Part shown: positions 1 to 64,000 of the stretch, piece after piece
Numbering within the stretch: position 1 is the first letter of the stretch
How the letters are laid out: the number at the start of each line of letters is the position of its first letter
DNA from: Candidatus Kuenenia stuttgartensis
GTDB taxonomy: Bacteria > Planctomycetota > Planctomycetia > Planctomycetales > Planctomycetaceae
NCBI GenBank assembly: GCA_945906725.1
Contig: CAMDRI010000007.1
Location: 1-64,000, forward strand
Direction: 5' to 3'
Length of the DNA stretch: 64,000 bases
The notes under the pieces: model-generated
The model's database searches: none
What the model saw: the letters and a program-made list of their open reading frames with translations, nothing else
What the model was told of the DNA's origin: nothing
Position numbers and translations under genes: made by a program

Positions 1-113
1 ACTGGTCGGAAACCAGCGAAGCCCTGATCCATGTCAGTATGATCGACGTCATGCTCAAACGACTCACCAGCCGCCCACTCACCGAAGCGGCACGCAGACA
101 GCTCGCGGCCTGA
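1..113 (+). mobile_element. IS5-type transposase, C-terminal fragment (cut by window edge)
   Basis: Frame 3 reads WSETSEALIHVSMIDVMLKR, then about 16 more residues to a TGA at 111-113. The pattern SEALIxxxMIxxMLKRL is what I know from the extreme C-terminus of IS5-group DDE transposases, after the catalytic glutamate. Only the tail is visible, so neither integrity nor activity can be judged. No terminal inverted repeat could be assigned in the following 170 bases before sdhB. It points to an insertion element just left of the sdh operon. Confidence 0.62.
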
Positions 114-284
114 CCCCAAACTCCTAACTTCCCGCACGCCCTCTTAGAACTGATCCCAATCGCATCAAGAGCAGATACGGGAAAGCAACAACTCGCAACA
201 GCATTGACGGGGGACGCAAATCCCGTCTGGCAAATTCATGTTTGCAGCGAGAACAGCGCATCCAAGGCAGTCCTTCGGCCGAAC

Positions 285-1058
285 CTACACGCCTTCTTCC
301 GACACCACGACCGCTCGCAAGTATTCGCGGTTGAGGCGGGCGATGTTGCTGACGGAGACTTCGGCGGGGCAGGCGGCTTCGCATTCGTAGGTGTTGGTGC
401 AGCCGCCGAAACCCTCTTTGTCCATTTGAGCCACCATGCGAGTGACTCGGCGGGCGCGTTCCGGTTCGCCTTGCGGCAGCAGTGCGAGTTGCGAAACTTT
501 CGCGCTGACAAAGAGCATCGCGCTGGCGTTTTTACAGGCGGCGACGCAGGCTCCGCAGCCGATGCAGGCGGCGGCGGCCATGCTCTTTTCCTGGCGGTCA
601 CGGCCGACCGGCAGGCAGTTGGCGTCTTGAGCGTTGCCCGTGTTGACGCTGACGTAGCCGCCAGCCGTGATGATCCGGTCGAAAGCGGCACGGTCGGTGG
701 CGAGATCGCGGATGACTGGGAACGCGCTGGCTCGCCACGGTTCGATGACGATCGTGTCGCCATCGCTGAAGCGGCGCATGTGGAGTTGGCAGGTGGTGGT
801 CGCGCGGTCCGGGCCGTGGGCTTGGCCGTTGATCATCAGGCTGCACATGCCGCAGATGCCCTCGCGGCAGTCGTGGTCGAACGCGACCGGCTCTTCCTTC
901 GTTTGGATCAACTGCTCGTTGAGCACGTCGAGCATTTCGAGGAACGACATGTCGGGCGAGATGTTTTTCATCTCGTAAGTGCGGAACTCGCCGCGAGCGT
1001 TCGGGCCGGGCTGCCGCCAGATTTTCAGAGTCAGGTTCAAACCGCGGCTGCTGGACAT
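285..1058 (-). CDS. sdhB: Succinate dehydrogenase iron-sulfur subunit
   Basis: This 257-residue protein carries electrons from the flavoprotein to quinone in complex II at the cytoplasmic membrane. All three cluster motifs are visible: CREGICGMC for the [2Fe-2S] centre in the N-terminal ferredoxin domain (about residues 66-74), [11 protein letters not shown] for the [4Fe-4S] centre, and [15 protein letters not shown] for the [3Fe-4S] centre. The length is usual for the family. It is the last gene of a minus-strand sdhC-sdhA-sdhB operon, 67 bases after sdhA. The type (a single cytochrome b subunit, large flavoprotein) resembles the Bacillus/Bacteroidetes form of the enzyme rather than the E. 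coli four-subunit form. The long plus-strand ORF opposite it is a shadow. Confidence 0.97.
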
Positions 1059-1125
1059 GTTTGGAAATGCTCCAAGGGAAAGCGTCGTTTTCAGAGATAG
1101 GACTTATGGGACGTATTGGTCTGAT

Positions 1126-3093
<1,968 letters not shown>

Positions 3094-3128
3094 GAGGCCG
3101 ACTCCTGATTTCTGAATATGCGGTCGGG

Positions 3129-3875
3129 CTAATGACTCATCGACCAGATCAAAGGGAAGGTCGCGAACCCGACGCCAATCGCGATTGCGAACACCAGACC
3201 GACCAGCTTGATCAGCGGCGTGTACTTCGGATGGTTGATCCCCAGCGTTTGAAACGCGCTCTGGAACCCGTGAGCCAGATGTGCCAGCAACGCAAAACTG
3301 CCTACCGCGTAGCCGACGATCGTGATCAGATTCGAGGTCGAAAGCAGATTCTTCGCCTTCTCGAACGGCGTAACGGCAGAGCCGTCCGCGTTTTTGTAGA
3401 ACGCTTCGCCGCGCCCTTCAAATTTGAAATCCATCAAGTGCAGAATGATGAAGGCTAACACGATTATTCCGGTCACCAGCATCCAGGTATCGGGCCGGTA
3501 ACCTTCCATCGCATAGCGGCCCTCTTGTTTCGATCGAGTGACCGCGTAGCCAACTTTGCGAGCCGCTCGATTTTCGCTCGAGACCTGCAACGCGATAACG
3601 ATGTGGGCGATGAGCAGGCCGAATAGTCCAATCTCGGCAACCGCCAGCAGAGCGGCTTGCTCGTGCAGCGCGTGAGCGTACTCGTTGTAGCTCTTGCCGC
3701 CGTCGCCAACGTACAGCAGCAGATTGCCAGCCAGATGCGCGACCAAAAAGCCGCAGAGCAACAACCCGGTGATCGCTAGGACCACCTTCCTGCCCACCGA
3801 TGTGGACAAGGCGTTCAACAGCCAACGCAAGGTCGTCTCCTTTTCCGCAGAGTCATTTTTGATCTGAATAATCAT
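3129..3875 (-). CDS. sdhC: Succinate dehydrogenase cytochrome b subunit
   Basis: A 248-residue membrane anchor with about five transmembrane helices, matching the single-subunit di-haem cytochrome b558 type. Candidate haem-ligand histidines lie in helices: [31 protein letters not shown] and [10 protein letters not shown]. The ORF track starts at 3920, but I prefer the ATG at 3875 (MIIQIKND). A perfect TATAAT lies at 3901-3906 on the minus strand, so transcription would begin downstream of the 3920 start. The residues between 3920 and 3875 also look unlike a family N-terminus. First gene of sdhCAB. Confidence 0.92.
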
Positions 3876-3900
3876 CAATCGCCTGAACAAAGCTTCCGGG

Positions 3901-3928
3901 ATTATAGGGCGGGCGCACATTGCCGCAA
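3901..3928 (-). promoter_or_regulatory. Putative sigma-70-type promoter of sdhCAB
   Basis: On the minus strand a perfect TATAAT (3901-3906) is preceded, with a 16-base spacer, by TTGCGG (3923-3928). The -10 matches fully; the -35 matches the TTG core only. The site lies 26 bases upstream of the preferred sdhC ATG. It is a sequence match only, with no expression evidence. Confidence 0.5.
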
Positions 3929-3956
3929 TTCACCACGAAGTCGTCCGCGAACCGCG

Positions 3957-4077
3957 AATTGTCCGGCCGAATGCCGTGAGCCGATCACCGATGGCCGTTA
4001 TCCTTATTCCGTCGCCAGAGAGCGCCGCACAAAAACGGTAACACGGCGGTCTGCGATCGGCATTCGGCTGGACAATT
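3957..4077. repeat. 121-bp element with 20-bp terminal inverted repeats
   Basis: The left arm AATTGTCCGGCCGAATGCCG (3957-3976) and right arm CGGCATTCGGCTGGACAATT (4058-4077) are inverted copies matching at 19 of 20 positions. About 80 bases lie between them. The element sits in the divergent gap between sdhC and the ceramidase-type gene, ending 13 bases before that gene's ATG. It could be a MITE-like insertion or a long regulatory stem. No coding potential is seen. Confidence 0.6.
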
Positions 4078-4090
4078 AGGAGAGAATATC

Positions 4091-5443
4091 ATGCGTTTGA
4101 TCTGTGTGATTGCCTTGGTCGTCGCATCTGTGACTTGTCGAGCGGACGAGTCGGCTTGGAAAGTCGGTGTCGCCACAGTCACCGTCACTCCGAGTCAGCC
4201 GATGTGGATGGCGGGATATTCCGGACGCACGAAGCCGTCGGAGGGAGTGCTCTCCGAATTGCATGCGAAGGCGCTGGCGATCGAAGACTCGGCCGGGACA
4301 CGAGCGGTGATCGTCACGACAGACCTCATCAGCATTCCTCGGCCGCTGCGGCAGCAAGTCGCGAGGGCCGCGGCTGAGAAATACAAGCTCGATCCGAAGG
4401 GTCTGTTGCTGAACTGCTCGCACACGCATTGCGGGCCGGTTGTGAAAGACGACCTCGAAATGTCGGTCATGTATCCGCTCGATCCGGAACAGCGACAGCG
4501 AGTCGAGTCGTACTTCGTCGAACTGCGTGAAAAGCTGATCGCCGTGATCGGCGCGGCGATTGAAGACTCGCAGCCGGCAAAGTTGTCCTACAGTCACGCT
4601 CGGTGCAGCGTCGCGATGAATCGCCGACTTCCGACGAAGGACGGATTCCAGAACAGTCCGTATCCCGACGGTCCCATCGATCACGATGTGCCTGTGCTGC
4701 GAGTCGAATCGCTCGACGGCAAAACTCTGCGAGCAATCGCGTTCGGCTACGCCTGCCATAACACTTCGACGGGCATCATGCAGATCAACGCGGACTACGC
4801 CGGCTTTGCTCAGTCCGAAATCGAGAAGGCTCATCCCGGCGCGACGGCGTTGTTTGTGATGGGCTGCGGCGGCGATCAGAACCCGTATCCTCGCGGGCAG
4901 ATCGAATGGGCGATGACTCACGGCAAGACGCTGGCGACGGCGGTCGAAGCCGCGCTGTTGCCGACGCCGAAACCGATTCGCGGGCCGCTGAAATTTGATC
5001 TGAAAGAAGTCGATTTGCCGTTCGAGCCAGTGACTCGTGACGAGTTGCTCGCCCGACGCGAATCAAAAGATGGCTACGAAAAACGCCGCACCGAAGCGTT
5101 GCTCGCGGAACACGAGAAGAACGGCAAAGTTCGCGAGAACTATCCGTATCCGGTTCAGGTGCTGCAATTCGGCGGTGACTTGACGATGGTGACACTCGGC
5201 GGCGAAGTCGTCATCGACTACGCACTGCGACTGAAACGAGAACTCGGCGACGGCTCGGTCTGGGTCGCCGGCTACAGCAACGACGTGATGGCCTACATCC
5301 CCTCGGAACGGGTGCTCAAGGAGGGTGGCTACGAAGGGGTCGGAGCGATGCGGTACAGCAATCTGCCGTCGTCGTGGCGGCCAGGTGTCGAAGAGCAGAT
5401 CGTCACGACAGTTCGCGAACTCGCCGAACGATTGCGAAAGTAA
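4091..5443 (+). CDS. Neutral/alkaline ceramidase-type secreted hydrolase
   Basis: A 450-residue protein with a Sec signal peptide (MRLICVIALVVASVTCRA). It matches the N-terminal domain of neutral/alkaline non-lysosomal ceramidases, zinc amidases. Family landmarks are VGVATVTVTPSQPMWMAGY at the mature N-terminus, NCSHTHCGP (zinc-binding histidines) near residue 118 and FGYACHNTS near residue 218. It lacks the separate C-terminal domain of true ceramidases (about 650-700 residues), so the substrate in this organism is unknown. Such truncated forms are common in planctomycetes. It stands alone before a palindromic repeat and the transporter gene. Start ATG 4091 follows TTAGGAGA. Confidence 0.85.
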   Translation: MRLICVIALVVASVTCRADESAWKVGVATVTVTPSQPMWMAGYSGRTKPSEGVLSELHAKALAIEDSAGTRAVIVTTDLISIPRPLRQQVARAAAEKYKLDPKGLLLNCSHTHCGPVVKDDLEMSVMYPLDPEQRQRVESYFVELREKLIAVIGAAIEDSQPAKLSYSHARCSVAMNRRLPTKDGFQNSPYPDGPIDHDVPVLRVESLDGKTLRAIAFGYACHNTSTGIMQINADYAGFAQSEIEKAHPGATALFVMGCGGDQNPYPRGQIEWAMTHGKTLATAVEAALLPTPKPIRGPLKFDLKEVDLPFEPVTRDELLARRESKDGYEKRRTEALLAEHEKNGKVRENYPYPVQVLQFGGDLTMVTLGGEVVIDYALRLKRELGDGSVWVAGYSNDVMAYIPSERVLKEGGYEGVGAMRYSNLPSSWRPGVEEQIVTTVRELAERLRK

Positions 5444-5453
5444 ACTCTCTCTC

Positions 5454-5524
5454 GTGGGACAGGTTTTGAACCTGCCGGCCCCATTCGCCAGTTCATGGAC
5501 GGGCAGGTTGAAAACCTGCCCCAC
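5454..5524. repeat. Palindromic intergenic repeat (CAGGTTTT-type)
   Basis: The left arm at 5454-5476 (GTGGGACAGGTTTTGAACCT plus GCC) and the right arm at 5502-5524 are inverted copies matching at 21 of 23 positions, with a 25-base loop. Each arm also contains a small internal palindrome (AGGTTttgAACCT). It lies between two plus-strand genes and ends 5 bases before the transporter ATG, where it displaces any ribosome binding site. I recognise this type as a dispersed planctomycete repeat, from memory only. Confidence 0.75.
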
Positions 5525-5529
5525 GATTC

Positions 5530-7029
5530 ATGCCTGATCTCGAACAACGCTTTGAGCTTCTCAGACGCCGCGCCGGACTGGTGCTCGCGCCGTTGTTGTT
5601 TGCATTCGTTCTCTCGGCGAACTTTGTCAGCCTGACCGACAAGCCGACAGCCCATCGGTTGGCGGCCGTGATGGCCGCGGTCGTAGTGCTGTGGGTGACG
5701 GAAGCGATTCCGATGGCGCTGACCGCGCTGCTCGGAGCGACCGCGTGTGTCGTATTGCAGGTCGCTTCGGCGAAGAGCGTGTTCGCTCCGTTCGCCGATC
5801 AGTTGATGTTTCTCTTCATCGGCTCGTTCATGCTGGCGCGAGCGATCGAACTGCACGGCCTCGATCGGCGATTAGCGCTCAGTGTGCTGACATTGAAAGT
5901 AGTCGGCGGCAGTCCGTCGCGAGTGCTCTTCGCGTTCGGAGCGACGACAGCATTCATCTCCGCCTGGATCAGCAACACAGCGACGACAGCGATGATGTTT
6001 GCCATCGGGCTGTCGATCCTGAAAGTCTTGCGAGACGACGGGCGCAGCCGGATCGACCCGCGCTACGCGACGGGGTTGATGTTGATGACGTCGTTCTCCG
6101 CATCGATCGGCGGATTAGCGACGCCGATTGGGACGCCCCCAAATGTCATCGGGTTGAACTTCATTCGGAAACTGGTGGCTGCCGACGGTGCCGCGATCGA
6201 CATCACGTTCTTCGAGTGGTGCCTGATCGGCGTGCCGATCGTCGTCGTGTTGTACCTCTTCATGTTCGCGTACTTGAATTGGTTCTGCCCGGCGGGAGTT
6301 CGCGAACTCGCTGGCGGTCGCGAGTACCTCGAACGGCAACGACAAGAGCTTGGCCCGTGGACGCGCGGGCAACTCAGCACGCTCGTTGCGTTCGTGGTGA
6401 TGGTGGTTTTGTGGGTGACTCCCGGAGTCATCGCTCTCGGCTGGGGAGAAACCAGCGACGCCTACAAGTGGTGCAAGTTGAGTCTGCCGGAAGCGGTGCC
6501 AGCATTGCTCGGCGCGGGACTGCTGTTCCTCTTGCCGGGTGAGCGCGGTCGACCGGCACTGACGTGGCCGGAAGCGACGCAGATTGATTGGGGAGTCGTG
6601 CTGCTGTACGGCGGCGGCTTCGCGTTCGGCATGTTGGCTCAAGAGACCGGCCTCGCGGACGTCATCGGCAAAAACATGATCGCGTGGCTGCCGAACGCGG
6701 GAAGCTTCGGATTCCTCATCGCCGCGACGTTGGTGGCGACACTGGTTTCCGAGGCGACCTCGAACACCGCCTCGGCCAACATCGTGGTCCCCGTGGTCAT
6801 CACAATGGCTCAAGCCGCCGGCGTCGATCCACTGGAACCGGCGCTCGGTGCGACATTCGGATGCAGCCTGGGGTTTATGCTGCCGGTGAGCACTCCCTGC
6901 AACGCGATCGTGTACGGCTCCGGCTTGGTGCCACTCGGTCGGATGATTCGCTACGGAGCCTTGCTGGACGTTGCCGGCACGGTCGTCATCGTCGCCGTCG
7001 TGAAATTGCTGGGGGCGTTGGTACGATGA
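5530..7029 (+). CDS. DASS (SLC13) family carboxylate:sodium symporter
   Basis: A 499-residue polytopic membrane protein of the divalent anion:sodium symporter family, which imports dicarboxylates such as succinate or citrate, or sulfate. Both family SNT motifs are present: ISNTATTAMM near residue 151 and EATSNTASANIVVPVV near residue 410. They sit in inverted repeat halves with the expected hydrophobic segments and the N-terminal VLWVTEAIPMALTALLG motif. The length is normal. The gene lies just upstream of a kinase/regulator pair of NtrB/NtrC type on the same strand, with 24 bases between. Control of transport by that pair is possible but is inference. No ribosome binding site is visible because a palindrome ends at 5524. 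Confidence 0.88.
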   Translation: MPDLEQRFELLRRRAGLVLAPLLFAFVLSANFVSLTDKPTAHRLAAVMAAVVVLWVTEAIPMALTALLGATACVVLQVASAKSVFAPFADQLMFLFIGSFMLARAIELHGLDRRLALSVLTLKVVGGSPSRVLFAFGATTAFISAWISNTATTAMMFAIGLSILKVLRDDGRSRIDPRYATGLMLMTSFSASIGGLATPIGTPPNVIGLNFIRKLVAADGAAIDITFFEWCLIGVPIVVVLYLFMFAYLNWFCPAGVRELAGGREYLERQRQELGPWTRGQLSTLVAFVVMVVLWVTPGVIALGWGETSDAYKWCKLSLPEAVPALLGAGLLFLLPGERGRPALTWPEATQIDWGVVLLYGGGFAFGMLAQETGLADVIGKNMIAWLPNAGSFGFLIAATLVATLVSEATSNTASANIVVPVVITMAQAAGVDPLEPALGATFGCSLGFMLPVSTPCNAIVYGSGLVPLGRMIRYGALLDVAGTVVIVAVVKLLGALVR

Positions 7030-7053
7030 CGCCAACGACCAGGACGATGTGAT

Positions 7054-7773
7054 ATGGCAGCCGACAATCTCGAAGACAACGAACGCCAACGCTTGCAGCG
7101 GCAATATGCCGAGATCGCAACGCTCGCCGGCGGCCTCGCGCACGAGATCAAGAACCCGCTCTCGACAATGAGCATGTTGCTGGAACTCATCGCCGAAGAC
7201 TTGAACGGCAGCGAGGCTCAGCGCGAGCGGCGGATGCTGACCAAGGTGCAGACGATCCAAAAAGAGTGTCGGCATCTCGAAGACATTTTGAATGCGTTCC
7301 TCAAGTTCGCTCGCGTTGGCGAACTGACGCTGACGCCGACCGATCTAAATTTCGTCGTGACCGAATTCATCGACTTCTTCGACGCCGACGCCAAAGAGCG
7401 TCGCGTCGAGATCAGCCCGCACTTGGCGACCGATCTACCGCGCGTCGCACTGGATATCTCGCTGATTCGGCAAGTGCTGATGAACCTCGCGCTCAACGCT
7501 CAGCAAGCAATGCCGAACGGCGGGCTGTTGGAATTGCAGACGTTCGCACGCGAAGGCCGAGTCCACCTGGCGGTGATCGACAACGGTCAGGGCATGGACG
7601 AGAAAACTCGCTCGCGGCTGTTCGAGGTCTTCTTTTCGACGAAGCCAAACGGCAACGGCCTGGGCCTGCCGACGGTTCGCAAGATCGTGGACGCCCATCG
7701 CGGTTCAATTACTTGCGAGAGCGAACTCGGCCGCGGCACAAGGTTCACAATCTCGCTGCCCCCTGCCGCGTGA
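7054..7773 (+). CDS. Soluble NtrB-like sensor histidine kinase
   Basis: A 239-residue kinase with a HisKA dimerisation/phosphoacceptor domain ([17 protein letters not shown], His near residue 30) and a HATPase domain with N box ([14 protein letters not shown]), G1 box ([11 protein letters not shown]) and G2 box ([13 protein letters not shown]). There is no transmembrane segment and no PAS or other sensing domain before the H-box. The input must therefore come from a partner protein or from a very short N-terminus. It is followed after 41 bases by an NtrC-type regulator, its likely partner. Confidence 0.9.
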
Positions 7774-7814
7774 TTTGCGGGCGAGTCGCGTCAGCCGATA
7801 TCGTTTGTCCGACC

Positions 7815-9230
7815 ATGACTCAATCCGCAGACAAACCTGAACTCCCCGGCACCGGCATCCGCGTCTTGATCGTGGATGACGACGAAGCTCATGCTCAGGC
7901 CGTAGGCGAAAGCCTGGAACGTGTCGGCTACGAATGCACGGTCGCCGGTTCCGGCGAAACGGGACTCAAGCTGATCGAGAAAGAGAATTTTGATGTCGTC
8001 GTCACCGACTTGCGGATGGGCGAGATCGACGGACTGACGTTGCTGCGACGCACGAAAGAAGAACTGCCGGACGCGGAAGTCATCCTGCTGACCGGTCACG
8101 CCTCGGTGCAGTCCGCGCTGGCGGCGGGGCAGGCAGGGGCGTCGATGTATCTGACCAAGCCGCTCGATATCGGCGAACTGCGTGCCTCAGTCGAGAAGGC
8201 TTCGACGCGCGTGCGGCTCATCCGACAGAACACGGAACTCGCGCGGCGGCTCAACGAGAAATTTGGCTTCGAGGGAGTCATTGGCAACAGCCCGTCGATG
8301 CGGAAGGTGATCGATCAGCTCAAGCACGTCTCGAACATGAACACGACCGTGCTGATCCTCGGTGAAAGCGGCACCGGCAAAGAACTGGTCGCCCGCGCGT
8401 TGCACCAAAACAGCGATCGTAAAAACAAGCCGTTCGTCCCCGTGAATATCTCCGCGTTGCCGGAGAGCATTCTGGAAAGCGAACTGTTCGGCCACGAAGC
8501 CGGCTCGTTCACCGGCGCGATGAGCAAACGCATTGGAAAATTCGAGTACGCCAACGGCGGCACGCTGTTCCTCGATGAGGTCGGCGAGATGCCGGTCGAT
8601 ACGCAGATCAAACTGCTGCGAGTTCTCGAAAACCGCCGGATCACGCGCGTCGGCAGCAACGACGAAGTCGAGGTCAACGTCCGACTCGTCGCCGCTACGA
8701 ATGCCGACCTCAAGGAGTCGGTCGCCAGCGGAAAATTTCGCGAAGACCTGTATTTTCGCCTGAACGTCGTCCGCATCACGCTACCGCCGCTGCGCGAACG
8801 AGTCGCCGACATCCCGCTGCTCATCGACCACTTCCGCAAGCTGCTGTCGGAAAATCACGGCCGCGAAGTCCCAAACATCTCGCGAGCTGCCCGCCACGCG
8901 CTCGTGACCTACGACTGGCCGGGCAACATCCGGCAATTGAAGAACACCCTCGAAAGCATGTTGGTCAGCGACATCGACGGCCTGCTGGATCTCGATGACC
9001 TCCCCGAAGAAATCCGCCCAGCCCCCGGCTCAATCCCCGAAACGGAACTCGGCGAGTTGGTCTTCGGAGCCGATCAACTCATCGGCAAGAAACTGGAAGA
9101 GGTCGAGAAGTACTACATCCAACGTGCGCTGGAAGTCACCAAAGGCAACCGCGAAGAGGCCGCGATGCTACTGGGCATCGGCGAGCGCACGCTGTACCGC
9201 AAGATCAAAGAGTATCAATTGAAAGAGTAG
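7815..9230 (+). CDS. NtrC-family sigma-54-dependent response regulator
   Basis: A 471-residue regulator with a receiver domain ([11 protein letters not shown], phosphoacceptor in [13 protein letters not shown], conserved lysine in [10 protein letters not shown]), an AAA+ domain (Walker A GESGTGKE, Walker [14 protein letters not shown]) and a Fis-type helix-turn-helix at the C-terminus ([20 protein letters not shown]). The sigma-54 contact loop reads GSFTGA instead of the consensus GAFTGA. The track ORF begins at 7266 inside the kinase gene; the receiver domain dictates the ATG at 7815. The stop codon lies inside the left arm of a palindrome (9226-9309). Targets are unknown; neighbouring transport genes are candidates. 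Confidence 0.93.
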
Positions 9231-9309
9231 GTCAGGCTTTCCAGCCTGACCCGAACGCTTTACCCGGCGTCGATTCCGCAACGGGTCAGCCTGGAAAGGC
9301 TGACCTACT
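9226..9309. repeat. Palindromic repeat supplying stop codons to both convergent genes
   Basis: The arms AGTAGGTCAGGCTTTCCAGC plus CTGACCCG (9226-9253) and its inverted copy (9282-9309) match at 26 of 28 positions. The TAG ending the NtrC-type gene (9228-9230) lies in the left arm. The TAG ending the DUF1080 gene (9305-9307, minus strand) lies in the right arm. It probably acts as a bidirectional terminator-like stem, although no long U-tract follows on either side. Confidence 0.8.
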
Positions 9310-9988
9310 TTGGCGGCTCGAACTCTTTCAGCACGATGTTTCGCAGCGCCGCTTTCGTGCGGAACGAGCAGAATCCCAGCGGCTTGCTCGGTTCGACTTC
9401 GCTGCGGATGCCGATCTTCTTGCCGGTCAGATCCGCGTCGATGATCTCCTTGCCGTCGATCCAGGCGGTGATTCGCTTCTCCAAGACGCGTAGCCGAATC
9501 TTGTACCACTGGCCATTCTTGAAATCGCGAAACAATGTCGTCTCGTTTTCGGAAGCGTCCTTGAAGTCAAGACTCGACAAGCCGCACACGGTCCCACCCC
9601 AACCGCCGAGGATCAAGCTGCACGGGTCGTCCTTGATCGGGAACGTCAGTCCGCAAAAGAAATCGCTGCCATCAACACGCTGAGCCTCTAGCGAAATCTC
9701 GTAGTTGACCTTCGGCAGAACTTTCTCGTCTTTCCAGGTCACGCCCGTGATGTCGTTGCCCATGTCGAGAATGAGCTGCCCGTCCTCGACGCCGATCTCG
9801 CCGTCACCACCGAACATCGAGTTTTTCCAACCGTCAAGATTCTTGCCGTTGAACAGCTTGATCTCGCGTTTGACCTTCGGTTCCGGCTTCTTTTCGTCTT
9901 TCTTGACTTCCGCCTGCGAAGCCGCGAAGCCGCAGCAAACCACGACCGAAAGCACGACCAACAGCGAACGACTCCGAATGGCGAACAT
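9305..9988 (-). CDS. DUF1080 (3-keto-disaccharide hydrolase-like) secreted protein
   Basis: A 227-residue exported protein with signal peptide MFAIRSRSLLVVLSVVVCCGFAASQA, a lysine-rich linker and one DUF1080 domain, a concanavalin-like beta-sandwich. The opening FNGKNLDGWKNS and the closing FCSFRTKAALRNIVLKEF are typical. Some members cleave 3-keto-glycosides; whether this one does is not shown. The start at 9988 follows TAGGAGACAACC. It is convergent with the NtrC-type gene and separated from it only by a palindrome containing both stop codons. Next upstream on the same strand is lysS, 33 bases away. Confidence 0.85.
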   Translation of the reverse strand: MFAIRSRSLLVVLSVVVCCGFAASQAEVKKDEKKPEPKVKREIKLFNGKNLDGWKNSMFGGDGEIGVEDGQLILDMGNDITGVTWKDEKVLPKVNYEISLEAQRVDGSDFFCGLTFPIKDDPCSLILGGWGGTVCGLSSLDFKDASENETTLFRDFKNGQWYKIRLRVLEKRITAWIDGKEIIDADLTGKKIGIRSEVEPSKPLGFCSFRTKAALRNIVLKEFEPPK

Positions 9989-10021
9989 GGTTGTCTCCTA
10001 AAATGTGGCTGTTGCGGAACG

Positions 10022-11503
10022 TCACTCCGGCTTGAGCAGCGGAAAGGCGATGACATCGCGGATCGTGTTCGTGTTCGTCAGCAGCATGACGAGTCGGTCG
10101 ATGCCGATACCCATGCCGCCGGCCGGAGGCATTCCGACTTTCAGAGCGTACACGAACTCGTGGTCCATCTTGGCCATCGAATCTTCTGCCGCTTGCCCAG
10201 CAAGCTGCGTGCGAAAAGTTTCCTCTTGCAGCCGCGGATCGTTGAGCTCGGTGTACGCGTTTGCCATTTCCAGGCCGTGAATGAAGAGCTCAAACCGCTC
10301 GGCGATGCTGGGATCGGATCGCTTGCGCTTCGTCAGCGGGCACATTGACGCTGGGTAGTCGATGACGAACACCGGGCCGACGAGCGCGTCCTCGACGGTC
10401 GCCTCGAAGACTTCGTTGACGAGCACGTCCGGGTGCTTACCTTTCGTATCGAGGTGCAGCGATTTCGCCTTCGCGAGTACTGCATCGGCATCGTGGATGT
10501 CGCAGCCAGCGTGTTCGCGGAAGAGGTCCGCGTACTTGCATCGCTTCCATGGCGGAGTCAGATCGACAGTCTTGTCGCCCCATTGCAACACGAGCGACTC
10601 ATTGCCGGCGGCTCTCGAGGCGTCGAGGACAATCTGCTCACAGAGGTCCATCATCACTTCGTAGTTTGCATAGGCTTGATACAGTTCAATCATTGTGAAT
10701 TCTGGGTTGTGCGTCGCATCGATCCCCTCGTTACGGAAGACTCGGCCGATCTCGTACACCCGCTCGATACCACCGACCATCAGCCGCTTGAGATGCAACT
10801 CCAGAGCGATTCGCAAATACAAATTGATGTCGAGTGCGTTGTGATGCGTGACAAACGGCCGCGCCGCCGCACCTCCCGCGATCGCGTGTAGGACAGGGGT
10901 CTCTGCCTCTACGTAGCCCTGTCCCCCGAGCGTATTCCGGATCGAGCTGATGATCCGCGTCCGCTTCAGCAGCCTGTCGAGAACCCCATCGTTGTAGATC
11001 ATATCGACGTAACGGTGCCTCAAGAGCATCTCGATGTCACTTGCTCCGTGAAACTTCTCCGGTGGCGTCGCCAGCGATTTACAAAGCAGAGTGAGCTGCT
11101 CGACGAAGATTGTCTTCTCACCAGTCTTGGTGACTCGCAGTCGGCCGTCCACTCCAACGAGATCGCCGAGATCGAGTTGCTCAATCGCGCTCCATGTTGT
11201 TTCGGGGACATCCTTCATCGAGATCATCAACTGAATCCGGCCGGTCGCGTCTTGAACGTGAAAGAACTTCAGCTTACCGCGATCGTTCTGCAACATGATC
11301 CGACCCGCAACGCGAACTCGTTCACCATCGCTTCCGTACTCGGCGGGACACTTCTCGCGAGCAATCCGTATCGCCGCGTGCCCATCAAACCGCTGCCCCC
11401 ACGGATCGAGTCCGAGAGCTTCCAGCTTTTGCAACTTCTCTAAACGAACCGCTTCCAAACGATGAGGTTCGTGCAATGAATCTGGTAACGACTTGTCTGG
11501 CAT
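10022..11503 (-). CDS. lysS: Lysyl-tRNA synthetase, class II
   Basis: A 493-residue class II synthetase that charges tRNA-Lys. It has the N-terminal OB-fold anticodon-binding domain ([20 protein letters not shown]) and the class II core with motif 2 ([20 protein letters not shown]) and motif 3 ([16 protein letters not shown]). The track ORF starts at 11665, but the family N-terminus indicates the ATG at 11503 (MPDKSLPD...). The extra 54 codons upstream do not look protein-like. The length is normal. Confidence 0.96.
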
Positions 11504-11986
11504 TGATGACCCCGGCAGTGACGTACTCACAAGAAAGCACCTCAAACGTGCGGCGGATATTTGCAACCCAGACCTGACAGCGTCAATCAAGCAAACGGTG
11601 GCTAAAGCAAATCCTGAATCTTTGAAGTAAACCTGAACAGGTTCGGCCACTGAGGGCATCAACAATCAGGCCCAAATTGATCACACAACATCAACGACTT
11701 CGTTCAGATTTCCGAATTCATCAAAAACACCAAATCCCAGCACATCCAAATCCGCCACCCGTCTCTTTCAACGATGCTGACAACGTTCAGAATCCGATTC
11801 AGGCGAAAGTGTCGAACTTCGTTCTGTCTATTGCCGCCTACAAACCATCACCCCTCGGTTTGATTCACCATGTTTCCCACGAGTTCAATTCGTACCACGA
11901 ATGCATGAATTCCTTGACGCTCTTCGCGTTGAGGCGGAAGATGGCCCCACGGGCAATCCAACCTGCGTGGAACAAGGGACTCAAGA
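11504..11986. other. 483-bp gap between divergent lysS and the pilus/secretion cluster
   Basis: I see no gene here. The ORFs of the track crossing it (11677-12006 plus, 11848-12105 minus) have no recognisable protein features. The stretch is visibly richer in A and T than its surroundings and must hold the promoters of lysS and of the ATPase gene at 11987. No confident -35/-10 pair, riboswitch or T-box was identified. Confidence 0.5.
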
Positions 11987-13684
11987 ATGTCGGACGACAT
12001 CCTTAATAAACTGGTCAATGACGGCGTGGTTTCAAAGGACCAAGTGCAAGAAGCGCAGCACCTTGCGAGTAGCTTGGGAATCAGAACCGAAGAAGCCTTG
12101 ATCAAGTTAGGGTACGTCGATCCAAATGAGATCAGTAACCTTCAAGCCTCAAAGTTCGGATTTGAGACAGTCAACTTAAACGGATATGAGATTCCACCGA
12201 GTGTCGTCGAAATGGTTCCGGAGTCAGTTGCGCGTGAAAACGTCGTCATCCCACTTGGCCTCGACGGGGACGCTCTGACCGTAGCTATAAATGATCCCAT
12301 GAAATTTGAGGTCTTGGACAAGTTGCGCTTTATTTTGAACAGAGAGATCAAAGTAAAAGTTGCCTCGAATGAGTCCATTTTATCAGCAATCAACAGACAC
12401 TACGGTCAGAGCGAAACTGAATCTGTTGACTCTATGATCTCCGAGTTCACTGAAACAGCAATTGACATCACTCAAACAGAACTCAAACAGGCCGAGACGG
12501 TCGCGGGTGATGACGAAAGTGCTCCGATTGTCAGGCTCGTTAATTTGATCATCTCAGAAGCCGTCAGCATGCGTGCCAGTGACATCCACATTGAACCATT
12601 CGAAAGCAGGGTACGCATTCGGTATCGAATTGATGGCGTACTTGTCGAACGAGATAGTCCTCCAAGACGACTTCTTGCGGCTTTGGTATCACGCCTAAAA
12701 ATCATGGCGAACATGGATATTGCGGAAAAAAGGCGTTGCCAGGACGGCCGCATCAAAACGCGAGCTAATGGAAAGGAGTTTGATCTTCGCGTCAGTATTT
12801 TGCCATCGGTTCATGGACAGGCCGTTGTCATGCGTATCCTCGATCGAGACAGCATCAAAATTGGAATCCGAAATCTTGGTTTTAGCGAAGAAAACTATCG
12901 AAAATTCCAAAATATCATCAGGAGACCAAATGGCATTTTTTTAGTGACGGGGCCGACCGGGAGCGGAAAAACCACTACTCTTTATAGTGCTCTAGGTGAG
13001 TTGAACAGACCAGACCGCAAGGTGATCACCGCTGAAGACCCAGTTGAATACCTGCTTCCGGGAATCAATCAAGTTGAAGTGAAATCCGCCATCGGTTTGA
13101 ACTTTGCCTCAATTATCCGCGCGATGCTTCGCCAAGCTCCGAATGTAATCCTCGTTGGAGAAATCCGTGACTCTGAGACTGCCGATATGGCTATCCAGGC
13201 ATCTTTGACAGGCCACTTAGTTTTCAGCACTCTACACACGAACGATGCGCCCGGATCTGTGACTAGACTTATCGACATGGGGGTCCAGCCATTTCTTGTG
13301 GCATCAAGTGTTATGGCCGTCATGGCGCAGCGTCTTGCTCGGGTCGCTTGCCCCAAGTGTCGCGAACCAGTAACACCTGATCAAGGCGAGCTTGAAGCAT
13401 TCAGCATTTCACCGGAACAGGCAGCCGCCGCGACGTTTATGCGAGGCCGCGGATGCAATTACTGTCAACACACTGGCTATCGAGGCCGAGTCGCTGTATT
13501 CGAACTGATGACCATGAACTCTAAGCTACGAGAAATGACATTCAACCGCGAGCCTGCACAAAACATTCGACGCCAAGCAAGATTGATGGGAATGAAATCT
13601 CTCGCTGAAGACGCAACAGCCAAAGCCCTCAAAGGGATAACGACGTTACTTGAGGTCGCACGACTTCAAAAAGCCGTGGACTAA
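11987..13684 (+). CDS. GspE/PilB-type assembly ATPase (first copy)
   Basis: A 565-residue hexameric ATPase that would power extension of a pseudopilus or pilus from the cytoplasmic face. An N-terminal MshEN-type domain (about residues 1-140) is followed by the N2 domain (ASDIHIEPFESRVRIRYRIDG), Walker A GPTGSGKTTTLYSAL, the Asp box (ITAEDPVEYLLPG), Walker B ILVGEIRDSETADMA and the His box (STLHTNDAPGSVTRLIDMG). A zinc-type four-cysteine motif (CPKC and CNYC) lies near the C-terminus. It opens a plus-strand cluster with pilT-, gspE-, gspF- and pseudopilin genes. This copy and its two neighbours are less GC-rich than flanking genes. Confidence 0.93.
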   Translation: MSDDILNKLVNDGVVSKDQVQEAQHLASSLGIRTEEALIKLGYVDPNEISNLQASKFGFETVNLNGYEIPPSVVEMVPESVARENVVIPLGLDGDALTVAINDPMKFEVLDKLRFILNREIKVKVASNESILSAINRHYGQSETESVDSMISEFTETAIDITQTELKQAETVAGDDESAPIVRLVNLIISEAVSMRASDIHIEPFESRVRIRYRIDGVLVERDSPPRRLLAALVSRLKIMANMDIAEKRRCQDGRIKTRANGKEFDLRVSILPSVHGQAVVMRILDRDSIKIGIRNLGFSEENYRKFQNIIRRPNGIFLVTGPTGSGKTTTLYSALGELNRPDRKVITAEDPVEYLLPGINQVEVKSAIGLNFASIIRAMLRQAPNVILVGEIRDSETADMAIQASLTGHLVFSTLHTNDAPGSVTRLIDMGVQPFLVASSVMAVMAQRLARVACPKCREPVTPDQGELEAFSISPEQAAAATFMRGRGCNYCQHTGYRGRVAVFELMTMNSKLREMTFNREPAQNIRRQARLMGMKSLAEDATAKALKGITTLLEVARLQKAVD

Positions 13685-13782
13685 CCGCTATGGCGTGACG
13701 ACTTCGCTGGAATTTGTTGTCGCACCATTCGTTTGCAGCACAATGGATTTCGTCGCATGACGAAGCCAAGGGAGGGGACTAC

Positions 13783-14898
13783 ATGGCATCAATCCAGATC
13801 GACAAATTGCTCGAAACGGTTGTCAAAGAACGCGTCAGCGATCTTCACATTTCGTGCGGACAGCCTCCCGTTTTGCGTGTTGGCGGGCACATGGTGCGAT
13901 TGGAGACAAAAGTTCTCGAGGCAGAAGATACGGTCTCACTGATGAAAAGCATCACACCTGAGCGAAATCAGCAGGAGTTACAGGAAGTTGGCACAACGGA
14001 TTTTGGTTTCGCCTTTGGCACCAAAGCCCGCTTTCGAGTCTCAGTATTTAAGCAAAAAGGCAAGATCTCGATTGTGCTGCGAAGAATACCGACAGACTTT
14101 TTAACGTTTGAACAACTTGGACTGCCGCCATTAATCCGCGACTTGATCCAAAGACCTAGAGGACTCTTTCTGGTAACCGGCCCGACTGGATCCGGAAAAA
14201 CAACCAGCCTCGCCAGTATGATTAACTGGCTGAACGAGAACTGCGATCATCACATCATCACGCTAGAAGATCCGATTGAATACTATCACGTCCACAAAAA
14301 GAGCACAGTCAATCAACGTGAGGTTGGCGTTGACGTCCCCAGCTTTTCAGAGGCGTTACGCCGCTGCCTCCGGCAGGATCCTGATGTGATCCTTGTCGGC
14401 GAATTACGCGATTTGGAAACGATGGAATCGGCGATCACCGCTGCCGAAACTGGACACCTGGTCTTCGGAACTTTGCATACAACAGGCGCGCAGGGAACAG
14501 TCGATCGAATCATTGACGTTTTCCCGACGAACCAGCAGGAACAGATTCGTACTCAACTTTCCACATCAATTATCGCGGTACTGAGTCAGCAGTTGTTGTC
14601 GCGAAAGCCCAAAGGAATGGTTGCGGCGTATGAATTCATGGTCGTCACTTCCGCGATCGCCAATCTTATCCGCGAGGGAAAGACCTTCCGCATCAATTCG
14701 TCCCTTCAAACTGGCAAGAAGTATGGAATGCAGCTGATGGACGATTCGCTGTTCAGTCTTTGGAAGAATCAACTTTGCGAAGAGTCCGACGTCATCATTC
14801 GCGCAAATAATTCCGGAGACCTACGAGACAAGATTGCCAAGGCAAAAAAAGGCCTCCTAGACGACGAGGAATCTGGAGAGGATTCCGATGACGAGTAG
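13783..14898 (+). CDS. PilT-like retraction ATPase
   Basis: A 371-residue twitching-motility-type ATPase. It has a short N-terminal PAS-like domain (VSDLHISCGQPPVLRVGG), Walker A GPTGSGKTTSLASMINWLN, Asp box (ITLEDPIEYYH), Walker B VILVGELRDLETMESAI, the His box TLHTTGAQGTVDRIIDVFP and the PilT motif GMVAAYEFMVVTSAIANLIREGK. The preferred start is the ATG at 13783, because GGGAGGGG precedes it by 7 bases; the track start at 13714 has no ribosome binding site. The C-terminus is acidic (DDEESGEDSDDE). A PilT between two E-type ATPases argues for a retractable, pilus-like machine rather than a plain type II secretion system. Confidence 0.92.
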   Translation: MASIQIDKLLETVVKERVSDLHISCGQPPVLRVGGHMVRLETKVLEAEDTVSLMKSITPERNQQELQEVGTTDFGFAFGTKARFRVSVFKQKGKISIVLRRIPTDFLTFEQLGLPPLIRDLIQRPRGLFLVTGPTGSGKTTSLASMINWLNENCDHHIITLEDPIEYYHVHKKSTVNQREVGVDVPSFSEALRRCLRQDPDVILVGELRDLETMESAITAAETGHLVFGTLHTTGAQGTVDRIIDVFPTNQQEQIRTQLSTSIIAVLSQQLLSRKPKGMVAAYEFMVVTSAIANLIREGKTFRINSSLQTGKKYGMQLMDDSLFSLWKNQLCEESDVIIRANNSGDLRDKIAKAKKGLLDDEESGEDSDDE

Positions 14899-14960
14899 CC
14901 GGGCCAATAATCGCTGCTGGCGATTAAACACTTTCCATTTGATTTACGGAGTGATTCTCA

Positions 14961-16670
14961 ATGGCTTCGCGACGCTTGGGGCAAATATTGGTCGATCTCG
15001 GCCACATCACCGAGGATCAACTCTGGGACATTTTGGAAGAACAAAAAAAGAGTCCAGGAGAAATCATCGGCCGAGTTGCGTTGCGCATGAGCCTGGTAAG
15101 CGAATCGCAGATTACCGAGGCGCTCGCTGAACAATGGGGAATGGCGGTCGTCAACCTCAAGGAAACTAATATCCCGCCAAAAGTTTTGGAACTTGTCCCA
15201 CAAACGATGGCCGAGATCTATAAGATCATGCCAATCTCGTTAAAGAATAACATACTTACAGTAGCAATGGCTGATCCACACAACATGGCCGCCCTAGATG
15301 ATTTGCGCAATTTTCTTGGTTACGACGTCAGAGGGGCTGTTTCTAATCACCAAGACGTTGAAGAGGCAATCACCCGACATTATGCAGACAAAGAAGATAG
15401 CATTGAAGATGTAATCGGAAAGATGGAAGAAGAATTCCCCGAGGAGAGGGGCAAGGAAGGTGCTTACGATATTGGCTCAGAAGATGAACTCGTAAACTCC
15501 GCACCGATCCGCAAATTGCTGAATATGGTGCTGTTGTTGGCTATTCGCGACCAAGCCAGCGACATTCACTTCGAGCCATTTGAAGATGAATTCAAAATTC
15601 GTGTCAAAGCAGATGGTGTTCTGTACGAAATGGTTCCTCCTCCTCGCCATTTGGCGAATGCTATTACCACACGTATTAAAGTGATGGCAAATTTAGATAT
15701 CGCAGAAAGGCGACTTCCGCAAGACGGCCGAATTGAATTGAACGTTGGAGGAAACTCAGTCGATCTTCGTGTCAGTGTTTTGCCGACGATGTTTGGCGAG
15801 TCCGTCGTGATGCGAATACTGGATCGAACAGTTGTGCAGTTGGATTTGAACAAAATCGGACTAGATGCAACAACCCTGTCTCGGTTTCGGCAATGTTTAC
15901 ATACTCCAAACGGCATTGTTTTAGTGACGGGACCTACAGGGAGCGGAAAGACGACCACACTCTATTCCGCCTTGAACGAACTCAACGACATTGAGACAAA
16001 GATCATCACCACCGAGGATCCAGTCGAGTATGAAATCGAGGGACTCCTACAGATACCTGTGAATCATGATATTGATGTCACCTTTGCCAACGTATTACGT
16101 GCCATCTTGCGACACGATCCGGATATCATCTTGGTTGGCGAAATTCGTGATTATGAAACTGCTGAAACTGCTATCCAAAGTGCGCTGACCGGGCATTTGG
16201 TGTTTAGCACGCTGCATACAAATGACGCACCTTCCACCGTTACTCGCCTGCGCGACATGGGCATCGCGCCGTTCATGATTACAGCTACAGTTGAAGCCAT
16301 TTTGGCGCAACGTCTAGTTCGCCGCATCTGTAGTGAATGTCGTACTGAGTTTGAACCCAGCGACGAGTTACTGATGGAACTCCAACTTCCAATCGCCCAG
16401 GCCCGCCAGTATCGGTTTTATTATGGAAAAGGCTGCGCTCGATGTAACAACAGCGGATACAAAGGTCGGTGTGGCCTCTACGAATTGATGAATATCACGG
16501 ATGATATTCGTGACATGATTGCGGCCAACGCATCCTCCGATGAACTCCGAAACATGGCTCGCAGCCAAGGAATGACAACTCTGCGAGAGGCGGGACTAAA
16601 ATTGATTTTTGATGGCGTAACCACCATTGACGAGGTGGTGCGAGAGACCGTCATGGAAGACGTTGAATAA
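14961..16670 (+). CDS. GspE/PilB-type assembly ATPase (second copy)
   Basis: A 569-residue paralogue of the ATPase at 11987. It has an MshEN-type N-terminus (LGQILVDLGHITEDQLWDIL), a linker rich in Glu and Asp around residues 145-170, the N2 domain (ASDIHFEPFEDEFKIRVKADG), Walker A GPTGSGKTTTLYSAL, Asp box (TTEDPVEYEIEG), Walker B IILVGEIRDYETAETAI, His box and four-cysteine zinc motif (CSEC and CARC). It lies 62 bases after pilT and 74 bases before the gspF-like gene. Both copies keep every catalytic motif, so they are probably both active, perhaps with separate partners. Confidence 0.93.
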   Translation: MASRRLGQILVDLGHITEDQLWDILEEQKKSPGEIIGRVALRMSLVSESQITEALAEQWGMAVVNLKETNIPPKVLELVPQTMAEIYKIMPISLKNNILTVAMADPHNMAALDDLRNFLGYDVRGAVSNHQDVEEAITRHYADKEDSIEDVIGKMEEEFPEERGKEGAYDIGSEDELVNSAPIRKLLNMVLLLAIRDQASDIHFEPFEDEFKIRVKADGVLYEMVPPPRHLANAITTRIKVMANLDIAERRLPQDGRIELNVGGNSVDLRVSVLPTMFGESVVMRILDRTVVQLDLNKIGLDATTLSRFRQCLHTPNGIVLVTGPTGSGKTTTLYSALNELNDIETKIITTEDPVEYEIEGLLQIPVNHDIDVTFANVLRAILRHDPDIILVGEIRDYETAETAIQSALTGHLVFSTLHTNDAPSTVTRLRDMGIAPFMITATVEAILAQRLVRRICSECRTEFEPSDELLMELQLPIAQARQYRFYYGKGCARCNNSGYKGRCGLYELMNITDDIRDMIAANASSDELRNMARSQGMTTLREAGLKLIFDGVTTIDEVVRETVMEDVE

Positions 16671-16744
16671 AGAACAAAACCAAGGCGTGATCCCAGTGCG
16701 GCCAAAGTGTTGGCATTTTTTCCCAAGGCAAACAGAGGTCAGCC

Positions 16745-17998
16745 ATGCCGGTATATCAGTACGAGGCGATGGACAATACTGGAACTGAGGTCAAGGACAC
16801 CATCGAAGCTGGCTCCGAAGCCGAAGCTCAGCAGAAGATTAAGGAACAGGGTTTCTTCGTCACCAAGATCTCCGAGAAGGGGCGAGGCGGTAAGAAGAAG
16901 GAAACCGAGAAGAAGAAAAAGCCAGCGAGCGGCCCAAGGAAAAAGAAAGGGTTTTCGTTCGGATCAGTAAAGGGAAAACATCTTTGCGCTTTTACTCGCC
17001 AACTTTCGACACTTCAGGACGCAGGATTGCCCATTTTAAGAAGTCTGAAAATCCTCGAGGGACAATCAAAGCCCGGAGTGCTGAAAAACTCTTTGATTGG
17101 GGTGATTGAAGACATCGAATCCGGCAACACGCTATCGGAAGCCATGTCCAAGCAGCCGAAGGCATTTGACGGCCTTTACGTCAACATGGTGAAAGCAGGT
17201 GAGGCCGGTGGGGCGTTGGAAATCATTTTGCAGCGTTTGGCCGAGTTTAAGGAGCGAGCCCAGAGCCTCAAGCGTAAGGTACAAGGCGCGATGATTTATC
17301 CCTGTGCGGTCATTTTCGTAGCAACCGCAATCGTAGGATTTATCATGTACTACATCATTCCGAAGTTTAAGCAGATCTTCCTGGGCTTTGGGACGGAGCT
17401 TCCCGGAATCACCGTCATGCTGATCAACATGAGCGACATCGTGGTGAGGTACTTCTACTTGTTCCCGGCAATCCCGATCGGCTTTTGGTTGATTATAAAA
17501 ATCATACGAAAGAACAAAACAGGCGAGTTTGTCTCGGACTGGCTGGTGCTAAAGATTCCTTTGATGGGCCAAATTCTCAGCAAGTCAATCGTGGCTCGAA
17601 CCATGCGAACGCTGGGAACGCTCGTGGCCTCTGGTGTGCCAATCTTGGAAGGCTTGACCATTGCACGTGACACGGCAGGCAACGCGGTGTTTCGAAAAGC
17701 ATTCGACAACGTTTATGCCGCCATTCGTGAAGGCGAGTCCATCGCGACCCCGTTAAGGGAGGCGAGAATCGTGGACGATATCGTGGTCAACATGATCGAC
17801 GTCGGAGAAGAAACCGGTGCCTTGGACAATATGATGTACAAGATCGCCGATGTGTATGACGAGGAAGTTTCGGTACTGGTCGATGGCTTGGTCAGCCTGC
17901 TGGAACCGCTGATGGTCGTCATTCTGGGTTTCATCGTCGGCTTCATCGTGATCGCGTTGTTCATGCCGCTAGTCAAACTGCTGAACGATCTGTCGTGA
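16745..17998 (+). CDS. GspF/PilC-type inner-membrane platform protein
   Basis: A 417-residue polytopic protein that forms the membrane platform on which E-type ATPases act. The N-terminus MPVYQYEAMDNTGTEVKDTI is typical. It is followed by a lysine-rich insertion (about residues 42-70, KKKETEKKKKPASG) and two GspF domains with conserved ARQLSTL-like (TRQLSTLQDAGLPILRSLKI) and RTMRTLGTLVASGVPILEGL segments. Three strong transmembrane helices are visible, and the end VIALFMPLVKLLNDLS is the usual terminal helix. There is one GspF for two E ATPases in this window. Confidence 0.93.
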   Translation: MPVYQYEAMDNTGTEVKDTIEAGSEAEAQQKIKEQGFFVTKISEKGRGGKKKETEKKKKPASGPRKKKGFSFGSVKGKHLCAFTRQLSTLQDAGLPILRSLKILEGQSKPGVLKNSLIGVIEDIESGNTLSEAMSKQPKAFDGLYVNMVKAGEAGGALEIILQRLAEFKERAQSLKRKVQGAMIYPCAVIFVATAIVGFIMYYIIPKFKQIFLGFGTELPGITVMLINMSDIVVRYFYLFPAIPIGFWLIIKIIRKNKTGEFVSDWLVLKIPLMGQILSKSIVARTMRTLGTLVASGVPILEGLTIARDTAGNAVFRKAFDNVYAAIREGESIATPLREARIVDDIVVNMIDVGEETGALDNMMYKIADVYDEEVSVLVDGLVSLLEPLMVVILGFIVGFIVIALFMPLVKLLNDLS

Positions 17999-18017
17999 TA
18001 TGTTCCCGAAAGGCAAC

Positions 18018-18074
18018 GGCCGGAAACCTTCCGGTCGGGTCACAATTTTCTGGATGCTGACTATCTGAGTCAGC
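18018..18074. other. Two hairpins between gspF-like and first pseudopilin genes
   Basis: GGCCGGAA-ACC-TTCCGGTC (18018-18036, one G-T pair) and GCTGACT-ATCTG-AGTCAGC (18056-18074) form two stem-loops just after the gspF-like stop. Neither is followed by a clear U-tract. They may attenuate or process the transcript between the motor genes and the pseudopilin genes. Confidence 0.45.
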
Positions 18075-18209
18075 CGTCAATAGGTTTTCGAGTGGTGATC
18101 GAATCCGTCCGGATTGGATTCTCTGTTGAGCGATTTTCGCCGTGGTGGACGGTCGAAAGTGGGATGCTGGTTTTGGGTGAATGCTTTTAGCGTCAGAGGA
18201 GATACTGAG

Positions 18210-19238
18210 ATGCAAGCCGTTTGGAAGTCCTCACCGAGCCATCGGAAACACACACCGCCACCGCGTACCGGTTTCACGCTTATTGAGTTGATGGTGGTGG
18301 TAGTAATCATCGTCCTTTTGATTGGCTTGGTGCTGCCAGCGATTTCGGGTGTCCGCAGCCGAGCACGCGATGTCGAGGTGCGAAAGGAGATTGGCGATTT
18401 GGAGCAGGCCATCACGCAATTCAAGGTGGCTTACGGTGTCGAACCGCCGAGCATGGTGACGATTTATAAGACCGATGCGCAGTGGGTTGCAGACACGAGA
18501 AGTCGAGCGGCGATCAAGAGAATTTGGCCGAAGTTAAATTTTGCTTACGCAGATCCGATGAGTCCGAATGTCGGGAGCGGCGGCCTGGCATTTCCGCCCG
18601 GTGTAACGGCGGTGCATTTGAATGGAGCCGAGTGTTTGGTTTTCTTTCTGGGCGGTGTTGCGAGTAGTACGTCAGGTGCCCTCATTGGATTTTCCAAGGA
18701 TCCACAACTTCCATTCAAAAGCGACACAAGCCGTGAAGGGCCGTTTTTTGAGTTCAAAGGAGCATATGACTCAATGACTTCAAAGTGGACCGGTCGTTTA
18801 ACAACGAACGACGACGGCGACGCAATGCCGACGTACTTAGACACGTTGCCACAGCAAACAAAACCTTATGTTTACTTTCACTCCAATGACGGAGGCAGTT
18901 ACCCGTTTGAAACGGTGGCGTCGACCACCACATCTGCCAGTTGGAGAAATACAGATTGCCTCGGTTACACGGTCAGTATGGGAATTTCCGTGTATGACTC
19001 AACAAAAACCTTGATGGAACACGCTTATTTTCAATCGTTTCCCGGCACCGGTATGACGCCGCTTGCTCAGGCTCGAAGCAGTCTGCCACATAAATCCAAG
19101 AGCTTCCAAATCATCTCGCCGGGTCCGGATGCAGCCTACGGCACGGGTGGTCTTTTCAATCCGGAGAACAAGTCAAATTTGTCGCCGGCTGACGGGGATA
19201 ACATCACCAATTTTCATCCCGGGCGGTTGGTGAATTAG
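18210..19238 (+). CDS. Type II secretion / type IV pilus pseudopilin, G-like (1)
   Basis: A 342-residue secreted protein with a basic leader of about 22 residues ending in PPPRTG, then the class III prepilin site G|FTLIELMVVVVIIVLLIGL with Glu at +5. The long N-terminal helix and the position right after gspF suggest a major-pseudopilin (GspG) role, though the protein is more than twice the usual GspG length (about 140 residues). The start ATG 18210 follows AGAGGAGATACTGAG; the track start at 18114 has no such signal. The C-terminal part (GPDAAYGTGGLFNPENKSNL) resembles the C-terminus of the next gene product (SVGPDADLG), so the two are probably paralogues. Confidence 0.85.
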   Translation: MQAVWKSSPSHRKHTPPPRTGFTLIELMVVVVIIVLLIGLVLPAISGVRSRARDVEVRKEIGDLEQAITQFKVAYGVEPPSMVTIYKTDAQWVADTRSRAAIKRIWPKLNFAYADPMSPNVGSGGLAFPPGVTAVHLNGAECLVFFLGGVASSTSGALIGFSKDPQLPFKSDTSREGPFFEFKGAYDSMTSKWTGRLTTNDDGDAMPTYLDTLPQQTKPYVYFHSNDGGSYPFETVASTTTSASWRNTDCLGYTVSMGISVYDSTKTLMEHAYFQSFPGTGMTPLAQARSSLPHKSKSFQIISPGPDAAYGTGGLFNPENKSNLSPADGDNITNFHPGRLVN

Positions 19239-19342
19239 TCGTTCAGATTTCGTTTGCCACGGCTGGCTCGGCCATGTGTCGCTGACGAGTTCGCTCGGTT
19301 GAAACCGCTACGACACACGACCGAGTGGAATCGAGGTTGACT

Positions 19343-20698
19343 ATGAACTCTTCGCATGCGGCGTCTGGTCGAAGTGAGACTTCGACGGTCCGTTTCAGAC
19401 TACGCGCAGCGTTCACGCTGATCGAGATTCTGATCGTGATTTCGATCATCATCCTCTTGGTGACGATGATGGGCGCGGTTATTGGAAACTCGGTCAAGAA
19501 GGCTCGCGAGGCGGCGACGGCGACGCTGATCGAGAAGATCGACAAGTTGTTGGACGAGCGGACGAAGGGTTTCGATCGAGCGACCAAGTCACTGGATTTC
19601 CAGCGGATCATCGCGATTCGCAAGCAGTTGTTGGAGGCGGGTGGCACCTTCGGTGTCTCGCCGAAAGTGTTGTCGGCTGTGGCTCGAAAAGATTTCTTTA
19701 AGGCGAACTTTCCACAGCGATACGCTGACTTGACTGACGTGCTGACGTTTCCGATGGGAAGTACACCAAACGGAGTTCCCGATGCGATTGAATTCGATTC
19801 CACGTTGAAGTCCGAAGACGCGAATGGCAATGGTGCTTTGGATGTTGGCGAGGACACAAATAGCAACGGAGTTTTGGACGGCTACGTGCATGCGAAGCAC
19901 AAGCCGGAGACGGAGAGTTCAGCGCTGCTGTACTACATGCTGACTCGCATGCAAGTGTTTGGCGTGCCTCCAGTCGGCGAGTCAGATTTCAGTACAAGCG
20001 AATATCGTGATACCGACGGAGATGGGTTACTGGAGTTCGTGGATGGCTGGGGCCGACCGTTGCGGTTCTATCGTTGGCCGACGCGGCTACTGAAACCGAA
20101 TGGAATTCGCGGCGCGGATAATCAACCGGGATTTGCAGGGATCAACGACAATCCCGAGTTGAACAACACCGTGGACGATTTTTTGGAGTTCGGCAAGGTC
20201 AGTTCTGACGACATCACGGTCTTGCCATCTCAAAGGGAGATCGCCGGGCATCTGATCGTGGGCTTGCCGAGCGGCCCTGTGTTTTCCGGTCAATGGGATT
20301 CGCTCAGTGAAGACCCGGATGATCCGTATGGCTTGATCTCGACGGAGATCAAACGGCTGTTTCTCCAGAGCAACGGAGCAACTAACGTGACAACGGGACC
20401 GGCCGGATTCAATGAGATGAATTATCCGACGATCGACACTTACCACACGCCGCTGATTATTTCCGTCGGACCGGATGCAGACTTGGGGTTGTTCGAGCCT
20501 TACCAAGGAACGGCCTCGGGCGCAAGCGGCGTGGGTGTGCTCGACACAGATCTGGGTATTCTGGCTCAGCCGATTCATGGCCCCGTTGGCCCCTACGACT
20601 TTGGCAATCTGGCTGTGACTCCAAACGGCAATCATGTGATCTCGGCGTTGGGGGACAATATCACGAATCGCAATCGGCGTGCGGGAAGGGGGAAGTGA
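19343..20698 (+). CDS. Pseudopilin, G-like (2), with EF-hand-type loops
   Basis: A 451-residue prepilin-type protein. The cleavage region reads RLRAA|FTLIEILIVISIIILL, with Ala in place of the usual Gly at -1 and Glu at +5 retained. EF-hand-type calcium loops are visible: DANGNGALDVGE, DTNSNGVLDGYV and DTDGDGLLEFVD. The ATG at 19343 with GAGGTTGACT upstream is preferred over the GTG at 19325. The 104-base gap from the previous gene has no clear terminator, and the stop overlaps the region of the next start (1 base apart). It is much larger than known GspG proteins. Confidence 0.83.
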   Translation: MNSSHAASGRSETSTVRFRLRAAFTLIEILIVISIIILLVTMMGAVIGNSVKKAREAATATLIEKIDKLLDERTKGFDRATKSLDFQRIIAIRKQLLEAGGTFGVSPKVLSAVARKDFFKANFPQRYADLTDVLTFPMGSTPNGVPDAIEFDSTLKSEDANGNGALDVGEDTNSNGVLDGYVHAKHKPETESSALLYYMLTRMQVFGVPPVGESDFSTSEYRDTDGDGLLEFVDGWGRPLRFYRWPTRLLKPNGIRGADNQPGFAGINDNPELNNTVDDFLEFGKVSSDDITVLPSQREIAGHLIVGLPSGPVFSGQWDSLSEDPDDPYGLISTEIKRLFLQSNGATNVTTGPAGFNEMNYPTIDTYHTPLIISVGPDADLGLFEPYQGTASGASGVGVLDTDLGILAQPIHGPVGPYDFGNLAVTPNGNHVISALGDNITNRNRRAGRGK

Positions 20699-20699
20699 C

Positions 20700-22145
20700 A
20701 TGAACAGCGTTCATGTCGCTTCGCGGCATAAAAAAGTAGTCGGCACACTCCGTGTGCCGAGTCGGCACGCGGAGTGTGCCGACTACTTTGGCTTCACGCT
20801 GGTGGAGTTGTTGGTCGTGATCACTGTGTTGTTGATTTTAGTGGTGATGACGGTCACCTCGATCGATTTCACGTTTTCGTCGGAGCGGTTGAAAGCGGGT
20901 GCTCGGCAGGTGCAATCGGCGTTGGCGGGCGCACGCGATCGGGCGATCTTCGCCAAGGAACCGCGCGGTTTGCGGTTTTTGGTTGACTCAAGCGATTCAA
21001 CGTCAGTCGAATCTCGCGTTGTCACGAGCATGATTTACATCGGCGCTCCGAGCAATTGGTCGGAAGGTCAGATTCGGCTGGAGCGAGTGGATGCCAATGG
21101 TGACAACATCGCCGAACCAGCCGTCGATACGGACAGCGACGGAACGCTCGACGCAACGGCGGTCATGATCGTCCGAGGCGATGCGCTTTGCGGCTGGTAC
21201 ACCTTGAAAGAGCGTGGCTTTCTGGGGTTGTTTGAGGACCAGAATCTCAACGGCCGATTGGATTCCGGCGAGGATGCAAACGGCAATGGACTTCTGGACC
21301 TCGACGCGCCGCGGATCAAGATTCCGGCGGACGACAACGGTTCGTGGTACACCGTGCTGGTCCTCAGTTCTGGTCCCTACGCAATGACACCGGTAAATCA
21401 GGTGTTGAAATTGGTGACGCCGTATCGCGACCCTGGCACCACTCCGGAGACGAGTGTGGTTGCGTTTCAGAACGGCGGGCCGAATACCTACATCCTGGAA
21501 CTACCGCCGCGCATGCTGCCGGAGGCTCAACCCATCCTGTTGCCGGCCGGAGTTTGTATCGACCTGGATGGTTCGCAGGTGCCACGGAGTTGGCGGTCGT
21601 TCGGCGAGGATCTCAACGACAACGGGGTGTTGAATGGTGGCGAGGACACGAACATGAACGGCCAGTTGGACCGTTCGAGCTATTCCTCGCGAATGGACGT
21701 TTTGTTTTCTCCGCGCGGCATCGTGACCGGTTCAGTGGCCGCCGAGGGTTTGCTGCACTTGTACGTCGCGGAACTCAAAGATGTGCAACGAATTGTCGAC
21801 ATCGGAGTCGACGTGAGCGGGACTGGAAGCGGATCAATGTCTCCTCGGCTTCCGATTCATGGCAACACGCTGTCGTTGGCACGAGTCCCGTTTCAAATCG
21901 TACCGGGGGGGAATCAATTCAGCCCGGAAGAACCGATCGGTCAGCGGACGATCGTTTCGATCTTCACTCAGACGGGCAAAATCTCAGCACATGCGATCGA
22001 TCCCACGGACGGTGAAGACCGAAACGGAAACGGCATGCTCGACCCAGGAGAGGACGTGAATGGCAACGGAATGCTCGATCCTCCGAATGGCTACGCGGAC
22101 GTTCCATTCCTGTTTTCCACTCGAGGCGAGGCGGCCAGCCAATGA
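20700..22145 (+). CDS. Pseudopilin, H-like, with palindrome-encoded leader and calcium loops
   Basis: A 481-residue prepilin-type protein with cleavage site YFG|FTLVELLVVITVLLIL. It is H-like by gene order and by the segment LKAGARQVQSALAGARDRAIF, which matches the GspH/FimT helix. Seven EF-hand-type loops can be read, among them DQNLNGRLDSGE, DANGNGLLDLDA, DRNGNGMLDPGE and DVNGNGMLDPPN. Codons 12-30 are exactly the 57-bp palindrome at 20733-20789. Without them the leader would be MNSVHVASRHKG, a normal short basic leader. The start ATG 20700 follows GGGAAGGGGGAAG. The stop overlaps the next start (ATGA). Confidence 0.85.
   Translation: MNSVHVASRHKKVVGTLRVPSRHAECADYFGFTLVELLVVITVLLILVVMTVTSIDFTFSSERLKAGARQVQSALAGARDRAIFAKEPRGLRFLVDSSDSTSVESRVVTSMIYIGAPSNWSEGQIRLERVDANGDNIAEPAVDTDSDGTLDATAVMIVRGDALCGWYTLKERGFLGLFEDQNLNGRLDSGEDANGNGLLDLDAPRIKIPADDNGSWYTVLVLSSGPYAMTPVNQVLKLVTPYRDPGTTPETSVVAFQNGGPNTYILELPPRMLPEAQPILLPAGVCIDLDGSQVPRSWRSFGEDLNDNGVLNGGEDTNMNGQLDRSSYSSRMDVLFSPRGIVTGSVAAEGLLHLYVAELKDVQRIVDIGVDVSGTGSGSMSPRLPIHGNTLSLARVPFQIVPGGNQFSPEEPIGQRTIVSIFTQTGKISAHAIDPTDGEDRNGNGMLDPGEDVNGNGMLDPPNGYADVPFLFSTRGEAASQ
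20733..20789. repeat. 57-bp palindrome inside a prepilin leader
   Basis: The arms AAAGTAGTCGGCACACTCCG (20733-20752) and CGGAGTGTGCCGACTACTTT (20770-20789) are perfect inverted copies. The 17 bases between them are themselves nearly palindromic. The element occupies exactly 19 codons and keeps the reading frame. It encodes KVVGTLRVPSRHAECADYF. I recognise this as a dispersed planctomycete repeat type, from memory. Confidence 0.85.
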
Positions 22146-23599
22146 ACACTCTGCGGACTAAAATTGTCCAGCGAATCCGTTCGCCTCATCTGCGAGGCGG
22201 TACGACGCTGACCGAAGTGCTCATGTCGTTGATGATCATGAGCATCGGCATCGTGTCGGTGGCGACGTTGTTTCCGCTCTCAACACTGCGTGTGCTGGAA
22301 GCCAGCCGACAAACCAATTCGACGATCACGCGGTTCTCGGCCGAAGCGGTGATCGATGTCGATGCGGGGTTCTTGCACAACCCGGACGGCACGTTTCCGC
22401 CAGGTGGAGCCGACCTGACACCGTACAACAGTCAGGCGTTTCGTGGGCAGGTGTACTTCGTCGATCCGTATGGCTGGCAGACGTTTCATCGCGACGACGC
22501 ATTGTTCCCGGCGCCTTGGTCGCCACCCGGGTCGTTGGCGGTCGCTTCGAATCCGCCGCTGCGCGACACACTCGGGCAATTGCCGCTCGGATCGACGGTC
22601 AATGTGCCACTGATGCGGCGACACTCCGGGGCGACGATGTTTGCCAGCGTGGGGATCAATCCATATCCGATGATCGCCGCAGACAGCAATTTGGCGATCA
22701 ACCGGGCCGCGAAATTGGTCGGACAACCCGACAATTGGAAGTTGATCACCTCAACGGAGGTGACGACGATCGCCACGCCCGTGCCAGGAATCACCTCGCT
22801 CTCGTTGGATACCGATGCGGACCTGACGGCGGTGAGTGTGGCACCAGGCGTGGCGTATCGTGCAGTCATCTTTGATCTCAGTGGCCAGTACAGCGAAACG
22901 CGACTCCTAGCGGCCAACCCGATCGGCCAGGCATTGGCCTTCACGCCGGCGTTGCCCAGTCGGTTTGACACTTCGCCGACAGGGGTTTCGCCGAACGTTG
23001 GCAAGGTGCGCATCGAAGTGCTGGACGAGGTTTACACCTGGGCGATGTCCGTGCGCAAACGGGCAAGCGGACCGGCCAACGTCGATGTCGTGGTCTTCTT
23101 CAAACGCAGTTTCAAACCCGAACACGAATACGTTTATCCGGCCGCGCTGCGGCGGTACACGCTGGGTCCGGATGGTCAGCCTGGAGTTGCTGGCGTCAAT
23201 GACAACAACAACTTCAACAGTGCCAATAATCCGCTCATTGATGAAGTTGCTGAGATTGGCTACGTCGGCAGCGATGACTTGCCGAACACCGTCGTGACGG
23301 TCGATTTCAGCAGCTTGCCGGCCGGGGCCGACACTCCGGCATTCCGTCGCGGCGGCTATGTGTGCGACACCAAGAACGGTTTGTGGTATCGCATCCAGAA
23401 CATCCAGAACGCAACGACGACCACGGTCGATTTAGTCTTGGATAAATTCATTCAGCGCGACAACACCGAAGACTTGTTCAATTTCGGAACCGTCGATGCC
23501 GGCGAAGACGTCAACAACGACGGGATCGTTCAGCTTGGTGGGCTGTACTGGAACCCCAGCGTCGTGAATGTCTTCCCGTTGGAAATTAAGGAACCGTGA
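22142..23599 (+). CDS. Pseudopilin, I/PilV-like
   Basis: A 485-residue prepilin-type protein with leader MNTLRTKIVQRIRSPHLRGG and helix TTLTEVLMSLMIMSIGIVSV. Threonine occupies the +1 position and Glu is at +5. The pattern LTEVLMSLMIMSIGI is typical of GspI/PilV minor pilins. The rest is a large soluble domain (typical GspI is about 120 residues) ending with a calcium-type loop DVNNDGIVQLGG. The start codon overlaps the preceding stop (ATGA), indicating translational coupling with the H-like gene. Confidence 0.82.
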   Translation: MNTLRTKIVQRIRSPHLRGGTTLTEVLMSLMIMSIGIVSVATLFPLSTLRVLEASRQTNSTITRFSAEAVIDVDAGFLHNPDGTFPPGGADLTPYNSQAFRGQVYFVDPYGWQTFHRDDALFPAPWSPPGSLAVASNPPLRDTLGQLPLGSTVNVPLMRRHSGATMFASVGINPYPMIAADSNLAINRAAKLVGQPDNWKLITSTEVTTIATPVPGITSLSLDTDADLTAVSVAPGVAYRAVIFDLSGQYSETRLLAANPIGQALAFTPALPSRFDTSPTGVSPNVGKVRIEVLDEVYTWAMSVRKRASGPANVDVVVFFKRSFKPEHEYVYPAALRRYTLGPDGQPGVAGVNDNNNFNSANNPLIDEVAEIGYVGSDDLPNTVVTVDFSSLPAGADTPAFRRGGYVCDTKNGLWYRIQNIQNATTTTVDLVLDKFIQRDNTEDLFNFGTVDAGEDVNNDGIVQLGGLYWNPSVVNVFPLEIKEP

Positions 23600-23640
23600 G
23601 AACTGAGGCGAGGGATCAGGGAATTTCAGAAGGTGGAATC

Positions 23641-25641
23641 ATGAATCGGTCGCGAACAATTCGATCACGGGCTGGCTTCACGCTGGTCGAGATGCTGATG
23701 GCGGTGACGTTGGTGCTGATCATGATGGTGATGTTCGCCGAGGTGTTTCAAATCGCCGGCGGCGCGGTCACGAAGCAGCGGACGCTGGCGGACAACGATC
23801 AAAATGCTCGGACGTTCGCCACGATCATGCGTGCCGATCTCGACAAGCGGACGTTTCGCACGCTGCTGCCGTTTTATCCCGGTGAGCCGACCAATTCGGC
23901 CACGTCGTTCAACAACCGCCGCGGTTACTTCTACATCTCCTCGAACAATCCGGGGGACAGTTCGGATGACGTGTTGCAGTTCACGGTCATGTCCACGGTC
24001 AGCCTGCGGAACGCCGACGAGTCGCCGTATTACGGCAAGGCGGTGCAGTTGCCTCAGCCGACTCCCCCAGGCTGGAACACAACGCAACAGTTCTACAATT
24101 TCTTGCAGAATCCGAATCAACCCGAGCGTGATGACGGACAGGTGATTCCCAACGGCGCGGCAACCTCACGAGCGGCTGAAGTCAGTTACTTCATGCGCGG
24201 CAGCCGCCTGTATCGCCGAGTCATGTTGCTGCGCGACCCGATTCCAGCACCGGGAGTCCCTTCGGATTTGTCGAACGACCCGCAACCGAAGTCCGCGACT
24301 GGTGCGGACTATTTCAGCGCCGTCGGCGGCTATTCCGGAAATTTCTGGAGCGACTTCGATTTCTCGGCCTATCGACTTCCCACTGGGATCAACGTGGTGA
24401 CTGGTGGGACAACACCCATCAGTGCGCGGTTTGTGGGGCTCGACTTTCTGGGAAACGCGATGGCGACTCCACCATACCCAATGACGACGGGAGATCCCAA
24501 TGAGGCGATTGAGACGTACTTTTACTCGCTGGGCCAGACGTGGAATCGATTCGGTTTCAATTCGGAGTTCGCGCTGAACTCCCCCTTGAACGGGTTGCCT
24601 CGTGAATTCAGCGGCACGAACCCGGCAACAACAGGCTTTTTCTTTCTGGGACGGTTCTCACAAGAAGAGACTTCTTCCTCGGCGTTTCAATACCCCTACG
24701 GGGCTTGGAGCAACGGTGGCAATCCACTGAACACGTCGAATGCGCTGGTCGATACCACGCCAGCCGATGGCGTGGTCGACGGGTATGCCGGCGGAGCTCG
24801 TGCCGGTGTCGATTTGCTGCTCAGCAATGTGCATGAATTCCGCGTTGAGTTGTGGGATGAGCGGGTCGGAGATTTCGTTCCGGCCGGTCACACAACGGGG
24901 GTCGGCGACTTTCATTCAGCGAGACAGTTGAATCCGGATTACCATCCACTGGGTCGCCCGGCGAGTCTCACCAATATCTTTGACACTTGGCATCCCCACT
25001 TTGATCGCAACCTCGACAACAACCAGTTCAATGATCCGCCTCCGTATCGGCCGCTGAATTACTACCCAACGGGAACTCCTGGGCCGAATGCTCCGTATTG
25101 GACAGCCGGAAGCAGCTACTCGACCGAAGATGCGAATGGCAACGGAGTGTTGGATGGCAGCGAAGACGGCACCAATGGCTTTCCGAGCGATGGACTACTC
25201 AACGCGAATGTCGTCTTCCCGTTCCTCGACGAGGACGCGAATGGCAACAGTATTGCCGACGCCGGTGAGGACACGAATGGCAACGGTGCGTTCGACCGTG
25301 GCACAATGATCATCCGGCCGCTCGGCCACTCGCTAGCCTATCGCTGCATCCGGAGTGGTACATCGAATGGCAGCCTTGCGAACGAACCGCAATGGACGAC
25401 GACTCCTGGAGTAATCGTTCGCGGGAATGAAGACCTCAACAGCAATGGCATATTGGACGCTGGAGAAGACGTCATCATTCCAAACGGAGCTCTCGATACA
25501 GGGCCGGATTGGATTTGTGAATACAACGCGCGGCCGTTGAAGGCGATTCGGTTAACGGTGCGGTTCGAGCACCCGACCAGCCAGCAAATGAAACAAGTCA
25601 CGATCGTGCATTCGCTCCGCGATACCACGGCGGTGCCGTAA
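23641..25641 (+). CDS. Pseudopilin, J-like, oversized, with calcium loops
   Basis: A 666-residue prepilin-type protein with cleavage site SRAG|FTLVEMLMAVTLVLIMMVM. It is J-like by position, by the GspJ-type helix and by the segment EVSYFMRGSRLYRRVMLLRD, which resembles the strand following the helix in GspJ. EF-hand-type loops DANGNGVLDGSE, DANGNSIADAGE, DTNGNGAFDRGT and DLNSNGILDAGE cluster in the C-terminal third. The preferred start is the ATG at 23641 (AGAAGGTGGAATC upstream), not the GTG at 23596. The usual GspJ is about 200 residues. Confidence 0.83.
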   Translation: MNRSRTIRSRAGFTLVEMLMAVTLVLIMMVMFAEVFQIAGGAVTKQRTLADNDQNARTFATIMRADLDKRTFRTLLPFYPGEPTNSATSFNNRRGYFYISSNNPGDSSDDVLQFTVMSTVSLRNADESPYYGKAVQLPQPTPPGWNTTQQFYNFLQNPNQPERDDGQVIPNGAATSRAAEVSYFMRGSRLYRRVMLLRDPIPAPGVPSDLSNDPQPKSATGADYFSAVGGYSGNFWSDFDFSAYRLPTGINVVTGGTTPISARFVGLDFLGNAMATPPYPMTTGDPNEAIETYFYSLGQTWNRFGFNSEFALNSPLNGLPREFSGTNPATTGFFFLGRFSQEETSSSAFQYPYGAWSNGGNPLNTSNALVDTTPADGVVDGYAGGARAGVDLLLSNVHEFRVELWDERVGDFVPAGHTTGVGDFHSARQLNPDYHPLGRPASLTNIFDTWHPHFDRNLDNNQFNDPPPYRPLNYYPTGTPGPNAPYWTAGSSYSTEDANGNGVLDGSEDGTNGFPSDGLLNANVVFPFLDEDANGNSIADAGEDTNGNGAFDRGTMIIRPLGHSLAYRCIRSGTSNGSLANEPQWTTTPGVIVRGNEDLNSNGILDAGEDVIIPNGALDTGPDWICEYNARPLKAIRLTVRFEHPTSQQMKQVTIVHSLRDTTAVP

Positions 25642-25659
25642 CCAACAATTCAAAACACC

Positions 25660-25680
25660 CCACCGAGCTTGTCTCGGTGG
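25660..25680. other. Hairpin after the J-like gene
   Basis: CCACCGAG-CTTGT-CTCGGTGG forms a perfect 8-bp stem 18 bases after the stop of the J-like gene. A related but imperfect stretch (CACTGAGGCAAGCTCAG) lies about 80 bases downstream. There is no U-tract, so it may be a processing site or a short dispersed repeat rather than a terminator. Confidence 0.45.
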
Positions 25681-25819
25681 CTCGCGGGCATTTGCACTAC
25701 CTCGGAACCTGCGGGAATCATTGAGTAGTGCAGAAGCCTGAAAACCACTGAGGCAAGCTCAGAGTTCTCAGTACCGAGTGAGCACGCGGGCCGCTGACAC
25801 TACGGTCGGAGATGGAATC

Positions 25820-28800
25820 ATGAAACGTCATTCCGGTTTATTGGAAATGGTGCGTCGGCGGACATCGCGTGCTTCGCGGCGTGCGGCGTGCGGAGCGCTT
25901 GGTTTGTGGGCTTGGTCGAATGCGGGAGACCTGCGGTCGCTCAAGCGGCGGGGTCGGGGGACCCGCGCCGAGCGCGGGCGGCGCGGCAGCACGTTGGTGG
26001 TAGTCATGGCGCTGTTGGGCATGCTGTTGCTGTTGGGGGTGATCTATTTCACGTTCTCCAACCAAGAGCAGCAGAGCGCGACCTACTTCGCCGAAGCGGC
26101 CAAGCGGCTCGACGATCCTGGAGACGACATCGACGCCATCTTCGACGCGGCGACCAAGCAGTTGATTCAAGGGGGCGACGCCACACAGAAGGGGAGCGCG
26201 TTGTTTGCCGGACGGTCCTCGTTGTTGTTCACGATGCTGGGGCACGACTTGCAACCGTACTCAGGGCCTGGGGTCAATCTGATCTTTGTGTCACCAGCCA
26301 TCCCCGGATTTCCCCCAGGATGGAACGTCGATCAAGATCGTGATGGTTCCCCCGATCCGATTACCGCCGGCTACAACTTGGTCGAACTCAACGATTCGCC
26401 CGCAGCGCGGCCAGACTTGTTCGAGCGAAACCAGAGCGCGATGCCCTCGCCGGATGTCGATTACACGGCGACCGATCACAACAATCCGTTCTTGGCCTAT
26501 GAAGGTTGGACGTGGGATTTCAGCACCACGCCGCCGACACGATTGCGGGTCATCAAGCCTTCGTTCCACCGCCCGGAGTTATTCCGCAAGCCAACTGATT
26601 TCAAACCCGAACCCAACTGGGCCACGCTTCCCGGAAACGGCGGGCGCTCGTTCCGGCCGCACCCCGATCACCTTTACGTCTGGCGGCAGGGCAACCCCGG
26701 ATTTGTCGTTCGGCGGTTCGTCAGTGCCGCGTCTCCGGAAGCTGGCCTCTCGTCGTTTCCATTTCAAGTGGATCTCGACGCTGACGGGGTCTTCAACGAA
26801 CAAGGGGCGTGGGACCGAGTGGCGGGAACCGCCGCGACCTACAACCAGCCGTTTGAGTACGACGTCGATACCGACGGCGACAATGAGCGCGACGCGATTT
26901 GGATGGACTTGGATTTGCCGGTCCTGGTGCGACCCACCGACAACGCGACCTACATTCCGATGATCGCTTTCAAGGTCATCGACTTGGACTCCAAACTGAA
27001 TCTCAACGCGATCGGCAACTTGTCCGGCGAAACGCGTGTGGTGGCGACCACCAACTTTGGCAACATCGTGAACCCGACAGACCGGGATATCAGCATTTCG
27101 AGCATGGGGCTGTCGTCGTGGGAGATCAATCCGATGTGGGCGCTGGACACGCTGCCATCCGAAGTGCCGGCGCCGACGCTCATCGACCACACCGCCTATT
27201 TTCACACGCCAATCACGCAGCGGCAACTCGCCAACATGGAATGGTGGTGGTTGAACAAGGGACGTGTGAAGTATCCGACGTCCGGATCGCCGCAGATTTT
27301 CGCGGGCCGCTACGGAGAAGCGAATCGGATGTGGAACGTGCTGGCTGTCAGCACGAATGCGATCAGCGTCCAGCAATCCAATAGCAACTTATTCCCGTTC
27401 CCCGGCGTGTGGGATGCGAACGACAATCGTGACGGCAACGACGGCGGGCAAATCACAATCGCCGGAGTGCTCGGCGGTCAGACGTTGCCTTGGCAGCACC
27501 CGGTGGCGCTCAACGGTCGTGGCTCCTGGTGGAATCCGGTGAACCCAAAACAAATGGATCTGCGCTCGTTCCAACAATTGGAAGACGCCAACAGCAACGG
27601 CGTGCTCGATCCGGGCGAAGATCTCAACGCTAACAACATCTTGGATTCCGGCCCGGTGATGTTTTTACGGTACACCGACCTCGGTGTGGGCGCTGACGGT
27701 TCAGGCTACGGCAACGTCGCGTGGTTCAATTTCCTCAACGGAACTTTGATGCAGAACACAGTGGTCGGAGCGAACTTTGGGGTACCACTGACGATTCCGT
27801 TACCGCCAAATCCAACGACGAACGACTTTGTGTTGGTGGATGATCCCACGGAACTCACTCTGGAATCGAAATATGTGATCCGTCCCTACGACGAACCGCT
27901 GGAAGCGGTCGATACGTTGTTGCTGCACATGTCCAAGTCCGACCGGGACCGCACTGGCATCGCCTCGCGCGTCGCCGACCTGATGCCCGGCAACATCGTC
28001 CCCGGAACCAGCGGCACGCAGAATCAACTGGATGTCGCCAAGCGATTCACGACCATCGGTTCGGATCTGAAGACGTTCGCTTTGCCGCGTCTGCCAGGCG
28101 TCCGTGATTGGGAGTTCAACGTGGACGACGACGGCAACGGTTTTCCGGAGTTTCCGCCGCAATTCGGCAGCGGTACCGCACAAGCCTTTCAACCTCTCGA
28201 CCCATTCCGTCCGCAATTGCGGCGGCTGCTGAAAAATGAACTTGGCAATACATCGCATATTGAGCACACGTTTCGCTTGGGCATCAATGAGCTACTCGAC
28301 GTCGAACGGATTCCGAATCAGCCCGCCAATCCGCTGAGCGATCCGTTGCAGTACCGGCCACTGACCCCACATTCGACCGACATTACGCTGACGACTATCC
28401 CACCACTCAGCCCGTTGCCGGCCTATCCTCCGACGACCGAGGGGGAGAAGGAATTCTGGGCGAGACGCGACCGACAACAAATGGCTCGCGACATCTATGT
28501 GATGCTCTACACGTTCTGTGGCGGCAACGATACGGTTGACATGACCTCCACGTCGGGGATGACGGCCTATCCGGCAAACACTCGACGGATGATGGCGCAG
28601 TTCGCGGTCAACATGGTCGATGCCCTGGACCGAGACAACGTCATCACTGCCTTCGAGTACGACAACAACCTCGCCAACGGCTGGAACTTGGACGACGACG
28701 ACACAGCCAACACGACTCCTTCGGCGGGGGACACCGTTCCCGGTGATCGTGGCGTCGTCTTCGGTGTCGAGGCTCAGGAACTGACCTTCAGCGAGGTGAT

Positions 28801-30907
28801 GTGGATTCGGCAGGCGCAAGGCACAAACGGTGACAGAACACCATTCGACGATAATGTCGTTGACGGCACGAACTTCTTTCAAGTTGAACTACGGTCCGTC
28901 AGTCCAAAGTCTGTTGCCCTTGCGACTACTGTTTCCAACACAGCAACCACAGGCATCTGGCGGATTCATCGCGACGACAACTTTGATGCGACGATCGACG
29001 CGACGACCGAGAACGCATTGATCTTTTCCAGTGGAGCCGGAAGCGTGGCTCCGGGCGCGTTATTCACGATTGCTTCGGCCGATCTCACATCGGTTGGTTC
29101 GGCATCGTTGTACATCGACTACACGGGGACTGCATCCACAAGTACTGCGAAACATGCCGAACTAATCGCACCCAACTTAACCACGGGGACGGTCTACATC
29201 GGAACAACCCTGCCTCCTGAAGCGAATTTGGACTTACTTCACGCAGCGCATGCAACTCGATTCACGCTGCAAAATGGCGGTGCAGCAACGGGAAATTTTC
29301 TCAGCCGCTCGAATCCCCCGCCTGGAACTGTGACATCTACAAACTTGCATTTGGAACGTCGGCTAAACCCAAACCTCCCGCAACTTTCGCTGGCAACCAA
29401 CCCATTCACCACCGTCGACTCATTTCGCGGGATTGATCGCCGCGAATTAAGTGTTCCCTCAACCGCCACGCAATTGAATGCTTCCACCCAGCTAATGAAT
29501 GCCGTCGTCGCGACCAGAGAGCGACGTCAACCATTCGACCGTGGAGACGTTGTCGACAGCACCGGGAGTGGCTCGTCGGTGCATGTCAACAGCATCGGCC
29601 AAACCAACCCAACCGGTCCCGCGACGACTAACTTGCACCAAATCCATCACGATCGCGACTTCGCTTCGGTCGTCGAGTTATTCAACATCCCGCTGCGTGA
29701 CCCCGCTGCGGTGACGCGCAATCAACGGAACTCGCGCCGTCCACCTGAAAGTCCGGTGGGTGTACCAGCAGGTCCTTTCCCAGCGTTGGATCAGCGAGGG
29801 CAACTGGAAGTTGGCGGCCCATTCACGTTCGGAGCAGCAGTCTTGATCCAAAGCGAGGACAGCGACGAAAACGGAACGCTGGCCCTCGGCGAGGACAGCA
29901 ACGGCAATGGAGCTCTTGATCCCGGCGAGGATGGCACGAACGGCAATCCGATGGATGGCGTCCTGCAATTCGGCGAGGACGTCAACGGAAACACTGTGCT
30001 GGACGTCCCCGGCACGGCAAATCACGCCGCCCCGAATCATTTTCATCGGCTGCTGTCGCTCGTCGAAGTTCCTACTCGCTCGCACCGTCAGTTGGGTGAT
30101 CCGCTGAAGCTCACGCGAGTTCCTGGCAAACTGAATCTCAACGGCATCAACGATCCGCGAATTCTCGCAGCGCTGCTCGATGAGCGGGCGCTAATGAACG
30201 CTCCCGAACGGGATCTCAACGGCAACGGAATTTTCGATGCGGCTGAAGACCTCAACGGCAACGGCATCTTCGACTACGGCCTGACCGATGCCGGCCAGCC
30301 GACCGACGAACTCTACGGTGCCGGGCCGTTAGGTATTGGCCGAGATTGGTGGTTCAACTTCCTGGTCTCGCGCGACGGAATCGATCCGACCAGCAATTTA
30401 CCGTTGCCAATGAGTGCGGGGATACCGTCGCCACGACCACCTCGGCCGTTCCGCGACATGGGACTGCTGCGATCCAGCCAGAGCACGACGCCGCTCTCCT
30501 CACCTGTGGAGGACACTGTCTTGCGGCGTCTGCCGAATAGCATTTCCGGACGTCGATTGTTTGAACTGGGAAGCGAAAATCCGTCACCTCCAGGAGCTGA
30601 CGAGTTCCTTGATGGCACGGTCGCTCCCACGTTGCGTCATCGGCTGCTGTCGAAAGTCGCCAACAACACCTCCACGCGCAGCAATTGCTTCCTGGTGTTT
30701 GTGACCATTGGCATGTTCGAGTGCAAAGAACTGCCGAACGGGGCCACCCGCGTCGGTGCCCCGATGGATGTCGATAACGACGGCCAACCGGACACGCACC
30801 GGGCCGTGTTTATCATCGACCGCTCGATTGCCGAAGAAGCCTACGACAAGGGGAGCAAGTCGTTCGATTGGAAGAAATTGGTTCTGGCCAAGCAGCGCGT
30901 GAATTGA
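25820..30907 (+). CDS. Giant GspK/PilX-like pseudopilin with calcium loops
   Basis: A 1695-residue protein; the usual GspK is about 320. An unusually long arginine-rich leader of 56 residues ends in RRG, followed by STLVVVMALLGMLLLLGVIY with no Glu at +5, as in GspK. GspK-like phrases SKLNLNAIGN and GKLNLNGINDPRILAALLD recur in two places, suggesting duplicated K-type domains. At least ten EF-hand-type loops can be read, for example DANSNGVLDPGE, DSNGNGALDPGE, DLNGNGIFDAAE and DLNGNGIFDYGL. The start ATG 25820 follows GGAGATGGAATC. It would cap the pseudopilus tip with the I- and J-like proteins. Part of the leader (codons 34-53) looks like translated repeat DNA. Confidence 0.82.
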   Translation: MKRHSGLLEMVRRRTSRASRRAACGALGLWAWSNAGDLRSLKRRGRGTRAERGRRGSTLVVVMALLGMLLLLGVIYFTFSNQEQQSATYFAEAAKRLDDPGDDIDAIFDAATKQLIQGGDATQKGSALFAGRSSLLFTMLGHDLQPYSGPGVNLIFVSPAIPGFPPGWNVDQDRDGSPDPITAGYNLVELNDSPAARPDLFERNQSAMPSPDVDYTATDHNNPFLAYEGWTWDFSTTPPTRLRVIKPSFHRPELFRKPTDFKPEPNWATLPGNGGRSFRPHPDHLYVWRQGNPGFVVRRFVSAASPEAGLSSFPFQVDLDADGVFNEQGAWDRVAGTAATYNQPFEYDVDTDGDNERDAIWMDLDLPVLVRPTDNATYIPMIAFKVIDLDSKLNLNAIGNLSGETRVVATTNFGNIVNPTDRDISISSMGLSSWEINPMWALDTLPSEVPAPTLIDHTAYFHTPITQRQLANMEWWWLNKGRVKYPTSGSPQIFAGRYGEANRMWNVLAVSTNAISVQQSNSNLFPFPGVWDANDNRDGNDGGQITIAGVLGGQTLPWQHPVALNGRGSWWNPVNPKQMDLRSFQQLEDANSNGVLDPGEDLNANNILDSGPVMFLRYTDLGVGADGSGYGNVAWFNFLNGTLMQNTVVGANFGVPLTIPLPPNPTTNDFVLVDDPTELTLESKYVIRPYDEPLEAVDTLLLHMSKSDRDRTGIASRVADLMPGNIVPGTSGTQNQLDVAKRFTTIGSDLKTFALPRLPGVRDWEFNVDDDGNGFPEFPPQFGSGTAQAFQPLDPFRPQLRRLLKNELGNTSHIEHTFRLGINELLDVERIPNQPANPLSDPLQYRPLTPHSTDITLTTIPPLSPLPAYPPTTEGEKEFWARRDRQQMARDIYVMLYTFCGGNDTVDMTSTSGMTAYPANTRRMMAQFAVNMVDALDRDNVITAFEYDNNLANGWNLDDDDTANTTPSAGDTVPGDRGVVFGVEAQELTFSEVMWIRQAQGTNGDRTPFDDNVVDGTNFFQVELRSVSPKSVALATTVSNTATTGIWRIHRDDNFDATIDATTENALIFSSGAGSVAPGALFTIASADLTSVGSASLYIDYTGTASTSTAKHAELIAPNLTTGTVYIGTTLPPEANLDLLHAAHATRFTLQNGGAATGNFLSRSNPPPGTVTSTNLHLERRLNPNLPQLSLATNPFTTVDSFRGIDRRELSVPSTATQLNASTQLMNAVVATRERRQPFDRGDVVDSTGSGSSVHVNSIGQTNPTGPATTNLHQIHHDRDFASVVELFNIPLRDPAAVTRNQRNSRRPPESPVGVPAGPFPALDQRGQLEVGGPFTFGAAVLIQSEDSDENGTLALGEDSNGNGALDPGEDGTNGNPMDGVLQFGEDVNGNTVLDVPGTANHAAPNHFHRLLSLVEVPTRSHRQLGDPLKLTRVPGKLNLNGINDPRILAALLDERALMNAPERDLNGNGIFDAAEDLNGNGIFDYGLTDAGQPTDELYGAGPLGIGRDWWFNFLVSRDGIDPTSNLPLPMSAGIPSPRPPRPFRDMGLLRSSQSTTPLSSPVEDTVLRRLPNSISGRRLFELGSENPSPPGADEFLDGTVAPTLRHRLLSKVANNTSTRSNCFLVFVTIGMFECKELPNGATRVGAPMDVDNDGQPDTHRAVFIIDRSIAEEAYDKGSKSFDWKKLVLAKQRVN

Positions 30908-30929
30908 ACATCGTCTCAGCCAACGACTT

Positions 30930-31006
30930 TTCAACGCAAAGAAACGCAAAGCCCGAGGTCTGCGAAACAACTCGCCGGACTCTTTCCTTTGCGTCTTTGC
31001 GTTGAA
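30930..31006. repeat. Inverted repeat (TTCAACGCAAAG type)
   Basis: TTCAACGCAAAGAAACGCAA plus AG (30930-30951) is an inverted copy of CTTTGCGTCTTTGCGTTGAA (30987-31006), apart from a two-base insertion. It lies between the GspK-like gene and the membrane glycosyltransferase gene and runs into the ATG used by the track ORF (31006). It may terminate the pseudopilin operon. Confidence 0.7.
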
Positions 31007-31047
31007 TGTCGCGGATCCTCGAACAGCAATCCTCACGGGCAATCGTG

Positions 31048-33468
31048 ATGTCTGGACCTCAGTCGGAATCAGAACGTGGTCGACGGGCCAGAGTGAGCGA
31101 GTGGATCGCGGTCGCGTGGATTATCGGGTACGCGATTTTCTTCTTTCACTTCACGTTGCCGAACAATTCGGCATTCAGCCGCGTCGACGTCTGGCTGGAG
31201 TTGCCGAACTTGCTGTGGTCAAACGTGGTCACGCCGCCGAAGTCTCCGGCAACGAGTTGGTCGAATCTTTCGCAACGGCTCGATCTGTTCGTGGTGGCAG
31301 CGGCGATTTGGCTCGGAAGTTGGGCGGTCGGTGGATTGCTGCTGCGAGCGATGTCGATCCCGTTGGCAACTGGCTCGGCCGAGCGGCTCGTGTGTGCGTG
31401 CGGCGTAGGACTGTCGGCCGTGTCGCTGCTGACGCTGGGCTGCGGGTTGGCGGGATGGCTGTCGCCGTGGTTGCTCGGCGGCGCGCTGGCGGTGGCCGTG
31501 ATGATCGAAGCGTCGTTGTCTCTGGGAGGGCGAGGCTCCTGCCAAGCCGACGACGGACAGGACATCGGTTCGGCAGGAGTCTCGTCTGCCCTGAATCGTC
31601 GTTCGACCTGGGAGTCACTGAAGGGATTCGTGTCGCGCGGGGAGCAGCTTCCGTATTCGCTCGTGGCGAAGAGTCTCGCCGTCGTGACCATCAGCTTGTT
31701 TCTGCTGGCGATGCTGCTGGGTTCCGCGCTGCCGCCGACCGACTTCGATGTGAAGGCGTATCACCTCACCGGGCCGAAGGAGTATTTTCTCAACGGCCAG
31801 ATCACGTTTCTGCCGCACAACGTCTACACGAACTTTCCGTTCTTAACCGAGATGCTGTGTTTGCTGAGCATGGTGCTGCGGCAGGACTGGTATTGGGGCG
31901 CTCTGGCGGGGCAAGTGGTGCTGATGGGGTTTGCTCCGCTGACGGGACTGGCGTTGTTCTGCGCGGGACGGCGTTGGTTCGGAGAGACTGTCGGTTGGTT
32001 GGCGGCGGTGATTTATCTCTCGACGCCGTGGACGTACCGGCTGGCGATCATCGCGTATGTCGAGGGGGCATTGTCGTGCTATTTGTTCTTGGCGCTGTTC
32101 GCAGTGCTGCTGGCGACTGAAGCCTCTCGACACGAGGAACACCGCTCGGCATCGAATCGTTTTCTCTTGCTAGCGGGCTTCTTCTCGGGGAGCGCCATGG
32201 CGTGTAAGTATCCGGGGCTGGTCTCGGTGGTGATCCCTCTGGGGTTGGCGTGCGTCATTGTGGTTCGCAGAGGGAATTGCGGCTCTCGGATTTCTGCTCT
32301 CGGATTTCTTCCGGGGCGGCTGTGGGGAGCGGTGATGTTCTTGACCGGGACGGTGCTGGCGATTGGACCTTGGTTGCTCAAGAACTTGGTGGCGACGGGG
32401 AATCCGGTTTATCCGCTGGCCTTCGGGTTGTTCGGCGGCCGAGACTGGGATGCCGCCTCGCACGCAAAGTGGCGAGCGGGACACAGTCCCAACACGTTCG
32501 CGCTCAGCGATCTTGCCGAGAAGTTCATCGATGTGACCGCGAAGGCGGATTGGCTGAGTCCGCTGCTGTTTGGACTCGCGCCGCTGGCGTTGCTTTGGAA
32601 GTCGGAGATCGGGAGTCGGAAGTCGGAACATTCCGCATTCATCCGCTGGCTGTGGCTGTTCGTCGCGTACCTGTTCGCTCAGTGGTGGTTGCTGACGCAT
32701 CGGATCGACCGCTTCTGGGTGCCGCTGATTCCCGTCGTGGCCTTGTTGGCGGCGTCGGGATGTCTGTGGTCGCCGAGCAAACTATGGCGGCGCACGTGTG
32801 GCGGGTTTGTGGCCTTGTCAGTGCTGTTCAATTTGGGATTCGTGACGACTCCGTTGTGTGGGTTCAACGCCTACCTGTCGGACCTCGATCAAGCCCGCGC
32901 AGGAGCGGAGAACACGGCGGAAGGGATTCACTACCTCAATCAGTTGGCGGACGCCGGTAAGTTACCCCGAGACGCGACCGTGTTGTGTGTCGGCGATGCG
33001 CAGGTCTTCGATGCTCGACCGCGAGTTCTCTACAACACGGTGTTCAATCAACCGATCTTCCGCGACTGGTTGGCGGTGCGTCCGGCGAAAGACCCTCCGT
33101 GGCAAGACTGGTCGCTGCGACCGATCGAAGAAGTACGTCGAAAGTTCGAGTCGGAAGGAGTCACTCACGTCCTAGTCAACTGGCAGGAAATCCTGCGCTA
33201 TCGCATGACGTATGGCCATTCGGACTTCGTCACTCCGCAGCGATTTGCGTGGCTGCGCGAGCAAGGATTGCTCGGCAATCCAGACGACTACGCACTGGGA
33301 TTCCGAAATTTCGACTCACTGCGAACGCACGACCTTCGTCAGCAAGACGAGCAGCGTGAGGTCGAAGAGTGGGCACCGGAATTGAAGAGGGCGATCGCCG
33401 GTAAGACGGTCTTCGTGACGTGGCAGTTGTTCCCGGTTCAGGCGGCGTCTCGCCCAAATTCGGAATGA
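31048..33468 (+). CDS. GT-C-type membrane glycosyltransferase-like protein
   Basis: An 806-residue integral membrane protein with 12 or more hydrophobic segments. The loop after the early helices contains PPTDFDVKAYHLTGPKEYF and ENG-like LPHNVYTNFPFLTEMLC. This fits GT-C polyprenyl-phosphate-sugar glycosyltransferases (GT39/ArnT-like), where an acidic residue in the first large periplasmic loop is catalytic. I prefer the ATG at 31048 (MSGPQSESER), because the ATG at 31006 lies in the arm of an inverted repeat. A palindromic element is embedded in frame at 31524-31591. It may glycosylate surface or pilin-like proteins made by the upstream cluster; that is inference from position. Confidence 0.7.
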   Translation: MSGPQSESERGRRARVSEWIAVAWIIGYAIFFFHFTLPNNSAFSRVDVWLELPNLLWSNVVTPPKSPATSWSNLSQRLDLFVVAAAIWLGSWAVGGLLLRAMSIPLATGSAERLVCACGVGLSAVSLLTLGCGLAGWLSPWLLGGALAVAVMIEASLSLGGRGSCQADDGQDIGSAGVSSALNRRSTWESLKGFVSRGEQLPYSLVAKSLAVVTISLFLLAMLLGSALPPTDFDVKAYHLTGPKEYFLNGQITFLPHNVYTNFPFLTEMLCLLSMVLRQDWYWGALAGQVVLMGFAPLTGLALFCAGRRWFGETVGWLAAVIYLSTPWTYRLAIIAYVEGALSCYLFLALFAVLLATEASRHEEHRSASNRFLLLAGFFSGSAMACKYPGLVSVVIPLGLACVIVVRRGNCGSRISALGFLPGRLWGAVMFLTGTVLAIGPWLLKNLVATGNPVYPLAFGLFGGRDWDAASHAKWRAGHSPNTFALSDLAEKFIDVTAKADWLSPLLFGLAPLALLWKSEIGSRKSEHSAFIRWLWLFVAYLFAQWWLLTHRIDRFWVPLIPVVALLAASGCLWSPSKLWRRTCGGFVALSVLFNLGFVTTPLCGFNAYLSDLDQARAGAENTAEGIHYLNQLADAGKLPRDATVLCVGDAQVFDARPRVLYNTVFNQPIFRDWLAVRPAKDPPWQDWSLRPIEEVRRKFESEGVTHVLVNWQEILRYRMTYGHSDFVTPQRFAWLREQGLLGNPDDYALGFRNFDSLRTHDLRQQDEQREVEEWAPELKRAIAGKTVFVTWQLFPVQAASRPNSE
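31524..31591. repeat. Palindromic repeat inserted in frame in a membrane protein gene
   Basis: GGGAGGGCGAGGCTCCTGCC plus AAGCCG (31524-31549) is an imperfect inverted copy of 31566-31591 (CGGTTCGGCAGGAGTCTCGT plus CTGCCC). It encodes about 23 hydrophilic residues (GGRGSCQADDGQDIGSAGVS...) between two transmembrane segments. The composition and shape match dispersed palindromic repeats rather than a protein domain. Confidence 0.65.
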
Positions 33469-33764
33469 AACAAAACCGATTGAGTGCCTGCAGGAATCGA
33501 GGATTTCGTCAAGCCGGGTTTTCGCAACTCGGCATTGCGGCATTCCAAAGCCGTAGATATGTTGCTGCCTCAGATGGATGCTGTCGGGGCATCCTGTCTG
33601 GGTCTTGCGGGTGGTTCCCGGCTTGTGGGCAGAGTGAAACAATCAGCTCGTCGCGTGATGAGAAGTTTCCCAGCCGTTCGCAAGCGTCAACGAGTGCTCC
33701 TGCGAAGCCTGGGTCATAGAGTCGCACTGTCTGCAAAGCGGTGCTAGGTCGAGGAACTGTGTGA

Positions 33765-34094
33765 ATGGCTAAGAAACTTTTCGTGGGCGGTTTGGCTTGG
33801 GCGACGACGGACGATGGGCTCCGTCAGGCGTTCGAGCGTTTTGGACAAGTGGCTGAAGCCAAGGTCATCATGGATCGTGAAACGGGCCGGTCACGTGGCT
33901 TCGGTTTCGTGAGCTTCAATGATGACGGTCAAGGCAGCGCCGCGATGGGCGAGATGGACGGCGGGCAACTCGACGGCCGGACCATCAAGGTCAACGAGGC
34001 GCAGGAGCGCGCTCCGCGTCCGGGTGGAGGCGGTGGTGGTTTCGGCGGCGGCGGTGGTGGCCGCGGTGGCCGTGGCGGATACGGCGATCGTTAA
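33765..34094 (+). CDS. RRM-type glycine-rich RNA-binding protein
   Basis: A 109-residue protein with one RRM: RNP2 is LFVGGL near residue 5 and RNP1 is RGFGFVSF near residue 45. A glycine/arginine tail follows (GGGGGGFGGGGGGRGGRGGY). Such small proteins occur in cyanobacteria and planctomycetes, often as cold-responsive RNA chaperones. A 296-base leader without a recognisable gene precedes it, and a strong terminator follows, so it is probably a single-gene transcript. The start ATG 33765 follows GAGGAACTGTGTGA. Confidence 0.92.
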   Translation: MAKKLFVGGLAWATTDDGLRQAFERFGQVAEAKVIMDRETGRSRGFGFVSFNDDGQGSAAMGEMDGGQLDGRTIKVNEAQERAPRPGGGGGGFGGGGGGRGGRGGYGDR

Positions 34095-34151
34095 CCCCGA
34101 CAGTGTCCGCGACACTCCACGAAGACGCGGCACGACAATTTGAAACATCAA

Positions 34152-34183
34152 AGAAAAAGCCGGGAGTAATCCCGGCTTTTTCT
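34152..34183. terminator. Bidirectional intrinsic terminator
   Basis: AGAAAAAGCCGGGA-GTAA-TCCCGGCTTTTTCT is a perfect 14-bp stem with a 4-base loop. It has T-runs on the plus side and A-runs on the other, so it can work in both directions. It lies between the convergent RRM gene and holB. Confidence 0.9.
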
Positions 34184-34243
34184 ATTTTCCAGTGGCCAAC
34201 ACGTCGCGCATTGGCCGGATGCGAGACGCGGCCACCACGAACT

Positions 34244-35308
34244 TCAACGTCGAGTCGGACACAGCTTGCGGCCGAGGTCTTCGCACAGAGCCTCCAGGCA
34301 ACGCGGAACGGAGACGTTCGACTCGATGTGTTGTTCGGTTTCAGCGACGCGCTCGAACAGACTCATCACGAACTCAAAGTCCTCCGAGGAGCGAGCCTCG
34401 AAGCGCCTCGCGAACGAAACGGCCGCTGGGAGGATCGCCGCTTGTGGCTGATCCGAAAGATGCAGCGCGGCGGCCCGAAAGAACTCGAGGCCGAAGCGAA
34501 CCAGCCACAGCGCGTTTCGCCGTTGGGTTGCCGTGTCGCCACCGATGGCTTCGATCCCAGACGTGAGCTTCTCCGCCAGCGCAAACGATTGAAAGTCTCC
34601 GCTGGCGAGTTGCTGGTACAGCGCATCGCGCAACTCGCGCAGCGCGGAGTCGAGCAATTGCGTCGCGACCGTCAAGCTGCCGCCGCTGAGTTCGGCCAAT
34701 GCAACCGCCTCGGCTGGCTCAGCAACCAATTCTTGCTGCACGAGCAACTCGGCGATGTCTCGCGAGGACAGCGGATCAAATCGCACGGTCTGACAGCGTG
34801 ACCGAATCGTCGGCAACAGCGCATCGAGGTTGTCGGCGATGAGCACAATCAACGCCTTCGGCGGCGGCTCTTCCAGCGTCTTGAGGAACGCATTCGCCGC
34901 CTCGACATTCATCGCCGACACGTCGTCGATGATCGCGATCTTGCGATCCCCGGCCATCGGTAACCGCGACAAGTCGTAGCACAACCCCTCGCGACCACGG
35001 TTCTCCGACGGGCCGAGAAACAGGTCGATCGTGAATTCTGATTTGCCGGCTTTGCGACTGACTTCGTGCAAATCCGGGTGTGATCCAGCCATGACCTGCT
35101 TGCAGGCCGAGCACTCGCCGCAGGCCAGCAATTCTTCGTTCGAGTGCCGCTGACAGAACAAGCACTGGGCCAACGTCCGAGCAAACAGCCGTTTGCCGAC
35201 TCCATCAGGACCGGCAAAAACGTACGCGTGCGAGAGTCGGCCGCGGCGTAAAGTTCGCCGGAACCACTCGACACGTTCGCCGTGTCCGCGAATCGAATCC
35301 CAGATCAT
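34244..35308 (-). CDS. holB: DNA polymerase III delta-prime subunit
   Basis: A 354-residue clamp-loader AAA+ protein. It shows Walker A GPDGVGKR, a four-cysteine zinc module (CLFCQRHSNEELLACGECSACK), Walker B-like IAIIDDVSAMN, the sequence LEEPPPKALIVLIADN and the SRC motif (TIRSRCQTVRF) that serves as arginine finger in the clamp loader. The P-loop keeps its lysine. The start is the ATG at 35308, which overlaps the stop of the lipoyl-like gene (ATGA). It is the last gene of lipA - lipoyl-like - holB. Confidence 0.88.
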   Translation of the reverse strand: MIWDSIRGHGERVEWFRRTLRRGRLSHAYVFAGPDGVGKRLFARTLAQCLFCQRHSNEELLACGECSACKQVMAGSHPDLHEVSRKAGKSEFTIDLFLGPSENRGREGLCYDLSRLPMAGDRKIAIIDDVSAMNVEAANAFLKTLEEPPPKALIVLIADNLDALLPTIRSRCQTVRFDPLSSRDIAELLVQQELVAEPAEAVALAELSGGSLTVATQLLDSALRELRDALYQQLASGDFQSFALAEKLTSGIEAIGGDTATQRRNALWLVRFGLEFFRAAALHLSDQPQAAILPAAVSFARRFEARSSEDFEFVMSLFERVAETEQHIESNVSVPRCLEALCEDLGRKLCPTRR

Positions 35309-35586
35309 GCCGATGACTCTCCCGACGAGATTTCCATCTCGATCCACCCCAGCGTGTCACCCGTCGCGATGAGGTCGTTCTCAAAGCGGCCGATCCGTCG
35401 CAACCGGCCGCTGCTGGGTGCCTCGACGTCGAACGTGACCCCTCGCAACAGCACCTCGACAACGGCATCGCCCTCGCCCACCTCTTCACCAATCTGCGTG
35501 AGCCAAGTGCTGACACGAACCGATTGCTCTCCGGCACCGAGATCCGGCAGCGTGATCGGTTGCCAGCCGGTTGTGTCGAGCATCAT
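35305..35586 (-). CDS. Lipoyl/biotinyl-like domain protein lacking the acceptor lysine
   Basis: A 93-residue protein consisting of one biotin/lipoyl-attachment fold. ITLPDLGAGEQSVRVSTWLT, GEEVGEGDAVVEVLLRGVTF and DVEAPSSGRLRRIG fit the beta-strand pattern of E2 lipoyl domains. Where E2 proteins have ETDKxxxEV, this one has EVLLRGVTFDV: the lysine that would be lipoylated is Gly or Arg. It starts at the ATG at 35586 (or 35583), overlapping the lipA stop, and its own stop overlaps the holB start. A scaffold or LipA-interacting role is possible but unproven. The track ORF starting at 35778 is too long. Confidence 0.72.
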   Translation of the reverse strand: MMLDTTGWQPITLPDLGAGEQSVRVSTWLTQIGEEVGEGDAVVEVLLRGVTFDVEAPSSGRLRRIGRFENDLIATGDTLGWIEMEISSGESSA

Positions 35587-36494
35587 CCTGTGATCTCCGC
35601 TGCCATCTCGCCGGCATGATAGCTCGACCGCACGAACGGGCCGCTGGCCACCATGCCGAAACCGAGCCGCTTTGCCAGCACGCCGATCTCGTCGAACTCT
35701 TCCGGTGGCACGTAGCGATCGACCGGCAAGTGGTCGGGAGTCGGTTGCAGGTATTGCCCCAGCGTCAGCATGTCGCAACCGACGGCTCGCAGATCGGCAA
35801 AGACATCCAGCAGCTCGTCGAGTGTCTCACCGAGCCCCAGCATCAGTCCGCTCTTGGTCGGCATGTCGGGAGCTTCGTCTTTGATCTGCTTGAGCAGATC
35901 GAGAGTTCGTTGATACTCGGCGTTACGTCGGACACGGTGATACAGGCGAGGAACCGTTTCCGTGTTGTGATTGAAGACGTCGGGCCGAGATTCGATCACG
36001 CGTGAAATTGCCGCGCGGTTGCCCAGAAAGTCGGGAGTCAGAACTTCGACCTGCGCTCCGGTTCGTTCGCGCACGGCCAGCACGCAGCGAGCGAAGTGCT
36101 CGGCACCACCGTCGGGCAAGTCGTCGCGAGTGACCGACGTGATGACGACGTACCGCAAGCCCAAACGCTCGGCCGCTTCAGCGACGCGTTCCGGTTCGTC
36201 CGCTTGCAGCGTCTCGGTCTTTCCTTTCGGGACCGAGCAGAATCCGCACGGCCGCGTGCAAACATTGCCGAGGACCATGAACGTCGCCGTCTGCTTCGAC
36301 CAGCACTCGGTCCGATTCGGGCACTTCGCACTTTCGCAAACCGTCTCCAGGCGGAGGTCGGCGATGACGTTGCTCGTGTAAACCATGCCGGGCTGCGGCA
36401 TCGGCCGCTTGAGCCAACTCGGCAAACGGCGTTTGGCCGTGACGGGCGGAGCAACGGGCAGTGGTTCGACAGAGAGAATGTTGAGATCGATCAT
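35583..36494 (-). CDS. lipA: Lipoyl synthase
   Basis: A 303-residue radical SAM enzyme that inserts two sulfur atoms into the octanoyl group of E2 and GcvH proteins. It has the LipA-specific auxiliary cluster motif (CESAKCPNRTEC), the radical SAM motif CTRPCGFC and the C-terminal RSSYHAG serine that ligates the auxiliary cluster. The length is typical. It heads a tight operon with a lipoyl-like domain protein and holB. The start ATG at 36494 gives MIDLNILSVEPL. Confidence 0.96.
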   Translation of the reverse strand: MIDLNILSVEPLPVAPPVTAKRRLPSWLKRPMPQPGMVYTSNVIADLRLETVCESAKCPNRTECWSKQTATFMVLGNVCTRPCGFCSVPKGKTETLQADEPERVAEAAERLGLRYVVITSVTRDDLPDGGAEHFARCVLAVRERTGAQVEVLTPDFLGNRAAISRVIESRPDVFNHNTETVPRLYHRVRRNAEYQRTLDLLKQIKDEAPDMPTKSGLMLGLGETLDELLDVFADLRAVGCDMLTLGQYLQPTPDHLPVDRYVPPEEFDEIGVLAKRLGFGMVASGPFVRSSYHAGEMAAEITG

Positions 36495-36615
36495 GGTTGG
36501 ATTGGAAGTTTAGCCACTGCGCGGTGTCAACGCTCGCGGGCAAGGTCGCGAGAATCGGGCGGAAACTAGCGAGTGAATCGACGGTTCGACATGATCTCTC
36601 GCCAAGGAGAACTCC

Positions 36616-38439
36616 ATGAACCGACTCGCCGTGACTGTTTTGCTGTTGTTGGCTTCCACGAATCTCACCGCCGCGGAACCGCCCAACGTCGTGCTGATTG
36701 TCGCCGATGATCTCGGCGCGATGGACCTGGGCTGCTACGGCAGCAAGTTTCATCGCACGCCGCACCTCGACAAGCTCGCGGCCGACGGGATGCGGTTCAC
36801 GCAGTCATATTCGGCGTGCCCGGTTTGCTCGCCGTCGCGAGCGGCGATCATGACCGGGCAATACCCGCCTCGGTTTCAACTGACCGACTGGTTGCCGGGG
36901 CGTGGCGATCGTCCAGATCAACGGCTCAAGCGGCCGACTCTTCGGGATCATCTGCCGTTGGAAGCCACGACGATCGCCGACCTTCTCAAACCGGCTGGCT
37001 ACGTTTGCGCCAGCATCGGCAAGTGGCATCTCGGCGGCGAGGGATTTGAGCCGACCAAACAAGGCTTCGATTTCAACATCGCCGGCGACGCAGCCGGATC
37101 GCCGCAGAGCTACTTCGCTCCGTTCAGCAAGCCGAACGGCAAAGCGATGCCCGGCCTGAGCGACGCTCCCGAAGGCGAATATCTCCCGGATCGACTGACG
37201 ACTGAGGCAGAGAAATTCATCACGCAGCATCGCGAGCGGCCGTTCTTTCTGTACTTGCCACACTTCACGCCGCACACGCCGCTCAAGGCCAAAGCGGACG
37301 TCGTCAAAAAGTATCCGGCGGCCGGCACGTTCCGAGGCCAGCAGAACAATCCGATTTACGCGGCGATGCTCGAAAGCCTGGATGACTCGGTCGGCCGCAT
37401 CGTCGCGAAGTTGGACGAACTCAAACTCGCCGATCGCACGATCGTCCTCTTCACCTCCGACAACGGCGGGCTGGCGACCACCGAAGGGCCGAACACTCCT
37501 GCGACGTCGAACGCGCCGCTGCGCGAAGGGAAAGGCTGGCTGTACGAGGGGGGCATTCGGACTCCGCTGCTCGTGAAGTGGCCCGGTTCGATCAAAGCGA
37601 ACAGCAGCAGCGACGTGCCGGTCTGCGGCATCGATCTGTTGCCGACGCTGCGTGACGCCTGCGGGATCGAGGCGGCGAAGTCGCAGCCGGTCGATGGCAT
37701 CAGCCTGCTGCCGCTGCTCAAGCAGTCGGGGGCGATCGCGCGCGACTCGCTCTTCTGGCATTACCCGCACTACGCCAATCAAGGGGGCAAGCCGGGCGCG
37801 GTCGTCCGCTCCGGCGAGTGGAAGTTGATCGAGTTCTACGAAGAGGGTCGCCGCGAATTGTTTCACGTCGCGAAGGACGTCGGTGAGTCACAGAACCGCG
37901 CCGAACAAGAACCTGCTCGCGTGCGTGAGATGTCCGAGAAGCTCGCCGCGTGGCGAAAAGAAGTCGAGGCGTTGATGCCGGAACCGAATCCTGGCTACGT
38001 CCCGAACCCACAGTCGGACAGCGGCGAGATCGTGATCCCCGCTCGTACCGCCGACGTGCGAGGAGTGATGCTGCGGTATGAACCGATGCCGCACAAGAAC
38101 ACCATCGGCTTTTGGGTCCGCGCCGAAGACTGGGCACGCTTCGAGTTCACGGTTGCGAAGCCGGGCAAATTTGAGTTGGAAGGACTCATCGGCTGCGGCA
38201 ACGGCAGCGGTGGCAGCGAGGTCCGATTCGAGGTGGCCCCGTCGGGACAAGACTCTGAACCGCAAGCACTGTCGTACGTCGTGAAAGAGACCGGAGGCTT
38301 TCAGAACTTCGTGCCGACGATGCTCGGCGAAGTGACACTCGATAAACCGGGCCGCTACGAACTGCGCGTCAAAGCGATCAAGAAACCCGGTGTGGCCGTC
38401 ATGGATCTGCGGCAAGCAAGATTGATTCCGAAGAACTGA
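36616..38439 (+). CDS. Secreted sulfatase with C-terminal beta-sandwich extension
   Basis: A 607-residue exported sulfatase with signal peptide MNRLAVTVLLLLASTNLTAA. The N-terminal metal site is NVVLIVADDLGAMDLGCYG. The Cys-type activation motif is CSPSRAAIMTG, with formylglycine made from Cys. Later metal/substrate residues lie in GKWHLGGEG and FTSDNGG. After the sulfatase domain (about residue 450) an extra domain of about 145 residues (GEIVIPARTADVRGVMLRYE to the end) looks like a carbohydrate-binding-type beta-sandwich. It probably desulfates polysaccharides outside the cell. Start ATG 36616 follows CAAGGAGAACTCC. Confidence 0.92.
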   Translation: MNRLAVTVLLLLASTNLTAAEPPNVVLIVADDLGAMDLGCYGSKFHRTPHLDKLAADGMRFTQSYSACPVCSPSRAAIMTGQYPPRFQLTDWLPGRGDRPDQRLKRPTLRDHLPLEATTIADLLKPAGYVCASIGKWHLGGEGFEPTKQGFDFNIAGDAAGSPQSYFAPFSKPNGKAMPGLSDAPEGEYLPDRLTTEAEKFITQHRERPFFLYLPHFTPHTPLKAKADVVKKYPAAGTFRGQQNNPIYAAMLESLDDSVGRIVAKLDELKLADRTIVLFTSDNGGLATTEGPNTPATSNAPLREGKGWLYEGGIRTPLLVKWPGSIKANSSSDVPVCGIDLLPTLRDACGIEAAKSQPVDGISLLPLLKQSGAIARDSLFWHYPHYANQGGKPGAVVRSGEWKLIEFYEEGRRELFHVAKDVGESQNRAEQEPARVREMSEKLAAWRKEVEALMPEPNPGYVPNPQSDSGEIVIPARTADVRGVMLRYEPMPHKNTIGFWVRAEDWARFEFTVAKPGKFELEGLIGCGNGSGGSEVRFEVAPSGQDSEPQALSYVVKETGGFQNFVPTMLGEVTLDKPGRYELRVKAIKKPGVAVMDLRQARLIPKN

Positions 38440-38493
38440 CGTGACCAACGCAGCTTGCGTCAGCGCGGACGCTGGCAGCGTTCGCCACGTCAG
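38436..38493. terminator. Stem overlapping both stop codons of convergent genes
   Basis: CTGACGTG (38436-38443) and CACGTCAG (38486-38493) are perfect inverted copies. An inner stem CAGCG-CGGA-CGCTG lies within. The TGA of the sulfatase gene and the TGA of the DUF1501 gene both fall in the arms. It is probably a two-way terminator-like structure; no U-tract is present. Confidence 0.5.
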
Positions 38494-39992
38494 GCCAGCA
38501 CGCCTTCGACCAGTTCGCCATGCACATTGGTCAGGCGGCGTTGGATGCCGTTGTGGTAGTACGTCAGGCGTTGATGGTCGATGCCGAGCAGGTGCAGCAC
38601 GGTCGCGTGGAAGTCGTGCCACGAGACGCGATTCTCGACCGCCTTCCAGCCGACGTCGTCGGTGGCTCCGTAGGCGAGGCCCGGCTTGAGGCCGGCTCCG
38701 CACATCCAGACGGTGAAGCCGTATTGATTGTGATCGCGGCCGGCACCGATCACTCCAGCGGCCGACTGCGCGAACGGGGTACGGCCAAACTCGGACGTGA
38801 ACAGCAACAGCGTGTCCTCCAGCATCCCGCGCTGCTTGAGATCCCGAATCAGCGCGGCGACTGGTTGATCGATGCGGATCGCCTCGCGCGCGTGATTCTC
38901 GCGCATGTCTTCGTGACCGTCCCAATTGATGCGCGGCGAACCGAACGCTCCGCCGGAGAACATCTGAATGAACCGCACGCCGCGTTCCAGCAAGCGTCGC
39001 GAGAGCAAACAGCTTCGACCGAAATCGACCGTCGCTTTGTCGTTCAAGCCGTAGGCGTCTTGAGTCGCTGCGGTCTCGGCGGCGAGGTCTGCAACCTCCG
39101 GCACTGCAAGCTGCATCTTCGCGGCCAATTCGTAGCTGCGAATCCGCGCGACCAGAGCATCGTGGCCGGGGACTTTCGCCAGTTCCGCTTCCGCGACATC
39201 CGCCAGTCCAGCCGGAGCCGTCTGTCGTAGATGCTTTTCGTTGAGCTTTCGCAGCAGTGCCCGCGATGCCATTTCGGTGCGCTCGTCGATCGGTCGAGCG
39301 GGCTGCAAGTCATCGATCGGAATGCCTCGGCTGCGGATCACGACCCCTTGATGCCGAGCCGGCAGGAAACCGTTCGTCCAATTGATCGAGCCGCCGGCCG
39401 GCAGCCCGCGCGTGTCCGGGATGACGACGTAGGTCGGCAAGTTGTCCGTGTCGTTGCCGAGTCCGTACGACAGCCACGCTCCGATCGTCGGAAAGCCGTT
39501 CAACCGGAATCCGCTGTTCTCTTGAAACGTCGCGGGAGTGTGATTGCTGGTCTCGGCCCACATCGAGCGAATCAGCGTCAACTCATCGGCGACCGTCGCG
39601 ATGTGCGGCATCAACTCCGAGACCCACAAGCCGCTCTCGCCGCGCTGTCGAAACGCCCAATCGTTTTTTCGCAGTAGACCGACCTGTCCGAAAAACACAT
39701 CCGGCCGCTCGTCGCCGCCGAGCGGTTGGCCGTGCCGTTTGGTCAACTCCGGCTTGTAGTCGAACGAATCGATCTGACTGAAACCGCCGCATGCGACGAT
39801 GTGAATCACCCGCTTCGCCTTCGGAGCGAAATGCGGCGGCGGATCAGACGACTCGCCCGACACAACTTCGGCATGCGCGTCGCCAGTTCGCAACAGCAGG
39901 CTCGCCAACGCCGCGCCGCCGAGACCGGTTTGCGTCCAAGAAAAAAAGCCGCGTCGGCTGAGAAGATGGGAGTTGTCTGGAACGATGCTCAT
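38490..39992 (-). CDS. DUF1501 secreted protein (Tat signal)
   Basis: A 500-residue DUF1501 protein with a twin-arginine signal (SRRGFFSWTQTGLGGAALASLLL). The core has sulfatase/phosphatase-like fold motifs: HIVACGGFSQIDSFDYKP, LIRSMWAETSNHTPA, DGHEDMRENHARE and LLLFTSEFGRTPFAQ. Planctomycetes carry many copies, usually paired with DUF1549/DUF1553 proteins; no such partner is next to it here. The function is unknown. It lies 20 bases downstream of the ATP-grasp gene on the same strand. Confidence 0.9.
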   Translation of the reverse strand: MSIVPDNSHLLSRRGFFSWTQTGLGGAALASLLLRTGDAHAEVVSGESSDPPPHFAPKAKRVIHIVACGGFSQIDSFDYKPELTKRHGQPLGGDERPDVFFGQVGLLRKNDWAFRQRGESGLWVSELMPHIATVADELTLIRSMWAETSNHTPATFQENSGFRLNGFPTIGAWLSYGLGNDTDNLPTYVVIPDTRGLPAGGSINWTNGFLPARHQGVVIRSRGIPIDDLQPARPIDERTEMASRALLRKLNEKHLRQTAPAGLADVAEAELAKVPGHDALVARIRSYELAAKMQLAVPEVADLAAETAATQDAYGLNDKATVDFGRSCLLSRRLLERGVRFIQMFSGGAFGSPRINWDGHEDMRENHAREAIRIDQPVAALIRDLKQRGMLEDTLLLFTSEFGRTPFAQSAAGVIGAGRDHNQYGFTVWMCGAGLKPGLAYGATDDVGWKAVENRVSWHDFHATVLHLLGIDHQRLTYYHNGIQRRLTNVHGELVEGVLA

Positions 39993-40012
39993 GAATCAAC
40001 CTCTGTGGACAA

Positions 40013-41044
40013 TCACACCGTAAACGTGACCGCTTCGGACTTCCATCGCAATGCTGGCGCGTTCGCGTCGAGCAATCGTGCCGGAATGTTGTCGTCCGTC
40101 AGTTGGCGATAGCCCAGATAGCTGCTCGTCAGCCGTGGATTGATCTCGATGAGAATCGGTTCGCCGTTGGGTAACACGATGTCGCAGCCGACGTAACCGG
40201 TCAGGCCCGGCACCGCGCGACAAGCTCGTTCGGCGAGCTGCTGCACGGCGAGTGCTGACTCCGGTGAGATGTCCGCCGGCATTCGACCGCCCTGATATTT
40301 GAACTGACTTTCCCCGCCGAAGTGCTGTTCCGCGACGGGAAAGATTTCGAGAACTGCGCCGTCCTCGGCGATCAACAACGTCACGGACAACGCATTGCCC
40401 GCGATGAACGGCTGCTGGATGAACGTCTCCGGCTCATGCAAGCGGCCGAGTTCGTGGCGTGCGTTCCACAAGTCGAAGCCGTCGCGCACCAGAAACATGT
40501 CTTGCGAGCCGGCTCCGTCGCGGCGTTTGATGATCGTCGGTCCGGGCCAGTGAACTTCCGATTGCCGGTCGGCAGGATTGAATGGCCGAGTTTCGGGAGT
40601 CGGGATGGATCGCTCGTGCAGCCACGTCGCCAGCGGCAACTTGTCCGAAGCCAGCATGATGGCTCGATCGGATGCCCCAAGGAATCGGCGAGGCGAGGAT
40701 CGTGGCGACTCCGTCTCGTTGACGAGTCGAAACAGCAACGCCCGCTTCAGGAGTTCGGCGTTCGACTCCGGGGCGATCACCCACACCGCATCACTGTCGC
40801 GGATCAATTCGCGGAACTGCGACAACTCGTCCACCGCTGAGTCCACGAGCCGCACATCGCAATACCGCAGTGGGCACGGACCAAGCCGCGAATCCCAAGT
40901 GGTGACGACATCGCAACCGGGGATCGTGGCGACGTCTTCGATCAGCGCGGCCAGCATCGCTTGGCCTTCGCGAGCCAACGACGTCTCCAGGCTGGCTCCC
41001 GGCCAACCGCCGCCGCAAACAAACTCGGAAACGAAAACTCGCAC
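40013..41044 (-). CDS. ATP-grasp ligase, MfnD-like (C1/methanofuran-type)
   Basis: A 343-residue ATP-grasp protein. MRVFVSEFVCGGGWPGASL forms a pre-ATP-grasp domain; GPTIIKRRDGAGSQDMFLV and EPILIEINPRLTSSYLGYR are the ATP/Mg-binding and metal motifs. The architecture fits the COG1821-type carboligases to which tyramine-glutamate ligase MfnD belongs, as I know it. Such genes occur in bacteria with the archaeal-type (H4MPT/methanofuran) C1 pathway, planctomycetes included. A second candidate of this pathway lies at 49222. The exact substrate is unproven. It sits after the rhomboid-like gene, 39 bases away. Confidence 0.6.
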   Translation of the reverse strand: MRVFVSEFVCGGGWPGASLETSLAREGQAMLAALIEDVATIPGCDVVTTWDSRLGPCPLRYCDVRLVDSAVDELSQFRELIRDSDAVWVIAPESNAELLKRALLFRLVNETESPRSSPRRFLGASDRAIMLASDKLPLATWLHERSIPTPETRPFNPADRQSEVHWPGPTIIKRRDGAGSQDMFLVRDGFDLWNARHELGRLHEPETFIQQPFIAGNALSVTLLIAEDGAVLEIFPVAEQHFGGESQFKYQGGRMPADISPESALAVQQLAERACRAVPGLTGYVGCDIVLPNGEPILIEINPRLTSSYLGYRQLTDDNIPARLLDANAPALRWKSEAVTFTV

Positions 41045-41083
41045 GGGAGCTCCTCAGGCCAGCCAGCGGGCGATCCGCCTGCT

Positions 41084-41896
41084 CTACGATTCTTGCACTC
41101 GATGCTCGTGGCTGCGCAGATGCTGCGAACAATACTCGAACGTGCCCGCGTCACACTTCGAGCAAATACGGAAGTCTTCGTGAGGCTCGTCATGCTCGGT
41201 CAAGCCGCAGATCACGCACGTGTGGAAGGGCTTGTTCCCTTCCGCGACCTTGCGGAAAGCGGTCTCCATCGTCCGCCTGCCGGATCGCGCTCGCTGAAAA
41301 ACGTCTCGACCAAAGAACAGCAGGAAATTGAAAATCGAGGCGAGCACAAAGGCCCGTCCTGACCAATCGCCAGAAACCAGTACGAAGGCGTATCCAATCC
41401 ACGTCAGCAGCGCCAGCCATTTGATGCGGATCGGAAGGATTAAGTAGATGCTCAGCGTGAAGTCTGGAAACAAGTACGCGAATGCGAGGAAGACCGACGA
41501 GCCGATGAATATGTTCGTGGCGGGTCCGCCGTTCGGCAGCAGGAACGCCGCAGCAATCGTCGCCAGCACCGAGATCAACACATAAAAGTTGTACCGCACC
41601 GTGCCCCAATGGCCCTCGAGTGCCGTTCCCATCAGCCAGAACAGATAGATGCAAAAGATCGTCAGAATGCCGTCTCCTGGCGGCAGAAAGACAAACGTGG
41701 CCAGACGCCAAACCTCGCCCTCCATGACCTTGGCGGGGATCAACAGGAAGCCTTCGAGAATCGTGTCTTGTCCGGCACGACGCGGAAGCACTCGAACCAA
41801 CAGCCACAGCGCCCCCTGGAACCCGGCTAGAAATCCCGTGAGGTTCGGGATCGCGAAACGACGAAAGCGACGTTCAAGGTGATCCAGTAAATTCAT
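41084..41896 (-). CDS. Rhomboid-like membrane protein with C-terminal zinc ribbon, probably non-catalytic
   Basis: A 270-residue protein with about six hydrophobic segments in rhomboid order (WRLATFVFLPPGDGILTIF, LMGTALEGHWGTVRYNFYVL), followed by a cytoplasmic four-cysteine module with CVICGLTEHDEPHEDFRICS and CDAGTFEYCSQH. Rhomboid proteases need a GxSG serine and a histidine in a later helix. Here the serine region reads IGSSVFLAF and the later helix (SGRAFVLASIFNFLLFFG) has no histidine, so peptidase activity is unlikely. The start at 41896 overlaps the stop of the EVE gene (ATGA). Confidence 0.65.
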   Translation of the reverse strand: MNLLDHLERRFRRFAIPNLTGFLAGFQGALWLLVRVLPRRAGQDTILEGFLLIPAKVMEGEVWRLATFVFLPPGDGILTIFCIYLFWLMGTALEGHWGTVRYNFYVLISVLATIAAAFLLPNGGPATNIFIGSSVFLAFAYLFPDFTLSIYLILPIRIKWLALLTWIGYAFVLVSGDWSGRAFVLASIFNFLLFFGRDVFQRARSGRRTMETAFRKVAEGNKPFHTCVICGLTEHDEPHEDFRICSKCDAGTFEYCSQHLRSHEHRVQES

Positions 41897-42405
41897 GTTG
41901 GTTTGTCTTTCACTCCCGCGAGTCGATGCACTGTTCGCCATTCGTCGGCCGTGACCGGCTGAATCGACAGCCGCGCTCCCTGCCGAATCACCATCATCTC
42001 GCGCAGATCAGCACACACTTTGAGTTCATCCCGTGTGACCGGCTTCGGAAAAACTTGCAGCAGCCGCACATCAACCATGAACCACGTCGGCTCGTCGGGA
42101 TTGCTCTTCGGGTCGTAGTGATGGTCTTTCGGATCAAATGCCGTGTGGTCGGGATAGCCGGTCTTCACGATCTCGGCCGTGCCGACAATCGCCATCGGGT
42201 CGGCGTTGCTGTGATAAAAGAGGACTCGGTCGCCAAGCCGAATCGTGTCGCGCAGAAGATTGCGAGCCTGATAATTGCGGACGCCGTCCCAGAACGTCAT
42301 CTTGGTCGGTTCGCGTGCCAGATCGGCAATCGAATACGCTTCTGGCTCCGACTTGAACAGCCAGTATTGTCGAGCGGATGGAGTGAATTTCTTCTTGGCG
42401 GTCAT
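41893..42405 (-). CDS. EVE domain protein
   Basis: A 170-residue protein that is almost entirely an EVE domain (PUA-like fold, binder of modified nucleotides). Landmarks are YWLFKSEPEAYSIADL, WDGVRNYQARNLLRDTIRLG, DRVLFYHSNADPMAIVGTAE and the C-terminal MMVIRQGARLSIQPVTADEW. The N-terminal ATG at 42405 is preferred over the track start at 42483. Its stop overlaps the next gene's start. It reads divergently from the PfpI-type gene. Confidence 0.93.
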   Translation of the reverse strand: MTAKKKFTPSARQYWLFKSEPEAYSIADLAREPTKMTFWDGVRNYQARNLLRDTIRLGDRVLFYHSNADPMAIVGTAEIVKTGYPDHTAFDPKDHHYDPKSNPDEPTWFMVDVRLLQVFPKPVTRDELKVCADLREMMVIRQGARLSIQPVTADEWRTVHRLAGVKDKPT

Positions 42406-42550
42406 GCAGTGTCTCCTTGGTTCGGGATTCTGGCAGCCGAGATCGGATTGCTCTAGCGACTTGGCGACCGGCGGAACTCCCAACTTCTGGCGTCGCTGAT
42501 ATGCTTTGCCGCCATTGCATCAGTTCCGACAGTTTCAGGAGAATCCGTTC

Positions 42551-43111
42551 ATGCTCAAAGTTTTGCTGGTCATCGGGGACGCGACCGAAGTCCTCGACAC
42601 GATGTATCCGTTCTTTCGGCTGCCCGAAGATGGCTTCGAGGTCGTCGTCGCGGGACCGGAGAAGAAGCTGTATCACATGGTGCTGCACGAAATCCCGCCC
42701 GGCTCGACATGGGACATCACGCAAGAGACCGCCGGCTATCATTTGCAGGCCGACATCGCCTTCCGCGACGTGAAGCCTGACGAGTACGCCGGCTTGTTTC
42801 TGTCCGGCGGCCGAGCACCGGAATATCTGCGGTACGACCAAGACCTGCTGCGGATCACGCGAGACTTCTTCGAGAAGAACAAGCCAGTCGCGTCGGTCTG
42901 TCACGGCATCGAAATCGTCGCTGCGGCTGATTGCCTGAAAGGCCGCACGGCGACAACCGTCGCGAAATGTGCGCTCGACATCACGCAAGTCGGCGGCAAG
43001 TATGTCAACCAGCAAGTGGTGGTCGATGGCAACTTCGTCACTGCTCGCGTTTGGATGGACAACACGCCGTTCGTGAAAGAATTCATCAAGCTGCTGAAAG
43101 CCGCCCAGTGA
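42551..43111 (+). CDS. DJ-1/PfpI family protein
   Basis: A 186-residue class I glutamine amidotransferase-like protein. The nucleophile elbow is ASVCHGIE with Cys near residue 119. Conserved features include LFLSGGRAPEYLRYD and an acidic residue in LLVIGDATEVLD. Family members act as deglycases, chaperones or proteases, and the specific role here is not indicated. The start ATG 42551 is chosen from the family N-terminus (MLKVLLVIG). The stop lies 15 bases before the PQQ-repeat gene, so the two are probably cotranscribed. Confidence 0.9.
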   Translation: MLKVLLVIGDATEVLDTMYPFFRLPEDGFEVVVAGPEKKLYHMVLHEIPPGSTWDITQETAGYHLQADIAFRDVKPDEYAGLFLSGGRAPEYLRYDQDLLRITRDFFEKNKPVASVCHGIEIVAAADCLKGRTATTVAKCALDITQVGGKYVNQQVVVDGNFVTARVWMDNTPFVKEFIKLLKAAQ

Positions 43112-43126
43112 CAGGAGGTCGCGATC

Positions 43127-44368
43127 TTGAGCTTCCGAATTATGTGCGTGATGTGTGTGGTCGTGTTGTCAGCGAGCTCGCTGCTCGCTGGTGACTGGCC
43201 GCAGATTCTTGGTCCGAACCGTGATGGCCTCGCCGCTGCCGATGAAAAACTCGCCGACTCCTGGCCGAAGGACGGCCCGCCAGTCATTTGGCAGCGCGAC
43301 GTTGGCGGAGGCTTTGCTGGAGTGGCCGTCGCTGGCAACACGGCCATCGTATTTCATCGAGTCGGCGACGAAGAAGTCGCGGAGGCGATGGACGCGAAGA
43401 CCGGCACGACCAAGTGGAAGGCCGGCAGCCCGACGACTTTTTCGAGCGGCTCCTCCGACGATCAAGGCCCGCGCTGCACGCCGATCATCGCTGGCGATCG
43501 AGTGTTTGTCTTCGGTGCTCAAGGAACGCTGCGCTGCCTCGATCTAAAAACCGGCAAGAAGATTTGGCAGCGTGACACGCACGCCGAGTTCAAGGCTCCC
43601 GAAGGCTATTTCGGTGCCGGCAGTTCTCCGCTGGTGGCGGGCGACAAGTTGCTGGTCAACGTCGGAGGCAGCCGAGGCGGAGCGGGGATCGTGGCGTTCG
43701 ACCTCGCCACCGGAAAAACCGTGTGGCAGGCGACCGATGAAGCCGCGAGCTACTCCTCACCGGTCCTCGCGACCGTCGATGGCACGAAGCACGCCCTCTT
43801 TGTGACGCGAATGAAGACCGTCTCGCTCGATCCCGACACCGGCAAGGTGCGATTCGAGTTTCCCTTCGGGAAACGTGGTCCGACCGTCAACGGAGCGACT
43901 CCGATCGTGCTCGATGGGCATCTGCTAGTTTCCGCCCACTACGGAGTCGGCGCGACCTTCGCCAAGATCGGCGCAACCGCCGCCGACGAGAAATGGAACA
44001 GCGACGACCTGATCTCCAGCCAGTACATGACGCCGCTGGTCCAAGACGGATTGGTCTACGGCATCCACGGCCAGGAGCGCGTCGAAGACTCAGAGCTGCG
44101 CTGTCTCGATCCGCGCACGAAACGTATTCTGTGGTCAAAGCCGAGCTTCGGTTTCGGAACGATGATCGCAGCAGACGGCAAAATGCTCATGCTGACGACC
44201 GACGGCGAACTCATCCTCTGGCGGACGGATTCGCGCCGCTATCAGGAACTCGCGCGTGCTCGCATCTTCAAATCAACGACTCGCGCGCTGCCGGCACTCT
44301 CCAGCGGAAACCTCTTTGCCCGCGACTCGCGCACGCTCAAGTGTCTTCAGATCGGTCCCACGAAATAG
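43127..44368 (+). CDS. Secreted PQQ-like beta-propeller protein
   Basis: A 413-residue exported protein with a signal peptide (MSFRIMCVMCVVVLSASSLLAG) and the planctomycete opening DWPQILGPNRDGLA. It is followed by PQQ-type blades such as AMDAKTGTTKWKAGS, CLDLKTGKKIWQRD, AFDLATGKTVWQATDE and CLDPRTKRILWSKPS. These propellers serve as protein or ligand platforms. PQQ binding itself is not evident. The likely start is a TTG at 43127: AGGAGG (43113-43118) precedes it with an ideal 8-base spacing, whereas the ATG at 43142 would be 23 bases away. Confidence 0.87.
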   Translation: MSFRIMCVMCVVVLSASSLLAGDWPQILGPNRDGLAAADEKLADSWPKDGPPVIWQRDVGGGFAGVAVAGNTAIVFHRVGDEEVAEAMDAKTGTTKWKAGSPTTFSSGSSDDQGPRCTPIIAGDRVFVFGAQGTLRCLDLKTGKKIWQRDTHAEFKAPEGYFGAGSSPLVAGDKLLVNVGGSRGGAGIVAFDLATGKTVWQATDEAASYSSPVLATVDGTKHALFVTRMKTVSLDPDTGKVRFEFPFGKRGPTVNGATPIVLDGHLLVSAHYGVGATFAKIGATAADEKWNSDDLISSQYMTPLVQDGLVYGIHGQERVEDSELRCLDPRTKRILWSKPSFGFGTMIAADGKMLMLTTDGELILWRTDSRRYQELARARIFKSTTRALPALSSGNLFARDSRTLKCLQIGPTK

Positions 44369-44379
44369 GTCCAACCGGC

Positions 44380-44781
44380 CTAGCGTCGCCACTTCCGAGT
44401 TCGCTGCTGCTCCGCACAATGCATGCAGGTGCGAACATACGGGATCGCTCGGAGACGCTCTTTGATGATGACGGACTTTGCGGGAGGCTTGCCCTGCTCC
44501 AGACACTTCTCACAGAGGCCGTAAGTTCCCGTGTCAATTTTCTTTAGAGCCAGGGAGATCTCCTCCAGAATCTCTTGCTCATTCTCGACGAACCGGAGCG
44601 AGAAGTCTTGCTCGTAGTTGTCGGTTCCCAGCTCGGCAATGTGCGTCGGGCTTTTCGAGTCACCGTCCCCGTCGGCTCGGTGCAAGGCACCATCCGCCAA
44701 GTGCTGGACGTCTCCGCGGAGTCGCGTCTGGAGGCTCAATAAAAGCGTCCGATACTCTGTCAGTTCAGGTTTTTTCAGCAT
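44380..44781 (-). CDS. DksA/TraR-type zinc finger protein
   Basis: A 133-residue protein with an N-terminal coiled-coil-like helical part (EYRTLLLSLQTRLRGDVQHL), the sequence HIAELGTDNYEQDFSLRFVE and a C4 zinc finger (CEKC, then CMHC). It may bind RNA polymerase through its secondary channel like DksA, but it lacks a clear DxxDxA tip motif, so the mode of action is uncertain. The start at 44781 (MLKKPELTEYR) fits the family better than the track start at 44802. It is convergent with the PQQ gene, 11 bases apart. Confidence 0.83.
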   Translation of the reverse strand: MLKKPELTEYRTLLLSLQTRLRGDVQHLADGALHRADGDGDSKSPTHIAELGTDNYEQDFSLRFVENEQEILEEISLALKKIDTGTYGLCEKCLEQGKPPAKSVIIKERLRAIPYVRTCMHCAEQQRTRKWRR

Positions 44782-44986
44782 TGAGGGAACCCATTTTGGC
44801 ATGCCAAGCGGGGCGGTTTGGGTCTACGGAAACGACAATCGAAGCCGCGTCCAAACTACTTCCTCCCTGAGCGTCATCGGGCCGAAACCCGATCCAGCCG
44901 CTTCCAGCAGCCGGTTAAAAGTGCGGGATTATCGCCGGGTTTTCCCTGTTATCAAGGTTCCAGGCGAAGATGTGCGTAAAAATAGC

Positions 44987-45038
44987 GTCAGTCGCCACAC
45001 AATTGTGGCGATCCTGACTGTTGCAGAGCGGCTGCAAC
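44987..45038 (-). terminator. Terminator of the ompH-lpxC-lpxA operon
   Basis: Two adjacent stems lie just after the oxidoreductase stop on the minus strand. The first met is GTTGCAG-AGCGG-CTGCAAC (45020-45038). The second is TCGCCACA-CAAT-TGTGGCGA, extended by GTCAG/CTGAC (44987-45018). On the minus strand the second stem is followed by GCTATTTTTACG, a U-rich tract. This is a convincing intrinsic terminator. Confidence 0.75.
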
Positions 45039-45057
45039 TCAAGTCTCAGACAGCTAT

Positions 45058-46110
45058 TTACGCTGCTTTGAGTTGAACGGCGGAGAGGGGGGCCGGCTCC
45101 CGAATCGGCGCCTGTGCTGCCAAGACTCCGAGAACTCGCTCCGCGACCGTCAACGCTGCGACGGCCACTGTGCCAGTCACTGTGGGTGAGGTTCCGGATC
45201 GGACGCACTCCACGAATTCGGCGATCTCGGCCGTGAGGGCGTCTTGCGGTGCCGGGACTTCTTTTTGAACCTCGATCAACGAACCAAAAACTTCCTGCTT
45301 GAGTTGCTCGATGTCGGCACCCGGCAGCCGAGCACATTCGACTGGCGACATTCCGAACAGCAGTCGCGCCGACGGGGAGTACGACGTCACTTCGCGCGAG
45401 CCAAAATCGACGTTCAGGCACCGAGTTGCCGTCCAGATGGTCGCCGCGCGGCGAGTCGTCGGATGGACGCGGCTGGCCGAGAGATCGGCGACGCAGCCGT
45501 TTTCAAATGTGAGCCGGGCCTGCACGACGTCCTCATGCTGCCCCATCAGAGTGATCCCGAACGCCTCGATACGGCTGACCGGGGAACGGACCAGCGACAG
45601 AACCAGATCGATGTCGTGGATCATCATGTCATGCACGACGCCGATATCGGTCGAGCGAAAACTGAACGGGCTGAGTCGCTCGGCCCGGATGTAGCGTGGC
45701 TGGTCACACAACTTGGCAGCTGCTTGGAATGCCGGATTGAATCGTTCGACGTGACCAACTTGCAGAATCGCCCCAGTTCGCTCAGCGAGTTGGACAAGCT
45801 GCACGGCCTCGGTCAAATCGGCGGCCAACGGTTTTTCAACTAGAGAGTGAATTCCGTTCTCCAGAAAATCGGTGGCAACGCGACTGTGGAAGCCGGTTGG
45901 TACCGCGATCGTCACGGCGTCCACGGCGTCAATGAGCGTGCGGTGGTCGGCGACCCATTTCGTCCCCGCCGACTCGGCAACCAGTCGGCCTTGAGCTTCG
46001 CTGGGGTCCGCCACGGCAACCAATTCGACACCAGGAATCTGCGACACAATTCTCGCGTGATGGCGGCCAAGAGCTCCGACTCCAATCACGGCCATTCTCA
46101 AAACTGACAT
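45058..46110 (-). CDS. Gfo/Idh/MocA-type oxidoreductase in the lipid A operon
   Basis: A 350-residue NAD(P)-dependent sugar oxidoreductase: Rossmann motif VIGVGALGRHHARIV, catalytic-lysine motif VEKPLA near residue 93, and GHVERFNPAF and DMMIHDIDLVLSL downstream. It follows lpxA after 13 bases. In some bacteria an enzyme of this family (GnnA) oxidises UDP-GlcNAc at C3 so that GnnB can make the diamino sugar for amide-linked lipid A, and those genes sit near lpxA. A GnnA role is therefore plausible, but no GnnB-type aminotransferase is in the window. Confidence 0.88.
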   Translation of the reverse strand: MSVLRMAVIGVGALGRHHARIVSQIPGVELVAVADPSEAQGRLVAESAGTKWVADHRTLIDAVDAVTIAVPTGFHSRVATDFLENGIHSLVEKPLAADLTEAVQLVQLAERTGAILQVGHVERFNPAFQAAAKLCDQPRYIRAERLSPFSFRSTDIGVVHDMMIHDIDLVLSLVRSPVSRIEAFGITLMGQHEDVVQARLTFENGCVADLSASRVHPTTRRAATIWTATRCLNVDFGSREVTSYSPSARLLFGMSPVECARLPGADIEQLKQEVFGSLIEVQKEVPAPQDALTAEIAEFVECVRSGTSPTVTGTVAVAALTVAERVLGVLAAQAPIREPAPLSAVQLKAA

Positions 46111-46123
46111 GAACGCTTCCTCA

Positions 46124-46975
46124 TTACGCCGCTTTGCGTTGTTCGCGTGTGTTGATCGAAGGCGCGTTGCGGAACACCTCCCGGCCGCGACTAAATTTGC
46201 CGGCGTTCGTCATATCCATGAAGTTCAGCAGCGTGTGCAGTTCGATTGAATGGATGTCGTCTTGCTGCTGGGCGAAGAACTCACGCACGTCGGCGATTCC
46301 TTTGTGCTCGCGGAACAGCTGCTTGTAAGCCTGTCGGATGATCGCGATGGACGATTCCGACACACCCGCTCGTCTCATGCCAACCAGATTGATCGTCTTC
46401 ACCTCAAAGTTGTCGCTCCCGGTGGCCATCATGTAGGGAGCCACATCGACGACACAGCGACAGCCGCCGCTGATGAACGCCAACGTGCCGATCGAGCAAA
46501 AGTGATGCACGACCGTGTTGCCGGAAACGATCGCTCGGTCGTGAACATGGACATGCCCTCCGAGCAACACGCCGTTGACCAGCATCACATGGTTACCGAC
46601 GTAACAGTTGTGAGCGACATGCGCGTTCGACATCAGCATGTTGTGACTACCGATGCGAGTGCCGTGGTCTTCCTTCTCGGCACCGCGATTAACGGTCACC
46701 CCCTCGCGGAAGACGTTGTCGTCACCAATTTCCAACCAAGTCGCTGATTCTTGATAACTGTGGTCCTGCGGTTCACCACCGATGACGCAATTCGAGAAGA
46801 AGCGATTCCGCTCGCCGATCGTCGCGTGGCCGAGGACCGTCACGTTGTTGGCCAACTGGCAGCCGTTGCCGAGCTTCACATGCGGGCCGATCACGCAAAA
46901 CGGGCCAATCTCGATGTTGTCACCGAGTTCCGCTTGGGGGTCCACGCACGCCAAGGAGTGAATCAGGTTGGCCAT
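46124..46975 (-). CDS. lpxA: Acyl-ACP:UDP-N-acetylglucosamine O-acyltransferase
   Basis: A 283-residue left-handed beta-helix acyltransferase, the first step of lipid A synthesis. Hexapeptide repeats are clear (ELGDNIEIGPFCVIGPHVKL). The catalytic His lies in NAHVAHNCYVGNHVMLVNG, and the C-terminal helical domain follows (INLVGMRRAGVSESSIAIIR). It lies between lpxC and a Gfo/Idh/MocA gene in one minus-strand operon. If the neighbouring oxidoreductase is GnnA-like, this LpxA may prefer the amino sugar acceptor; that is inference. Confidence 0.94.
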   Translation of the reverse strand: MANLIHSLACVDPQAELGDNIEIGPFCVIGPHVKLGNGCQLANNVTVLGHATIGERNRFFSNCVIGGEPQDHSYQESATWLEIGDDNVFREGVTVNRGAEKEDHGTRIGSHNMLMSNAHVAHNCYVGNHVMLVNGVLLGGHVHVHDRAIVSGNTVVHHFCSIGTLAFISGGCRCVVDVAPYMMATGSDNFEVKTINLVGMRRAGVSESSIAIIRQAYKQLFREHKGIADVREFFAQQQDDIHSIELHTLLNFMDMTNAGKFSRGREVFRNAPSINTREQRKAA

Positions 46976-46987
46976 GTGATGTCCTAC

Positions 46988-47866
46988 TCAAATCGCCTCG
47001 GAACGCTGCGAACTCTGATGAGTCACCAGAATTCGGCGAACGAGGTCGTGATTGTGTCTGTGTCCGGAACGATAGGCGTTGAAGTAGCCTCGCAAGTCCG
47101 CGCCGATCAGGGCGAAGTCTCCGAGGCAATCCAGAATCTTGTGCCGTACTGCTTCGTCGGCCACTCGCAATTTGTTACCAATGACGTGACCGTTCGCATC
47201 GAATACGAGCAGATCTTGGTGCGTCATACGGCGTCCGTATCCCGCGGCCTGCAACGCCGCGACTTCCGTGTCGAGCACAAACGTCCGCGCGAAGGCGATC
47301 TCACGAACGAACGTTTCAGGAGTGATCTCGACGGTCAAATTCTGCGGCGAGATCGGTGAGCGATCGCCGTAATCCAGTTGGTAGGTGATCGCCAGACCGT
47401 TGTGGTTCATCGGCCGAGCGACGACTTCGATGTCGCCGTCGTCCGCGCCGACTTGCACGGGCATCAGCAACGAGACGACCTCGCGCGGACGATCTTGCTC
47501 GACGATACCGACAGCGAGCAGCAGGTTGCAGACATCGCGGCACGAGCCGTCAAAACCCGGAACCTCTGGCCCGTCGATCTCGATCAGACAGTTGTCGATT
47601 TGCAGTCCCGCCAGCGCCGCCATGACATGCTCGATCATCTCGACCTGCACGCCATCGCGAGCAATCACGGTACGACGCTGACTGTTCGCAATGAACTCAA
47701 TCCTCGCAGGAATCGGTGCCGAGCCTGCCACGTCGATCCGCTGAAACGCAATCCCGTGATCCGCTGGAGCCGGAACAAAACGCAAGCGGGCGTCGGTCCC
47801 GGTGAAGAGACCGACCCCCTGCGTTTCGACTGCTTGCCGAAGAGTGCGTTGAGAACGGAGCAGCAT
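46988..47866 (-). CDS. lpxC: UDP-3-O-acyl-N-acetylglucosamine deacetylase
   Basis: A 292-residue zinc deacetylase, the committed step of lipid A synthesis. Zinc ligands and catalytic residues lie in MIEHVMAALAGL (first His), EAVRHKILDCLGDFALIG (His and Asp) and RSGHRHNHDLV (general acid His). The N-terminal RQAVETQGVGLFTG is typical. The length is usual. It sits 12 bases before lpxA and 26 bases after ompH in the same operon. Confidence 0.96.
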   Translation of the reverse strand: MLLRSQRTLRQAVETQGVGLFTGTDARLRFVPAPADHGIAFQRIDVAGSAPIPARIEFIANSQRRTVIARDGVQVEMIEHVMAALAGLQIDNCLIEIDGPEVPGFDGSCRDVCNLLLAVGIVEQDRPREVVSLLMPVQVGADDGDIEVVARPMNHNGLAITYQLDYGDRSPISPQNLTVEITPETFVREIAFARTFVLDTEVAALQAAGYGRRMTHQDLLVFDANGHVIGNKLRVADEAVRHKILDCLGDFALIGADLRGYFNAYRSGHRHNHDLVRRILVTHQSSQRSEAI

Positions 47867-47892
47867 GTCGCGGACTTTCGCGAGTGACCGAA

Positions 47893-48591
47893 CTACTTTT
47901 GATTCGCGATGCGCGGCGTGCCAGCACCTGGCCTGCTATCAGTCGCCTTCGGTTGACCATTGTCGAACTGGCGGTTGAGGTACTTGATGACGCCGTCGGT
48001 CAGGTCATCTTCCGCACGGTGGAAGACGATCACGCGGTTCATCACCAACTGCATCTTGCTCATGTCCTCACCCTCGAACGTGTCCGAGTTGAATCGCATG
48101 ACTAGCGTGTAGCCAAAGCGTTCGGAAAACTTCTCGACGACGTCCATCGTTTCGAGATAAACGGTCTTGAGGAGTTCGGCTTCCTTGCGGAGCAACTCGC
48201 GCTGAGCCGTTTGCTTGAACGCGCCGAGCTTGGCGGCCAGATCCGTCTGCTGCTTCTCCAGCTTGATGAACTCTGGGCTGCCTTGCTTGAACTCCTTCAT
48301 TTGCTCGATGACCTGCTGCACTTGAGCGGTCAGCTTCTTGGCGTTCTCTTCGTTGACTTGGAACTCCGACTTCCAGTCCTCTTTGAGGACTTCGATCTTT
48401 TTGTATTCCTTGAAGACGCGGCCCATGTCGATCAGCGCGATCTTGTGGGGAGCCTCGGCCTGCGATGCAGCGGCTGCCGCCGGCGTCACCGCTTTCTTGG
48501 TGCCGCCGGTGGCCGCATTTTGGCCGTAGGCGTTGACGAACACGCTGGCCAAGCCAGCCAACACAGCGGATGAAATCAGAAATTTTCTCAC
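47893..48591 (-). CDS. OmpH/Skp-like periplasmic chaperone
   Basis: A 232-residue exported protein with signal peptide MRKFLISSAVLAGLASVFVNAYG and an alanine-rich linker. The Skp domain opens with KIALIDMGRVFKEYKKIE and continues with a long charged coiled coil (residues about 75-150). Skp escorts unfolded outer-membrane proteins. The linkage to lpxC and lpxA is the same as in proteobacteria (skp-lpxD-fabZ-lpxA) and supports an outer membrane with lipid A. It heads the operon; the C-terminal tail is low complexity. Confidence 0.88.
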   Translation of the reverse strand: MRKFLISSAVLAGLASVFVNAYGQNAATGGTKKAVTPAAAAASQAEAPHKIALIDMGRVFKEYKKIEVLKEDWKSEFQVNEENAKKLTAQVQQVIEQMKEFKQGSPEFIKLEKQQTDLAAKLGAFKQTAQRELLRKEAELLKTVYLETMDVVEKFSERFGYTLVMRFNSDTFEGEDMSKMQLVMNRVIVFHRAEDDLTDGVIKYLNRQFDNGQPKATDSRPGAGTPRIANQK

Positions 48592-48781
48592 GGCAGACGC
48601 ACTCCTTTGCTAGCCGAGACGGAATTGATCGGGCAAGTCGAACCAGCCCCCGAACAGGGACTCGTTCGCATGGCACTCGGTCGCGGATCGCGTCAATCCA
48701 ACGCAGGCCGGACGAAGGGCGGCGTATTCTGCACACCTCCGGAATTGCGTCAATACGAGTCTGAGCGTCCCCGACTCGCCG

Positions 48782-49087
48782 CTACACCCGCACGAACACG
48801 TCGCCCAATTCGACCTTGACCTCAAACGTCGTTTGGCAGATGCGCGGATTCAGGCAGTGCTGACCGTTGGCAATTTGAAATTGCCATCCGTGCCAAGGGC
48901 ACGTCACGACGCCATCGACGAGTTGCCCTTTGGCCAGTGGTCCGCCTTGATGAGCACAAATGCCGTCGATGGCTTGGAATTGTCCATCAACGTTGAACAG
49001 CGCGACGATCCGGCCGCTCACGGCGAACTCCTTGCCGCTGCCAACCGGCACGTCGGACGCCGCAATCAACTTCTGCCAATCGGACAT
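48782..49087 (-). CDS. Rieske [2Fe-2S] ferredoxin-like protein
   Basis: A 101-residue single-domain Rieske protein: CAHQGGPLAKG and CPWHGWQFQI supply the Cys-His/Cys-His ligands. Such small proteins serve as electron donors to oxygenases or as NirD-type subunits; no partner oxygenase is present nearby. The start at 49087 (MSDWQKLIAASDVP) is preferred to the track ORF start at 49204. AAAGAGAGCGGG lies just upstream. It is divergent from the MfnF-like gene. Confidence 0.9.
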   Translation of the reverse strand: MSDWQKLIAASDVPVGSGKEFAVSGRIVALFNVDGQFQAIDGICAHQGGPLAKGQLVDGVVTCPWHGWQFQIANGQHCLNPRICQTTFEVKVELGDVFVRV

Positions 49088-49221
49088 CATCCCGCTCTCT
49101 TTCTGATTCGAATCGCGCGCCGCGGTGCATTCTCGGATCGCCTCCGCAGGACTATTCTGCGTCGCGAGATTGGCGGCAGTTTCCACTTTCGAAGCGACAC
49201 TCACAACTGACAGTCATCAAC

Positions 49222-50259
49222 ATGCGCGTGCTTGGTCTCGACATCGGAGGAGCAAACATCAAAGCGGCGACAGAGACTGCCGAGGCGCTGTCGATCCCGT
49301 TGGAAATCTGGCGATCGCCGGATCGTTTGATCGACGTGCTGGTCCCGATCATGGACCGCTTCTCAGCCGCAGAACTGCTCGCCGTGACGATGACCGCCGA
49401 GCTAGCCGATTGCTTCACGACCAAGGCGGACGGCATCGACCGAGTGCTGCGAACCGTCGAAGTCATCGCCGGGAAACGACCGATTTGCGTCTGGCAAACA
49501 TCCGGAGAATTCGCCTCAACACAAGAGGCGCGGGACGAACCAAGGCTCACGGCCGCCGCGAACTGGCACGCGCAGGCGACGTTTGTGGGCCGCTTGGTCC
49601 CGCGTGGTTCGGCGATGCTCATCGATATTGGTTCGACAACGACCGATCTCATTCCGTTGGTCGATGGACTGCCGTTGCCGACCGGCCGTACTGACATCGA
49701 ACGTCTACAATCGGGCGAGTTGGTTTACTGCGGAGTGCGACGCACCCCGTTGTGTGCGCTGACGAATTGCGTTCCGCTGGCGGGAACCGATTGTGCCCTC
49801 GCCGCCGAATTGTTCGCAACGATCTTCGACGTCTATCTCACGTTGGGCGACATTGCAGAGAACTCCGCCGACTGTTTGACCGCCAACGGCCGGCCGGCGA
49901 CGTTGGCTGCCGCTCACGACCGAATCGCGCGGTCCATCGGCGGTGACATCACCGAGATCACTTCCGCGGACACGCACCACATCGCCGAGCACATCGCGGC
50001 GACGCAGCTTCGACGGTTGTGTGAAGCCGCCGACAGAGTCGCTTCACGAATGCCAGGGCCTTGCGACAACGTGCTGATTTCCGGCAGCGGAGCGTTCCTC
50101 GCTCGACGAGTCGCAGCCAACACGCCTCGATTGCAAAACGCGACCATCACCTCGCTGCCAGAGCTGTTCGGTCCGCAAGTCTCTGACGCGGCGTGCGCCT
50201 TCGCCGTTGCCAAGCTGGCGGTCGAACGCGAACTGCCGTTCCTCGGCGCATCCGGTTGA
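49222..50259 (+). CDS. MfnF-like protein (hydantoinase A/ASKHA fold, C1 metabolism)
   Basis: A 345-residue protein with two ASKHA-type glycine-rich motifs: VLGLDIGGANIKAAT at the N-terminus and MLIDIGSTTTDLIPLVDG near residue 137. This pattern fits the family described as H4MPT-linked C1-transfer pathway proteins, whose archaeal member MfnF joins the two halves of methanofuran. Planctomycetes are known to hold genes of this pathway. Together with the ATP-grasp protein at 40013 it suggests synthesis of a methanofuran-like cofactor. Identity at the level of reaction is inference. It converges on the molybdenum-carrier-like gene. Confidence 0.72.
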   Translation: MRVLGLDIGGANIKAATETAEALSIPLEIWRSPDRLIDVLVPIMDRFSAAELLAVTMTAELADCFTTKADGIDRVLRTVEVIAGKRPICVWQTSGEFASTQEARDEPRLTAAANWHAQATFVGRLVPRGSAMLIDIGSTTTDLIPLVDGLPLPTGRTDIERLQSGELVYCGVRRTPLCALTNCVPLAGTDCALAAELFATIFDVYLTLGDIAENSADCLTANGRPATLAAAHDRIARSIGGDITEITSADTHHIAEHIAATQLRRLCEAADRVASRMPGPCDNVLISGSGAFLARRVAANTPRLQNATITSLPELFGPQVSDAACAFAVAKLAVERELPFLGASG

Positions 50260-50272
50260 GAGGTTCGCCGTC

Positions 50273-50818
50273 TCACGCCAACCCGACGCGCAAGCGAGGG
50301 GTTTTGAGCACGGCCTCTCGCTTACGCGTCGGGTTGATTTGGCCGAACAACGTCCGCAAGAACGCCGCAGCTTGTCTCGCAATTCCCGGCTGCGAACTTT
50401 CGCGTGGCCCAGCGATGTTGAGGACTCGAATCGAGTTCGCCTCCAACCAATCGTGAACCGACTGCGTCGTCACGTCACGCAAATCGACCACCAGGCACGG
50501 CCGGCGGTATCGCTCAGCGAACGTTTTGGTCAGCGCGGTTCCGCCACGCAACGATCCCAGCGAAAGAATCAGCGTGCCTTGGGAGTCTTTCACGTTCAAC
50601 GCCGTCCGCTCGGCATAGTTGGCCGTGGGAGATTCTTTCAACGGGTACGACGCGGGGACTGAACCGTCTTCGGCGCGACGTCCTTTCGGACACCAACCAC
50701 CGCACGGGATGCCCAACTCCAAAGCCACATCCAACGCCGCGCGATCGACTCCCGTTTGCCCGCCGGCAACGACTTGCTCCAACCGCCATGCCTTGTGAGT
50801 CGTCCCCGCTGACTTCAT
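50273..50818 (-). CDS. Putative molybdenum carrier protein with repeat-derived C-terminus
   Basis: A 181-residue protein of the MoCo-carrier-like/LOG-type Rossmann fold. VVAGGQTGVDRAALDVALEL, GGWCPKGRRAEDGSVP, SPTANYAERTALNVKDSQGT and LSLGSLRGGTALTKTFAE are typical. The last 20 residues (NPTRKREAVLKTPRLRVGLA) are encoded by the palindrome at 50279-50336 and are not part of the fold. The native end was probably near LRTLFGQ. It is convergent with the MfnF-like gene, 13 bases apart. Confidence 0.78.
   Translation of the reverse strand: MKSAGTTHKAWRLEQVVAGGQTGVDRAALDVALELGIPCGGWCPKGRRAEDGSVPASYPLKESPTANYAERTALNVKDSQGTLILSLGSLRGGTALTKTFAERYRRPCLVVDLRDVTTQSVHDWLEANSIRVLNIAGPRESSQPGIARQAAAFLRTLFGQINPTRKREAVLKTPRLRVGLA
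50279..50336. repeat. Palindromic repeat (CAACCCGACGCG type) encoding a protein C-terminus
   Basis: CAACCCGACGCGCAAGCGAG (50279-50298) and CTCGCTTACGCGTCGGGTTG (50317-50336) are inverted copies at 19 of 20 positions, with an 18-base loop. On the minus strand they encode NPTRKRE...PRLRVGL, a translated repeat I know from several planctomycete proteins. It stands between two convergent genes and may also act as a terminator stem. Confidence 0.82.
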
Positions 50819-50860
50819 CCGGCCACTCCGATTCCAGAACGAGCCGCCATTCTCAGTGCT

Positions 50861-51436
50861 TCACACTTCAGCCCGTTGCTCGCCACCGAACGCCAGTCGC
50901 ATTTGCGGGTCTTTCTGAGCCTGCCATTCCTTGAACAACATGCTGGGCTGGATGTCGTGGTTGTTTTGATATTTGTCGCTGCGGTACTCGGTGATGTCGC
51001 CATGAATCTGGTGGTAGAAAATCTGGCAGATCGGCACGCCCGGATAAATCCGCACAGGCTGGATCGCGTACATCTCCAACGTCCAAAAACCACAAAAGCC
51101 GACGTCGCCGAACCCAGCCGTCACATGCACGAACAAGCCCAAGCGGCCAACCGACGAGCGACCTTCCAGCATCGGCACGAGGTTGTGCGTCTCCGTCCGC
51201 TCCATCGTGCGGGCGAGATAGAGCTGATTCGGGTTCAAGACGAAGCCATCGTCCGGGATCGTATAGCGGCGAAAGCGATTCGGCCGACGCATGTCGAGCA
51301 CGATTTCTTCGTAGACCAGCAGCTCGTTGTGCAGGCGCAGGTTGTAGCTGTTCGCATTGAGCTGCGTTTCGCAGAACGGCTCAATGACGATATTTTTTCC
51401 AAGCTGGGCTTTGATCTCATTGCCGGAGAGGATCAT
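50861..51436 (-). CDS. dcd: dCTP deaminase
   Basis: A 191-residue trimeric enzyme that makes dUTP from dCTP for dTTP synthesis. Motifs are IEPFCETQLNANSYNLRLHN, EGRSSVGRLGLFVHVTAGF (serine and arginine of the active site) and GVPICQIFYHQ; the start region is MILSGNEIKAQLGK. The track ORF begins at 51670, but codons before 51436 are repeat sequence (EIGDWRLEIG) and not protein. The length then fits the family exactly. Confidence 0.95.
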   Translation of the reverse strand: MILSGNEIKAQLGKNIVIEPFCETQLNANSYNLRLHNELLVYEEIVLDMRRPNRFRRYTIPDDGFVLNPNQLYLARTMERTETHNLVPMLEGRSSVGRLGLFVHVTAGFGDVGFCGFWTLEMYAIQPVRIYPGVPICQIFYHQIHGDITEYRSDKYQNNHDIQPSMLFKEWQAQKDPQMRLAFGGEQRAEV

Positions 51437-51581
51437 CGGAATTACCGAGTCTGGGAGGACGTGATCGCAGACAGCGGCGGGAAGGTATGGAGTGTCGCGG
51501 CGAGGTGCAAACGACCGATGAACACAGAATTGGTCATTGACTATTGGTCGTTGGCGATTGGCTATTTGGGTCAGCGGATGA

Positions 51582-51609
51582 CCAATCTCCAATCTCCAAT
51601 CTCCAATCT
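51582..51609. repeat. Four tandem copies of CCAATCT
   Basis: Four perfect head-to-tail heptamers occupy 51582-51609. The 60 bases before them (51520-51575) hold related ATTGG-rich motifs (ATTGGTC, GATTGGC). The stretch lies in the 5' region of dcd and forms the edge of a zone of gene remnants. It may be a slippage-prone microsatellite or part of a dispersed repeat. Confidence 0.8.
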
Positions 51610-51644
51610 CAGGCCATCTGCGACGGTCGTGCGGAATTACCCCG

Positions 51645-51980
51645 CTAAGTTTTGCAGTTCCCGATCGCACCCAACGCTTTGATCACCAGGATATCTACGT
51701 TTCGGCCGCCGACGCTGTATCGCATCTCGATGTCCACCAAGAACAGACTGGGGGAGCGCTCGGCACTCTGCAACTTTTCGACGGAATCCAGTCCATCCTT
51801 CGCATCGAGAATCGGCACCACCGAGCCGCCACCCATCACTGCTCGAAGTCAGGCATCAGAGTATGCATCTCTTGGCCGACGGTGCCGATGTCGGTCGTCG
51901 TCTCGGCCAGCAACCGCGACAACAAATGAAACTCGGTGTGCCGATCCAATTCGAGCGAATCGAATTCGTCGTTCGATGGC
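51645..51980 (-). pseudogene. Remnants of a chemotaxis hybrid histidine kinase (CheA/ChpA type)
   Basis: Two minus-strand pieces in adjacent frames look like scraps of one chemotaxis kinase. The upstream piece contains DSLELDRHTEFHLLSRLLAE and TTTDIGTVGQEM, as in the region before the kinase core of ChpA-like proteins. The downstream piece contains AKDGLDSVEKLQSAERSPSL and FLVDIEM (receiver-like), then VGGRNVDILVIKALGAIGNC (CheW-like). The order is not that of an intact gene and most domains are missing. Assigned by eye and uncertain. Confidence 0.4.
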
Positions 51981-52157
51981 ATCGACGGAGTCGCCGCAGG
52001 CAAGTACCAGGCGACCGCGATTCCGCAAACAGTCATCATCGATCGCGAGGGCAAAGTCGCCCGACTCTTCGTCGGCGGCGGTCCGAAACTGGCGGATCAA
52101 TTACGTGACGCTCTGCAAAGTGTTTTGAGTGGCTCCGATGCAGCCAAGCCGCAATGA
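51975..52157 (+). pseudogene. C-terminal remnant of a TlpA/redoxin-type thioredoxin
   Basis: The plus strand reads GKYQATAIPQTVIIDREGKV and ARLFVGGGPKLADQLRDALQ to a stop at 52157. This is the cis-proline loop and last strands of a TlpA-like thioredoxin fold. The CxxC half is absent, and a stop codon lies just upstream in this frame (51927-51929). The left boundary meets the chemotaxis remnant on the other strand, so a recombination joint lies near 51975. Probably not expressed as a functional protein. Confidence 0.5.
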
Positions 52158-52209
52158 TGCGCTCTCGTTCCCACGCAGAACGTGAGAGCGTGAAAGAGTG
52201 TGAGCCTTC

Positions 52210-53622
52210 ATGAATCGATTCGTTTTCGTTGTGTTGTCATTGGTGCTCAGCGCTCGCTTCGCAGCCGCCGACGAGTTCCCGTCGCCTCCCAACACCGAGC
52301 AGGGCAATCCGTCGCCGATCGCGCGGAAGGAAGATGCCGACGACCACAACTTGCCATTGCTGGTTTGGTACGGCCTGTCGTCCTTAGACAACGAGCTTGT
52401 CGCACAACTCGTGGAACTGGCGAGACAATGTGAATGGCCGACCACTCGGCGGCTGATTGCTCGGCGAGTCGCCGAAGAAGTTGAAACGCAACCCGTCGAG
52501 CTGAGTTGGCTTCTTCGGAAGGCGAGCACTCGTTCGATCGAGTTTTAGTCCGACGTGCTGGACGGGATGAGCGAGGCGTTCGTCGGCTGGCGCAAGGTTT
52601 CTCAGCCGTCCGCCTGGGAAGCATTTCTCTCGCGGATCATGGAGAGCGACGACGAGAAGCTGCGAGAAAAGGCTCGTGGTCTGAGTGCGCTCTTCGGCGA
52701 TGGCCGTGCGCTGGATGAATTGAAGAAGGTCGCCCTCGACAAGGAGGCGGACCTCGCCGCGCGAAAGACTGCGCTGCAAACGCTGATCGACGCTCGCGCT
52801 CCGGGCGTGCGGGAACTGTGTGCCGAGTTGCTCAGCACGCGGTTCGTCAACGTGGCTGCGGTGCGCGGTTTGGCGGCCGAAGACGATCCAACGCTGGGCG
52901 CGAAACTGGTGAAGGCCTACCGCTCGTTTCACGCTTCCGAGCGTCCGCAATTGTTGGCGGTGCTGGTGACTCGCGCGACGTGGGCGGGCACGCTGCTCGA
53001 CGCGGTTGCGGAGGGCAAAATCCCGCGCGACGACCTGTCGGCGTTTCACGCGCGGCAGATTCGCAATCTCGAAAACAAAGAGCTGACCGCACAGCTCAGC
53101 CGAGTGTGGGGCGAACTGCGCGACAGTCCGGAAGACAAACTCCAACTCATCGCAAAGTTGAAGGCGGAACTGACACCGGACACGCTGGCTCGCGCTGACA
53201 CGCGTCGCGGCCGAGCGGTCTTCGTCAAAACGTGCTCTGCGTGTCACACGCTCTACGGCGAGGGAGGCCGGCGTGGACCGGACCTGACCGGCGCGCAGCG
53301 GCACAACATCGACTACTTGCTGGAAAACATCGTCGATCCCAGCGCGGTCGTCACGGCCGACTTCCGCGTGACGATTCTGGAGTTGGCCGACGGTCGCGTG
53401 CTCACCGGGGTCATCACGGCGCGAAACGAGAAGACCGTGACGCTCATCACGCCGACGGACACGCTGACAATCGAACGCCTCGATATCGATATTCAACAGC
53501 AATCCAAGCAGTCGTTAATGGCCGACGGACTGCTGCAACCGCTGTCAGCCGAGCAGGTGCGCGATCTGTTCGCGTACCTGATGACTCGCGCCCAAGTGCC
53601 GCTGCCGGATTTGTCAAAGTGA
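52210..53622 (+). pseudogene. Broken PVC-type haem-binding (CxxCH) protein
   Basis: One reading frame of 471 codons is interrupted by a TAG at 52546-52548. The N-terminal part has a signal peptide (MNRFVFVVLSLVLSARFAAA) and the family opening DEFPSPPNTEQGNPSP. It then jumps directly to DDHNLPLLVWYGL, which normally lies several hundred residues later, after a beta-propeller. Past the stop the frame continues with DVLDGMSEAFVGWRK, HEAT-like helices, and the terminal cytochrome domain CSACHTLYGEGGRRGPDLTG. Family members read about FQxDVL at the stop site, so CAG to TAG is likely. Both an internal deletion and a nonsense change point to a pseudogene. Confidence 0.75.
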
Positions 53623-55056
53623 CTTCTCAATCCGTAGCCCAGCAGCTTCCGTGATGCGGTTGAAGGAGGCGCGGTTGGTCGTGTAGCTGATGAGTTGCAC
53701 AACGTCACGCGGGCCAATCTGTTTCACGGCTTCAGTCGTTTCGGCGTCGGTGAGCATGATCGGAGACGCGGCCAACTGCCGAGCCAATCGGAACTGAGCA
53801 CGCTCGGCCGGAGTGAACTCCGACCAGTCGCCGTCGAGTTTGAAGATTTGGTCATCGGACCAACCCAACTCGCGAAGACGTTGTTGAGCTTGCCCAAGCG
53901 CGTACCAAGCACGGTCTTGGCGAGCGATGATCCAACTGACTTGAGCTTTCAATAACGGCTTGAGATCACCACGCGCTTCGGACGAGTGAATGCTGGCGAT
54001 GCGGCCCTTCCCGCTCGTCGGAAAAGTGGCCAGCAGTCGCACCCACTGCGGCAACGCTCCTTCCGGAAAACCTTCGGGCACGAGTTCTCTCGCCTTGGCG
54101 TCCTCCACCAACGGCAATCGCGGCGTTCGCTGCCGTGCGGCGTTCAACGCTTTCGTCACGTCCCCTCTCGATTCCAGCGGCGCACGGCGGAAGACCGTCT
54201 GCGTGGAGGGCTTGCCAGATTTCGCGTCGATCACCAGTGGCACGACTTTGGTGATCACGTTCTGGTACTTCGGCGAAGTCGGGGTCAGATAGTTGTGAGA
54301 CTTTTCGGCCGGACGCTCCGTTTTGTCAGCGAGCTTCTCGGCTCCTGCGTTGGCACCTTCGGGCCGTCGGCTGCCGAAGTTTCCACCACTGGAGGACTGC
54401 GGAATCCCCGCTCCCTCTTTCCAGCGGTTGATCGAGTTGTAGCCGGCGACGGCCAAGATGATCTCCAGGATTTGCTTGTCGGTGTAATGCTTGCGGAGTT
54501 CGACGAAGTCCGCGTCGCCGAGACGATGCGGTTCGTAGGTCAGCGTGCGCGTGAACGCATAAGCCGCTCGCTGAGCCGGTTTGTGTTCCAACCAGTCACC
54601 ATCCAGCGCCGCAATCTGATCTTCGCTTAAGCCCGCGACCGCGAGCTTCGATTCTTGATGACCCAGTCAATACTGGCAGTTGTTGGTTCGCGAGGCGATC
54701 CAGAACAACTCGACCGTGAAGCCATAGTCCAGGGTCAGATCGGGATCGTTGCTGCGGCCGAGTCCAGTGCCGCCGGTTCCACGACCGGAGCCTCCCGCCC
54801 CCTGCCCTTCGGTGGACGGCATGTAGTGATATCGCAGCCGACTTTCGTAGCTCGATCCGCGTTCACCGAGTTTTTCCTTGTCGGCTTCGGTCAATTCCGG
54901 CAAAGGGATGCGCGGCGTGCGCCCCTTCATGTCCTCAAGAGCTCGCTTCATCTCTGGCCGAGTCAGCGGCACGGGACGCGGCGCATTCAGCGAATCCGCC
55001 GCAACAGCACTCGTGGCGGTGACGGCTGCCACGAGACCAAGAAACATCGAACGCAT
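53614..55056 (-). CDS. Two-domain AhpD-like protein, probable selenoprotein (in-frame UGA at CxxU)
   Basis: The track shows two ORFs (54667-55068 and 53614-54591), but they are in the same frame and separated only by a TGA at 54667-54669. Read through, the product is 480 residues. It has a signal peptide (MRSMFLGLVAAVTATSAVAA), a glycine-rich linker, then FWIASRTNNCQY-U-LGHQESKL, where U (residue 130) takes the place of the second Cys of the carboxymuconolactone decarboxylase/AhpD CxxC..H site. A second homologous half has SWIIARQDRAWYALGQAQQR: both cysteines are Ala and the His is Gln. A hairpin with a GGUC loop follows the UGA (54629-54648). GAATGGAGGTCATC precedes the ATG at 55056. It is last in a DUF1559 - lipoprotein - AhpD gene row. 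The alternative is a nonsense mutation. Confidence 0.68.
54629..54648 (-). promoter_or_regulatory. SECIS-like hairpin downstream of the UGA
   Basis: On the minus strand AAGCTCGC-GGTC-GCGGGCTT forms an 8-bp stem (one G-U pair) with a GGUC apical loop. It begins 18 nt after the UGA, placing the loop 26 nt from it. Bacterial SECIS elements lie within the reading frame, with an apical loop containing GU, roughly 16-37 nt after the UGA; the E. coli fdhF loop contains GGUCU. The fit is good but was judged by eye. Confidence 0.55.
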
Positions 55057-55068
55057 GATGACCTCCAT

Positions 55069-55467
55069 TCACTCGGTCTCTTGTCGAAAGACGGTGATGA
55101 CGGGACGGGTACTGATGAGATAAGCCGCATCCACACGGATCGGCTGGCCGGATTCGGATTGCAGGGTCAGCTCGACAAACTTGCGAAGGTTGGTCCCTTC
55201 GTTCGAGTCGCTGTCTCGGATCTTGAACTCCAGAAGTTTCTTGCCAGCTTTCCAGTCGACGTCTCCCACGATGATCTTGGGAGACTTCTGCTCCAGAACG
55301 ACTGGCGTCTCGCCCGCCTTCCAGGCCTTGAGGGATGTTTCCAGCGATTCGCACGCGACATCGACATCCAACTTCCAAGGCCCGGAACCACAACCAACGC
55401 AGGCAACCATCAACAGACTGACCACCACCAGCAGGTTACACCGACGAACACTCACGACGAGAAACAT
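55069..55467 (-). CDS. Small putative lipoprotein
   Basis: A protein of about 132 residues with a hydrophobic N-terminus and cysteines typical of a lipobox (SLLMVACVGCGSG); lipidation at the first or second Cys is possible. The mature part (WKAGKKLLEFKIRDSDSNEG) is charged and unlike any family I recognise. The second ATG (55467) is preferred because AGGAG stands 9 bases upstream; the first ATG (55473) is too close. The gene ends 12 bases before the AhpD-like gene and begins 16 bases after DUF1559, so the three genes likely form one transcript. Confidence 0.7.
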   Translation of the reverse strand: MFLVVSVRRCNLLVVVSLLMVACVGCGSGPWKLDVDVACESLETSLKAWKAGETPVVLEQKSPKIIVGDVDWKAGKKLLEFKIRDSDSNEGTNLRKFVELTLQSESGQPIRVDAAYLISTRPVITVFRQETE

Positions 55468-55482
55468 GGCCATAAGCTCCTG

Positions 55483-56454
55483 TTAGAATGCTCCCAGAAC
55501 TTCCTTGCCGGCACGAGTTCCCAAGCCTCGCCACACCGGCAATGAGATTGTCTGGCTGACGAAGCGGGTGGCACCGTCGCACATCGCGACGTGAACGCCG
55601 CCAACGTGTCGGCTGAATGCCGTGGTCATGATGCGACCGGGGGGATACATGCACGACCGACTGTTCGGCGGCGCGACGTGGTAGTACATCGTCGTTGAGT
55701 GATACGGGCGCAGCCACGGTGCACCGACATCCGAGAAACCTTGCTTGGTGAGGTCCGACGTGTTGATCGCGAGACAATCCGCGAGCGCTTGATCCGGCGT
55801 CGCCGGATACGTCCCCGGCTGATAGGTGTCCGACTCCGGCGTACTGACGCCGTTATTGCCGTCACCCAGCAATCGCTCAGAGAACGCGGCGGTCGAACTG
55901 AGCCCGTCGCGAATGTCCCGTCCGCCAATGCTGCTGCTCTGGTAGAAGATGCCGCTCGGCGGCGGCATTCCGTAGTTCGCGCCACCGACCGTCGTCGAGG
56001 GGAGCGTGTAACAAATCTCGCTACCGGCGTTGCCGTAGTAATTGTTGGCTCCGCCGAGTGCGGCGATCGTGCCTCCGTCGGAATCGGAAGGACATCGAAA
56101 GCCCGGAAGTTGCTTCGTTCGGACAGAGTCATTGGAGACGTGGTTGTAGGCGACGTTGAAATTGACTTGCCGAAACAAAGCCTGCTGATCCATGAACGGC
56201 AGCAGTCGAGCAAAGATCGAAATGTTGTTGACGTTTGCTGGCGGCAGCATCTTGTTCGTGTCGTGATAATTGTGGAGTGCCAAACCAATCTGCTTGAGGT
56301 TGTTCTTGCACTGCGCCCGCCGAGCGGCTTCGCGAGCGGCCTGCACGGCGGGCAGCAGTAGCGCGATCAGAATGGCGATGATGGCGATGACGACGAGCAG
56401 TTCGATCAGCGTGAAACCGCGACGAACCGTGGAGAGTTTGTGTGAACGAAACAT
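55483..56454 (-). CDS. DUF1559 prepilin-type secreted protein
   Basis: A 323-residue DUF1559 protein, a family greatly expanded in planctomycetes. The leader [13 protein letters not shown] is followed by [20 protein letters not shown] and [20 protein letters not shown], then the conserved [13 protein letters not shown]. The C-terminal H-X9-DG motif reads [12 protein letters not shown]. It is probably processed by the prepilin peptidase and displayed or secreted by a pilus-like system such as the one encoded at 11987-30907. The start ATG 56454 with GGGAGC upstream is preferred to 56469. Confidence 0.93.
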
Positions 56455-56731
56455 CGTTGCAGCTCCCAAAAAAGAAAACAGGAATCAACGCACAGAACGA
56501 AATCCCCGACGGAATCTCCGTGCGGAATTTGACGAAAGAAAAGCGCAATTTGCTGACACGAGTTCGTCGCGTGTCGAGTTCTCTGCGGCGATTCACCCGA
56601 CTCAAGGATGGCACCTGCTCGCCGGATTTGAGCGATCACAGATCATCGCTCGGCGCAACACGGCCACGTCAAAACGATGCGAGAGCGCAGGGCAGAAAAT
56701 CGCGCAGGCGCGTCGTTCTCGTCGAGTGGAC

Positions 56732-57121
56732 CTAGCCTCGCGGCGGTCGCTTTAGCTGGTGGCTCAAATGACGAGCCAGCACTTTGCCAGACTCCAGCGA
56801 CCACTCCGACGAATCGATGTGCTGATCGCGAATCTGCTGCAGCACGCACGCCCACTCCATCGATGAAGTCTCGACCGTCGGCCGAGTCGGGAGAGGCGGA
56901 GTCTCGGAACGCCGCGAGCAGTTGGCTCCACGGCAGGGGGCCGCCGGCATTCGGTGCGAGGCGTCTGAGCCATCGGCCTGCGCTTGGCCACCGGGATGCG
57001 CCAAGTAGTCACCGCAACTCGCTTGGCACGTTTGCTCGCCGCCAAACCAAAAACCAAGCAGGATCGCAACGAGTGCAAATCGGCTGGTGCGGCACAGTAA
57101 ATAGGTCTGGACGGGCGACAT
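56732..57121 (-). CDS. Small secreted protein of unknown function
   Basis: About 129 residues: a hydrophobic segment (FALVAILLGFWFGGEQTCQA) that may be a signal peptide, then a Cys/Pro-rich stretch PCRGANCSRRSETPPLPTRP and a polar C-terminus. The pattern CxGxxCSxxxxxPxxP is familiar from short planctomycete proteins of unknown function. The start is uncertain (57121 or 57226); neither has a clear ribosome binding site. It lies downstream of the porin-like gene on the same strand. Confidence 0.5.
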   Translation of the reverse strand: MSPVQTYLLCRTSRFALVAILLGFWFGGEQTCQASCGDYLAHPGGQAQADGSDASHRMPAAPCRGANCSRRSETPPLPTRPTVETSSMEWACVLQQIRDQHIDSSEWSLESGKVLARHLSHQLKRPPRG

Positions 57122-57287
57122 CGTTGAGGAGCGTAACGGAGCGATGCTCAATGCGTGAATCAGAAATTTGGAGGAATTCAGGTTCTCTTCAGGTTGAACA
57201 CGACCGTTGGCTCGGCTGGTATTCATCGGCTGTCGCGAGCCCAATTCATCAAACGCAAACGCTCCGGCCGAGTCGACCCGAGGCCGG

Positions 57288-58883
57288 TTAGTACCGCAGC
57301 GACGTTTGAATGTAGAGCTGTGTTGCATCCTGATTGGGAACTGTCGGCGAAGAATTTGAGATGACGCGATTGCCGTACCAAAACCAACTGTACCCGAATT
57401 GAACGTCAAAGTTCGGGTTGCAGGAATAGGTTGCGATCAGATCGAGTTCCTGGCCGAGGTCCGAACCGGTGCCTGTCGCCGAGCCGACCGGCGCTCCGGC
57501 GACGTTGTAGATGCGATCCGCAGCGGTGTCCAAAGTGAACCAGTGCATCGCTGCCACGCCCGTCAGTTTTGCGTGCGGCTTGATCGTCGCTTGCAGCGCG
57601 ACGTCATTGAGGTTCTGGCCTGCGAAATTGTCGATGATGCCCCAGTAGGCGTGATTCAACGGGACCAAGACGTCGTAGGTCGTGTTCTTGCCGTCGGTGG
57701 AATCGGAGTCGCCCGAACCCCAGTAGTAAATGAACGACAATTGTGGTGTCCACGCCACCTGCGAGAACGTCGTGCCCAGCTTGGTCGTGAAGAAACCCGC
57801 CTGCACATCCAGGCCATTGTCCTCGCCAAATTGATACGCCCCTTCCGTGTCCGTGGCGAAGACGATCCAGGGTTGATCGCACTCATCCTTGATTGGCTTC
57901 GTCATCGTCCAGCGCAGGCCAAGCGTGTGCCGATTGCCGTCGGCCCAGCCGGCGACATGCTGGGCCGAATCCGTTTGCAGCCAGACATAATATGGCTCGA
58001 TCGTGTTGTCTTTGATCCCTCGGTAGACCGAGTACATGCCGCTGTACCAGCGCGAGTCATCGGCATGGTCAAATCGATTGTCCCAGATGCTGACCGCCGC
58101 CGGGCCAGCGAGTGAGGCCACCGCGGGACGTCCTCCGGTCCCTCCGGTCGGGTTGGCGGTGTTGACCGGACGGACGGCGAACAGGTCGATGTCCCAGGTG
58201 TCGCCTTTGCTGAACAGCTTGAAGCCATCGAAGTTCCGGCGCGTGTTGCCCCAATCGAGAGGTGAGATCACCTGCTGGCCGGGGCTGACGCCGCTCGGCG
58301 CGCCGTAGAGCAACTCTTGACGACCGGCTCGGAAATAGACCGGCTTGTCGTCGCGCTCGGCGATCTTCAAATCGAAGAACGCGTTCTGGATGTCCCAGCG
58401 GTTCTTGTCGATGCCGGTGACGGCGAGTTCATTGTTGTCGATCGAGGCGTCGATGCCCTCGACGTAGACTCGGACGTCTTGGTCCCACTTCAGATCGACG
58501 TACTGACGCCAACGATACAAGTCATAAGTGCTGCGTCCCGGCCCACCCGGACGAAGACGATTGTCTTCGTCCATGTAGCGGTGCCGAATCTCGCCGCCGT
58601 AGGACAGCGTGAGTCCGCTCGGCTCGCAGTCGTCGCCGAAGAGCGGCATGTTTTTCAACTCTTCGCCGAGGAAGTGCGGAGCGTTCAGATACTCACGAAA
58701 CGCGACGGACAGTGGAGCCTCTTTGACGCTCTGGATCGCTGACGTCTCCGAAGCGGCAGACACGGCCGGTTGAGTTGGCGGCACGAGAGCTTCTTGAGCA
58801 CCCACAAACTGCGGGGCCAACCAAGTCACGGTGGACAAGGCCGCCGCGGACAGACAACGAAATCGCCAACTCATTCGGAGCAT
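57288..58883 (-). CDS. Alginate-export-type outer-membrane porin-like protein
   Basis: A 531-residue exported protein with signal peptide MLRMSWRFRCLSAAALSTVTWLAPQFVGA. After an N-terminal stretch (LSYGGEIRHRYMDEDNR) it shows the alternating aromatic pattern of beta-barrel strands: WRQYVDLKWDQDVRVYVEGI, FRAGRQELLYG, RRNFDGFKLF and LDLIATYSC. It ends in an aromatic residue (SLRY) as outer-membrane proteins do. This fits the alginate export domain family (AlgE/porin-like). It supports a diderm envelope together with lpxA, lpxC and ompH. The track start at 58895 is a GTG; the ATG at 58883 is preferred. Confidence 0.82.
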   Translation of the reverse strand: MLRMSWRFRCLSAAALSTVTWLAPQFVGAQEALVPPTQPAVSAASETSAIQSVKEAPLSVAFREYLNAPHFLGEELKNMPLFGDDCEPSGLTLSYGGEIRHRYMDEDNRLRPGGPGRSTYDLYRWRQYVDLKWDQDVRVYVEGIDASIDNNELAVTGIDKNRWDIQNAFFDLKIAERDDKPVYFRAGRQELLYGAPSGVSPGQQVISPLDWGNTRRNFDGFKLFSKGDTWDIDLFAVRPVNTANPTGGTGGRPAVASLAGPAAVSIWDNRFDHADDSRWYSGMYSVYRGIKDNTIEPYYVWLQTDSAQHVAGWADGNRHTLGLRWTMTKPIKDECDQPWIVFATDTEGAYQFGEDNGLDVQAGFFTTKLGTTFSQVAWTPQLSFIYYWGSGDSDSTDGKNTTYDVLVPLNHAYWGIIDNFAGQNLNDVALQATIKPHAKLTGVAAMHWFTLDTAADRIYNVAGAPVGSATGTGSDLGQELDLIATYSCNPNFDVQFGYSWFWYGNRVISNSSPTVPNQDATQLYIQTSLRY

Positions 58884-59130
58884 GATGCCGAACACCTTTG
58901 GAGCTTACGGAGAAAAGAGCGAGCGCTCTAATCTGCCCTGCTCTCTCGTGTCGGAAAGGACGGTGCTGCCGATTGAGCGTCGTCCGCACTCAAACTCCGG
59001 TCGAATGTCAGCGGCTTGTCCGCGCAAGCAAGGTTTCGCCAACCGTGAAAGTCGGTCTGTGGTTTCCGCAGTGACGAATTCTTGCACGTCACAAGAGAAA
59101 CCGTCGTGAGAAGTTTCGACGCGAGCCAAC

Positions 59131-60219
59131 TCAAGCGCGCGAATACGGGCCGGTCGCCGAGCCCTTGTACTGACGGAATCCCGCTTGGACCGTCTGCCGC
59201 AGAATCTCAGCGGCTTGCATGACGCCATCACGACTGACGTCGAGGTGCGTGCAGGCTCGGAGCCGCTGCGCGCCGGAGGCTCCGATCTTCACGCCCCGTT
59301 CCAGCAACGCGGCCGCGAGTTGCCCAGCGTTGCCGAGCTTCGGATCGACCTCGAAGAAGACGAGGTTCGTTTCGACGTCTTCGACTTGGATCGACAGGCC
59401 GTCGATCTTGGCGATCTCGCGAGCGAGCGTCTTCGCGTTGTCGTGGTCGATTGCGAGCCGTTCGACGTTGTTCTCCATCGCGTAGACCGCCGCTGCCGCA
59501 ACAATTCCCGCTTGACGCAACGCACCGCCGAACAGCTTGCGGGCGCGACGTGCCTTGCGAATGTCGTCGGTGCTGCCGACGAGGACCGAACCCATCGGGC
59601 AGCCAAGCCCCTTCGAAAAGCAGATCGAGATCGTGTCGAAGTGCTGCCCGATCTCCGCCGCTGAACAGCCCTTCGCAACGCATGCGTTGAAGAGCCGTGC
59701 TCCGTCGAGATGCGTTTTCAATCCGTTGTCGTGTGCCCAGCCACAAACGCGCGCGAGTTGATCGAGCGGCCAGGCTCGGCCACCGCCGACGTTGGTCGTG
59801 TTCTCCAAACACAGCAACCGCGTGACGCAGAGATGCTGGTTGTCCGCTCGCACTTTGCCTTCAAGGTCCGCGACGTCCAACATGCCCAGCGTGCCGGGGA
59901 TCGTCCGGCATGTGACTCCGCTGAGCACAGCGGGGCCACCCGCTTCGAAGCAGGCGATGTGGCCGCCCGCTTCGATCAGCAGTTCGTCGCCGGGCAGACA
60001 GTGCGTTTTCACACCCATTTGATTCGACTGTGTTCCGGAACAGGCGAAGACGGCAGCTTCATGACCCAGTGTCTTGGCCATCAACGCTTCGAGGCGGTTC
60101 ACGGTGGGATCCTCACCCGACATGTCGTCGCCGACTTCGGCACGAGCGATTGCTTCACGCATCGCGGCCGAGGGCTTCGTCACCGTGTCGCTATAAAGAT
60201 TGATGAGCACGTCGGGCAT
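59131..60219 (-). CDS. Low-specificity L-threonine aldolase
   Basis: A 362-residue PLP enzyme that cleaves L-threonine or allo-threonine to glycine and acetaldehyde. The N-terminus INLYSDTVTKPSAAMREAI is typical. GDDMSGEDPTVNRLEALMA and CSGTQSNQMGVKTH form the cofactor-phosphate region, and THLDGARLFNA supplies the PLP aspartate. The Schiff-base lysine is in ICFSKGLGCPMGSVLVG. The length is normal. It is divergent from the ilvE-like gene. Confidence 0.93.
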   Translation of the reverse strand: MPDVLINLYSDTVTKPSAAMREAIARAEVGDDMSGEDPTVNRLEALMAKTLGHEAAVFACSGTQSNQMGVKTHCLPGDELLIEAGGHIACFEAGGPAVLSGVTCRTIPGTLGMLDVADLEGKVRADNQHLCVTRLLCLENTTNVGGGRAWPLDQLARVCGWAHDNGLKTHLDGARLFNACVAKGCSAAEIGQHFDTISICFSKGLGCPMGSVLVGSTDDIRKARRARKLFGGALRQAGIVAAAAVYAMENNVERLAIDHDNAKTLAREIAKIDGLSIQVEDVETNLVFFEVDPKLGNAGQLAAALLERGVKIGASGAQRLRACTHLDVSRDGVMQAAEILRQTVQAGFRQYKGSATGPYSRA

Positions 60220-60418
60220 CGGAATGACTCCAGAGATTGAACTCGGTCTGAGCTTATGGTTGGCAAGCGTAGTGCCCTGCGACGGCCAGCATCAAGCGGA
60301 TGCGACGGGCTGTGTGCCGGTCGCGACACTGCGCGGGCTTTCATTTCCTTCGGACGGTTTCTAACTTCGCCCGCCCACAATCTCGTGGCGAAAAACAAAC
60401 TTGGACAGGTGCAGGACG

Positions 60419-61276
60419 ATGAAGATTTATTTGAATGGCCAGCTTGTCGGCAAAGAGCAGGCGGTGGTCAGCGTGTTCGATCACGGCCTCTTGTACGGTG
60501 ACGGCGTGTTCGAGGGAATTCGCGTCTACGGTGGGAATGTGTTCCTGCTGAAAGACCACATCGAGCGGTTGTACGAGAGCGCGAAGGCGATCCGTCTGGA
60601 GATTCCAATCTCGCCGCCCGCCATGATCCAAGCCACGAAAGAGACGGTCGCGGCGAACGGAATCACCGACGGCTACGTCCGGCTGGTCGTGACTCGCGGC
60701 GCGGGATCGCTCGGCTTGGACATTCGCCGCACGAGCAACCCGCAAATCATCATCATCGCCGACACGATCACGCTCTACCCGGCCGAAATTTACGAGAACG
60801 GCATGCACCTGATCACGGCCAGCACGATCCGCAATCACCCGGCCGCGCTGCCGGCGCGGATCAAGTCGCTGAACTACCTCAACAACATCCTGGCCAAGAT
60901 CGAAGGAACCGACGCCGGCACCGTCGAGGCGCTGATGCTCAACCACAAAGGGGAGGTCGCCGAATGCACTGGCGACAACATCTTCATCCTCAAGAACGGC
61001 GTGCTGAAAACTCCGTCGCCGGACGCAGGCATCCTGGAAGGGATCACGCGGAACGCCGTGCTGCAACTCGCTCGCGAGGCGGGCATCGCGACTCAAGAGA
61101 CGACGCTGATCCGCCACGACCTGTACGTCGCTGACGAGATGTTTTTGACCGGCACTGCCGCTGAAGTTGTGCCGGTTGTGAGTCTCGACGGCCGCGTGAT
61201 CGGCGACGGCAAGCCCGGACCGATCACGCGTCGGTTGCTGGAACTCTTCCACGAGCTCACTCGCAAAGCGGAGTAG
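60419..61276 (+). CDS. ilvE: Branched-chain amino acid aminotransferase
   Basis: A 285-residue class IV PLP aminotransferase, the last step of valine, leucine and isoleucine synthesis. It shows LYGDGVFEGIRVYGG at the N-terminus, the PLP lysine in ARIKSLNYLNNILAKIE and the substrate/phosphate loops AECTGDNIFILKNG and FLTGTAAEVVPVV. All agree with IlvE; D-amino-acid transaminases of the same fold are the main alternative. The ATG at 60419 is preferred to the TTG at 60401. Confidence 0.9.
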   Translation: MKIYLNGQLVGKEQAVVSVFDHGLLYGDGVFEGIRVYGGNVFLLKDHIERLYESAKAIRLEIPISPPAMIQATKETVAANGITDGYVRLVVTRGAGSLGLDIRRTSNPQIIIIADTITLYPAEIYENGMHLITASTIRNHPAALPARIKSLNYLNNILAKIEGTDAGTVEALMLNHKGEVAECTGDNIFILKNGVLKTPSPDAGILEGITRNAVLQLAREAGIATQETTLIRHDLYVADEMFLTGTAAEVVPVVSLDGRVIGDGKPGPITRRLLELFHELTRKAE

Positions 61277-61411
61277 GCCCTCGAGATCAACGCGGTCGAC
61301 CGGCAGAATTTTCCGATCGGCCGGCGGACCTCCGCAACGAGTCTCTGCAAGTCCCCGAAACGGTAAGAATTGCCGTTCCACGCTCCTTTCCGAAGCGACT
61401 AAAAGCCGCCT

Positions 61412-61433
61412 GCACCTCAGGGATTTGAGGTGC
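61412..61433. other. Hairpin upstream of the LEPR protein gene
   Basis: GCACCTCA-GGGATT-TGAGGTGC is a perfect 8-bp stem in the 190-base gap between ilvE and the LEPR gene, 33 bases before that gene's ATG. It lacks a U-tract. It may be an mRNA leader structure or a weak terminator of ilvE. Confidence 0.4.
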
Positions 61434-61466
61434 TGTCGTTGGGCCGCCAAGGAAGGACGAATTCGG

Positions 61467-64000
61467 ATGAAATTCTCATCGTGGTTGTCGAGTTGGACTC
61501 GACGCGCGGATTGGTCGAAGAACACACGTCGTACCGCTGGTCGCCGGAATTCGGCCGCACCGTTCGGTCACGCCGAAGTCAGCATGTCCGCAGAGCCGTT
61601 GGAGCCGCGACTGGTGCTCGACGCGAGCACGCCGGTCGATGACTTGGCGGCGTTTGCCAAGGCTTTGAAGAACGGCGGAGCGACGCTGTACGGCGCAGCG
61701 TGGGACGCGACGACCACCACGCAGCGGCAACTGTTCGGCGACGGCGCTCAGTTCCTCAATTTCGTGGAAGTCACCAACGCCGATCACTCGCTGAATTCCA
61801 CGGCGAACGCCAACAACATTACAACCACGTCCCCGACCTGGGTCTTCGCGGGTCAATCGCGGTTGGTCGGTAATCAGACGCTGGCTGCTCTCGCCGCGCA
61901 GGCCAACATCGCGATTCCGCAAGGCTTCACTCCGGGCATGGCGACGATCGCGACGCAAACGCTGCTGGCGGGATCGCCGTTGATGATTCCGTTGGACGGC
62001 TTCGATCCCAACGGGGACGACCTGACTTACTCAGTGACGGTCAATCAGACCTCTCCCGTTCTGACGGCGACTCTCCGGCCGCGCGTCGGGGCATTGAAGA
62101 TCACCGTGGCCGGATACGGCGAGATGCTGATCGACACCTTCGACGATCTCGTGCCGCGTGTCACTGAGCGGCTCAAGGAACTCGCGGACAGCGACTTCTA
62201 CGACGGCCTGACGTTTCATCGGGTGCTCAACAATTTCGTGATTCAAGGGGGCGACCCGACTGGGAATGGCACCGGCGGTACGGGGATCATTTTCAACGAC
62301 CAGTTCAGCGTCGACTTGCAGCACAATCGAACCGGCCTGATCTCGATGGCCAAGTCGACCGACGACACCAACGACTCGCAATTCTTCATCACCGAAGGGC
62401 CGATCCGATCGCTCGACTTCAATCATTCGATCTTTGGGCTGGTGGTCGAAGGGGAATCGGTCCGGGACGCGATCAGCAATCTCGGCAAGGACCTTCTCAC
62501 CAATCAATTTCCCAACCCCGCCGGAACCAATGCGAGCGACAAGCCGCTGATCCCGGTCACAATGCAAACGGCAGATGTTGTCGTCGACAACGAAAACGGC
62601 GTGCTGATGCTCAAGGCGGCCGAGGGAACGACCGGGACCGCAACCGTCACTGTCCAAGTCACCGACACCGCCGGCAATTTTTCCGAGCAAACCTTCACCG
62701 TCAACGTGACGCCAGACACCTTCAACAGCAGCCCGTTTTTGGAAGACATCCCCTTCGTCCGCGCGTTGCAGAACACGCCGCTGCAAATGCCATTGCAAGC
62801 CATCGACGTCGATCCCAATGCGGCCAATGTGGCCATTCAATTCCGTAGCCAGGCGACCAATGCCAACCAACTCAACGTCTCAGTCGGAGGGCTCAACGGG
62901 ATCGTGACACTCACTCCGGTCAACGGATTTGTCGGATCGCAAACAGTCACAGTGATGGCACGGTTGGTCTCGCTCGACAACAACGGCTACATCACCGGCG
63001 CGGGACAAGACGACATTCAATTCTTCCCGGTCGAAGTCGTCAGCGCCGCAACGACGCTGGCGATCTCCGCCAACGACGATCCGCGACACGACGCGGCGGA
63101 CGATGGCACACCGGATTCGTACCTGGTGCGAGTCAATAATGGACTGCTGGAAGTCACGATCAACGGCAAAGTGGCGATCCTGGCGAATATCAGCAGTGTT
63201 ACGGACTTGATCATCGAAGGCTCCACCGACTCTGACACGGTGACGGTCGACATCACCAACGGCGATCCGTGCCCCAACGGAGTGATCCAGTTTCACGGCG
63301 ACAGTCAGCCCAGCGGCGGGCAGGATCAACTCATCCTGAAAAATGGATCGGCAACCACACTCCAATACACGCTGACTGGACTGCAAGACGGAAGCCTCCT
63401 TGTGAACTCGACGCCGCAAGTCACATTCACGGGACTTGAAGCGATCAGTGATCTGCTCACGTCGAACAACCGGATCATCCAATATCCAGTCGGCGGAGCG
63501 AGCGCCGCACTCTCAGTCGACACCACCGCGACCAACCAAGCCCGGCTGGACTTCGGCAGTAATTTGAGCCTCAGCTTCCGAGTTCCCACGAATGCCTTGA
63601 CCGTCAACGGAGATGCCGGTGCCGACGCGCTGACGCTGAATTTCGCCAACGGCAGCCCAGTCCCCGGCGGCGGAGTTTTGTTCCAAGGAGGCGATCAACC
63701 CCTCAACCTGCGCGACCAGTTGGAAATCACCGGCACAACTGCGGTGAGCGTGTTTCACACAGTGACCGGCGAGTCGTCCGGCTTCGTCACGATCAACGGT
63801 GCGACGCTCGTCGGATACAACGGCACCGAGTCGGTTGTGGACGAACTTGCGGCGACCAATCGCGGATTTCAATTTGATTCCACGGCGGACAACCTTGTTT
63901 TGTCCGATGACGGCATCGCCGCGAACGGCAAGTCCAAGCTGACTTTCGGAACCAAGGAATTCGTGTTCACGAACCCGACCGGTTCGTTGTCGATCCTCGC
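61467..64000 (+). CDS. Large extracellular LEPR protein: degenerate thioredoxin + cyclophilin (3' end outside window)
   Basis: The frame stays open from the ATG at 61467 (AAGGAAGGACGAATTCGG upstream) to the window end: at least 844 residues. It is absent from the ORF track because it has no stop here. Near residue 45 stands PLEPRLVLDAS, the planctomycete LEPR export signature. Residues about 70-150 resemble a thioredoxin fold (ATLYGAAWDATTTTQRQLFG, PTWVFAGQSRLVGNQTLAAL) with WDATTT in place of WCxxC. Residues about 205-345 are a cyclophilin-type prolyl isomerase (FYDGLTFHRVLNNFVIQGGD, NDSQFFITEGP). Cadherin-like and calcium-rich beta repeats follow (IDVDPNAANV, DGDAGADAL-like). Confidence 0.82.
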   Translation, partial: MKFSSWLSSWTRRADWSKNTRRTAGRRNSAAPFGHAEVSMSAEPLEPRLVLDASTPVDDLAAFAKALKNGGATLYGAAWDATTTTQRQLFGDGAQFLNFVEVTNADHSLNSTANANNITTTSPTWVFAGQSRLVGNQTLAALAAQANIAIPQGFTPGMATIATQTLLAGSPLMIPLDGFDPNGDDLTYSVTVNQTSPVLTATLRPRVGALKITVAGYGEMLIDTFDDLVPRVTERLKELADSDFYDGLTFHRVLNNFVIQGGDPTGNGTGGTGIIFNDQFSVDLQHNRTGLISMAKSTDDTNDSQFFITEGPIRSLDFNHSIFGLVVEGESVRDAISNLGKDLLTNQFPNPAGTNASDKPLIPVTMQTADVVVDNENGVLMLKAAEGTTGTATVTVQVTDTAGNFSEQTFTVNVTPDTFNSSPFLEDIPFVRALQNTPLQMPLQAIDVDPNAANVAIQFRSQATNANQLNVSVGGLNGIVTLTPVNGFVGSQTVTVMARLVSLDNNGYITGAGQDDIQFFPVEVVSAATTLAISANDDPRHDAADDGTPDSYLVRVNNGLLEVTINGKVAILANISSVTDLIIEGSTDSDTVTVDITNGDPCPNGVIQFHGDSQPSGGQDQLILKNGSATTLQYTLTGLQDGSLLVNSTPQVTFTGLEAISDLLTSNNRIIQYPVGGASAALSVDTTATNQARLDFGSNLSLSFRVPTNALTVNGDAGADALTLNFANGSPVPGGGVLFQGGDQPLNLRDQLEITGTTAVSVFHTVTGESSGFVTINGATLVGYNGTESVVDELAATNRGFQFDSTADNLVLSDDGIAANGKSKLTFGTKEFVFTNPTGSLSIL

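Follow-up and report, generated by a model that had tools for sequence, protein, structure and literature searches.

A palindrome in the leader of a GspH-like minor pseudopilin gene is a head-on pair of GTAG-type REP units, of the REPIN/BIME type. Very probably it represents a GTAG-REP dimer of a RAYT-mobilised family, captured in frame by the leader, with other prepilin leaders filled likewise. The features of this locus in the window (the whole 64-kb stretch of DNA analysed) are the following:

14961 to 17998, plus strand: GspE/PilB-like ATPase and GspF/PilC-like inner membrane protein of the same cluster
19325 to 20698, plus strand: upstream GspG-like pseudopilin gene, its stop codon lying one base ahead of the H-like ATG
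20692 to 20722, plus strand: second hairpin, its arms of 14 nt each, spanning the ribosome-binding site, the ATG and the stop codon of the preceding gene
20700 to 22145, plus strand: GspH-like minor pseudopilin gene (481 aa), whose first eight codons are homologous with those of G001 and G003, the same-genus genomes with the two closest orthologues
20733 to 20789: 57-bp palindrome, the REP dimer with AAA/TTT ends, codons 12 to 30 of the pseudopilin gene
20736 to 20759, plus strand: REP unit 1, GTAGTCGGCACACTCCGTGTGCCG, GTAG foot and hairpin with TCC loop, from pattern and hairpin scans
20763 to 20786, minus strand: REP unit 2, inverted, GTAGTCGGCACACTCCGCGTGCCG, from the same scans
20790 to 20792, plus strand: GGC, the Gly(-1) of the prepilin peptidase site, assigned from the sequence and the N_methyl motif; the mature FTLVELLVV begins at 20793

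The palindrome is the top-scoring one in the window. Its arms (20733-20760 and 20762-20789) have 28 nt each, form 27 of 28 pairs and are separated by 1 nt. Counted from the ATG at 20700, it extends from codon 12 (AAA, 20733-20735) to codon 30 (TTT, 20787-20789), and codon 31, directly 3′ of it, is the GGC of Gly(-1), followed by FTLVELLVV. The arm pairing and the reading frame bear out the first-pass annotation, which had described a near-perfect 57-bp palindrome filling exactly codons 12-30, with the frame and Gly(-1) preserved; without the 57 bp, the leader reads MNSVHVASRHKG/FTLVELL, as it had stated. The strong mRNA stem placed there about 30 bases after the start was also found, beginning 33 nt past the A of the ATG. 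The palindrome is beyond chance, since its DNA fold has z = -14.7 with no shuffle as good, the RNA fold of 20670-20830 reaches -92.4 kcal/mol (z = -9.4), and the arm pattern had 0 matches in 100 shuffles. In Rfam, long-hairpin microRNA and leader models matched below threshold only, and these matches were taken as chance.

Each arm is itself a small hairpin, GTAG-TC-GGCACAC-TCC-GTGTGCC-G, and the pair of units is described by GTAG-YC-GGCACAC-TCC-GTGTGCC-G, each unit having 24 nt and a 3-nt loop. The two units of the window lie 3 nt apart in inverted orientation, head-on with GTAG outermost, and differ by one base. Both have GTAG at the 5′ foot and, as expected of a GTAG-REP, the short-loop unit falls within 20-40 nt and is dispersed in multiple copies. 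The mobile core of the palindrome is the GTAG...CTAC segment (20736-20786; 51 bp, 17 whole codons), since the 24-nt GTAG-tagged REP is the conserved unit. In a hairpin-core-only scan of 36 units, the foot, defined as six to three bases before the hairpin core, was G in 35/36, T in 33/36, A in 34/36 and G in 33/36, the loci having been first found with a GTAG-containing pattern and the second units not. A/T-rich sequence precedes the foot across these units.

Counting the copies of the arm, as the first-pass annotation had advised, gave about 12 units in the window's own assembly, G000 (5.45 Mb, 268 contigs, 92% complete), so the nucleotide-level repeat does occur elsewhere; a pattern search of this genome, which by its named relatives probably belongs to Planctomycetota, located about eight further places with the window REP. 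The family has 78 units in G002, 182 in G010 and 430 in G051, and no units were found by pattern scan in G003 or G009, while a reversed-pattern control gave 0 in nearly all genomes scanned. Inverted neighbouring units also occur in G051, G019 and others. A false inverted copy, produced during assembly of a fragmented, probably metagenome-derived genome, is scarcely credible: fold-back artefacts exist and there are 268 contigs, but the units differ by that one base, the frame is intact through the element and dimers of the same anatomy are present in many independent assemblies.

Two further long palindromes lie between genes of the window, at 5452-5526 and at 9226-9309, the latter made of two GTAG-footed hairpins from a different family (GTAGGTCAGGCTTTCCAGCCTGACC). 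At 50279-50336, a palindrome (CAACCCGACGCGCAAGCGAGGG...CGCGTCGGGTTG) lies at the 3′ end of a minus-strand reading frame, and similar ones recur in G000.

The host gene is named GspH-like because its match to the GspH model TIGR01708 covers the N-terminal part only (35.3 bits, below the curated cut-off of 80). It carries the type IV prepilin N_methyl motif with Gly(-1) and Glu(+5), in the form G/FTLVE, and PF07963 scores 22.9 bits against a cut-off of 21.2. The ATG at 20700 is supported by the G001 and G003 orthologues, which align with the window over the first eight codons and the ribosome-binding region. This alignment speaks against a true start further downstream, for example at GTG 20754 within the palindrome, which is in frame, would give a 12-residue leader before the Gly and would leave the element not fully as leader codons. 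In addition, no ribosome-binding site is evident before 20754 and no start codon occurs between the palindrome and the Gly codon, and we regard a downstream start as very unlikely.

The orthologues in G001 and G003 (60-62% identical) are without the palindrome. Thus, the search for an element-free allele in close relatives, proposed in the first-pass annotation, succeeded in part: element-free orthologues exist, but the short 11-codon allele was not seen, and the leaders before the Gly have 27 (G001) and 31 (G003) codons. As these two leaders are already long, no exact empty site was found in them. Given these lengths, replacement of leader sequence would be as likely as clean insertion, both being equally compatible with the sequences. 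A short ancestral leader is possible because many other leaders of the prepilin family are as short as the ancestor that had been proposed. The gene has stayed open and, at codons identical in both orthologues, the window-unique changes comprise 31 synonymous and 7 non-synonymous, a ratio that gives no sign of selection after capture specifically. Among 398 genomes of the class, only the window fits a strict pattern with the window REP directly before the GFTL motif. Four other pattern matches (L150-L153) were rejected, the REP being absent from the matched string and, in two, an ATG coming after it. A protein-based contig scan yielded only distant relatives.

A second dimer of the window family is captured in frame at about 1560-1620 of L025 (G000 contig 76), where it codes for residues 187-206, within the dimerisation domain of a penicillin-binding protein. 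Its GTAG...CTAC segment has 59 bp, and therefore the net change must include neighbouring bases, keeping the frame. A third occurs in L026 of G000, a large protein without Pfam match. The earlier statement that such repeats enter coding sequence is sustained, also by the in-frame dimer of the penicillin-binding protein, but calling the locus "direct evidence" overstated the case, since the search turned up no exact empty site. A 464-kb part of G000 contains 56 palindromes belonging to many families, eight of them deep in coding sequence.

The distribution of palindromes in prepilin genes was surveyed in 226 genes from seven genomes (G000, G010, G008, G001, G003, G019 and G051), with starts set at the nearest ATG at least four codons upstream. 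Nine palindromes were centred in leaders (8,820 bp) against one in mature parts (205,830 bp; p = 3e-12), so that palindromes are almost absent from the mature parts of these 226 genes. The test without the window case, in the first four genome groups, gave p = 2e-9, and the added genomes G019 and G051 alone provided a weak replication (1 leader vs 0 mature, p = 0.04). In G010, what looked like a REP in a mature part (L179) proved to be a two-mismatch chance match.

Within G000, palindromes of other families were found in the leaders of contig 157 (MRKSEVGIRKAEWKAERNCDFRLPTSDFVRG) and contig 133 (MRGRNHNVATGGSPVRRVEGTGEPPVATRTRAG). The K-like leader of one cluster holds one palindrome family in G000 and a different one in both G010 and G008, and is free of palindromes in G003 and G001 (the H-, I- and K-like names follow gene order and weak profile matches, not curated cut-offs). 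The G000 and G010/G008 palindromes are independent captures at one slot in sister species, and the one shared by G010 and G008 is a single inherited event that predates a species split. An I-like pseudopilin leader of G019, MKRRSRIAFPLRGDEVGTRSVPATLSERRG, contains a lone unit of the window REP family. An alternative start or a partial overlap is possible for contig 133, L270, L281, L285 and the G019 case; the best-supported leader events are those in which no start codon follows the element before the Gly, namely the window, contig 157 and the G010/G008 pair. Other leaders, L057/L409 (G019), L050 (G023), and L277 and L270 (G008, G010), contain simple repeats in tandem or inverted order (IRNPKSEIRN, SMFNVQCS, NSEVGERKSG, CKLQIANCN), which resemble captured non-REP repeats.

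The leader bias might instead express a general tolerance of N-termini, partly inflated by uncertain starts and unrelated to removal by the peptidase, which we consider a minority possibility. In fact, the first 35 codons of other G000 genes contain 6 palindromes in 30,555 bp, in the 464-kb background from the same genome. One of the six (L169, 12464-13954, minus strand) seems to supply most of the codons of a Sec-type signal peptide (MCRVQSAECKVKSVRVKDLRVFHFVLCTLQSALFILALPGIKTANA). Nevertheless, the G000 leaders hold 3 in 1,161 bp (p = 0.0035; p = 0.03 without the window case), an excess of about 13-fold even against this generous N-terminal background, in which starts are probably over-long, and the leader here is anchored by the cleavage motif. 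We see about even chances that prepilin leaders are a standing safe harbour, where varied mobile palindrome families would settle in frame repeatedly, returning at times to one leader; the length and sequence of leaders would then evolve largely by repeat capture while the mature pilin stays clean.

How the host leader works after capture is a separate matter. Lys or Arg occurs within six residues before the Gly in 161 of the 162 leaders of the genus, the exception being the window leader, in which the element separates RHK from the Gly and ECADYF now precedes it. With the basic residues displaced by the element, normal processing at the cleavage site cannot be taken for granted, and the protein may be poorly processed. 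The first-pass annotation had taken the element to be tolerated in a segment removed by the prepilin peptidase; with this leader alone among the 162 in having no Lys/Arg nearby, that claim went too far, and tolerance is better described as plausible.

The location of the stem, at the junction of two genes, suggests another role. REPs between genes of one operon act on message stability or translation. Regulatory action of REPs inside operons is discussed in PMC3733652. The hairpin could then be kept as a regulator, stabilising the upstream GspG-like message or lowering translation of the minor pseudopilins, its coding location merely following from abutting genes. The RNA stem is very stable, no spacer separates the GspG-like and H-like genes, and a second hairpin covers the start codon in G003 too. 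This second hairpin (20692-20722) has -23.1 kcal/mol, with a comparable one in G003 (-19.3 kcal/mol, partly different pairs) and none in G001, and could couple translation to the upstream gene. On the other hand, the large REP stem is missing from the G001 and G003 orthologues, which makes a conserved regulatory role of it unlikely, and the leaders of other clusters hold unrelated repeat families at different genes, which looks like tolerance. For these reasons retention as a regulator seems improbable to us, and capture with tolerance in the leader is preferred.

The link of the captured family to a mobile system comes from relatives. RAYT-like proteins with the window REP on both flanks of the gene are encoded in G051 contig 21, G019 contig 512 and G006 contig 21, the last from the same genus as the window genome. 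They are homologous, with about 217 aa and 58-62% identity, and were named RAYT-like from a weak Y1_Tnp match, a best solved match to 4er8, TnpArep (E 8e-4), and the REP flanks; with NF047646 (REP_Tyr_transpos) they score 67.8 and 72.5 bits, below the curated cut-off of 80. Because such genes flanked by the same REP are present in three relatives, the window family belongs to a known mobile system. No homologue of this transposase was found in G000, a 92%-complete assembly, so that the G000 copies are perhaps remnants, or else the gene may belong to the portion that the assembly lacks. The genus commonly carries IS200-like Y1 transposases. Other RAYT loci were rejected as the cognate mobiliser, being without the window REP, and some are flanked by other GTAG REPs. 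RAYT-like genes flanked by other GTAG hairpin families are L103 (G008), L101 (G009) and L116 (G003), and the genus appears to have several parallel REP systems.

We then propose that the REP family is mobilised by a HuH-type RAYT, which would recognise the GTAG foot with its hairpin in single-stranded DNA. The anatomy of the repeat, the REP-flanked transposases of three relatives and published biochemistry suggest this step; proteins of this kind from E. coli, S. maltophilia and Marinomonas have been shown to cleave GTAG hairpins and to carry out strand transfer on them (PMC8266576). One dimer would have entered, or replaced part of, the GspH-like leader, where it became 19 codons because its length is a multiple of three and the frame used contains no stop. 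The dimer would persist because the leader presumably serves targeting alone, before the prepilin peptidase removes it at Gly/Phe. Repeats of several families have very probably filled other prepilin leaders of G000 and its relatives by the same process.

Insertion with little selection on the residues is naturally looked for in a protein segment that is discarded after synthesis. If the leader bias is true, prepilin leaders would be a nearly neutral recorder of REP movement, capture events could be placed in temporal order (one is common to G010 and G008), and natural variants would allow the role of leader charge and length in processing to be tested. Our literature searches found no description of repeats in prepilin leaders, nor of the recurrent use of leaders as a landing place.

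GTAG-tagged REPs and REPINs/BIMEs are described by a GTAG foot, a short stem, inverted pairs and a RAYT flanked by the same REP; intragenic REP dimers coding 20-30 residues have been reported, and REP super-families reach Planctomycetes and Verrucomicrobia (PMC3733652, PMC3116915, PMC2817692). The window element resembles them in its GTAG foot, 3-nt loop, inverted pair, many copies and REP-flanked RAYT-like genes, and differs in that the family and its RAYT were matched to none of those published and in the recurrent landing in prepilin leaders. The unit is very like the S. maltophilia REP, which has GTAG, an 8-bp perfect stem, a 3-nt loop and a HuH transposase flanked by REPs (PMC8266576). 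As in the TnpAREP/RAYT systems of E. coli and S. maltophilia, the transposase is REP-flanked, whereas the proteins of the relatives are known from their sequences, at 68-72 bits against the NF047646 cut-off of 80. The Rickettsia RPE, palindromes captured in frame in unrelated protein genes (Ogata and colleagues, as cited in PMC3733652), are similar in the mode of capture only; the host phylum differs, and here there are a GTAG foot, a linked RAYT in relatives and a preference for a protein segment that is cut off. The capture mode is thus known in principle, from RPE and intragenic REPs, and the new part is the recurrent use of prepilin leaders.

Follow-up and report, generated by a model that had tools for sequence, protein, structure and literature searches.

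A class-wide family of giant, putatively GspK-type minor pilins encoded directly after a pilin cassette in planctomycetes

The window, the whole stretch of 64,000 nucleotides that was analysed, carried a run of forward-strand pilus genes ending in one very large open reading frame. Two PilB/GspE-type ATPase genes were present, the first (11987–13684) matching TIGR02538 at 1.5e-184, below the cut-off, and the second (14961–16670) matching PF00437 and PF05157, with an MshE-type c-di-GMP motif and NF053729 above the cut-off. The gene between them (13714–14898) encoded a PilT/PilU retraction ATPase (TIGR01420, 441.5 bits; cut-off 319.1); pilT was flanked by two PilB/GspE-type ATPase genes in most relatives with enough sequence. 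A gene for a PilC/GspF inner-membrane platform protein (16745–17998; PF00482, 1.2e-61) was followed by five pilin genes. By profile matches, p1 (18114–19238) and p2 (19325–20698) were GspG-like and p5 (23596–25641) was assigned to the GspJ/PilW position; p3 (20679–22145) was GspH-like (TIGR01708 1.1e-8 and TIGR02596 6.8e-8, both below cut-off) and p4 (22142–23599) PilV/GspI-like (TIGR02523 0.0018 here, to 2e-7 in relatives). The partner pilins were also enlarged: p3 (488 aa), p4 (485 aa) and p5 (681 aa) all clearly exceeded the usual size of pseudopilins. The gap between p5 and the giant gene contained the palindrome CCACCGAGCTTGTCTCGGTGG (25660–25680), which was classed as a dispersed REP-like element because it had 9 matches in the genome at no more than 1 mismatch and the reversed control had 0. 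A gene for a PMT_2-type glycosyltransferase (31006–33468) adjoined the operon and stayed 3' of the giant gene in the close relatives L046, L047 and L048; pilin glycosylation is a possible role.

The giant gene itself was a single unbroken forward-strand ORF, with an ATG at 25820 and a stop codon ending at 30907, encoding the 1695 residues given in the original prediction. GGAG was located 8 bases 5' of the ATG, and an in-frame GTG at 25778 provided an alternative start that would add 14 aa. The protein was placed in a family (A1) of 29 sequences. Its N-terminus consisted of an Arg-rich leader, then RRG followed by STLVVVMALLGMLLLLGVIYF. Residues 52–80 (25973–26059) contained GRRG followed by STLVVVMALLGMLLLLGVIYFTF and comprised a prepilin cleavage site between Gly56 and Ser57 and a hydrophobic helix that matched the GspK-like helix by hhalign at 95.8% probability. 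The residue at +5 after Gly56 was Val. Among aligned giants covering that site, +5 was V, I, L or M and never Glu (32/32), unlike the neighbouring pilins p1–p5, all five of which had Glu5; the K-type helix lacking Glu+5 described earlier was thus confirmed.

Exact copies of KLNLN were found at residues 392–396 and 1437–1441, the two distant places where they had been noted. Two hNhN motifs were reached in 8.8% of composition shuffles, within chance on count alone, and the weight of the two motifs comes instead from the conservation of their asparagines, which were near-invariant in relatives (N396 33/33, N1439 30/31, N1441 31/31).

An alignment of 33 giants was used for these conservation counts and for profile comparison with GspK. 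GspK references were PF03934, PF21687, NF037980 and the structure 3CI0, and the GspK profile was built from E. coli K-12 GspK, stretches of PDB 3ci0_K and 5vtm_X, and normal and intermediate planctomycete GspKs. Five elements were collinear with GspK: the helix, the first NLN motif (VIDLDSKLNLNAIGN, residues 386–400, 26975–27019), S..ELL.V (RDFASVVELFNIP, residues 1279–1291, 29654–29692), GKINLNT..VL..L (RVPGKLNLNGINDPRILAALL, residues 1433–1453, 30116–30178) and a C-terminal TTRSNVF. They scored 59.5, 26.9, 23.6, 36.3 and 18.8, respectively, each above 60/60 column shuffles (shuffle maximum for motif 2, 16.4), and the best scores against the five partner pilin families were 39.7, 25.6, 18.4, 18.4 and 15.7. 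The helix and motif 2 were thus clearly K-specific; motif 1 was not (GspK 26.9 vs 25.6 for p2), and the ELL element and C-terminus preferred GspK by small margins. A C-terminal segment running from NNTSTRSNCFLVFVTIGMFE to HRAVFIIDRS (residues 1614–1669, 30659–30826) is a candidate, on a weak match, for the strands that close the pilin sheet. When three proteobacterial GspKs were used alone, notable scores were obtained only for the helix, motif 1 and motif 2, and ELL was lost.

Curated models, including T2SSK and T2SS_GspK, gave no match at cut-off to the 1695-aa protein, and the Pfam scan of this protein gave no match to the SAM-like domain T2SSK_1st. Some giants matched the N-terminal end of NF037980 (T2SS_GspK) below threshold (best 1.8e-4), and one matched PF03934 (T2SSK) at 0.0065. 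A likeness by eye of block 884–955 to the GspK SAM-like domain ('IADYIDxDD') was not supported on scoring (residues 870–970, 13.9 vs a shuffle maximum of 19.0). The K claim is based on the order of the elements and the position of the gene, not on one strong score. On sequence grounds, K-type identity has good support as a working hypothesis: the K slot, the missing Glu5 and the five collinear elements bear out the GspK likeness that had been proposed, and the SAM-like domain and a score at any curated cut-off were the parts that did not appear.

Calcium-loop-like repeats were more frequent than expected. Over its full length the protein had 9 matches to the strict pattern D.[DN].[DNGS]G, against a mean of 0.15 in shuffles (0/2000 reached 9), and 14 to a relaxed pattern (whole-protein shuffle mean 2.1). 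The claim of ten or more such loops between the NLN motifs was too generous, with only 3 strict or 8 relaxed matches in that interval, mostly unconserved. The loop DVDTDGDNE at residue 348 (26861–26887) was the sole one strongly conserved in the giant family, with D348–D354 kept in 28–31 of 33 giants; DQDRDGSPD at residue 171 (26330–26356) was moderately conserved. The others were mostly restricted to close relatives, as was a cluster at residues 1345–1395 (29852–30004); the pair DANSNGVLDPGEDLNANNILD (27584–27655) showed no conservation across the family, and the pair DLNGNGIFDAAEDLNGNGIFD (30212–30280) was a pattern match.

The most conserved insertion block (residues 884–955, 28469–28684) contained RDRQQMARDIYV, AQFAVNMVDALDRDNVITAFEYD and NGW in that order, with A926, Q927, N931, V933, D937 and D939 invariant. 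It was followed at about residues 980–1140 (28757–29239) by a lamin-tail-domain-like region. A domain of this kind near 960–1140 was expected from the alignment before the Pfam scan, in which PF00932 was the only family matching more than one giant (6/24 members, best E 0.0018); the 1695-aa protein itself gave no PF00932 match in that scan. A sequence search of the PDB and profile searches of it with three segments returned no convincing relatives. AlphaFold2 models of residues 46–860 and 860–1695, made from three input sequences only, had a pLDDT of 26–27; they showed an N-terminal helix and C-terminal strands and were not counted as evidence.

The giant family was widespread in searches of related genomes. 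With a C-terminal profile it was detected in 181/199 sampled genomes of the class (166/178 of good quality) and in 105/109 genera. A sample of 246 genomes from the phylum gave 15 positives, 15/15 from the same class and none from outside it, and a search of viral contigs gave no relatives. Apparently complete giants were ORFs of about 1350 to 3231 aa, so the size that had been taken as exceptional is the norm across the class. Multiple matches per genome were often pieces of one giant gene, and a few genomes had more than one copy.

Synteny was counted at the 45 loci whose sequence extended 3 kb or more upstream of the giant gene. The giant gene directly followed the pilin cassette in 45/45 loci from more than ten families; a family unlinked to pilin genes, named beforehand as the outcome that would speak against the idea, was not what was found. 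The nearest upstream pilin was p5 in 30 loci, p4 in 14 and p3 in 1, and most loci had the order pilB-pilT-pilB-pilC-p1-p2-p3-p4-p5-K. Some families had no p5-like gene detected before the giant, and at locus L079 the p5-like gene came after it. No p5-like pilin was detected ahead of the giants at L170 (G441, 3217 aa) and L171 (G425, 3014 aa). A search of the available literature found no description of a planctomycete GspK or giant pilin.

A separate GspK-like protein of 628 aa was encoded elsewhere in the genome (L133:2577–4463, minus strand; G000:C4). It matched T2SSK_1st at 6.3e-15, contained NLN motifs and carried an insert, GEDFNRNGLLDPNENDGD, that resembled an EF-hand. Its gene lay between gyrB and a gene for an EF-hand protein, and a scan of its neighbours found no other T2SS genes. 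Outside the class, two large K-like planctomycete proteins (L124, G113:C4; L128, G094:C233) had a pilin helix and T2SSK motif early in the sequence, followed by long C-terminal extensions (1464 and 1035 aa, respectively).

The giant family is real and spans the class, and its members are oversized forms of an already known type of subunit. We consider it probable, from sequence comparison and gene position, that the 1695-aa protein is a minor pilin of the GspK/PilX type whose head has been enlarged by insertions and which caps a retractable pilus. Its prepilin leader would be cleaved after Gly56, and its helix would pack with those of the H-, I- and J-like pilins whose genes come immediately before its own. 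The missing Glu5 would place the giant outermost, at the tip. The K-type core would be formed by the segments around both NLN motifs and the C-terminal strands. Insertions between these segments (about 880 residues from the first NLN motif to ELL, including the lamin-tail-like domain, and shorter ones elsewhere) would form a large exposed head, possibly stabilised in part by calcium loops. The PilB/PilC/PilT machine would extend and retract the pilus, which would bring the head into contact with surfaces, polymers or DNA ahead of the rest of the fibre. The presence of one giant beside the same pilus genes in nearly every sampled genome of the class points to a probable large pilus tip. A role of the head as adhesin or substrate receptor is plausible by analogy with modular pilins (PMC8179133) but is a guess.

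Tip placement is one step beyond the clear helix, and a protein anchored by that helix in the inner membrane might instead act as a large periplasmic scaffold or substrate adaptor that never enters the fibre. A very large head (relatives reach 3231 aa) might not pass a secretin, of which the genome has at least three over the cut-off. However, the K position and the missing Glu5 fit tip subunits, and the PilY1/minor-pilin complex illustrates that large heads can ride on a type IV pilus tip (PMC7541494); we regard the inner-membrane arrangement as unlikely. Somewhat less likely again is a type II secretion pseudopilus with the giant as its K subunit, the head selecting or pushing exported enzymes; this would agree with the H-I-J-K gene order, the GspK-like motifs and the substrate contact proposed for GspK (PMC7541494). 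It is opposed by the PilT/PilU ATPase above the curated cut-off in the same cluster and by the conventional 628-aa GspK-like protein elsewhere in the genome. With PilT in the cluster, a type IV pilus is a likelier identity for the machine of this operon than a T2SS pseudopilus; the cap that was predicted appears to stand as a K-type subunit, and its assignment to a pseudopilus is the less likely one. Least probable is a pilin likeness confined to the N-terminal helix of an otherwise unrelated surface protein with convergent, turn-type NLN motifs: strong scores were restricted to the helix and motif 2, the count of NLN-type motifs was within chance and the calcium-loop-like repeats weakly matched other large ORFs of the genome, but the five elements in GspK order above all shuffles, the near-invariant asparagines and the strict position after minor pilins argue against it.

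For the GspK/PilX-type tip subunit that we favour, a polysaccharide receptor would be an attractive function because pili-like fibres from planctomycete crateriform pits bind dextran (PMC5394234). The boldest form of the idea is that, throughout the class, K cap and tip adhesin or receptor have become a single giant pilin, up to about 3200 residues long, and that this pilin is the receptor by which planctomycete fibres bind dextran-type polysaccharides; this we hold to be unlikely. If the favoured reading of a tip subunit holds, the giants would be the largest class-wide minor-pilin family known to us, sharing a syntenic operon with a retraction motor, and would give a concrete gene for two questions: which ligands planctomycete pili bind, and how a head of roughly 1400–3200 residues passes the outer membrane. 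Genetic tools are at hand, as the deletion of pilQ-like genes in Planctopirus limnophila shows (PMC11958385).

Among known systems, the giant shares with GspK the helix and missing Glu5, two NLN motifs, the S..EL element, GKINLNTA..VL.aL, a C-terminal S..F strand and its place as the last gene of an H-I-J-K-like cassette. The extra domain of GspK sits inserted into the pilin sheet (PMC8179133), and the giant would similarly hold additional domains within its pilin core. The giant differs from GspK in its length (1695 vs about 320 aa), its several large insertions, the SAM-like domain (not detected in the giant) and its position adjoining pilT. It resembles PilX of the type IVa FimU-PilV-PilW-PilX set in lacking Glu5 and in filling the K slot of a cluster that also encodes a PilV-like pilin and PilT; PilX, which lacks Glu5 like GspK, has been placed below PilY1 at the tip, and GspK too is assigned to a tip position (PMC7541494). 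PilX is small and its adhesin PilY1 is separate, whereas the head of the giant seems to be built in. The 1695-aa protein had no Pfam match to PilX_N (PF14341) at E <= 0.1 or to the PilY1 beta-propeller PF05567.

Modular minor pilins such as S. sanguinis PilB, T. thermophilus ComZ and C. crescentus CpaL combine, as the giant would, a pilin module with a large inserted or appended module whose proposed site of action is the tip (PMC8179133, PMC12607857), and one modular minor pilin has been proposed as a mechanosensor (PMC12607857). Modular pilins are widespread, but the most extreme multi-domain case cited has 860 residues (PMC8179133), against about 1350 to 3231 aa for giants conserved across a class. 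The Verru_Chthon cassette A–D (NCBIfam TIGR02596, TIGR02598–TIGR02600) likewise consists of a pilin-like set and one giant: p3 resembled D, p5 C and, weakly, p4 B, and some giants resembled A, with all matches restricted to the N-terminal 40–70 residues and below cut-off. Classification of the giants as Verru_Chthon A (TIGR02600, 1296 positions) was rejected, as 0/99 genomes exceeded 332 bits and only positions 1–66 matched. If the favoured reading of the giants holds, it suggests that the Verru_Chthon cassette, an uncharacterised set, may encode minor pilins of the H-I-J-K type.
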